Below, one piece after another: positions 1 through 28,227 of a DNA stretch of 28,227 nt. This DNA comes from a virus. The DNA lies in the IMG/VR virus record IMGVR_UViG_3300017752_000110, positions 1 through 28,227 of that record, one strand, 5' to 3'. Under the pieces are notes generated by a model. The model was not told where the DNA came from. It saw only the letters and a program-made list of their open reading frames with translations, and made no database searches. Within the stretch, counting starts at the first letter, position 1. Every line of letters starts with the position of its first letter. Made by a program: the position numbers and the translations under genes.

Positions 1-1
1 A

Positions 2-724
2 CATTTTTATAATCAAACAATAAGAAAATCCGTTGCTGTATTCGGAACTATATTTAATAATGTTCGCATTCGTAAATATAATAGTACGGAAGAAAGGGTT
101 CCAATCTCTTATGGACCAAGACAAAAGTTTCTTGCCAGTATAGAATCAGATAAAAGAGATGAAGCAGTTGCGATCAAAGTGCCAAGAATGAGTTTTGAGA
201 TCACCGATATATCTTATGATTCTGCAACAAGTTTAAATAAGAATAATAAGATATATTTCAATGATACCGTTACTGGCAAAGATGTTATAAATCAAAGTGT
301 TCCTTACACATTGGGTATGCAATTAAATATTCTTTCCAAGACTCAAGATGAAGCCCTTCAAATTATGGAGCAGATTCTTCCTACTTTTACACCAGAATAT
401 ACAGTGGCTATCAAGGATATGAATGGGCCAGGCTCATCTGTTGATGTACCAATTATTCTTGAAGGTGTTTCTTTTCAAGATGAGTACGAAGGAGATTTCG
501 AAACAAGGAGAACAATCCTTCATACCCTTGATTTTAAAATGAAGATTAGATTCTATGGACTAACTACCACTAAGCCACTTATCAAAACTGTTGAAGCAGA
601 ATTATTTGATACAACAGTGGAAGCACGACCTTCAGAACCTATCGATAGAGTTAAAGCCACAACAGGAGCATCTGATACCGCAGATAACTTTACAGCAACA
701 ACAACATTTGGCTTTGATGATTAA
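2..724 (+). CDS. gp15: gp15-like tail completion / sheath stabiliser protein (5' partial)
   Basis: The reading frame is open from base 2, so the true start lies left of the window; a GTG at 179 is internal. About 240 residues remain. The segment QIMEQILPTF near the middle, the opening FYNQTIRKSVAVFGTIFNN and the later tract on diagonal replacement of GD-rich residues (EGDFETRRTILHTLDFKMK) follow the layout of T4 gp15, which has QIVEQILPYF and a similar DGDNLSRRRIEWSLTFEV stretch. In T4, gp15 forms a ring at the head-proximal end of the tail, stabilises the contracted sheath and joins tail to neck. It is followed by the late promoter and the gp8-like gene, which fits a tail morphogenesis block. 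Assignment rests on remembered family sequence, not on an alignment. Confidence 0.78.
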   Translation, partial: HFYNQTIRKSVAVFGTIFNNVRIRKYNSTEERVPISYGPRQKFLASIESDKRDEAVAIKVPRMSFEITDISYDSATSLNKNNKIYFNDTVTGKDVINQSVPYTLGMQLNILSKTQDEALQIMEQILPTFTPEYTVAIKDMNGPGSSVDVPIILEGVSFQDEYEGDFETRRTILHTLDFKMKIRFYGLTTTKPLIKTVEAELFDTTVEARPSEPIDRVKATTGASDTADNFTATTTFGFDD

Positions 725-733
725 TAAAAACTG

Positions 734-741
734 TATAAATA
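734..741 (+). promoter_or_regulatory. T4-type late promoter TATAAATA before gp8
   Basis: Exact TATAAATA in the 44-bp gap between the gp15-like and gp8-like genes, 27 bases before the gp8 ATG. In T4 this octamer is the only promoter element read by the gp55 late sigma factor. Position between two virion genes supports use. Confidence 0.75.
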
Positions 742-768
742 AACAAAGAAAGATTTAATTAAAAAAAT

Positions 769-2391
769 ATGAGTGCAATTATAACCCCAACATTTAGAAG
801 AAACGCTGTTTCAGATTTCAAGGCTGGCGTAGACAACGAAGCCAATAATTATTACATTGGTATAGGAAAACTTACACCTTGGCCCAATAATCCAGGTGAA
901 CAAGGCCAGCCATCCGTAGGAGAAGAATCCTCTACATTTGTCGAGCCACTTCCACAGGTGACCTTGAATGAAGAAAAGGATGTCCGAGATGAATTGATGA
1001 CACTAGTCAAGGTTTCGACGGATGATGTCAGAGCCATGATTCCAAAGAATCAATGGAAGCCGAATAGAAAATATAAGAGATATGATCCTACCGACCCTCT
1101 TACCTTTGAATATGAAGGACAATTTTTCCCGTGCGTATCAGTAAGTAATGATAGGATATATCTTTGCGTTGCAAACGGTGCTCAACAAGTAGCACCTGGT
1201 CTTAATGGAACTCCGGCGGATAGCTTGAGAGCTCCAGATTATGATAATATTACATTTCAAAATAATGGTGTCAATGGAAACCCCGCAAATAGAGTTAGCA
1301 TCGAAGATGATAATGGTTATATGTGGGCATACCTAGGTGATCTGAAGAGTAATAGTAAACTGGATAATGATCAGTTTGTTGGAATTCCAGACGTATTGAT
1401 TGATACAGAGCAAAATGAATCACGCGCAACTGCAGCTAAAGCAGCAACTGGCGGACTAATTTATGGTTTTAAGGTAATTGAAACTTCAAATCAAATTCCT
1501 ACCACCGTTGATCTTGTTATTGAAGGTGTTGGCGAAGACGGCAATGCACTGCCTAACACTGATATTATTATTAACGGACAAGTTCAATCACCTTTTGTTG
1601 TCAATGGGTTGGCCGCAGGTGGATCAAGTATCAATGAAATCAAATATTCGGGAAGCCTCAGAGCAGCACCATTGGGATATGCTAAGGCAACTGTTACTGC
1701 ATATGGAGATAAAAATGATATCACGACCAAAATTGATGATGTTCAAATAATTCCTCTTCTTGCGCCAATCGAAGGATTTGGATACGATGTTAGAACCACC
1801 ACTCCAGCACATTTCGTTGGACTATATACTAGATTTGCAGAATCAGTCGATGGCGAAGCCCTTACAACTGTTGCATACAGACAAATCTCAATTATCAAGA
1901 ATCCTCAAAGAAGAAATGATAGTCCTAGATATACAACAGAAGATGACACCTTCTCCGATGAAGAAGGTGGTCTAGGAGAAAGTATTCATTATGATAAAGA
2001 ACAAGCACTCGATTGTTTAAATTATATCCAATTCGAAGAAAATACAGGTCTTGCTGAACGCACTGCTGGAACTATTATGACACAACTTGATATAAATGGG
2101 GCACCAAAAGCCAGAGGCACTATTGTTCATGTTGATACTGGAAATTATAGAATCTATTACCAACAAGCAGACTTTCATTCAGGCAATTTCTTACCTTTCA
2201 ATTCAGTTGAAGCTATTACTATACCTGATCTATCTGGCGGTAGCAACACGATCGAAGCTTCGAATGTACTAGAAGTCGTAGAGAGTGAATATATTCATAA
2301 TACAGGTGAAGTTCTTTTTGTAGATAACAGAAAAAGAATTAATAGAAATGCCGACCAGATCGAAGACCTTAGAATTATCATACAATTTTAA
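769..2391 (+). CDS. gp8: gp8-like baseplate wedge subunit, enlarged
   Basis: The 540-residue product keeps the conserved blocks of T4 gp8 in order: an N-terminal IGIGKLTPWPNN block near residues 31-42 (T4: ITFGRSEPWSSN), DNGYMWAYL at about 181-189 (T4: GDGYVWEYL), YRQISIIKNP at 370-379 (T4: FRQISIITNP) and a C-terminal GEVLFVDNRKR block from residue 513 (T4: GEMIYMENRPP), ending in IIIQF. T4 gp8 is 334 residues and dimerises in each baseplate wedge. The extra length here lies in two places, between the second and third blocks and between the third and fourth. The ATG at 769 has an A-rich leader and no clear Shine-Dalgarno sequence; the upstream late promoter explains expression. Family call is firm; the role of the insertions is unknown. 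Confidence 0.88.
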   Translation: MSAIITPTFRRNAVSDFKAGVDNEANNYYIGIGKLTPWPNNPGEQGQPSVGEESSTFVEPLPQVTLNEEKDVRDELMTLVKVSTDDVRAMIPKNQWKPNRKYKRYDPTDPLTFEYEGQFFPCVSVSNDRIYLCVANGAQQVAPGLNGTPADSLRAPDYDNITFQNNGVNGNPANRVSIEDDNGYMWAYLGDLKSNSKLDNDQFVGIPDVLIDTEQNESRATAAKAATGGLIYGFKVIETSNQIPTTVDLVIEGVGEDGNALPNTDIIINGQVQSPFVVNGLAAGGSSINEIKYSGSLRAAPLGYAKATVTAYGDKNDITTKIDDVQIIPLLAPIEGFGYDVRTTTPAHFVGLYTRFAESVDGEALTTVAYRQISIIKNPQRRNDSPRYTTEDDTFSDEEGGLGESIHYDKEQALDCLNYIQFEENTGLAERTAGTIMTQLDINGAPKARGTIVHVDTGNYRIYYQQADFHSGNFLPFNSVEAITIPDLSGGSNTIEASNVLEVVESEYIHNTGEVLFVDNRKRINRNADQIEDLRIIIQF

Positions 2392-2411
2392 TTAATTAAA
2401 TATAATATAAT

Positions 2412-5400
2412 ATGCCAAATAATATCACAGTTTATGGGGGAACACCTCACGTAGATGATTTCCAAACACCTATTGATGGTAGAACGAAAACACCAGAGGA
2501 AAGTAATTATCTAAGAATCCTTTATAAGCCAGGAGTTTCTGTCCAAGCTAGAGAGCTTAACCAGATGCAATCAATGGTGCAGTCTCAGATTGATACATTG
2601 GGACGAGGATCATTTCAAGATGGAGCTACTATTGCCGGTGGAGAAAAGCAGTTTGATGATGGTATTTACGCCGTTGATATTAATATTATAGACGAGAATG
2701 GAGAGGTCTTCGATGTTGGTAATGGTGTCAATAGAAAACACTTCCTTGATAATTTAACAACATTACAATATAAATACCCAACTTCCCAATCTGCTTCAAG
2801 AGGAGATTATTATATTAATGCCACAGTATTAAGTTATGTAGATATTCCCACAGGAGAGGATTCATATAATGTGAGATTTTTTATAAGATATGATAATTCA
2901 TATCGCGATGATGATGGTATCGAATATAATACATTTCCAGACGACGCGTCCAATATATTCTATGGTGGCGTTGATAACATTCTTAGACTAGATGATGATA
3001 GCGTTGCCAACCAAGTCGGCGCTCTTCGTGGTAATGGCCCTATTTCCTCTTTCGGTGAGATTGATCCCAATGACCCAAATTCAACAAGAGGGCCCATACA
3101 ACAAAATGGCTCTATCGGAACCGTTATCTCCGGTTCGCTTCGACAGGCCATCGTTGCAAAAGTTGATTCAGGTATATTCTTTGTAAAAGGTGAATTTGTA
3201 TTGAATGATGAACAGTCTATATATTTCATAAAACCTGTATATGATTATCTGGCTAATGGAAAACTTGCTTTTAGAGTAGTCGAAACTGTTTTAAAAGGTA
3301 CAGAACGTTTAGACCTTCAAGATAATTCGGCAGGCTATCCTAATTCCAAGGCACCAGGTGCAGATAGATATACAATCGATCTACAACTCCTTTTCCTAAG
3401 TGAAAAAGATATTGCTTCTACGAATGATGAAGATTTTATCAATAATAATTCTGATGTAATAGATATTGCCACTACAACTGGAAATGATCAATCTTCTAGT
3501 GCAGAATCATATTCTCATGTATTAACTATTGAAGATGGTAAAGATAGGACAAAGGTTGCTGATGTTTTAGATAGTAATATTACAAATGTTCTCGCTCGAA
3601 GAACAGAGGAAGAAAGTGGTGATTATGCTGTTGAGCCTTTCGTCATTGATATTAGAGAATACTATAATGATACCGCAGATTCTGAAAACCGTGGATTATA
3701 TACCCTACAACAAATTAAAGATGATGGTATTTCTATAACATCTGATGATATCTCTGGACTTGTTACCAGCGGTTCAACGACCCTAAACCTTGGCGATTTG
3801 GATGATTCCGTTGAATCAAATGCGAAGATTGAGCAATATGGCGAATCCAGATTCTCAATTGGCATTGAGCCTTCAGTTGCTTATGTAGAAGGATTTCGAA
3901 TTGAAGCAACAGAGAGAATTGATATTCCTGTTGAGAAGGCAAGAAGGACAGAGGATTCTGTTCTTACTACGATGTCTGCTACTTTAGGATCATACATTGA
4001 ATCTGATACACCTTTTTCGGGTATTCCTAGTTTAGGAATGAATGTTGTGCAAGGTGCAGCAACAGCCAAGGTAAGAGGAATTGAAAAGGTTGGTACCAAA
4101 TTTAGATTATATCTTTATAATATTGCTGGTGTATTTGTGGGAGGCACTAATCCAACCGCTATAACAGGTGGTTCTAATAGTTTTTCTTTTACTCCCAGTA
4201 GCGGATTAAAAGAATCTGATGAAAACGAAAGTTTCATTACACTTCCTTATGAAAATATTGAAAGTGTTCTAACCTCCGCAGGATCCCAGCCCCAATTAAG
4301 GATTAGATCGAAAGATACAGGTAGTATTACAAGTACAGCGCCAAATATTTGTAAACTTGACTTCTCCCAGAACGATGTGACAGAGTCTCGGCTATATGAT
4401 ATTGAGGCTGGCGAAACTTACTTGATTATGACTACTAATGGTGATGTTGTTATTCCAGACAGCGCTACTTTTGAAGGCGAAGGCAAAATCCTAAAGTTGA
4501 ATCTGCCTTCAGGTCATAACCTCCAGCCTGGCAATTATGACGTTATGAATACATACACTGCTTCATTGACCGATGTCAAAACTAAGTCTTCAGCTAATTT
4601 TACTAAAACATTCGGCGAGGGCGCAATAACCTCGGAATTTGAAGGACTAGGAAAAGTCGATGTATATGAAATTGTAAGCGCAAAATATTTCTCGGACACG
4701 AATAGTGATGGGGTATTAAATACAGTAGATGATTCACCAGCTGCTGAAAGTAGCGTAGATATCACAAGTGAGATCGAGTTGGATGATGGTCAAAGAGACG
4801 GTATTTATAAAGAATCAAAGATTAGATATTTAGGTGGCGTAGACCTCAGTGATAAAACAGTAATAGTTACATTTAAACACTTTGAACGAAGCACGGGCGG
4901 CAACTTTTATAGTAAAAATTCATATAATACAATTGATTATAAAGACATTCCTTCGTATAATGAAGTTAGACTTAGTGATATCCTCGATTTCCGCGGAGAT
5001 GAAGACATCACAAATGTAACCAATACTGGTCTAACAACATTCTTCGATCCAAATAGTATTGCACAAGCAACAGTAAATTATTATCTCAATAGAATCGATG
5101 TTGTTGTTGTAAATACCCTCGGAGAATTTAAGGTCATAACTGGCACGCCTGCTCTATATCCAGATCAGCCAAGTATACCTGATAATGCAATGCATCTCTA
5201 TACCGTCAATGTTCCTGCTTATACTTTTGATATTAAAGATATCGAAAATGACTACATTGACAATAGAAGATACACAATGAGAGATATTGGTGAACTTGAA
5301 AATCGTATCAAGAATATCGAATATTATCAGACCATGTCTTTATTAGAAAATGATGCTAATGAAAAGCAGATCAATGATGAAGATGCCGATGGCAGTGTGG

Positions 5401-7841
5401 GTATGGAAAGATTTAAGAATGGAATCGTAGTTGATAGTTTCCTTGGTCATGGTACAGCAGATACAATTGATCCTGCTTACGCAGCTTCAGTTGATAAGGT
5501 CGAAGGTCTGATGAGACCTACCTTTGAGGAATCTAATAATAGATTTGTTCTAACTCCAGAATCTGATACCAGTGGCATAAATCCAGATGGTATGGCCACA
5601 CTTGATATGGTTAGTAAAACCGTAGATGAAAATGGCAACGAAACTGCTGGCGACGAAGTCGCATTTATTAATCAAGATCAGGCAAGTATGCACATGAGTG
5701 TTAATCCTTATGCCGTCGCCGCATGGTGGGGAGAGATGAAACTGTCTCCTTCATCTGATCAATGGAAAGAAACAAGGCAAAGACCAGATATTGTTGTTAA
5801 TAGAGGAAATGACGCATCGGTCTTAAATAATATCAGAAATGCTGTCAGAGCACAGGGAACACAGTGGGGCTCTTGGAGAACGAACTGGGTTGGAAGATTT
5901 AGATGGCGCCGCCGCGGCGGCTTTCGCGGCCGAGGTCGTGCTAGTTCATGGAGGCGTTTTGGCCGAAGGGGTCGTAGATGGCGCCAATGGTTGAGATACG
6001 GTCTTAGAACCACAGTGAGTGTTGAAACTGTAAGAAGAACAGTTAATAATAAGATTGTAGATACTTCTTTTGTTCCATTCATAAGATCAAGGAGAGTATA
6101 TTTTACAGGTAAGTTATTCAGACCAAATACAACATTGCATCTTTATTTTGATGGCGTTGATATATCTTCATATGCAACTAAAGCCCCTTTTGTTGAATTT
6201 AAGAACAATACAGATGCTAGAAATTTCCTAGGTAGAACTGATACTCAGATATTCAAGACTTTGACTGGCAATACTGGCAGAGAAGAATTGGTAACAGATG
6301 ATGCAGGAAGTATTACTGGATATTTCGTCATTCCTAATAATTCTGAACATAAATTCAGAACAGGTGAAAGAGAAGTTATTCTATCAGATTCTTCTACTGG
6401 AGCTAAGGCTGATGATTCAACAACCTCTGCATCTGTGGAATATAGTGCGACAGGTGTGATTCAACATACACAAAGAACTGTTGTTTCAACAAGAAGAGTC
6501 CGAATCAGAAGAGATTGGGTTTTCCATAGAAGAAATGTTCGAGTTCGTCGGAGAAGAAGGAGATGGAGAGACCCATTAGCTCAATCATTTATGATTGGGG
6601 AAATTGAAACGGGTGTGTATGCTACATCAGTGGATTTATATTTCCAAAAGAAATCTAATAATGTTCCTGTTCAGATGTATATTGTCACAACCGATAATGG
6701 TTATCCTTCACAGGAAATCATACCGGGCAGTGAGATAACTTTAATGCCAGAGGATGTGAATATCGACAGCACTCGTGCCACCGCAGCCACAAACTTCAGA
6801 TTTGAATCGCCTGTCTATCTTTCACCGGGTGTGGAATACGCAATTGTTGTACTATCTAATGATGATAATTACAGAATGTGGCTTTCAGATATAGGTAAAG
6901 AAGATGTTACCACAGAGAAAATGATTGTGAAGAATCCATATACAGGTGTGATGTTCAAATCACAGAATGCTTCGACATGGACTGCCGATCAGAATAAAGA
7001 CTTCAAGTTCAAATTAAATAGAGCTGACTTCAAGAAGAGTGATGGAAGCGTTGTATCCGAATCAAATCCATTGACAAAGGTATATGAGTTTGATCTATTG
7101 CGCGAACTTTCAGATGATAGTCCACAGCAAGAGATTTCTGTAAATTATTCACAATTGATGCTTCAAGCCGAAGAGGTGAATCTTCCACAAACATCTATTA
7201 GATACCAGTTATCTATTAAAGGAGCCAATGCCGACGGGTCACGCACGGATGCAGAGTATGTTGATGTTACCCCAGGTGAAGAATATTACCGAGGTGGAAC
7301 AATCGATACTGACCTAACCAACGCAATAAAACTCAAAGTTACGATGACTAGCTCATCTCCTTTTATCACACCACTTCTTGATCTAGACAGATTGGCACTC
7401 GCAGGTGTGAGGAATATTATTAATAGCGAATCAGTAGTTCAAACAACACCTAGTGATAGCACAACTGATACAGAATTAAATGCTAATCATGGTACAGCAG
7501 AAGCAAGATATATCACACAAGAGGTTAATTTAGCCAACCCTGCGGATAAGATCAATACATATCTTGATATTAATCGTCCTATCGAAGGCTCAAATGTTAG
7601 AGTTTATATCAGAACAAAAATAGGTGAAGAAAGTATTCTGAATAAAAGCTTTGTGAGAGTATTACCTAAGAATGATAATGAAATTCCTATCAATGCTGAC
7701 CCAGATGAATTTGAAGAAGTTGAATTCCAATCAGACACACAGCCTTTATTCTCGTCATTCCAGGTTAAAATTGTTATGACATCTAATGACACAGATAAGG
7801 TTCCTGTTATAAAAAGTCTGAGGTCTATCGCTACAACATAA
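2412..7841 (+). CDS. giant DUF4815-type tail/baseplate structural protein
   Basis: The 1809-residue product begins with the block typical of DUF4815 proteins of marine T4-like phages: YLRILYKPGVSVQARELNQ at about 33-51 followed by QMQSMVQSQI. A second conserved region, with DNRRYTMRDIGELENRIKNI and a following helical stretch, sits near residues 950-975. A third, DPLAQSFMIGEIETGVYATS, starts at residue 1387 and leads into a beta-rich domain. These proteins are virion components, thought to belong to the baseplate or fibre network; equivalence to T4 gp7 or gp10 is not established. Two arginine-rich patches (about 1154-1199 and 1361-1386) flank a roughly 160-residue beta-rich segment; the first uses many CGC/CGT codons, unlike the AGA-rich remainder. 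The start is the first ATG after gp8, 20 bases downstream, with no clear ribosome binding site. Confidence 0.82.
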   Translation: MPNNITVYGGTPHVDDFQTPIDGRTKTPEESNYLRILYKPGVSVQARELNQMQSMVQSQIDTLGRGSFQDGATIAGGEKQFDDGIYAVDINIIDENGEVFDVGNGVNRKHFLDNLTTLQYKYPTSQSASRGDYYINATVLSYVDIPTGEDSYNVRFFIRYDNSYRDDDGIEYNTFPDDASNIFYGGVDNILRLDDDSVANQVGALRGNGPISSFGEIDPNDPNSTRGPIQQNGSIGTVISGSLRQAIVAKVDSGIFFVKGEFVLNDEQSIYFIKPVYDYLANGKLAFRVVETVLKGTERLDLQDNSAGYPNSKAPGADRYTIDLQLLFLSEKDIASTNDEDFINNNSDVIDIATTTGNDQSSSAESYSHVLTIEDGKDRTKVADVLDSNITNVLARRTEEESGDYAVEPFVIDIREYYNDTADSENRGLYTLQQIKDDGISITSDDISGLVTSGSTTLNLGDLDDSVESNAKIEQYGESRFSIGIEPSVAYVEGFRIEATERIDIPVEKARRTEDSVLTTMSATLGSYIESDTPFSGIPSLGMNVVQGAATAKVRGIEKVGTKFRLYLYNIAGVFVGGTNPTAITGGSNSFSFTPSSGLKESDENESFITLPYENIESVLTSAGSQPQLRIRSKDTGSITSTAPNICKLDFSQNDVTESRLYDIEAGETYLIMTTNGDVVIPDSATFEGEGKILKLNLPSGHNLQPGNYDVMNTYTASLTDVKTKSSANFTKTFGEGAITSEFEGLGKVDVYEIVSAKYFSDTNSDGVLNTVDDSPAAESSVDITSEIELDDGQRDGIYKESKIRYLGGVDLSDKTVIVTFKHFERSTGGNFYSKNSYNTIDYKDIPSYNEVRLSDILDFRGDEDITNVTNTGLTTFFDPNSIAQATVNYYLNRIDVVVVNTLGEFKVITGTPALYPDQPSIPDNAMHLYTVNVPAYTFDIKDIENDYIDNRRYTMRDIGELENRIKNIEYYQTMSLLENDANEKQINDEDADGSVGMERFKNGIVVDSFLGHGTADTIDPAYAASVDKVEGLMRPTFEESNNRFVLTPESDTSGINPDGMATLDMVSKTVDENGNETAGDEVAFINQDQASMHMSVNPYAVAAWWGEMKLSPSSDQWKETRQRPDIVVNRGNDASVLNNIRNAVRAQGTQWGSWRTNWVGRFRWRRRGGFRGRGRASSWRRFGRRGRRWRQWLRYGLRTTVSVETVRRTVNNKIVDTSFVPFIRSRRVYFTGKLFRPNTTLHLYFDGVDISSYATKAPFVEFKNNTDARNFLGRTDTQIFKTLTGNTGREELVTDDAGSITGYFVIPNNSEHKFRTGEREVILSDSSTGAKADDSTTSASVEYSATGVIQHTQRTVVSTRRVRIRRDWVFHRRNVRVRRRRRRWRDPLAQSFMIGEIETGVYATSVDLYFQKKSNNVPVQMYIVTTDNGYPSQEIIPGSEITLMPEDVNIDSTRATAATNFRFESPVYLSPGVEYAIVVLSNDDNYRMWLSDIGKEDVTTEKMIVKNPYTGVMFKSQNASTWTADQNKDFKFKLNRADFKKSDGSVVSESNPLTKVYEFDLLRELSDDSPQQEISVNYSQLMLQAEEVNLPQTSIRYQLSIKGANADGSRTDAEYVDVTPGEEYYRGGTIDTDLTNAIKLKVTMTSSSPFITPLLDLDRLALAGVRNIINSESVVQTTPSDSTTDTELNANHGTAEARYITQEVNLANPADKINTYLDINRPIEGSNVRVYIRTKIGEESILNKSFVRVLPKNDNEIPINADPDEFEEVEFQSDTQPLFSSFQVKIVMTSNDTDKVPVIKSLRSIATT

Positions 7842-7843
7842 AG

Positions 7844-8050
7844 ATGTCCAATACAGAATATATCCCTATTGAAGATCATCCAGCATTGGTAAAAGATACT
7901 CGCCAAGGCGCTATCATAAATATAGATGATAATGCCTACGAAGCTGCACTGAAAAGAAAAGAAAGAGGAAAGCAGAATATTAAGATGAGAAAAGATATTG
8001 ATGAATTAAAAACAATGATGGAATTGATACTAAAAAAATTAGATAAATAA
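7844..8050 (+). CDS. small conserved T4-like phage protein of unknown function
   Basis: A 68-residue protein starting two bases after the stop of the giant tail gene, so probably translationally coupled to it. The N-terminal part (YIPIEDHPALVKDTRQGAI) resembles a short protein family I recall between tail genes in many marine T4-like phages. The second half is a charged helix (residues 35-67) that could form a coiled coil, with heptad-like spacing of I, L and M in IDELKTMMELILKKL. No enzyme motif is visible. A role as a tail assembly or adaptor factor is inferred from position only. The stop codon lies inside a GATAAATA late-promoter-like octamer that precedes the next gene. Confidence 0.7.
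   Translation: MSNTEYIPIEDHPALVKDTRQGAIINIDDNAYEAALKRKERGKQNIKMRKDIDELKTMMELILKKLDK
8042..8049 (+). promoter_or_regulatory. late-promoter-like GATAAATA, 5 nt before next ATG
   Basis: NATAAATA match overlapping the stop of the 68-residue gene and lying exactly five bases before the ATG at 8055. The same spacing occurs at three other genes of the window. Overlap with coding sequence means it could be fortuitous. Confidence 0.4.
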
Positions 8051-8054
8051 GAAT

Positions 8055-8846
8055 ATGGCACACATAAGCATAAACAAACAATATATTGTAGCTGGAGATA
8101 GCTTTGTTCTTACCTTTGATGATTATAAAGGAGATAGTAATACTCAACTTAGATATAAAATTAGTAGTGAGGGTGATGTAGTCACCGCTGCTGATCATTT
8201 TGTAGGTGAATCTTCTCTAGAAGGTACCGTAACAATCGGTACTCAAAAACGTATCTCAAGAGAATTTAATACTACATCTACCTTTCCTGCAGGCGAAGAT
8301 TTCATTCCTATAACAATTGAACTTTCTAGTACATCATCGAATCGAGTTACCTTAAGGGTTTATTCTCCTAATCATTTCACGAGAATTGATAATGATGATA
8401 AGGTCGAACTTGGTGATACATTCGATCAATGGAGAAAAAAGACAAATGGTTTCATTGCAAGATTAGATACATTAGAAAATAAAGTATATCAATATAAACA
8501 ACAGACAATTGAGGTGGTAGATAACAATATCTTTTCATATGCTCTGGATTTTGATATTGATAGTGATCTGGCAACCTGGTTTGATGTTCACATCGATGGT
8601 ATATCTCAGAATCCCAGCTTCGCATATACTTTAGATAAAGTCAATAATTCTATAATATTTGATGAAGCCCCAAAAAGTGGATCAGTTATCAGCATTGTTC
8701 ATAAGGCAGATATCACAATGACTTCATTTGATTTGACTAATGATCTTGCAGACAAAGGATGGGTGACCAGAAATGTCCAGATAGTAGGCGTAGATAATAA
8801 AATTTCAGAAGGATTTATATTCTTCAAAGAAGCCGATCAAACATAA
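8055..8846 (+). CDS. putative tail fibre-associated / fibre adaptor protein
   Basis: A 263-residue protein with no enzyme motif. Residues 1-115 look like a beta-rich domain (alternating hydrophobic and polar residues, SFVLTFDDYKGD). The segment DTFDQWRKKTNGFIARLDT at 121-139 matches a motif I associate with proximal parts of tail fibres in T4-like marine phages. The remaining 120 residues appear to be another beta domain. It lies between the baseplate block and the long repeat fibre, four bases after the preceding stop and nine before the next start, so it is likely cotranscribed with both. An adaptor joining fibre to baseplate is the best guess; a short fibre is an alternative. The start is the only ATG that fits the spacing. 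Confidence 0.6.
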   Translation: MAHISINKQYIVAGDSFVLTFDDYKGDSNTQLRYKISSEGDVVTAADHFVGESSLEGTVTIGTQKRISREFNTTSTFPAGEDFIPITIELSSTSSNRVTLRVYSPNHFTRIDNDDKVELGDTFDQWRKKTNGFIARLDTLENKVYQYKQQTIEVVDNNIFSYALDFDIDSDLATWFDVHIDGISQNPSFAYTLDKVNNSIIFDEAPKSGSVISIVHKADITMTSFDLTNDLADKGWVTRNVQIVGVDNKISEGFIFFKEADQT

Positions 8847-8855
8847 TAAAAGAAA

Positions 8856-11642
8856 ATGCCAAGTTCAAAAATAATACATACTAAGACAGGTCGTAAAAGC
8901 GCTACACCTCATCCAGATGACCTCGACTTTGGAGAGTTGGCTATCAATTATAATGATGGCTTATTGTTCTTTAAGAATAATAGTGAAAAGATTTCTATCC
9001 TTGCATCAAGTAATCAAATTCGGAGCATAAACAGTCATATTGGAAGTGAGCTAAATCCGCATAAAGTTACCAAGGCTCAAGTAAATTTGGGATTCGCAGA
9101 TAATACATCCGACCTTGATAAACCTATTTCTGATCTTACTGCACAAGCTCTAGAGAAAAAAGTAGATAATATAACCCTTGAAAATGAATATTATACTAAG
9201 ATAGCAACTAACGCAGAAATAGACGGCAAATTTGGTGCGATTAATATTATCAATGGTAGTCCAACAGAATTATCACCCGAAGGAAATTTATCATACGATG
9301 CCTCGATTAATACATTTTCATTTACAAAGCCAACACTTCCAACTTTAGCTGATCTTGGGGGTCTTGCAATAGATGCTGTTAAACTTAATCCGCCTTTAGC
9401 TGGAAGCATACAAGGTAATGGAGTTTTATCATATGATGGATTAGGAATATTTACATATGATCGACCCACGATTGGTGGACTTGGCGGCTTCGCAAAAAAT
9501 GAGATTGGATTAGAAGACAAGGGCAGTGATATTAGAAGTAATGGAGATTTATCATACAATAATGGAATTTTTACATATGATCAGCCCACGATTAGTGGAT
9601 TAACTGATGGTAGGATAACTGTTACAGATGATGTCTTGAATGTAGATGGCTACGCAAGATTATCCGATCTAGAGTCTTCTGATTCTAATAATGATCAAAC
9701 TGCCCAAGGTTTGGACGTGCGCATCACTACTAACAAAGAGAATATCGAAAGCAATGATAAAGATATTGCGGACCTCGATGTGCGCATCACTACTAACAAA
9801 GAGAATATCGAAAGCAATGATTCTGATATCGAGGAACTTCGGGACTTAATAGGAGACAATGATGCAGCAATTGATGATCTAAAAACAGCTTCGGGTGATG
9901 CTTCTGATCAGCTTCAAGGATTGCAAGGTATTCGTGATTCAATCACTGATTTATCAGATAATAAGGCTAATGTATCAGATTTAACTACTCATATAAATGA
10001 TGAAAATAATCCACATAGGGTTACAGTTGGCCAACTTGGTTTAGAAAATGTAGATAATACAAGTGATGCTAATAAGCCTATTTCTGATGATACACAAGCT
10101 GCTTTAGATTTAAAACTTAATATCAGCGATCTTCCAGATACTACCCAGACGACAACAGATATTAATACTCTTAGTGGGTCGATCTCAGATAAAGCTGATC
10201 AATCATCTTTAGATACTCATACAAATAATGAAAGTAATCCACATAAGGTTACGGCGGCCCAACTTGGTTTAGAAAAAGTAGATAATACAAGTGATGCTAA
10301 TAAGCCTATTTCTAATGATACACAAGCTGCTTTAGATTTAAAATCGAATAAAAATCATGTCGATGGCATTCTAGACTCTCATACTCAAGCACTAGACTCT
10401 CATACTCAAACTCTCAGTGCGCAAGGGAATTCAATTAATGAAAAAGCGACCGCGTCCGATTTAAATTCCCATACAAATAATGAAAGTAATCCACATAAGG
10501 TTACGGCGGCGCAACTTACTCTAGGAAATGTAGATAATACAAGTGATGCTAATAAGCCTATTTCTAATGATACACAAGCTGCTTTAGATTTAAAATTGGA
10601 TGCTAATGATTCTGTATTAGATGGTATAGACACGAATACTCAATCGATTAATGGCCTTCAATCCATAGTTAATACGGCGCATGTTGCGGGTAGATCCAGT
10701 GCAAAACGGTTATATTTGACAGGATCGCCTTCTTCACAGGGAGGCGAGCGCGCTGAAATATCTTTATTAGCTAATAATTGGGTCCACAGCAACGAACGGA
10801 ACAACGCTTATTATAAAGCAAAGAATCACATCTTTACTAATACTGGGTCGCACTCTGCCTTGAGAATTGCAGAAGATGGCACCTTAACCGCGGTAACGCA
10901 AACAATTGAGAAAATTGAAGCTGAGGGTGATAAAGCCATTGCAACTAAAGAATATGTTGATAGTGTAGCAAATGGAGATTTAGTGGCCCGGACATATGTA
11001 GATGATCAAGTCAGCGACGTTCATGACTCACTATCACTGTTGGCTTATAATATGTCTCTGGTTGCACCAGGTGGATCATACATAGCGGTACAAAGATATT
11101 CAACCCCAACAAAGAGCGATGGCAGTGCCTTCACCTCCAACTGGACGACTGGCGCAACTCACAGTAGCGCTGGCGCCTGGACGCAAGGCTACATTAGCAA
11201 TGGTGGCTTCATTTTTAATTCAACGGGAAGTAAGCGAATGCAAGCCGTTAATTCTAATGCAGGTGGTTTTGCGATGGTCAATAATATTAGCCACTATAAA
11301 TCAATGACGATTAATGTTGGTTATCAGTTTACTCGAAATACTGATGATGGATCTAGCTTTTATATGCAATATAGTATAAAGAATACAAATAATGTTTTTG
11401 ATGTGACGCCAGGTGGTTCTCTTATTACATTGTCAAAGGCAGAAAATGTAGGTGGTGGTTGGACCGGTAGTCAAGATCAGCCAGCTGGCTGGGGTGTTGT
11501 ACACACTCATAACTCGAATGTGGTCGTCCCGCCGAATTCCAAAATATTCTTTAAATTTACAGCTCAGATCAATGGAGGGAGTGGCCAATACGAAGGCCTT
11601 GGACTCAGAGGATTCAGTATCACTTCTCCTACTTGGAGTTAA
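8856..11642 (+). CDS. long tail fibre with HxNDxxNPHxVT repeats
   Basis: The 928-residue product opens with a fibre-attachment type block, DLDFGELAINYNDGLLFFK at about 22-40, common in cyanophage fibres. The shaft contains four copies of the well-known fibre repeat HxNxxxNPHKVTxxQLGLxxVDNTSD at residues about 61, 379, 455 and 539, the last three nearly identical even in DNA. Residues about 130-250 hold three LSYD/FTYDxPT units, and 288-322 hold two identical 14-residue units. After residue 700 the sequence becomes a GGxW-rich beta domain, likely the receptor-binding tip, ending FSITSPTWS. The start follows the previous stop by nine bases with an A-rich leader. It should form an elongated trimer on the virion. 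Fibre assignment is firm; receptor unknown. Confidence 0.86.
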   Translation: MPSSKIIHTKTGRKSATPHPDDLDFGELAINYNDGLLFFKNNSEKISILASSNQIRSINSHIGSELNPHKVTKAQVNLGFADNTSDLDKPISDLTAQALEKKVDNITLENEYYTKIATNAEIDGKFGAINIINGSPTELSPEGNLSYDASINTFSFTKPTLPTLADLGGLAIDAVKLNPPLAGSIQGNGVLSYDGLGIFTYDRPTIGGLGGFAKNEIGLEDKGSDIRSNGDLSYNNGIFTYDQPTISGLTDGRITVTDDVLNVDGYARLSDLESSDSNNDQTAQGLDVRITTNKENIESNDKDIADLDVRITTNKENIESNDSDIEELRDLIGDNDAAIDDLKTASGDASDQLQGLQGIRDSITDLSDNKANVSDLTTHINDENNPHRVTVGQLGLENVDNTSDANKPISDDTQAALDLKLNISDLPDTTQTTTDINTLSGSISDKADQSSLDTHTNNESNPHKVTAAQLGLEKVDNTSDANKPISNDTQAALDLKSNKNHVDGILDSHTQALDSHTQTLSAQGNSINEKATASDLNSHTNNESNPHKVTAAQLTLGNVDNTSDANKPISNDTQAALDLKLDANDSVLDGIDTNTQSINGLQSIVNTAHVAGRSSAKRLYLTGSPSSQGGERAEISLLANNWVHSNERNNAYYKAKNHIFTNTGSHSALRIAEDGTLTAVTQTIEKIEAEGDKAIATKEYVDSVANGDLVARTYVDDQVSDVHDSLSLLAYNMSLVAPGGSYIAVQRYSTPTKSDGSAFTSNWTTGATHSSAGAWTQGYISNGGFIFNSTGSKRMQAVNSNAGGFAMVNNISHYKSMTINVGYQFTRNTDDGSSFYMQYSIKNTNNVFDVTPGGSLITLSKAENVGGGWTGSQDQPAGWGVVHTHNSNVVVPPNSKIFFKFTAQINGGSGQYEGLGLRGFSITSPTWS
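9036..9161 (+). repeat. divergent copy of the 126-bp fibre repeat
   Basis: In-frame with the three later copies and coding NPHKVTKAQVNLGFADNTSD, but clearly diverged in DNA. It marks the first unit of the fibre shaft. Confidence 0.6.
9717..9758 (+). repeat. 42-bp direct repeat, copy 1
   Basis: Identical 42-bp units start at 9717 and 9780, a period of 63 bp (21 codons), inside the fibre gene. They code for RITTNKENIESND. Confidence 0.9.
9780..9821 (+). repeat. 42-bp direct repeat, copy 2
   Basis: Second identical unit of the 42-bp repeat in the fibre shaft; identity at synonymous positions implies a recent duplication or gene conversion. Confidence 0.9.
9990..10115 (+). repeat. 126-bp fibre repeat, copy A
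   Basis: Codes for HINDENNPHRVTVGQLGLEN followed by VDNTSDANKPISDDTQAAL. The second half is almost base-for-base identical to copies B and C; the first half has diverged slightly. Confidence 0.9.
10218..10343 (+). repeat. 126-bp fibre repeat, copy B
   Basis: Codes for HTNNESNPHKVTAAQLGLEK followed by VDNTSDANKPISNDTQAAL. Same length and frame as copies A and C, with few base differences from C. Confidence 0.9.
10470..10595 (+). repeat. 126-bp fibre repeat, copy C
   Basis: Codes for HTNNESNPHKVTAAQLTLGN followed by the shared second half. Near-identity to copy B gives the fibre gene a substrate for homologous expansion or contraction. Confidence 0.9.
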
Positions 11643-11650
11643 TTTAAATA

Positions 11651-11878
11651 ATGTATCACTTAATTTTTAAGAAAGAAGAAGACGCATGGAAGAGGTCTCT
11701 TAAAGAAGGAAAGAAATTTCCAAAGAAGATAAATCCAAATGTGTGTAATAGATTCGAAATGTCATTCGGATATGTAACTAAACCAATTTTAACACCGGAG
11801 AATGATTATGTCCTTCCAATAGAAAACTACAAGTTGACTAAGAAAGAAGAAGATGAAAAAATCATATATCCATATTAA
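11651..11878 (+). CDS. small protein between the two fibres, unknown function
   Basis: A 75-residue, lysine-rich soluble protein ([20 protein letters not shown]) without recognisable motif. It starts eight bases after the first long fibre and ends 17 bases before the second, so it is cotranscribed with the first. Small genes in this position in T4-like phages sometimes encode fibre assembly chaperones, but no residue here supports that over other options. One tryptophan, one cysteine and no membrane segment are seen. The ATG follows an AT-only stretch without a Shine-Dalgarno sequence. The call as a real gene rests on tight packing between flanking genes and normal codon use for this block. 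Confidence 0.62.
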
Positions 11879-11882
11879 ATCT

Positions 11883-11890
11883 TATAAATA
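11883..11890 (+). promoter_or_regulatory. T4-type late promoter TATAAATA, 5 nt before ATG
   Basis: Exact octamer in the 17-bp gap before the second fibre gene. With T4-like geometry (octamer at about -13 to -6) transcription would begin at or next to the A of the ATG at 11896. Confidence 0.72.
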
Positions 11891-11895
11891 GAATC

Positions 11896-14800
11896 ATGCC
11901 TCTTACAAAAAATACAACTTCTATTGCATATCAGACCACTGGTAATACCGAAACATTTGTCACAGGAAGCACCATAACCCCAGGTGCATTATTACAATGG
12001 GATAGTAGTGGTAATGCGGCTTCAAGTGGCTTTGATATTTCGCAAGAAGATTTTGGTGGTACACTACCATCAAGCGCATCAACTGTACCTACTCAAGTTG
12101 CGATTGATAATCTAATCAATTCTAGATTGGGAACTCAAGATGGATCACAATTAGGTTTGGTCAGTGTGGGTGAGAATAATGAACCTGCAGGTTCGGGTGG
12201 AATCATTATCTCACCTAAGGTAAATGGTGAACAGATAATAACATATACACCACCTGATGTTCTTACTGCAGAACAAATAGATAATACAGGTTTTGATAGT
12301 GGCGAGTTTGCTTCTTTTGATTCCAATGGTAATCTTGTATCATCGAAGATAAAACAGTCTCTTGTAATAAATTCAAGTTCAACTGATAATACATTTCCCA
12401 CAACAAAGACGGTCTTCGATTATGGTCGGAATATCGCCGCAAATAGATTACTTGGTGTGGATGATACCATTGGACATGGCGATTTTCTTTCTTATAACTC
12501 TGCAACTGGGGGTTTCGAAGCCTCGACCTCCACAGTAGGCAATCATAAATTATTTAGTGCAACTCATACAGATGTAGCAACTAACATAACCCCATCCTAC
12601 GGTGATTCAATTTACTATGATGGTACAGAATGGACTAAAGGAAACTTTGGTAATTGGGGTGCTGATATGGAATATAAAGGCATCACTAATCAGAATGGTG
12701 CGACTTTTAGTGACTTATCATATTCGGGCGCAAGTAATACAGACGTCAGAAAATTCATTTTTGATTCTGGCTTCGGCGATGCAATGCCACAGGGATACGC
12801 AGCGAGAAATTATTCCGGCTCCAATCTATCAGGCAATTTCTCTACAAGAATAATAACAGGAATCGATAAAGTAGAAATTAGTGGATTACAAGGCGGTAAC
12901 CAAGGCCAAAACGTCGCGTCGGGTAATAATTATCCCGGCGGTACTGGAACTTATATTTATGATTCAGAACAAAACGTGTGGTACAATTCCGATTATAATG
13001 GACCAGATGATCGCGGCTGGTTTTACCACTTCCACCCAACATTGAATCGCTGGCAAAGTGGAAATACCGTCGAGCTGGCCACGCAATCCTCAGGCGACAC
13101 GCTGGCCTTCATGTCACCGAGTCCTACTGAAGCTCAAGGTTTTTGGGCTATTCAAGATAATTCAGCCTTTCAATGGAAAAGTTCGACTTACTCAGTAGCG
13201 AATTTCATTGGGCTGGAAACCGTAGCGCAGGGTGGAACTGCTTCTTATATATTCACTCCTGGTACGACTACCTCGACAGAAAATCTGACTCCATTAGGTT
13301 TTTCTACAATAGATGATGGTGTAGATATTACTGGGGGTAATTTTGCATTATCAAGTAAGATTCAATTTCCTATTAGTGGTTTAGTTGGCGGAGGACTTGT
13401 AACTTCAAGAATTCGTGGAGTATATATCAAGGCCCATATCTTTATGAATGCGGGGTCTAATGATAGGAAAGCAGATATATATGCAACATACCCAGACGGT
13501 TCAAGGCGGCCATTATTGAAGACCGAAAGAAATACCTATTATAATCAAACTACAAACACAAACATTGAAGAAACAGTATTTGTTCCTATTAATGAAGGAC
13601 AGACTCAATTACAAATAGAATTCAACCTTGATAAGCATACGCGAGAAGGACTTGCTTTTGAAATTATTGGAGCCTTGTGCACTAAGAGAATTGAATTAAG
13701 TCCAGAGGTTGATCACATTCAGATCGTTGGTTCACAGGCTACTGAGGGCAGGGCAAATGTAGTAACAGATGGATATGTTCATGGAGGCAACGTTCCCGTC
13801 GGCGCATCGGTCCCGTCACCGAATAGTTTTTCGGCCACGAATAGCAGCAACCAATACCGCTCGGATATTTGGTCTTCTCTAACACCAACGACTCCTCCAA
13901 CTTTACGCTGGTCTGATGTTTTACCAATTACAATTCCAGATAATGTTTCAAAGACTGTTATTAAATCCAAGACTGCTTGGGCACTCGTTTCTCCCAGCGA
14001 AGAACATTCAACCACAGAGATTGTAATTGATTGGGACGCACAGACAATTACTGGTACTTATTTCAGTGATAATGAATTCTCTCAGAGTGGTTACCTATAT
14101 TCCGATAATCTTACTGGTGTAAAAACTTTTATCATTGAAGATTCTGGCAGTTTCCAACCCATCATAAGAGTAGAGGTCGACGGCCGAGATATTGTAAAAT
14201 TGCCTGTGCCGCGGCATGCCGATGGAGCTGGCAACGTCTACCAAAACTTTGCATTATCCTATAACATTGAGAATTATAAGACCGTCGCTCCTACTACTAA
14301 AAAATTAGGAACAGGATTTACAACTCTGGCCACCGACCGGCTCGCTACGGTTGCGGCACCGATATCTGGTACAGCCGAATTTGATGGATATCTCATAGTA
14401 ACTGCCAACTTTGATGACGCGGGTAACAACGCCACGGGTACCAAACAAGATGATTTTTACATTGATATTGGAGGCACAATCTTTAAAAATAATAACCCTG
14501 ACAGGGATGGATTCCAGACGTTTTGTGAAACCTTAACCCTACCAATTGCGTCTGGCGAAACATATAGCATTACATCTAATGAGGGGACAACCTTTGATGT
14601 AAGATTTAAGGCAAAGACACTAGAGGCTTCAGGTCTAAATGGAGCAGATGGTGCACCAGGTGCCACAGGTCCTCAAGGCCCACAAGGGACTCCGGGCAAT
14701 GATGGTGCTCCGGGTGAAAAAGGAGATACAGGAGATACAGGCCCACAAGGCCCACAAGGCCCACAAGGGACTCCAGGCGCTAATGGTGTTGGCTCTCAAG

Positions 14801-15375
14801 GTCCACAAGGCATTCAAGGTCCACAAGGGCCTGCTTTTGTACCAGCAGCAGTTACAAGGCTGGCGGTGATCGGCAGCAATGACAACCGCTATCGTGCATT
14901 TACTAGAGCCGAGGGAAAAAAGTATATATACCCAGGACTGGACATGGATGAGGTTCAAGACCTCTCCACTGAGGAGTCCATCCGCCTATTCTACGGAACT
15001 CACGGCGGAGGCGTTCCAAAAGAAGCGCATGGATATGTACCTTTTACTATGAACAACGATATTAATGTAGGTACTGATTACGACAATGTTGTAGGTGCAA
15101 CTATTCGGCTCTCGGTGGTTCAGTCAACAAATACTGGTGGTCATTTTAGAGGTGTAACTATTCTTAATTCTTCGGCCGAAATAGTAAGTCAAAGTATGAT
15201 TGAATATAAACTGCCCACTACCGAGGGTTTTACTACCCCGCGTATCATTGCATCTGTATATGTACCAATACATGCAGGACTAGAAACTTTTTATGTGTAT
15301 GCCGATTGGGCCCATGGCTCAGGCATCAGCCGAACGACCTATTACGCGCAATTAACTAATTTATATGTTTCTTAG
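11896..15375 (+). CDS. tail fibre / adhesin with collagen-like stalk
   Basis: The 1159-residue product is a probable distal fibre or adhesin. It starts [20 protein letters not shown] and is rich in G, S, T and N throughout, with beta-type segments. A Gly-X-Y run covers residues about 916-979 ([19 protein letters not shown] and onward), with one break at GVGS, giving about twenty triplets; phage collagen-like runs form trimeric stalks. The last 180 residues form a separate domain after the stalk, likely the receptor-binding head. Two inner segments (DNA 13041-13120 and 13781-13860) are much richer in GC than the rest of the gene, which hints at mosaic origin. It has its own late promoter directly before the ATG and ends 58 bases before the opposing gene block. 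No chaperone-type C-terminal autoprotease motif was recognised. Confidence 0.8.
14641..14832 (+). repeat. collagen-like Gly-X-Y coding tract
   Basis: Roughly 190 bp coding about twenty Gly-X-Y triplets, dominated by GPQ, with near-identical 9-bp units (ggcccacaa) in tandem. Such tracts slip easily during replication and can change stalk length. Confidence 0.88.
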
Positions 15376-15391
15376 TTAGTGCGCTGCCAAT

Positions 15392-15420
15392 AAAAAAGCC
15401 CCATCATAATGATGGGACTT
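15392..15420 (-). terminator. rho-independent terminator between converging blocks
   Basis: On the minus strand the hairpin AAGTCCCATCAT / ATGATGGGGCTT (one mismatch, very short loop) is followed by a run of six T. It sits 14 bases past the stop of the minus-strand gene at 15434. On the plus strand the hairpin lacks a T tract, so it may stop only weakly in that direction. Confidence 0.85.
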
Positions 15421-15433
15421 GAATAGGTTGAGA

Positions 15434-15655
15434 TTAATCTACCTGAGGCTTTTTAGCCACAGGCTTCTTCTTAGCCGCCGGCTTCTTCTTAGCTGGCTTC
15501 TTTGCCTTTGCCTTAAGTTCAGCAATCTCTTTTTGAGCTGCTTCATAAAGCTCGGTCGCATCTTCGACTGCACGGTCAACCTTTGTTTCATTGTTGCGTC
15601 CGACAAGAATGCCGACAACGAAACCAATTACGAATGTTACGATCAATGTAATCAT
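15434..15655 (-). CDS. small membrane protein with Lys/Ala/Pro-rich tail
   Basis: A 73-residue protein. Residues 2-19 form one hydrophobic segment (ITLIVTFVIGFVVGILVG), followed by a charged helix (about 20-48) and a strongly basic tail of KKPAAKKK type repeats (about 49-70), which resembles the tails of histone H1-like proteins. The predicted topology is a single membrane anchor with a basic soluble tail that could contact DNA or membrane phosphates. It is the last gene of the minus-strand block before the terminator. The ATG lies directly after an AATAAATA string, which is too close to act as a normal promoter for this start. Function unknown; small membrane proteins of this layout are common in marine T4-like phages. 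Confidence 0.72.
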   Translation of the reverse strand: MITLIVTFVIGFVVGILVGRNNETKVDRAVEDATELYEAAQKEIAELKAKAKKPAKKKPAAKKKPVAKKPQVD

Positions 15656-15679
15656 TATTTATTTCTTTCTTTGTTCTGT

Positions 15680-15931
15680 TTATTTGTTATATATACCTTG
15701 TAGGTAAGATTCAAACTGTTCAATCTTTTGTTGTCTTTCTGGCCAAAGGATATATTCCTTTTCTGGGTTGGCTTTAAGATTATTCAAGAGAGGCTGGATA
15801 GCATTGTAAAGATTATCAACTTTTTGTTGTGTTGCATTAGCACTCTGTGTTGCTTGTGTTGCCTTTTGATAGGAATTAAGTTCTGTTTCATCAACTGCTG
15901 TGAAACCAAAATCGAATATTTGTTCGTTCAT
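15680..15931 (-). CDS. conserved small marine T4-like phage protein
   Basis: An 83-residue soluble, mostly helical protein. The opening EQIFDFGFTAVDETEL matches a short family I recall in many cyanophages (FDFGFTxVDExEL), whose function is unknown. Residues 20-70 are rich in Q, N and A with likely coiled-coil character. Its ATG overlaps the TGA of the upstream 55-residue gene in the ATGA form, so the two are translationally coupled. A structural role has been suggested for relatives only by genomic position. The start is fixed by the overlap and the conserved N-terminus. Confidence 0.75.
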   Translation of the reverse strand: MNEQIFDFGFTAVDETELNSYQKATQATQSANATQQKVDNLYNAIQPLLNNLKANPEKEYILWPERQQKIEQFESYLQGIYNK

Positions 15932-16095
15932 TTCTTTTTAGATAGGTTCTCGTTAATTGCTAGATTTTTCTTGGGTGTAACCATAATGCCGACATGATCA
16001 TTATACACCATTGCGCCATGGGAACGTCCTAATCTTTTACTTCTGCTTGGATTTGGTGCTCGTAGGTCTACTCCTGGTTTCGCTCGTTTACTCAT
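15928..16095 (-). CDS. short basic protein (55 aa), unknown function
   Basis: The ATG at 16095 gives a 55-residue, strongly basic protein (MSKRAKPGVDLRAPNPSRSK), with nine or more lysines and many arginines, and no membrane segment. The frame is open further upstream to 16224, but that would run into the capsule-synthesis type gene and bypass the late promoter, so the shorter start is preferred. An exact TATAAATA lies five bases before this ATG. The stop overlaps the start of the next gene (ATGA). A nucleic-acid or virion-binding role would fit the charge but is not shown. Confidence 0.65.
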   Translation of the reverse strand: MSKRAKPGVDLRAPNPSRSKRLGRSHGAMVYNDHVGIMVTPKKNLAINENLSKKK

Positions 16096-16100
16096 ATTGT

Positions 16101-16108
16101 TATTTATA
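16101..16108 (-). promoter_or_regulatory. T4-type late promoter TATAAATA, 5 nt before ATG
   Basis: Exact octamer on the minus strand in the 40-bp gap before the 55-residue gene, with the same five-base spacing to the start codon as at 11883-11890. It probably drives the three small genes down to the terminator. Confidence 0.72.
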
Positions 16109-16135
16109 CTCTTTCTGAATTCTATTTTGGGGAAT

Positions 16136-16786
16136 CTACTCTGTGAAATTTGGACGTTTATATAGATAAGATGGTTTTTTATTACCCCACCCAAGTTTGA
16201 GCGCAGAGTGCGGTATTTTTTCATTTATTTGAACCATGCCATCTATTATACTTTTTATTTTTTTATTCGAATCGTAAAGTGTTGTTAATGTTTCTCCAAA
16301 AGTAAAATAGCGCCAAGACTGCAAGTTTATAAAATTTTCAATGTATGAGTGCTTCCATTCATCAATTAAATAATGATTAGGTTCTTTAGTACATAAAAAC
16401 CAGACCACAGTTTCAAGTGAATCAGTACCGTATCCTCCTCTTGGTATAAACCTGTATGTAAAAAATCCAGTTTCATTTAAAACTTTATGATAAAACCGAC
16501 TAAGTGATTCCATTGGAAATACACTCACATCTGCCCACACCCCTCCGAATTTAGATAACAATAGTATTCTCAATAGATCAGCCCTTGCTTGAATATTTCT
16601 TTTAGGAGAATTTTTAACTATATCAAAATATTCAGGGACATAATCAGCAATTGTTTTATCTGAAAGAACATTAACTTCCCAAGTTGGGTTTAATTCTTTC
16701 CAACGATTAATACACTTTCTATTCAATCCAGACAAAGACTCGTGATCTTCGCCTTGAAACCAACACATCCATATTGTTTTGTTCAT
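16136..16786 (-). CDS. capsular polysaccharide synthesis-type glycosyltransferase
   Basis: A 216-residue protein beginning NKTIWMCWFQGEDH, which is the first strand of the capsule-synthesis (Caps_synth, related to GT32) fold, whose members start with IPKIIWxxW. The core motif ARADLLRILLLSKFGGVWAD at residues 67-86 matches the family signature (SDxxRxxLLxxxGGvWxD), with D86 as the likely metal or nucleotide-sugar ligand. The second acidic residue of a DxD is replaced by serine (DVS), as happens in Caps_synth members. The C-terminal half is less conserved. It should transfer a sugar from a nucleotide donor to a glycan. It is the last gene of the glycan island, three bases after the sulfotransferase stop. 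Family call is good; donor and acceptor unknown. Confidence 0.78.
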   Translation of the reverse strand: MNKTIWMCWFQGEDHESLSGLNRKCINRWKELNPTWEVNVLSDKTIADYVPEYFDIVKNSPKRNIQARADLLRILLLSKFGGVWADVSVFPMESLSRFYHKVLNETGFFTYRFIPRGGYGTDSLETVVWFLCTKEPNHYLIDEWKHSYIENFINLQSWRYFTFGETLTTLYDSNKKIKSIIDGMVQINEKIPHSALKLGWGNKKPSYLYKRPNFTE

Positions 16787-16789
16787 AAT

Positions 16790-17338
16790 TTATTTCCCAA
16801 ATTCATATCCGAAATACTCAATGTCCTTTGCGTATTTTTCTGCAACAATAGATTTTGTTTCATCATCATAATATTCGGTGTAGTGTTTGTGTTTTGATTT
16901 ATTAATATGAGGAAGTTCTTGTCTTGGAATTTTCATTTTATCGCAGACAAAGTTGAGGTCTTCTTGAAGATTTTCGAATTTTCCAATGAAGTCTATATCA
17001 TGTGGTATTTGCGTATTTTGAATACAAATATGACTATCTTCTATTATTTCATTTTTAATAAAATCTGAGAATGTTAGTTTATTAAATTTACTCCAAGGGC
17101 CGTATTTTTTTGAAGCTTTATTCTTATAAGCTGATACCGCTCTGTCCCAAGGATTCCTTACTATTGTCCAAGTAAAATAATCTTTATACATATCTGGTTC
17201 ATAAAACTTAAAGGGTTCTGATTTAAAATTGAATATATTGAAAATAGAACGTGTGCCCGTTTTATGAATCACAAAGTATATAAACTTGAAGGAATGACCG
17301 TATTCAGTAGAAACTCTGTATTGTGTTTTGCACTTCAC
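16790..17338 (-). CDS. PAPS-dependent sulfotransferase-like protein
   Basis: A 182-residue protein with both hallmarks of P-loop sulfotransferases. Residues 22-31 (FVIHKTGTRS) match the 5'-phosphosulfate loop (FvxxPKtGTtS), with a lysine in the expected position and histidine in place of the usual proline. Residues 57-72 (WTIVRNPWDRAVSAYK) match the 3'-phosphate binding block, with the key Arg61 and Ser69. Length is short compared with most family members (200-300). It should transfer a sulfate from PAPS to a glycan hydroxyl in the cytoplasm. The start is GTG at 17338, because an in-frame stop lies six bases upstream. It sits between two glycosyltransferase genes with short gaps, which supports a glycan substrate. 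Certainty of fold is high, of substrate low. Confidence 0.8.
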   Translation of the reverse strand: MKCKTQYRVSTEYGHSFKFIYFVIHKTGTRSIFNIFNFKSEPFKFYEPDMYKDYFTWTIVRNPWDRAVSAYKNKASKKYGPWSKFNKLTFSDFIKNEIIEDSHICIQNTQIPHDIDFIGKFENLQEDLNFVCDKMKIPRQELPHINKSKHKHYTEYYDDETKSIVAEKYAKDIEYFGYEFGK

Positions 17339-17347
17339 CTCTTATTA

Positions 17348-18859
17348 TTAATTTGTATCTGAAATATATTTAGTATTTTGTTTTTTAATTTCATTTTGTA
17401 TATATTCCATGTTATCGATTCCTCTTATATAATGTAATGTAATCTGTTCATTCCATGCTGGGAATCTCTTCTTCAGTTCTTCTAAATGTAATTTTTTGGT
17501 GTAATTCCAGCCTCTGATGAAGCAGCAAGCATTTAAACCAATGAAGTGTTTCATTTGAACTCCTTGTTTGAATGCGTATTGAGAAACATTTGTATCAGAA
17601 TGTTTGGCTTTTGGGAGTATTTCACAGTGCTCAAATTTTTCCAGAACTTTTTTATTCATCAAATATCCTGCGCCTCCATGCGCCCACGATCTTCCTGCTT
17701 TATCCAAAGGCTCAGAGTATATTTTGTCTTCATTGAAATTATCTTTTATGATACATGATTTTAGTTTTACTTCATTGACATATGTATCATTGTCTACAAA
17801 GAAATAGTAATCATAATTTTTATATCTATCATCATTAATTAACACCTTGAACACCCTCGCATTTTTTTCTACGCAAGATTTATAATCTGAATTATCAGAT
17901 ACCTTTACTATATTCTTTGATACATCTTCATGGTCGGAATAATACATATGATCTATCCTTGAGCCCCATGTTTTTTCTATGGCTTCATATTGTTCTGGTT
18001 GTTTTTCTGTGTGTAATATACAACATAGTATTTTATCTTTAGCATATAATGTATCAGACTTATAATGATTATAATATGCTTCATTTTTATCACAATCATA
18101 TGTAGTAACTTCATGGTATCGATACCATGTACAGCCTTTATGATTAGACCATGCAATGTCACCTGGTGAATACCATCGGTTCGGAGCCGCACCAATTTTC
18201 AATGGAAATAATAGTGATGTTTTGCAGAATGTTTTTTTCGCACAATATTCAAACTTTCTTGCTTGTTGTGTGTGATCATTGGGATGTTTCGTAAATGATT
18301 CTCTGTATATTCTTTTCTGAAACGCCTCTGCCAAGGCGATATTATCATAATCCCCTTTTGTACCTATATAATTTATAAAATCTTTTAAGTTGGAATGATT
18401 ACCTAAATTAATATATTCATCAATGTCTAACATTGCTAACCAATCACTATCTCTTCCTTGTTGGATGTGGTGTAACATTGCCTTCCATTGTGATTCAGGG
18501 TATTTAGATAAGTGATGCACATTATATTCAAATGGAATAAATGTAACATTTGGATACTTATCATTTATTCTATTTAAGATACAATCAATTTCTTCTTCTG
18601 TCCATTCAAGAAAATGATCTATATGAGGTTTCAAGTCCCATCCTTTAGATATTTCACCAGAACATCCTTTATCGCCGAATACCTTTTCTGCAATGGGCCC
18701 TACTTTGTTAGAATATTGTGTAGGCTCAGAAGCTAGATTGAACCCATTATTATAAAAATAGATATGGTCTACGCCCAAATTAAGATTATGTTTTATCCAA
18801 TCTTCTATATAATAAAAATCTAGTCTAGGAGCAAAAAGTGTTACTAAATGTATCTTCAT
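17348..18859 (-). CDS. two-domain glycosyltransferase: GT92-like plus Fringe/GT31-like
   Basis: A 503-residue fusion. The N-terminal half (1-270) looks like a GT92/DUF23-type GT-A domain: it opens MKIHLVTLFAPRLDFYYIED, then HIYFYNNG at 32-39 and WLAMLDIDEYI at 140-150, where D145-D147 is the DxD. The C-terminal half (about 275-503) resembles Fringe and core-1 beta-1,3-galactosyltransferases (GT31): KILCCILHTEKQPEQYEAIE leads to KTWGSR, YYFFVDNDTYV at 351-361 carries the DxD-equivalent D356-D358, and WAHGGAGYLMNKKVL at 392-406 matches the GGAGY block, followed by SDTNVSQYAFKQGV as the acidic and glycine motif. The ATG overlaps the stop of the 52-residue gene (ATGA). Both active sites look intact, so it could add two sugars in series. 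Donors and acceptors are unknown. Confidence 0.8.
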   Translation of the reverse strand: MKIHLVTLFAPRLDFYYIEDWIKHNLNLGVDHIYFYNNGFNLASEPTQYSNKVGPIAEKVFGDKGCSGEISKGWDLKPHIDHFLEWTEEEIDCILNRINDKYPNVTFIPFEYNVHHLSKYPESQWKAMLHHIQQGRDSDWLAMLDIDEYINLGNHSNLKDFINYIGTKGDYDNIALAEAFQKRIYRESFTKHPNDHTQQARKFEYCAKKTFCKTSLLFPLKIGAAPNRWYSPGDIAWSNHKGCTWYRYHEVTTYDCDKNEAYYNHYKSDTLYAKDKILCCILHTEKQPEQYEAIEKTWGSRIDHMYYSDHEDVSKNIVKVSDNSDYKSCVEKNARVFKVLINDDRYKNYDYYFFVDNDTYVNEVKLKSCIIKDNFNEDKIYSEPLDKAGRSWAHGGAGYLMNKKVLEKFEHCEILPKAKHSDTNVSQYAFKQGVQMKHFIGLNACCFIRGWNYTKKLHLEELKKRFPAWNEQITLHYIRGIDNMEYIQNEIKKQNTKYISDTN

Positions 18860-19014
18860 TCTTCGTCTTCATACATTATGAGCATATATAACTGCTCTGG
18901 TGTTTCTCTAAGAACTAACATCATCGTATGATATATCGATAGACTTAATGATACTACTAGTACACCTGGTAATGCTACAAGTACAAATATATATGCTAAG
19001 ATTTTTTTCATCAT
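18856..19014 (-). CDS. 52-residue single-pass membrane peptide
   Basis: A short open frame with two adjacent ATG codons (19014 and 19011), too short for usual ORF filters. Residues 3-30 are strongly hydrophobic (KKILAYIFVLVALPGVLVVS and onward), so the product is a membrane peptide or has an uncleaved signal anchor; the C-terminus is acidic (EDEE). Its TGA overlaps the ATG of the two-domain glycosyltransferase, which argues for translational coupling. A CATAAATA late-promoter match lies 16 bases upstream. It could anchor a glycosyltransferase complex at the membrane, but that is a guess from position. An unrelated superinfection or lysis role is possible. Confidence 0.66.
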   Translation of the reverse strand: MMKKILAYIFVLVALPGVLVVSLSLSIYHTMMLVLRETPEQLYMLIMYEDEE

Positions 19015-19030
19015 TAATATTATCTCATTT

Positions 19031-19038
19031 TATTTATG
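19031..19038 (-). promoter_or_regulatory. late-promoter-like CATAAATA
   Basis: NATAAATA match on the minus strand in the 29-bp gap before the 52-residue gene, 16 bases ahead of its first ATG. It would give an internal late start for the downstream half of the glycan island. Confidence 0.5.
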
Positions 19039-19043
19039 TATTG

Positions 19044-19862
19044 TCAATCATATCTTTGTTTTAGATGATCCCAAGCATCACCATTTTCTATCTCATATGG
19101 AAGCCATTGTGCGTATGCTGTATTATTGCACCATTGTGTCCTATCAGGTGTTGGTGGATTATTGAGTTGAGAGAGGTCTTTCATAGCCAGATCCCATACC
19201 ATAGAACCATTATCAAAGTTCACAACAGGTGTTCCAGCTAAAGTAGCATCGACACCACTATTACTATTGATCGTGACAACAACTTTTGCTTTGGCACATG
19301 CTTCGGCAATTGGAATATTGGAATCTGCTATTCCATCTTTTTCAAAAACACCCCATGTCATCCGGCGGTGTGGATGATCTCTGACATAGACAGGAAGATC
19401 TGTATTGGCTTTGATGTCATTAATTATTTTCTGATAATTAACATCCAAGTGATTGATTGAATTATCGCCTTTAATTTGTGTGGTTAATAAGATGTGATCT
19501 CCATCTGTATTCCATTCTTTCAGTCTGCCATCATTGAAGTGTTTCTTCCATCTATCATCTGGCATATTCTTATTATAGAATTCTCCTTTACCATTAAGTC
19601 CATTATAACCTAAGGATATCCATTCAAATCTATCTTCAAGATATGAGCGTTCCATAAGAAGAAAGTCTTTTTTCAATCCGGGTCTTACTATTCTGGCGCC
19701 TCTCATACCCCAAACCAATACTAAATCAGATTCATTATCCCCCTTAAATCCAATTTCAAGATTGGCATTTATATTATGTCTTTTTAAACCACTTACGAAT
19801 TTTTTGGCAGTATCTATTTGATGTGTCTGTCTTGAAGACATTGCGTAACATGATATTTTCAT
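19044..19862 (-). CDS. putative capsule KpsC/KpsS-like glycosyltransferase
   Basis: A 272-residue protein. The C-terminal part (about 150-225) has the layout of the nucleotide-binding half of GT-B capsule transferases: LPVYVRDHPHRRM at about 155-168, then VVVTINSNSGVDATLAGTPV at about 194-213 followed by NFDNGSMVWDL. This SxSGxxATLxGTPVV pattern is typical of KpsC/KpsS and related polysaccharide proteins. The N-terminal half contains ESDLVLVWGMRGARIVRPGL, a plausible Rossmann edge. It is shorter than two-domain Kps proteins. Its ATG overlaps the stop of the GT61-like gene (ATGA), so the two are coupled. A transferase or polysaccharide-processing role is likely; specific activity is not established. 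Confidence 0.6.
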   Translation of the reverse strand: MKISCYAMSSRQTHQIDTAKKFVSGLKRHNINANLEIGFKGDNESDLVLVWGMRGARIVRPGLKKDFLLMERSYLEDRFEWISLGYNGLNGKGEFYNKNMPDDRWKKHFNDGRLKEWNTDGDHILLTTQIKGDNSINHLDVNYQKIINDIKANTDLPVYVRDHPHRRMTWGVFEKDGIADSNIPIAEACAKAKVVVTINSNSGVDATLAGTPVVNFDNGSMVWDLAMKDLSQLNNPPTPDRTQWCNNTAYAQWLPYEIENGDAWDHLKQRYD

Positions 19863-20863
19863 AGTAAGTATAATTTCTTTTTGAATTTCTCGATATCCAC
19901 ATTACATTTGGTCCCGCTGGGGTTGTCATTTAATGCTGTCTTTTTTATTACAGTGTGATATTTAATATCTAAACATGCAGCAAGATGAGTGAAGAAGCTT
20001 CCTGTTATCCATTCGCCGCCCGCGCGCGGGGCTTCTGCTAAGAATTCTATAAGTATCGTATCTTTTTTACATGCTATTAAATTTGTGAAGCCTGCTCCAT
20101 GGCATCCTATTACTATCTTCGCAGAATTAAATTTTTTAAGTTGAGCATCAATAGAGCCCAAATCTTTTGAATCATCATGGTATATTAATTTCAGATTGTT
20201 TTCTTTGCAGTATTTTTTACAGATATCATCCACATCGTCCCAGTTTTGTAGCAGTCTGCAAAAATTCCTTTTTAACAATAATAAAGAATCTTGTTTTGTT
20301 TCGGAAAGATTTAGATTATTGATTATCCTATTACGCACTGATGCGATTTCTTCTTTACTATATAGATCGATACGAGACATATTTCCCATAGTTTTTCCAA
20401 CAGGTAGTAAATGTTTGCATGATATAGTGGAACCATTTTGTAAGAAGATTATATTATCATCTTGAATTTTTGGATATAGTATCTTTATCCACTGTTTAAC
20501 AAAACCGTTAATTTTGGAATCCATTACTAATATTTTACTTTGATTTACCGTGCCTCGGTATTCCGCGGAACCAGATGTCTTCTCTTCTAGTATATTTTGA
20601 ACATAAAAATTCCAAACATAATCTGTGGGGAAATGATAAACATGATCAGAATGCGGACCGATCATCGCCACAGCATTGATAGTGTATGAATTGTGGTCGG
20701 CAAGCGCCGGCATCCTTTCGCGCAGAGGTACTAACTTTTCGCTTTCTTTTTCGAATGGCCATAATTTAACCCATTCTGTATTATAGATAAAGTGTATATT
20801 ACCATCTATAATTTTAAGTGTAGTGTGCAAAACGCGGCGAGGGTGTTGATTAATTGTGATCAT
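19859..20863 (-). CDS. GT61-like glycosyltransferase (DUF563 type)
   Basis: A 334-residue protein whose C-terminal part contains AKIVIGCHGAGFTNLIACKK near residues 249-268, followed by DTILIEF, the signature of GT61/DUF563 transferases (HGAGLTNxxFxxxxxxVIE). LLLLKRN near 197-203 fits the conserved xxRxxxRR-type strand before the donor domain. The N-terminal half carries PHSDHVYHFPTDYVWNFYV near 70-88, similar to the H-x-x-x-D part of the family. GT61 contains plant xylosyltransferases, animal EOGT and some bacterial proteins, all inverting. It is the first transferase of the island, 14 bases downstream of the ParB-like gene, and its stop overlaps the next start. Donor sugar unknown. Confidence 0.75.
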   Translation of the reverse strand: MITINQHPRRVLHTTLKIIDGNIHFIYNTEWVKLWPFEKESEKLVPLRERMPALADHNSYTINAVAMIGPHSDHVYHFPTDYVWNFYVQNILEEKTSGSAEYRGTVNQSKILVMDSKINGFVKQWIKILYPKIQDDNIIFLQNGSTISCKHLLPVGKTMGNMSRIDLYSKEEIASVRNRIINNLNLSETKQDSLLLLKRNFCRLLQNWDDVDDICKKYCKENNLKLIYHDDSKDLGSIDAQLKKFNSAKIVIGCHGAGFTNLIACKKDTILIEFLAEAPRAGGEWITGSFFTHLAACLDIKYHTVIKKTALNDNPSGTKCNVDIEKFKKKLYLL

Positions 20864-20877
20864 ATAAGTAAGAGTAA

Positions 20878-21315
20878 TTAATAATATTTTCCTTGGTATG
20901 GTTGGCGATGAAGTTTTTGCATTCTTCGGGCACTGTCAAAATCTGCATTACGGATTATAATACAATCAACGTATTCATATCCCAATTCATTAGCAATATG
21001 CCATCTATTTGAACCACCCCAAACAGTATATTGTCTAACAGTTAAATCATCTTTATCTTTATCAAAGGGCAATTCACATAAACTATCCTTATACTTTTTC
21101 TTTTGCCTAACCAAATCATTTCGAGTTGCATCGACAACTATTAGAGGAAAATGTAGACCATTCTCTTTTATGTCTTGTTTGATTGGTTCATAGAAATCTT
21201 TACTTCTAAGAGTTTTGGCGATTGGAACCGAGGCCCACAGATCAGAAACTCTCAATTCTATCACTTTTATTTTATTCCATTCTAAATTATGAAATCTCGA
21301 TTTAAGTGTTTTCAT
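20878..21315 (-). CDS. ParB-like N-terminal domain protein
   Basis: A 145-residue protein with the fold signature of the ParB/sulfiredoxin-like domain: KVIELRVSDLW near 17-27, then FYEPIKQDIKENGLHFPLIV near 41-60 (the I-x-x-S/D-I-x-x-x-G-x-x-x-P-I-x-V pattern) and VWGGSNRWHIANELGYEYVD near 98-117, equivalent to the GxxRxxAaxxLG box. No helix-turn-helix is visible beyond it, so it is a lone catalytic-type domain such as is frequent in T4-like phages, where such proteins may act as CTP- or ATP-binding enzymes or nucleases. A perfect TATAAATA lies seven bases before the ATG. It heads the glycan island, but a regulatory link is not shown. Confidence 0.72.
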   Translation of the reverse strand: MKTLKSRFHNLEWNKIKVIELRVSDLWASVPIAKTLRSKDFYEPIKQDIKENGLHFPLIVVDATRNDLVRQKKKYKDSLCELPFDKDKDDLTVRQYTVWGGSNRWHIANELGYEYVDCIIIRNADFDSARRMQKLHRQPYQGKYY

Positions 21316-21322
21316 CTGTTTT

Positions 21323-21330
21323 TATTTATA
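21323..21330 (-). promoter_or_regulatory. late promoter TATAAATA for ParB-like gene and glycan island
   Basis: Exact octamer on the minus strand, seven bases before the ATG at 21315. It shares two bases with the plus-strand octamer, and together they make the 14-bp palindrome TATTTATATAAATA. Confidence 0.75.
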
Positions 21331-21336
21331 TAAATA
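21329..21336 (+). promoter_or_regulatory. late promoter TATAAATA for the 21345 gene
   Basis: Exact octamer on the plus strand, eight bases before the ATG at 21345, overlapping the opposite promoter by two bases. Confidence 0.75.
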
Positions 21337-21344
21337 TATTCTAT

Positions 21345-22028
21345 ATGATAACTTTACCAATTATTCGCCCAGGGCCGTTTATTAATCATTCAATAGACCC
21401 CAATAATTCTGCTAATATTCCTGTATTTGTTGAGGAGCCTGCTGGCGGTAAGGCGTTTAATTACATCGATCCTGTGAATGGAGCATGTGATGAATCTGAA
21501 CATTGGAAGTGGAGATATTATCTAAAACAAGAAACATATAATTTTGATTATGCCTCGCGCCAACAGCCTGCAGCTGAAGCATACCATACCTTTAAAAATA
21601 GAGAAGCAACAAATATTACTGCAGTAGAAACCAAAAAACTTACAGACAAGGATTCGGTTTTGTTTGATGCAGGATGGTCATATACTGCAACCCAAGACTT
21701 TGAATGGGAATTAATATATAGATGTAAAAATGGCGGTACCAGTGCACTTCATGGTTGCTATGCAAAATATCAATATCCAGCTGAGGCTGGAGCTGAAGAT
21801 ACATATGTAAAAAATGGATATGTGAAAGATGGATATGTAACTATTCTTGATCCAGATAATGGCGAGATCAATGAAATCAATAGGAGAGTGTTGATCACAT
21901 TACCCAAAACAGTTTTTCCGAAAAGAGTAAGTTTAATGACTTTTGCAAATGTAGGAGAAGATATTGGAGAAGGAGCAGAGATTGAATTCGAATGGAGATT
22001 TGGCCCTGTTGGTTCTTTTAATCCATAA
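21345..22028 (+). CDS. isolated late gene, probable virion or accessory protein
   Basis: A 227-residue protein of unknown family. It is rich in aromatic residues and looks beta-structured (WKWRYYLKQETYNFDYASRQ near 50-69; EIEFEWRFGPVGSFNP at the end). A short internal repeat, VKNGYVKDGYV, is near residues 159-169. No signal peptide or membrane segment is visible. It is the only plus-strand gene among about 11 kb of minus-strand genes, has its own late promoter, and converges on the 22737 gene with an 11-bp overlap of the coding ends. The ATG at 21345 is preferred over an upstream GTG at 21306, which would cross the promoter. The late promoter and composition make a virion protein plausible; no direct match is recognised. 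Confidence 0.68.
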   Translation: MITLPIIRPGPFINHSIDPNNSANIPVFVEEPAGGKAFNYIDPVNGACDESEHWKWRYYLKQETYNFDYASRQQPAAEAYHTFKNREATNITAVETKKLTDKDSVLFDAGWSYTATQDFEWELIYRCKNGGTSALHGCYAKYQYPAEAGAEDTYVKNGYVKDGYVTILDPDNGEINEINRRVLITLPKTVFPKRVSLMTFANVGEDIGEGAEIEFEWRFGPVGSFNP

Positions 22029-22737
22029 TATTTCTTGTCACTTTGCTATCCGAGAATTCATTTCTCCAACCATATAAAACATATTTTTGTAGAGCAAACT
22101 TTTTCATTATCAAAACTCTTCTTCTTAAAGATTTTGTGTATATGGATTTTCTGCCCGCTCTTGGTGCATCACCTAAACACATTGTATCTTTATGTGTATT
22201 GAATGAATATATATCATCGGCAGAAAAACTTTTTGAATTGTAACTGAGTTCTATACAGATTGCCTCTTCTTTAGTGAAAGGTCTATCATACTGTAAACCA
22301 TATTCCTTTACGTGTTTATTCCCAATTATTCTTATATTGGAATTTGCAGGTTTATACTGAATGATCTTATCTTTGAATTTTTTATCAAAGAAAGCGCTTA
22401 TAATTTCGTAAAAATTATGTTCTACTATCACAGTATCGTGAAGCATGAGATATTGTTCATCTCTTATCAATTCATGCTCATTATATATGTTAAGAATATT
22501 ATATGAACCCATTTCATAAGAGTTGAATTCATTTCCAACATGAACAACTTCTGCTTCTATATCAGTATCAAGAATCTCATTTAGTGGTACTAATCTTGGT
22601 TCTGATTTCACAATATCATTATCCACTACAATGATGTTCTTCCATAATTCTCTTTTTAAGTCAGAGTCTTTTACTGACTCAAAGAACATGAGAAGAGGTT
22701 TTCTATAAGAAATATGAGTATTGACTACAAATTTCAT
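22018..22737 (-). CDS. unrecognised protein, possibly glycosyltransferase-like
   Basis: A 239-residue protein starting MKFVVNTHISYRKPLLMFFE. The N-terminal third (VVNTHISYRKPLLMFFESV, then NIIVVDND at 34-41) has the look of the first strands of a nucleotide-sugar GT-A domain, and QYLMLHDTVIVEHNFYEI at about 95-112 could occupy the DxD region, with H-D in place of D-x-D. The C-terminal 50 residues are basic. I do not recognise a defined family, so the transferase idea stays weak. It ends inside the convergent 21345 gene with an 11-bp overlap, and starts just downstream of the tRNA-like element. There is no clear promoter of its own, so it may be transcribed from the tRNA side. Confidence 0.6.
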   Translation of the reverse strand: MKFVVNTHISYRKPLLMFFESVKDSDLKRELWKNIIVVDNDIVKSEPRLVPLNEILDTDIEAEVVHVGNEFNSYEMGSYNILNIYNEHELIRDEQYLMLHDTVIVEHNFYEIISAFFDKKFKDKIIQYKPANSNIRIIGNKHVKEYGLQYDRPFTKEEAICIELSYNSKSFSADDIYSFNTHKDTMCLGDAPRAGRKSIYTKSLRRRVLIMKKFALQKYVLYGWRNEFSDSKVTRNIMD

Positions 22738-22744
22738 TTAGAAA

Positions 22745-22811
22745 TGGTGGAGGTGGCTGGAGTTGAACCAGCGTGCTACTCGCTAGGAGCAGTCGATTCC
22801 TCTTCACCCCC
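22745..22811 (-). other. tRNA-like element with intact 3' half, no D arm
   Basis: The minus strand shows a perfect T arm (GCTGG, loop TTCAACT, CCAGC at 22772-22756), a 3' acceptor strand CACCTCC, discriminator A and encoded CCA (22748-22745). A matching 5' acceptor GGGGGTG lies at 22811-22805 (seven pairs, one G-T). Only about 35 bases separate it from the T arm, so no normal D arm fits, and the anticodon arm is ambiguous. The 5' part overlaps the last codons and TAG of the 71-residue gene. It may be a tRNA remnant or a processed tRNA-like 3' end. Confidence 0.6.
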
Positions 22812-22991
22812 GTTAGATTCTTTCATCAATTCTTTTATCTTGGCAACAACTTCGTCGTGTGACCATTTTGCATCGGTATCACCTAGAGCATGTCGCATCT
22901 CCATAATAGAATAGATAGCCCTTGTATATCTTTGAGTGGCTTCAGCTAATTCTGCTTGAAGTGTTTTTTTAGTTTTATTTCTTTCTTTCAT
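22776..22991 (-). CDS. small helical protein (71 aa) in the tRNA cluster
   Basis: The ATG at 22991 gives MKERNKTKKTLQAELAEATQ and a mostly helical protein with a likely coiled coil (about 5-30) and an acidic end (GGEEESTAPSE). The frame is open upstream, but that would extend into tRNA-Arg, so this start is chosen. It begins 22 bases after the tRNA-Arg 3' end and its last codons form the 5' part of the tRNA-like element. No family is recognised. Codon use is normal for the phage. That it is a real gene is likely but not certain; the start lacks a clear ribosome binding site. Confidence 0.55.
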   Translation of the reverse strand: MKERNKTKKTLQAELAEATQRYTRAIYSIMEMRHALGDTDAKWSHDEVVAKIKELMKESNGGEEESTAPSE

Positions 22992-23013
22992 TATATTATA
23001 TAGGGATTTAAAA

Positions 23014-23090
23014 TGGTACTCCGAGCAGGACTCGAACCTGCGGCCCACGGTTTAGAAAACCGTTGCTCTATCCATCTGAGCTATCGGAGC
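23014..23090 (-). tRNA. tRNA-Arg (anticodon TCT)
   Basis: Full cloverleaf: acceptor GCTCCGA / TCGGAGT, D arm GCTC/GAGC, anticodon arm ACGGT-TTTCTAA-ACCGT, T arm GCAGG-TTCGAGT-CCTGC, encoded CCA. It reads AGA, the arginine codon that dominates the phage genes in this window. Confidence 0.96.
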
Positions 23091-23095
23091 ATATT

Positions 23096-23170
<75 letters not shown>

Positions 23171-23195
23171 ATAAAATTAATAAAACCAAATCTAA

Positions 23196-23278
23196 CAGGC
23201 TCTTCCCATCCTGCGGTGGGTCTTCTCTTGTGAAATTGATAAGAGGGTTTGAGCTGTCTCCGCAGGAGTCCGAAGACT
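23196..23278 (-). ncRNA. candidate pseudoknotted structured RNA within the tRNA cluster
   Basis: The gap between tRNA-Glu and tRNA-Asn has several pairings on the minus strand. First, a hairpin AGTC-TTCG-GACT (23278-23267) with the extra-stable cUUCGg loop. Next, a seven-pair stem CCTGCGG (23266-23260) with CCGCAGG (23216-23210), enclosing a hairpin CTCTT/AAGAG (23245-23225). Finally, CAGCTC (23256-23251) inside that stem can pair with GAGC-C-TG (23202-23196) outside it, and CCC can pair with GGG, which makes a pseudoknot. No open frame covers it. T4 also carries non-tRNA stable RNAs in its tRNA cluster. I recognise no known RNA family. Confidence 0.5.
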
Positions 23279-23317
23279 TTATTCCTTTGGCATAGTATTT
23301 GATTTTAAGTGCAGAAA

Positions 23318-23395
23318 TGGCACCCCTACGCGGATTCGAACCGCGGTTGCCTGGATGAAAACCAGATGTCCTAGACCTGGCTAGACGATAGGGGC
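23318..23395 (-). tRNA. tRNA-Glu (anticodon TTC)
   Basis: Full cloverleaf: acceptor GCCCCTA / TAGGGGT, anticodon arm TCTGG-TTTTCAT-CCAGG, T arm CGCGG-TTCGAAT-CCGCG, discriminator G and encoded CCA. It is the first tRNA after the glf gene on this strand. Confidence 0.94.
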
Positions 23396-23446
23396 ATGAA
23401 TTATTTGTTATTATGTACTATATAATAATCTAGATATCTAATAATG

Positions 23447-24439
23447 TCAAACCATATTGTTGATTTTATTCATAGAATCTTTGATGCACATCCACATATC
23501 CATATATTTGTATCGTGCTAATCTACCTAAAAACACAGTATTCTTTTCTTCTTTTACTAATTTTCTATACTGAGAATATTTCTTTTGTCCTTCACCCCAA
23601 GGTATTGGATAAAATGGTATGTCACCCTTCTCCATCTTTTTAGGATATTCTTTAGTGATCACTGTATTCCCACTATGATTTGGGTCAAAGTATGAATGAT
23701 CATATATTCTGGTATACTCCATATCCTTGTTGCATTGATTATAAACCAATGTGTCCAGTTTCTTTTTAGATTCTTCATGTTTTAAATTAAGTGAGCGATA
23801 TTCTAGTTCACCATATCGATAGTCAAAATATTCATCTATCTTTCCCGTGTAGATTAGATAGTCATACTCTTCGTCTTTCCATTCATCTTTATCACAGTTT
23901 AATTTTACCTCGATACCTTCTATCATGTTTTCAAACATACGAGTGTAACCTTCTTTTGGGAGACATTGATATTTCTGACCTTCGAACCAAGTTGGATTAT
24001 CACATCCCCTTGTCTTTGGTATACGATTAGTTATAGTCTTGGGTATATCATCAAATGAAACTCCCCATTGCTTTTCGCTATAATCTCTAAAGATATTTTC
24101 TCTGATTTCATCATCAGACAGTGCTTTTCCTATGTGCTTTTCACTTCCGTTATCGTGATAAGGCAATGGGATATTTCCCAAAGGTGTTACACCTACAGGT
24201 CGATATTCAAATGGAATCCATTCAGTAAACCTTGAAAGAAAAGAAAAGACTTCTTCATCATCTGTATGAAAGATATGTGGGCCATAATTATGAACCATGG
24301 TACCACCCATCTTTGAATCATAGCAGTTGCCCGCTATATGAGAACGAGTTTCATATATCTTAACCTCGTGTCCTTTATCTTTTAATATCCTGCCGGCAGT
24401 GCATCCACTAAGACCACATCCAATAACCAAAAATTTCAC
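23447..24439 (-). CDS. glf: UDP-galactopyranose mutase
   Basis: A 330-residue flavoprotein. It interconverts UDP-galactopyranose and UDP-galactofuranose, the donor for galactofuranose in surface glycans. Residues 4-16 (LVIGCGLSGCTAG) are the FAD-binding GxGxxG loop and ETRSHIAGNCYD near 30-41 completes the dinucleotide fold. HNYGPHIFHT near 50-59, DYSEKQWG near 119-126, YGELEYRSLNL near 209-219 and FLGRLARYKYMDMW near 303-316 are the conserved UGM blocks; the last holds the family's substrate-binding arginine. It is somewhat shorter than the roughly 370-residue bacterial enzymes. The start is GTG at 24439, four bases after an AATAAATA string. It lies upstream of the tRNA cluster, apart from the glycosyltransferase island, with which it may cooperate. 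Confidence 0.92.
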   Translation of the reverse strand: MKFLVIGCGLSGCTAGRILKDKGHEVKIYETRSHIAGNCYDSKMGGTMVHNYGPHIFHTDDEEVFSFLSRFTEWIPFEYRPVGVTPLGNIPLPYHDNGSEKHIGKALSDDEIRENIFRDYSEKQWGVSFDDIPKTITNRIPKTRGCDNPTWFEGQKYQCLPKEGYTRMFENMIEGIEVKLNCDKDEWKDEEYDYLIYTGKIDEYFDYRYGELEYRSLNLKHEESKKKLDTLVYNQCNKDMEYTRIYDHSYFDPNHSGNTVITKEYPKKMEKGDIPFYPIPWGEGQKKYSQYRKLVKEEKNTVFLGRLARYKYMDMWMCIKDSMNKINNMV

Positions 24440-24442
24440 TAA

Positions 24443-24598
24443 CTATTTATTTCTTTTATTATGAAAATCAAATAAGACTTTTACTTTTTCTGAAAGAGCC
24501 TCCAATGTGTAATGCATTCGTGCTAATACAATAATGAGGGTAACTATACCCAATGAGATCGGCCACAAGGATGAGATGATATCTAATATCTCGCTCAT
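24443..24598 (-). CDS. 51-residue single-pass membrane protein
   Basis: A short frame below usual length filters. Its ATG overlaps the TGA of the holin-like gene (ATGA), and it ends three bases before the GTG of glf. Residues 4-26 (ILDIISSLWPISLGIVTLII) form one membrane segment, and the tail is basic (FDFHNKRNK). The coupling to the holin-like gene suggests a partner in the same process, for instance an antiholin or spanin-like accessory, but there is no motif to prove it. The real-gene call rests on the tight overlap at both ends. Confidence 0.66.
   Translation of the reverse strand: MSEILDIISSLWPISLGIVTLIIVLARMHYTLEALSEKVKVLFDFHNKRNK
24444..24451 (-). promoter_or_regulatory. late-promoter-like AATAAATA before glf
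   Basis: NATAAATA match overlapping the end of the 51-residue gene, four bases ahead of the GTG of glf. It is coding sequence as well, so chance is possible. Confidence 0.35.
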
Positions 24599-24996
24599 TT
24601 AACTTGAGAACTTCCAAAGTAAAATCCTACTATGGCTAAGGCGGTCTGTCTCACTTCGGGAAGAATCACAAATCCTTGTATTGTTTCCCATTTGACAGTC
24701 TTGAAGAATCCAAGGAATCCATTTGTTTCTCTGGCTACACTAACCCCAACATCGGGCAGGAATGCAAAGATGAATGGAGCCACAACAATCGCAAAGAATG
24801 TTATGGCTACAAGAAATCTTCTTACATATGATCCTGCATCTCTTTTTGCAGCTGCATCAGCCGAAGCATCTGCAACTTCTTGTTTCTTGATTGTTTGTTC
24901 AAAGAGCCGTGTCTGATTTGCTACCATTGTAGATATCATTTTCATAATGAAACCAGTTACACCTCCACCGAGCATTGCTAATAATTCTGTTGTCAT
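24595..24996 (-). CDS. holin-like membrane protein
   Basis: A 133-residue protein with three hydrophobic segments: about 3-25 (LLAMLGGGVTGFIMKMIS), 61-81 (FLVAITFFAIVVAPFIFAFL) and 116-129 (TALAIVGFYFGSS), separated by a charged helix (30-55). The arrangement, with a terminal GFYFGSS, resembles the GTA_holin_3TM-type family of phage and gene-transfer-agent holins. It has a good ribosome site (AAAGGAAA) and lies downstream of a late promoter at 25025-25032, so expression is late. It could form the membrane lesion that releases or activates the secreted hydrolase at 27855. A structural or superinfection membrane protein is an alternative. Confidence 0.55.
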   Translation of the reverse strand: MTTELLAMLGGGVTGFIMKMISTMVANQTRLFEQTIKKQEVADASADAAAKRDAGSYVRRFLVAITFFAIVVAPFIFAFLPDVGVSVARETNGFLGFFKTVKWETIQGFVILPEVRQTALAIVGFYFGSSQVK

Positions 24997-25024
24997 ATAT
25001 TTTATTTCCTTTCGGTTATATTGT

Positions 25025-25032
25025 TATTTATA
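25025..25032 (-). promoter_or_regulatory. T4-type late promoter TATAAATA
   Basis: Exact octamer on the minus strand in the 41-bp gap between the PAAR and holin-like genes, 28 bases before the ATG at 24996. Confidence 0.75.
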
Positions 25033-25037
25033 ATATG

Positions 25038-25328
25038 TCAACCTCCAGCGAAGACATTTGGTGATCCAGCAGCTACTGATGTACAACCTGATATAGCATC
25101 TCCTATTCTTCCACAACCTTTTCCATTAACAAATACTGTGGTTGAACCTACTGCAATGGGCTTGGCATGGCTTGGACATACTGGCGCTGGCAATTTATGT
25201 CCAGTATTCACATCACCTTGTCGTGATGTTGGAATATAATTTGTAAATACATTTGGACTACCTACTGCTCTTACCATACCTGAGCAATGGCTTACATCTG
25301 CATCTCCTATTCTTGTTACTGGTGGCAT
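25038..25328 (-). CDS. PAAR-repeat tail spike tip protein
   Basis: A 96-residue protein built of PAAR-type repeats. It begins MPPVTRIGDADVSHCSG; similar units recur: GSPNVFTNYIPTSRQGDVNT, then CPSHAKPIAVGSTTVFVNGK, and GKGCGRIGDAISGCTSVAAG. Glycines, cysteines and histidines are at the positions expected for the conical, zinc-binding PAAR fold. In T4 the gp5.4 PAAR protein sharpens the tip of the gp5 spike and helps pierce the outer membrane. It therefore belongs functionally with the tail block on the plus strand. The ATG at 25328 follows a CATAAATA string by five bases. Length is normal for the family. Confidence 0.88.
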   Translation of the reverse strand: MPPVTRIGDADVSHCSGMVRAVGSPNVFTNYIPTSRQGDVNTGHKLPAPVCPSHAKPIAVGSTTVFVNGKGCGRIGDAISGCTSVAAGSPNVFAGG

Positions 25329-25333
25329 ATCTC

Positions 25334-25341
25334 TATTTATG
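25334..25341 (-). promoter_or_regulatory. late-promoter-like CATAAATA, 5 nt before PAAR ATG
   Basis: NATAAATA match overlapping the TAA of the upstream gene, with a five-base spacing to the PAAR start codon, as at three other genes. Confidence 0.45.
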
Positions 25342-25957
25342 CATCTGGATAATACGCTTTTATAGTATTATACGGTACTGACTCATCAAAATTCACAGTT
25401 TGAGATACGGTAAATGTCGATGATCGGATATTATCTCTAACTACTCCTTGTTCGTGTTCTTCTCTGGTCATTGAATTAACTGAAGTGCTGAACACGTTGT
25501 AATAAACTGTTACTCTGTATTGTACTGTTGTGCTGAAAGGTGGGTTAGATATATAAGAGTAAAGAGTTTGTGGCGGTTCAGTTGGAATACTAAGAACGTC
25601 GTTTGTAACACTTGGTTGAACAACTTTACCCTCTGCATCAAGATCAGGATATTTTTCTTTTAATGCTTTAAAACCTTCTGCAGTTAATGCTTCGTCACTC
25701 GTAACTAGTTCTTCTTCAAAGTATTTTATTTGTGTACCGAATACTCCGCTATAGACTCCATTTAAATTTACCGATGAATCTGATTCTGTTCTAGTTAGTC
25801 CAAGATTTAGTTTACCTGATGTAGGATCAATGAAGACACCGACGGGAATTTCTGTATTTCCAGTACCAGTATCAACTTCACCAATTGCCGTGACACTCTG
25901 AGAAAAATTTGATAATTCAATTACTGAAGATAGTGTACTCTGTGGACTAATTTTCAT
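25337..25957 (-). CDS. unrecognised protein, likely virion-associated
   Basis: A 206-residue protein with beta-like composition, rich in S, T, V and N (MKISPQSTLSSVIELSNFSQ; then TVQYRVTVYYNVFSTSVNSM near 144-163). There is no signal peptide, membrane segment or enzyme motif. It lies directly upstream of the PAAR gene, eight bases apart, so cotranscription is likely, and together with PAAR and a late promoter this favours a virion structural role. A central region (about 75-115) is acidic and helical. The start is the only ATG consistent with the length and follows a GTAAG stretch. No family is recognised. Confidence 0.62.
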   Translation of the reverse strand: MKISPQSTLSSVIELSNFSQSVTAIGEVDTGTGNTEIPVGVFIDPTSGKLNLGLTRTESDSSVNLNGVYSGVFGTQIKYFEEELVTSDEALTAEGFKALKEKYPDLDAEGKVVQPSVTNDVLSIPTEPPQTLYSYISNPPFSTTVQYRVTVYYNVFSTSVNSMTREEHEQGVVRDNIRSSTFTVSQTVNFDESVPYNTIKAYYPDA

Positions 25958-25976
25958 CTTACTATTGATGTATTAT

Positions 25977-26564
25977 CTATTTATCACAAAAGCACATATC
26001 CATTGCACCACAAAGTTTTTTATAACCATAATTTCTCACAGTTTGGATAAATTCAATTCTATCTTTTCTATATACTTTTTTATTCTCTTCATCCACATAA
26101 AGATTATCATCTGTGATAGTTCCTAGTTCTGTTAGACCACTAAAATCAAATTCAATAAGAAATTCAACCACTGTCTTTACATCGATATTCTGTCGAGGGT
26201 CTTGAATCAATTCAAACATATATTTTGTGCGTGGGTCAGCAGGATCTGGACAACCTTTCACTTCAAAAATTTCATTTGTTTCGATATTCTTATACTTATA
26301 TGATAGTCGGTCAAAGGTAGATAAACCATATTCACCTGAAAGAATAACTTGTGTAGAAGAGCAACTGTGAATAACACATGGGTCATTGCTAGATGAAATA
26401 AGTTTGCAGTCTATTACAGTAGAATCTCCATAATCTGCACTATCGGTATCTTTGGGTGACCAACTACAAATTTCATTAAGAGGGTCGAATGTAGCAATTT
26501 CACCCAAATCGCCAAGACCACGAGGTTGAGCGATCAACTTGTTTTTGATTTCATCACTTATCAT
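25977..26564 (-). CDS. unrecognised cysteine-containing protein
   Basis: The chosen ATG at 26564 gives 195 residues starting MISDEIKNKLIAQPRGLGDL; an in-frame TTG at 26633 would add 23 residues but would place the start inside a large hairpin. The protein is acidic, with several cysteines (ICSW, DCKLISS, CVIHSCSS, a final MCFCDK), which might bind metal or form disulfides. No membrane or signal segment is evident and no family is recognised. It has a TATAAATA promoter about 100 bases upstream and is followed by the unrecognised gene and PAAR, so this is likely a late operon. A virion or baseplate-accessory role is inferred only from neighbours. Confidence 0.62.
   Translation of the reverse strand: MISDEIKNKLIAQPRGLGDLGEIATFDPLNEICSWSPKDTDSADYGDSTVIDCKLISSSNDPCVIHSCSSTQVILSGEYGLSTFDRLSYKYKNIETNEIFEVKGCPDPADPRTKYMFELIQDPRQNIDVKTVVEFLIEFDFSGLTELGTITDDNLYVDEENKKVYRKDRIEFIQTVRNYGYKKLCGAMDMCFCDK
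25978..25985 (-). promoter_or_regulatory. late-promoter-like GATAAATA
   Basis: NATAAATA match overlapping the TAG stop of the 26564 gene, 20 bases ahead of the ATG at 25957. Confidence 0.4.
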
Positions 26565-26585
26565 AATTTTGGTCTTTACATAGGG

Positions 26586-26633
26586 TTGACATATTGTTAT
26601 AATTGATTTGTTCAGAACAGAATAATATGTCAA
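26586..26633 (-). other. 10-bp inverted repeat in a leader region
   Basis: TTGACATATT and its exact reverse complement are separated by 28 bases. Transcribed on the minus strand from the late promoter at 26664-26671, the two arms would form a hairpin in the leader of the 26564 gene. A small hairpin TGTTC/GAACA lies inside the loop. Confidence 0.6.
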
Positions 26634-26663
26634 TTAATCATTAGTTATATTGGATATATTCAT

Positions 26664-26671
26664 TATTTATA
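26664..26671 (-). promoter_or_regulatory. T4-type late promoter TATAAATA
   Basis: Exact octamer on the minus strand in the divergent region between the 26564 and 26806 genes. It would start a leader of about 95 bases containing the inverted repeat. Confidence 0.65.
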
Positions 26672-26759
26672 TAAGTTATTGATTATCAATGGGTTGTGTA
26701 TTTTGAGGTATTCGATAATAATGTGTCCTATGTCCTTCAGTATCAATGACTTAAATATC

Positions 26760-26787
26760 TGTACAAATCCTCAAAATCTGTTATAAT
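26760..26787 (+). promoter_or_regulatory. early sigma70-like promoter 1
   Basis: TGTACA, a 16-base spacer and a perfect TATAAT, then an 18-base leader before the ATG at 26806. The -10 and all 18 leader bases recur at 27336-27381. Confidence 0.82.
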
Positions 26788-26805
26788 ATACATATAAGAT
26801 TGATT

Positions 26806-27258
26806 ATGAATAATAAAGAAAAAACTGTTAAACTCCTTGGCTCAGAAATGAGTGAAGAACACTTTCTCATCAAACCTGGAAGACTCATCGAAGATGGGGT
26901 TGATCTAGTTAAATCTCTAATGATGGAAGACTATAAGAGATGGTCAAAAATACCAGAAGATAAGTCTGCCTCTGAATGTGAAGGTTCCGATGTCATTCGA
27001 GAAAATATGTACCACGAATATGCCATTGGCGTAGGTTCCAAAAATGGCTCGAAATATATTCGCCTCACCACTGGGAATAGGGGTGCAGCTGCGGGGTTCA
27101 TTGTTAATACTGATAATGATAAGAAATTCAAGAAGGGTGACCTTCTCAAAGCCGCCAGTTGGAGTGCTCCTGCAAGGAATTTTGCCCGTGGGAATGTGAT
27201 CGAAGACACAGTAGATTCTCTAAGAAGTGGTTCGGTTCGATGGACTGGAATCTGTTAA
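26806..27258 (+). CDS. early phage protein of unknown function (150 aa)
   Basis: The ATG at 26806 (after a TTG-ATT in frame, not used) gives a 150-residue soluble protein, MNNKEKTVKLLGSEMSEEHF onward. The second half contains YHEYAIGVGSKNGSKYIRLT and a GAAAGFIVN stretch that look like conserved core strands, and the C-terminus is basic (SGSVRWTGIC). No enzyme motif or family is recognised. A sigma70-type promoter directly in front and a codon use with more C and G at third positions than the late block suggest early expression by host RNA polymerase. Small early genes of T4-like phages usually modify host functions, but no such role can be named here. Confidence 0.7.
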   Translation: MNNKEKTVKLLGSEMSEEHFLIKPGRLIEDGVDLVKSLMMEDYKRWSKIPEDKSASECEGSDVIRENMYHEYAIGVGSKNGSKYIRLTTGNRGAAAGFIVNTDNDKKFKKGDLLKAASWSAPARNFARGNVIEDTVDSLRSGSVRWTGIC

Positions 27259-27335
27259 TACTCAACAACTTATCAATTTTACCGAGAACCTTAATTTTAT
27301 TTCCTAACCAGTTGATACTCAATTAGATAAAGCCC

Positions 27336-27363
27336 TGTACAAATTAGGAAAACCTGTTATAAT
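27336..27363 (+). promoter_or_regulatory. early sigma70-like promoter 2
   Basis: TGTACA, a 16-base spacer and TATAAT, followed by the same 18-base leader (ATACATATAAGATTGATT) as promoter 1, then ATG at 27382. Confidence 0.82.
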
Positions 27364-27381
27364 ATACATATAAGATTGATT

Positions 27382-27855
27382 ATGGAAAATACAATTCACA
27401 CCGTCACCACCCAATACCGTGAAAACTATGGCGCCCACAACTGGGATGAAACTGGGGAATGCCCTCAGTACTGGAAGAACAAAGGTGGCGAGACTTATGT
27501 TCTCTACCCCTCCGTGGATGTCGAGGCTTTCGAGAAAGCGATTTCTCACAAGAATGACTACTCCGAGGTCTTTGTGATCTTCACTGATTGTCATGCTAAT
27601 ATCGATTCAATCCCACCAGAGGACGAATGGCACTCTAACATTCATGTGACCATGGAAAATGATCTTTTCCATTGTTCGGTCGATGACAATAATTCTGGTC
27701 AGATGCGCGATGAGATCGTCTCGAAATACAAGAGATGGCTTCTTCACCCTGATTCAAATATCAGCGAACACAGAGTTTACTACACCATGAAAGATGGTGA
27801 GGTTGTAACCGGAGAAAAACTTGCCGAATGGCTCGAAAAGAATACAGACATATAA
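27382..27855 (+). CDS. early phage protein with YRENYGAHxWD motif (157 aa)
   Basis: A 157-residue acidic protein. Residues 11-33 contain QYRENYGAHNWDETGE followed by CPQYWKNKGG, a pattern I associate with a small family of conserved hypothetical phage proteins. Residues 63-75 are VFVIFTDCHANID. Function is unknown; no catalytic residues can be assigned. It has its own early promoter, and its TAA shares one base with the ATG of the secreted hydrolase, so the two may be cotranscribed. The ATG at 27382 is preferred to an in-frame TTG at 27376 because it matches the spacing seen at 26806. Confidence 0.72.
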   Translation: MENTIHTVTTQYRENYGAHNWDETGECPQYWKNKGGETYVLYPSVDVEAFEKAISHKNDYSEVFVIFTDCHANIDSIPPEDEWHSNIHVTMENDLFHCSVDDNNSGQMRDEIVSKYKRWLLHPDSNISEHRVYYTMKDGEVVTGEKLAEWLEKNTDI

Positions 27856-28227
27856 TGAAACTACCAATATTTACATTCCTAGTTATTATCGCAACTTTGG
27901 CGTTGGCTGAAAAAGCCTCGGCTATCACATACGACCCCTGCCCTTACTCAAATGATATCATTGTAGCGACTATCATTATGGAAGCCGGCGGCGAATATCA
28001 CATAGGTTCTCTTGAAGCAGTCTACGAAGTAATAAAGACTCGATCTAAAAAACGCAATAAGACACTTGCTCAGATATGTTTACAGAGAAAACAATTCTCT
28101 TGTTGGAATGGAAAAGCCGATGGAATAAAAGCCTTAGAAGACACGATTGCTAAAGCGAAGAAACATCCTCGCTGGAAAACTGCAGAAAATATTCTAGGTT
28201 CAAATACAAACTTTACGAATGGTGCTG
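27855..28227 (+). CDS. secreted SleB-type cell wall hydrolase (3' partial)
   Basis: The first 124 residues are visible; the gene continues past the window. Residues 1-23 are a Sec signal peptide (MKLPIFTFLVIIATLALAEK then ASA, a typical cleavage site). The mature part contains IVATIIMEAGGEYHIGSLEA, with E43 as the likely catalytic glutamate of the SleB/Hydrolase_2 fold, then VYEVIKTRSKKRNKTLAQIC and KQFSCWNG, the conserved QFSxW block. Family members cleave peptidoglycan as glycosidases or lytic transglycosylases. With its signal peptide it would reach the periplasm on its own, so it is a candidate endolysin. The ATG shares one base with the stop of the preceding gene. Early-type promoter context is unusual for an endolysin. 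Confidence 0.87.
   Translation, partial: MKLPIFTFLVIIATLALAEKASAITYDPCPYSNDIIVATIIMEAGGEYHIGSLEAVYEVIKTRSKKRNKTLAQICLQRKQFSCWNGKADGIKALEDTIAKAKKHPRWKTAENILGSNTNFTNGA

Follow-up and report, generated by a model that had tools for sequence, protein, structure and literature searches.

The window (the whole stretch of DNA analysed, 28,227 nucleotides) is a 28-kb virus record of IMG/VR, IMGVR_UViG_3300017752_000110, and represents a contig fragment. It contains a gene for a fusion glycosyltransferase, and the following genes are found around it.

2412-7841, plus strand: VrlC homologue bounding the host-recognition cluster; its identity to the VrlC proteins of Pelagibacter phages HTVC008M and Mosig is 31-32%
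11896-15375, plus strand: tail-fibre-like protein with collagen-like repeats, adjoining the glycosyltransferase cluster
16136-16786, minus strand: Caps_synth / Gly_transf_sug glycosyltransferase (PF05704, 4.7e-27)
16790-17338, minus strand: sulfotransferase, directly downstream of the fusion (PF03567, 1e-15; PHROG 'galactose-3-O-sulfotransferase', 4.7e-18)
17348-18859, minus strand: fusion glycosyltransferase of 503 aa, with ATG at 18859, stop at 17348 and no interruption
18856-19014, minus strand: 52-aa protein with a single membrane helix, directly upstream of the fusion; its stop overlaps the fusion start (ATGA)
19044-19862, minus strand: 272-aa protein with a weak Capsule_synth match, upstream; a conserved partner in all three loci described below
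19859-20863, minus strand: GT61 glycosyltransferase (PF04577, 7.8e-17), in a variable slot
23447-24439, minus strand: UDP-galactopyranose mutase (UGM), which makes UDP-galactofuranose (PF03275, 6.6e-58; aligns along its length with 1i8t)

The DNA had been called phage from its sequence alone, and the genes for a tail sheath stabilizer, a baseplate wedge, VrlC and tail fibres within the window bear this out. The VrlC is closest to those of Pelagibacter phages. In T4-like marine myophages the host-recognition cluster is the interval from VrlC to gp14 that holds tail fibres and glycosyltransferases; the window carries the VrlC, tail fibres and glycosyltransferases of this type of cluster, on a contig fragment. 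The setting is probably the hypervariable cluster for host recognition that follows VrlC in T4-like marine myophages. The clusters of pelagimyophages and cyanomyophages, as presented in the available part of PMC7029224, likewise have VrlC, tail fibres, several glycosyltransferases and a hypervariable island, but GT8 is the main family in them and neither a GT31/GT92 fusion nor a link to UGM is among the features described in that part.

The sequence-only reading had proposed a single frame with two sets of GT-A-type motifs. Such an ORF is found at exactly 17348-18859, with the motifs where that reading had placed them (DID at residues 145-147, DND at 356-358 and GGAGY at 395-399), and it lies on the minus strand, which had not been given before. 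The domains and predicted active-site residues, all on the minus strand, are as follows.

18047-18859: N-terminal GT-A domain, PF13704 / GT92-related, residues 1-271
18419-18427: DID (residues 145-147), the predicted metal-binding DxD of the N domain, whose two Asp do not vary across 19 sequences
18062-18067: His265-Tyr266, at which the N domain ends; unchanged throughout the family and aligned with the HY of galactan synthase
17351-18034: C-terminal GT-A domain, GT31 (Fringe/C1GalT1-like), residues 276-503
17786-17794: DND (residues 356-358), the predicted metal-binding DxD of the C domain, whose two Asp do not vary across 39 sequences
17666-17677: GGAG G-loop, residues 395-398
17594-17596: Asp422, predicted catalytic base, aligned with the xED Asp, D255 of DmC1GalT1; in all 38 sequences with data
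17432-17434: His476, predicted metal-binding C-His, present in 38 of 38

The same two-domain protein is present at full length, with 61-62% identity, in two other IMG/VR contigs (L001:3801-5297 and L002:6001-7494), and the DID, DND and GGAGY residues are identical across the three fusions. Between L001 and L002, the only pair in which dS is moderate for both halves, dN/dS is approximately 0.24-0.27 in both (0.179/0.666 and 0.126/0.516). The values for the window against L001 and L002 are 0.17-0.28 where dS is below 2, the C-half dS of the window against L001 being saturated. Both halves are under purifying selection. An assembly artefact is therefore ruled out by the occurrence of the fusion in three contigs, and a decayed gene or pseudogene by the low dN/dS, about 0.1-0.3 overall for comparisons with unsaturated dS. 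Internal duplication has also been ruled out, as hhalign aligns only 28 columns of the two halves, around the DxD, with a probability of 23%. Only some ten residues separate His265-Tyr266, the last conserved residues of the N domain, from the strand that opens the C domain, so the two domains are joined without a linker.

Outside these three contigs, a PHROGs search gave no matching family for the fusion protein, no direct relatives were found among the cultured phages searched, and two scans of bacterial genome contigs using narrow peptide patterns gave no relatives. The only hit was from an uncultured jumbo phage, to a standalone relative.

That the two halves are distinct GT-A-type domains, as had been claimed, is supported by separate profile matches to PF13704 (N-half) and PF02434 Fringe (C-half). 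Profile searches, which had been proposed as a check, lead each half to its own glycosyltransferase family: B3GLCT and C1GalT1 for the C-half and the galactan synthase 8d3t for the N-half. The N-half matches PF13704 (Glyco_tranf_2_4) over the cut-off (E=2.8e-10; 41 bits, cut-off 27.5). In the N-domain family PF13704 is matched by all 19 sequences and PF01697 (GT92) by 18 of 19 (best 5.1e-26); relatives pass the PF01697 cut-off, L140 for example with 44.2 bits. The N-half of the window itself scores 21.8 bits against a PF01697 cut-off of 23, so we have filed it as GT92-related and not as GT92; the earlier 'GT92-like' thus holds for a likeness, by PF13704 and the family profile, but not for GT92 proper. 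The family profile also matches 8d3t (E=1.5e-9) from the DxD to the HY motif. 8d3t is a plant galactan synthase (GalS1), a GT92 enzyme; in contrast to the fusion, it has a single GT-A domain plus other modules. A full-length AlphaFold model built from three sequences was poor (pLDDT 29.6). Because a joint MAFFT alignment of both halves placed N-half relatives onto the C-half, the structure was remodelled for the C-half only.

Scanned apart, the C-half of the window is marginally over the cut-off for PF02434 Fringe (E=1.8e-4; 21.4 bits, cut-off 21), and one of its relatives gives E=7.7e-9. All 39 sequences of the C-half family match PF02434 (best 8.5e-20) and 32 of 39 match Galactosyl_T. The viral profile of the C-half, compared with the PDB, matches B3GLCT (4.4e-26) and C1GalT1 (1.3e-23), and also chondroitin synthase, B3GNT2 and Manic Fringe. 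Structure prediction, also proposed as a check, gave a GT31-type GT-A fold for the C-half (39 sequences; pLDDT 87.8, pTM 0.87). The model superimposes on CHSY3 with Z 22.7 (2.8 A, 221 residues; E 8.7e-12), on C1GalT1 with Z 21.5 (4.0 A, 225 residues) and on B3GalT5 with Z 20.7 (3.3 A, 210 residues). The first 18 matches of the structure search, with Z 14.4-22.7, are all either GT31 enzymes or the chondroitin synthase complex, which contains GT31; those that follow are below Z 13. A phage 'Fringe-like' protein of Myoviridae sp. ctn8H20 (BFVD A0A8S5QEQ3, 612 aa) has a Fringe-like domain with a fold match at E 7.4e-9. Taken together, the profile, the predicted structure and all four GT-A landmarks (DxD, G-loop, catalytic Asp and C-His) place the C domain in GT31 (Fringe/C1GalT), as had been read from the sequence.

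D255 of DmC1GalT1 is the catalytic Asp in C1GalT1 (PMC9065035). The C domain shares with C1GalT1 (core 1 beta-1,3-galactosyltransferase, GT31, 7q4i) the fold, the DxD, the GGAGY G-loop, the position of the catalytic Asp and the C-His, but the two are only 14% identical and C1GalT1 is a membrane-anchored enzyme with a single catalytic domain and a GalNAc-Thr acceptor. In DmC1GalT1, Y218 and W300 serve in recognition of this acceptor. The (E/D)DV motif of C1GalT1 is replaced by SDT in the window. The three fusions lack the usual acidic neighbour before the catalytic Asp, having S, P and S there; they are among the 28 of 38 viral relatives with a non-acidic residue at this position. Manic Fringe (GT31, 2j0a) belongs to the Pfam Fringe family and matches the fold with Z 18.2 and 20% identity to the C domain; unlike the fusion it is a single-domain enzyme, which adds GlcNAc onto O-fucose of EGF repeats.

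Identity between the three fusions is uneven. In segments of 40 residues, identity between phages is 62-88% through most of the early half of each domain. Identity falls to 38-51% in all pairs at residues 201-240, and to 19-52% at residues 361-503 when the window is compared with L001 or L002; L001 and L002 hold 73-80% in the later half of the C domain up to residue 480. In the window, 17351-17779 (residues 361-503) is the acceptor-side half of the C domain and is sharply diverged, possibly by recombination. In the GT-A fold the first half is the nucleotide-sugar side and the later half binds the acceptor. The simplest reading of the mosaic, as judged from identity, would thus be that donors are conserved and acceptors change between phages, via recombination or fast divergence.

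The genes next to the fusion were compared between the three loci. The small membrane-helix gene is present in all of them (L001:3614-3772; L002:5849-6004, 51 aa), with the start/stop overlap in the window and L002, and its 52-aa product in the window is a possible anchor or partner of the fusion enzyme. The downstream sulfotransferase keeps the PAPS-binding motifs HKTGT and RNP..R..S. The slot of the GT61 gene is taken by a methyltransferase in L001 (2107-2760) and by two other ORFs in L002 (3773-4989), one of them a Gly_transf_sug glycosyltransferase; this slot is a case of cassette exchange between the three phages. The UGM gene of the window is 4.6 kb upstream of the fusion, beyond one opposite-strand gene and three tRNA genes, and there is also a UGM gene on the contig of L002. 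The tRNA genes (Arg, Asn and Glu; 23014-23395, minus strand) lie between the cluster and UGM. An ORF at 21306-22028 (plus strand) is on the opposite strand to its neighbours, with apparent opposite-strand counterparts in L001 (1025-1651) and L002 (2720-3385). In L001 a von Willebrand factor A domain protein (9693-10316, minus strand) adjoins the tail-fibre gene.

GT31 is usually known from animal enzymes, of mucin O-glycans, Notch tuning and chondroitin. The sequence-only reading had described both families as best known from animals; this needs qualification, as they are not exotic in viruses. Iterated searches of IMG/VR viral contigs with HMM scans found 42 distinct GT31-like ORFs, mainly standalone and about 200-265 aa in length, and GT31-like domains are not rare in viruses.

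UGM is found in 12 of the 40 viral contigs with GT31-like genes, in none of 40 control contigs (short motif match, no GT31-like hit) and in none of 19 contigs with GT92-like genes only. The Fisher test (12/40 against 0/59) gives p 6e-6, which is only a guide because the contigs are unequal in length and relatedness and glycan islands are a minority among the controls. On the GT31-like tree the UGM label changes at least four times on starred branches and about nine times overall. In six of seven loci UGM is adjacent or one gene off on the same strand, and it overlaps the GT31 start twice. Same-strand clusters of UGM and GT31-like genes were seen in several viral contigs (L176, L183, L162, L190, L175, L205 and L209). 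L162, on the same contig as L032, has the order UGM, GT92-like, GT31 with 4-base overlaps. The GT92-like gene of this operon is weakly similar to the N-half of the fusion (E 0.002 with the viral profile; PF13704 at 3.1e-4, below the cut-off). Among standalone proteins L032 is the closest to the C domain of the fusion, with modest tree support (80/40). UGM is recorded in other phages (88 records).

The two conserved glycosyltransferase-type domains, the intact motifs, the purifying selection and the genomic context are consistent with the fusion being, as we think probable, an enzyme of a T4-like marine myophage that is a bifunctional glycosyltransferase with one sugar transfer per domain. From these observations we infer the activity of both domains, their sequential action, the donor sugars and the acceptor. 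The N-terminal GT92-related domain would make one transfer and the C-terminal GT31 domain, as an inverting, metal-dependent enzyme, the other, most likely consecutively on the same growing glycan. The C-domain step would be a direct displacement in which Asp422 is the base while DND and His476 hold the metal-UDP. The putative partners are the small membrane protein, the capsule-type gene, the sulfotransferase, the other glycosyltransferases and UGM. Their product would be a short phage-specified glycan, probably rich in galactose, that may carry sulfate and galactofuranose and would sit on the envelope of the host or on virion tail fibres. The sequential reading is supported by the adjacent, separate GT92-like and GT31 genes of the L162/L032 operon, and conserved early halves with collapsed acceptor-side stretches are what would be expected if acceptors differ between phages. 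Weighing against the bifunctional reading are the weak resemblance of that operon's GT92-like gene to the N-half, the modest support for L032 and the missing acidic neighbour of the catalytic Asp. The sequence-only reading had suggested a processive or two-step sugar addition; two-step action is likely, whereas the findings favour processivity neither way.

The cluster adjoins tail-fibre genes, one with collagen-like repeats, and virion glycosylation is known in mycobacteriophages, as cited in PMC12619734, so that the phage's own tail fibre and not a host surface glycan could be modified. The glycosyltransferase-filled islands beside tail fibres after VrlC in pelagimyophages are instead read as modifying the host surface (O-chain) in PMC7029224, and the fusion gene is coupled to a gene for a membrane protein. 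We regard the tail fibre as a plausible acceptor that falls short of being the probable one.

In the structure search the C domain fits best to the GT31 domain of CHSY3, from a chondroitin polymerase complex. CHSY3 is an enzyme with two GT-A domains. CHSY3/CHPF is, like the fusion, a tandem of two such domains, which raises the question of whether the two domains of the fusion alternate on one chain to give a repeating polymer rather than a disaccharide. The C1GalT1 score (Z 21.5) is close to that of CHSY3, which suggests that the match is to the GT31 family and not to CHSY3 specifically. Additionally, CHSY3/CHPF is an animal Golgi enzyme with a polymer product and a partner domain that is not GT92-like, and no export or polymer-handling genes were recognised within the window. 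We hold polymerization unlikely.

The divergence of the acceptor-side half of the C domain in the window could also mean that catalysis is confined to one domain, the other serving as a scaffold or to bind the acceptor, in the way COSMC serves C1GalT1; a catalytically dead GT31 relative has precedent (PMC7185993). COSMC lacks the DxD and xED, whereas the three fusions keep both DxD motifs, the catalytic Asp and the C-His, and both halves are under purifying selection. We consider a single active domain improbable.

T4 glucosylates its own DNA, and the substrates of the characterised GT31 and GT92 enzymes are glycans or glycoproteins. Although phage glycosyltransferases are often of the DNA-modifying kind (PMC12619734), DNA modification in the T4 style is very improbable here, given those substrates and the position of the gene inside a tail-fibre/host-recognition cluster with a sulfotransferase and UGM.

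For the bifunctional enzyme, the association with UGM suggests, indirectly, that the second sugar added is possibly galactofuranose, and UGM may instead serve another glycosyltransferase of the same island. UDP-Galf is used by a fungal GT31 enzyme, GfsA; the authors of that work propose that the Gly before its catalytic Asp may mark such enzymes (PMC11538602). This galactofuranosyltransferase of Aspergillus (8yrl) shares the GT31 fold with the C domain (Z 14.4, below other GT31) and, as in the fusions, the residue preceding the catalytic Asp is non-acidic; it has an extra domain, and a UDP-Galf-making enzyme is encoded near the fusion in the window. We tentatively suggest, while holding it rather doubtful, that a large and hardly described branch of phage GT31 transfers galactofuranose made from UDP-Galp by a phage UGM of the same operon, and that here an operon with the order UGM, GT92-like, GT31 has had its last two genes fused into a two-step enzyme whose acceptor halves are diversifying between phages. 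If the galactofuranose reading were true, each phage would have its own Galf-containing surface glycan. Galactofuranose transfer is a concrete prediction for what is made by the host-recognition islands, rich in glycosyltransferases, that abundant marine phages carry. The dozens of small viral GT31 proteins, of which one is joined to a GT92-like partner and several are encoded in UGM operons, offer compact, testable enzymes.

Other multidomain forms occur among the viral relatives. In L013 the GT31-like domain is behind a different N-terminal domain. Three phage proteins of 746-748 aa (L017:6138-8375, minus strand; L187:3266-5509; and L194:3266-5509) have the GT31-like domain in the middle, preceded by an unassigned N-terminal domain and followed by a third region, which is glycosyltransferase-like in L017. 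Joining of domains is thus recurrent in such viruses, with the GT92-GT31 pair as one outcome.

Follow-up and report, generated by a model that had tools for sequence, protein, structure and literature searches.

A putative family of pseudoknotted RNAs occupying varied intergenic sites in partly unrelated phages

The DNA analysed here, termed the window, is a virus contig of 28.2 kb (28,227 nt; IMG/VR record IMGVR_UViG_3300017752_000110). It carries a baseplate wedge gene of T4-like type, for which the matching known phages are marine cyanophages and pelagiphages (~25% identity). The minus strand carries, in order, tRNA-Glu, a gap of 147 bp (23171–23317), tRNA-Asn, tRNA-Arg, a small open reading frame and a 67-nt tmRNA-like domain. 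Upstream of the cluster is a candidate promoter (Table 1), recognized by a consensus match that is not proof of function. A UDP-galactopyranose mutase (UGM) gene (Pfam GLF; 23447–24439, minus strand) adjoins the tRNA cluster, and with two glycosyltransferase genes (17348–18859 and 19859–20863) it makes up a phage surface-sugar set. Stable RNAs in phage tRNA clusters have long been known; their role is obscure and few have comparative support. The T4 cluster holds two such RNAs of obscure role, C and D, which lie among phage tRNA genes as does the RNA described here, a likeness of setting.

The first-pass annotation read the gap as an ordered set of pairings on the tRNA strand. The complementary segments are indeed present at that place on the minus strand: AGTC-TTCG-GACT, CTCTT/AAGAG, ACAG-CTC/GAG-C-CTGT and CCCA/TGGG, together with CCTGCGG/CCGCAGG, which amounts to 8 bp if a flanking U-A pair is counted. 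Judged on the window sequence by itself, they do not stand out clearly from chance. The score of the proposed pseudoknot topology was equalled in 25 of 1500 dinucleotide shuffles and in 18 of 760 sliding windows from the same contig, nested folding of the gap sequence gave z = -0.5 to -1.07, and single-sequence folding energy is unremarkable in most members of the family described below. Such figures speak for chance complementarity in an ordinary spacer. It is the relatives that decide whether the pairings are real.

The window sequence by itself, with three stems of the first-pass annotation, served to build a covariance model, which was run over 83 sequences and found two further viral contigs, L289 (88 bits, E 1.7e-19) and L294 (38.5 bits, E 1.6e-6). 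A pattern for the shared core, which fixed the GCTC strand of stem P3 and the CCC/GGG of P5, matched these and six new viral contigs (L305–L310), giving nine contigs with the window. A second covariance model, R2, matches all nine at E ≤ 2.1e-20, with one copy per contig; on the window, which is one of the model's own sequences, the match spans 23176–23324 (E 2.6e-31). The members are ~131–138 nt in length, and all nine contigs are viral, with no bacterial genome among them. A pattern scan of 84,980 prokaryote genomes gave eight matches, all without the rest of the element and without a match to R2, and a second, looser pattern likewise added only sequences with no match to R2. Another fifty records, made up of three known phages and of contigs bearing UGM or a tmRNA domain, were without a match. 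A blastn comparison of two members with 50,697 phage records returned nothing useful, and exact 15-mer and 16-specified-base scans gave chance matches only. The closest UGM relatives, L002–L004, have no copy of the element; in L002, tRNA-Asn and tRNA-Glu are 6 nt apart.

The sequences were aligned with MAFFT without structural information, and RNAalifold, applied to eight rows, gave a nested fold with pair counts far above those of shuffled and slid controls. The modelled fold is closed by P1, a stem of 14 bp, and continues with the long UUCG hairpin P2 and a domain of three stems (P3/P4/P5); the 5′ tail and the P5 loop pair as a pseudoknot (Table 1). Among the seven distinct aligned sequences, six of which are closely alike, this model of 36 pairs, pseudoknot included, is paired in 96.8% of cells, compared with 33–47% when slid. 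Double changes are found in 17 of the 36 pairs, a count reached by none of 500 shuffles (mean 4.0; 1–2 in slides). Compensatory changes across homologues exceed the controls, the general mark of a structured non-coding RNA. The search pattern preset the P3 GCTC strand and the P5 CCC/GGG, and invariance there says little; it left P1, the lower stem of P2, P4 and the pseudoknot free. In the lower stem of P2, an A-U pair becomes U-G in L308 and U-A in L294, and a C-G pair becomes U-A in L294. A hairpin CTCC-NNN-GGAG, proposed by RNAalifold, was replaced by the long P2, which better accounts for the L308 change. The excess of G-U over A-C cells (8 versus 4) is only mild, and strand assignment therefore rests also on gene direction.

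Table 1. Features of the RNA element and its surroundings in the window (P, paired region)
Feature	Position	Strand	Remarks
Whole RNA element (5′ tail, P1–P5, pseudoknot)	23181..23317	-	R2 match; homologues found from window alone
5′ tail TTCTGC, pseudoknot 5′ strand	23311..23316	-	pairs with P5 loop
P5 loop GCAGGA, pseudoknot 3′ strand	23209..23214	-	complementary to 5′ tail, covaries
P1 closing stem, 5′ arm TAAAATCAAATACTA	23293..23307	-	14 pairs, 8 changed on both sides, 97.9% paired
P1 closing stem, 3′ arm TAGATTTGGTTTTA	23181..23194	-	same P1 alignment counts
P2 long hairpin CCAAAGG-AATAA-AGTC-TTCG-GACT-CCTGCGG	23260..23290	-	lower stem covaries
P3 5′ strand GCTC	23251..23254	-	96.4% paired; change on one side only; search pattern partly fixed this strand
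P3 3′ strand GAGC	23199..23202	-	pairs with GCTC in the alignment
P4 hairpin CTCTT...AAGAG	23225..23245	-	double changes in 3 of 4 counted pairs
P5 hairpin CCCA...TGGG	23205..23220	-	loop carries pseudoknot strand; 96.4% of cells paired, nearly invariant
tRNA-Glu	23318..23395	-	ends 1 nt before RNA element; encoded CCA beside the element's tail
tRNA-Asn	23096..23170	-	begins 10 nt after P1
Candidate sigma70-like promoter TTGACA-17-TATTAT	23422..23450	-	upstream of tRNA cluster; consensus match 11/12

The helix between the tail and the P5 loop is the best of 9316 helices tested outside P1 registers. It is paired in 95.1% of cells and has double changes in three of its six pairs, a count reached by 5 of 500 shuffles and lost in slides. 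The window has TTCTGC/GCAGGA at this position, L289 has TTCTGT/GCAGAA, L294 has TTCTAC/GTAGAA, and L308 has TCCTGT/ACAGGA; in L305–L307 and L310, five of the six pairs are kept. The helix crosses the nested stems and is backed by covariation, as is expected of a pseudoknot. The element is almost certainly a real conserved RNA, a member of an undescribed RNA family that recurs in partly unrelated phages. Chance complementarity, by comparison, is scarcely credible given covarying homologues in unlike genomic contexts, and in our judgement conservation across non-homologous sites refutes it.

The relatives redraw much of the first-pass annotation, which had placed a candidate RNA of new type at 23196–23278. 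This extent is too short for an element of ~137 nt (23181–23317). The UUCG hairpin, the enclosed hairpin CTCTT/AAGAG (P4) and the CCC/GGG pairing (P5, invariant) are confirmed by the relatives. The seven-pair long-range stem CCTGCGG/CCGCAGG is not conserved: 78% of cells are paired, and in four sequences two of the pairs do not form. This complementarity arises because part of P2 in the window sequence also complements the P5 loop. A loop segment, CAGCTC, had been paired with GAGC as a pseudoknot; GCTC/GAGC does pair in relatives (P3), but because the seven-pair stem drops out, it is a nested stem. Covariation had been proposed as a check on long stem and pseudoknot alike, and a pseudoknot does covary, although it is that of the tail with the P5 loop, which had been missed along with the outer stem P1. 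Thus, the observation of ordered pairings in the gap is partly confirmed and its interpretation partly supported. The general claim, that the gap holds a new RNA with a pseudoknot and is not just a spacer, is supported by homologues with strong covariation. It had also been said to belong to no known family, and the three members searched (window gap, L305 and L294) gave no credible match to any Rfam model at E ≤ 10, manA and wcaG included.

Two smaller features of the alignment may be mentioned. P4 of the window (CTCTTATCAATTTCACAAGAG, 23225–23245) is nearly identical to that of L294, the most distant member, and is unlike that of closer relatives, which suggests recombination between family members. 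In addition, a micro-frame ATGCCAAAGGAATAA (MPKE, stop; 23276–23290, minus strand) is common to most members and reads ATGCCAATGGAATAA in L308 and ATGGGCAAATAG in L294. A leader peptide encoded by this frame was not adopted as an explanation, L294 being without that form.

The core occupies at least five dissimilar contexts, and in each it runs in the same sense as the neighbouring genes. The window copy lies between tRNA-Glu and tRNA-Asn, and those of L289 and L294 immediately precede a tag-less tmRNA domain; in these three of nine contigs, the neighbour is a tRNA or tmRNA-like gene and is not translated. The copies in L305, L307 and L310 precede a small basic open reading frame, a gp59-like gene and gp32, those in L306 and L309 precede a small open reading frame upstream of Hsp20 and DNA polymerase, and the L308 copy has Hsp20 on one side and a 2OG-Fe(II) oxygenase gene on the other. 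The L294 contig carries genes for ERF, endonuclease VII and DnaB but none of the T4-specific genes tested for, and appears therefore to belong to another lineage, not T4-like. The family thus looks to span two phage lineages. Contigs L184 and L293 match L294 on both flanks but have an empty site, without the ~136 bp at the RNA position. L305 and L310 are ~96% identical on either side of a replaced gene just upstream of the RNA, with a breakpoint near the 5′ edge of the RNA. Together, these cases indicate that the RNA is gained, lost or exchanged as a unit.

Two structured RNAs of marine T4-like phages, manA (RF01745) and wcaG (RF01761), are likewise scattered before varied genes (PMC2864571). 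The new RNA might be a cis-acting 5′ leader, a riboswitch or a protein-controlled element that serves marine phage genes much as manA or wcaG RNAs do. An open reading frame does start 5–38 nt after the RNA in L305, L306, L308 and L310, as expected of a 5′ leader, and Hsp20 genes lie near the RNA in L306 and L308; in marine T4-like phages, manA RNAs are reported near small heat-shock genes and upstream of those for the chaperone ibpA (PMC2864571). Yet the downstream genes are unrelated (the gp59/gp32 operon, 2OG oxygenase and unassigned genes), the three members searched do not match manA or wcaG at E ≤ 10, and the new RNA also precedes tRNA and tmRNA-like genes. A non-coding RNA gene as downstream neighbour in three of nine contigs argues against a classic translational riboswitch; as leaders, these copies would have to be displaced, or act on a later open reading frame or on transcript stability. 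A leader function is a serious possibility, although on balance an unlikely one.

In mobility, the nearest comparison is with the cassettes of T4-type phages known as PeSLs (Arbiol 2010; Comeau 2014; via PMC4503421), which by that description are also intergenic, dispersed and located at the boundaries of exchanged modules. The RNA could be a regulatory and recombination cassette of this kind, marking transcript ends or stabilizing mRNA, with the provision of shared homology for module swapping as its main evolutionary role. The dispersed intergenic positions, the empty site and the gene replacement with a breakpoint near the RNA would all fit. A PeSL, however, is described as an early promoter with a simple stem-loop (PMC4503421), and the 36-pair fold, conserved unpaired core and pseudoknot are far more than that. 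Location at a module boundary was seen, but no conserved promoter or U-tract was noted in the element when the alignment was read by eye, the PeSLs being compared by description. A role mainly as a cassette is unlikely. The nearest known RNAs by setting are manA and wcaG and by mobility the PeSLs; in the comparisons made, the new RNA matches neither and is assigned to neither.

The conservation, the fold and the distribution at non-homologous sites are direct observations on this RNA, whereas its function is inferred. The explanation tentatively preferred is that of an autonomous phage RNA gene, transcribed together with its neighbours, acting in trans and exchanged between phages as an intergenic module. 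The tail lies beside the encoded CCA of tRNA-Glu, and 10 nt separate the end of P1 from tRNA-Asn, so that ordinary processing of the tRNAs would release the RNA: in the window phage, 3′ processing of tRNA-Glu would free its 5′ end and RNase P cleavage at tRNA-Asn its 3′ end. For the L289 and L294 copies, the 3′ end would be set by RNase P where it cuts at the tmRNA-like domain. The released RNA would most likely bind a host or phage protein, and the gene may be gained and lost as well as exchanged. A compact, pseudoknotted RNA beside processed RNAs in three contigs might also be a ribozyme that cleaves itself and so trims transcripts beside tRNA and tmRNA-like genes, but no Rfam ribozyme family matches the three members searched, and RNase P and tRNA 3′ processing already provide ends there; this proposal is very improbable. 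An HDV-like nested pseudoknot, an RNase P-like core and a glutamine riboswitch were weighed as well and set aside because nothing supported them. The RNA offers a tested fold with a pseudoknot, a searchable model, a natural empty site and an apparent spread over two phage lineages, so that the role of such RNAs becomes directly testable.

The tmRNA-like genes near the RNA deserve separate mention. tmRNA (RF00023), in its tag-less form, lies directly 3′ of the RNA in L289 and L294, but the RNA itself does not match tmRNA; cmscan places the tRNA-like domain only outside the element, and no tmRNA was called on the stretches of L305–L310 examined. The tag-less tmRNA of the window (67 nt, 22745–22811, minus strand; Rfam tmRNA, 51.3 bits) has the full tRNA-like domain with G3-U70 and an encoded CCA, and a 5-nt loop in place of the mRNA-like domain. 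A strict pattern for it matched 25 viral contigs and no prokaryote genome; there are 14 distinct sequences, counting the window, and the second stem covaries. A form consisting of the tRNA-like domain only is known from mycobacteriophage DS6A, and a molecule like it reportedly inhibits tmRNA, perhaps because it titrates SmpB (PMC4131195, PMC11915505). The tag-less tmRNAs look like a wider phage class of such decoys. Perhaps the mobile pseudoknotted RNA belongs with these decoys in islands of RNA genes and acts in trans on host translation or RNA machinery; this is improbable, but if true, these phages would use several small RNAs together to counter ribosome rescue or RNA turnover.

Long non-coding stretches flank the tRNA cluster of the close relative L002 (5952–6480 and 4784–5215). 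They are GC-richer or repeat-bearing, absent from the window and without an Rfam match, and the folding z of the former is only -1.14. In the window, a conserved open reading frame of 72 amino acids (22776–22994, minus strand) overlaps the 5′ part of the tag-less tmRNA with its 3′ end, an arrangement also found in L002 and L131. Given this overlap, RNase P cleavage there would truncate the mRNA.
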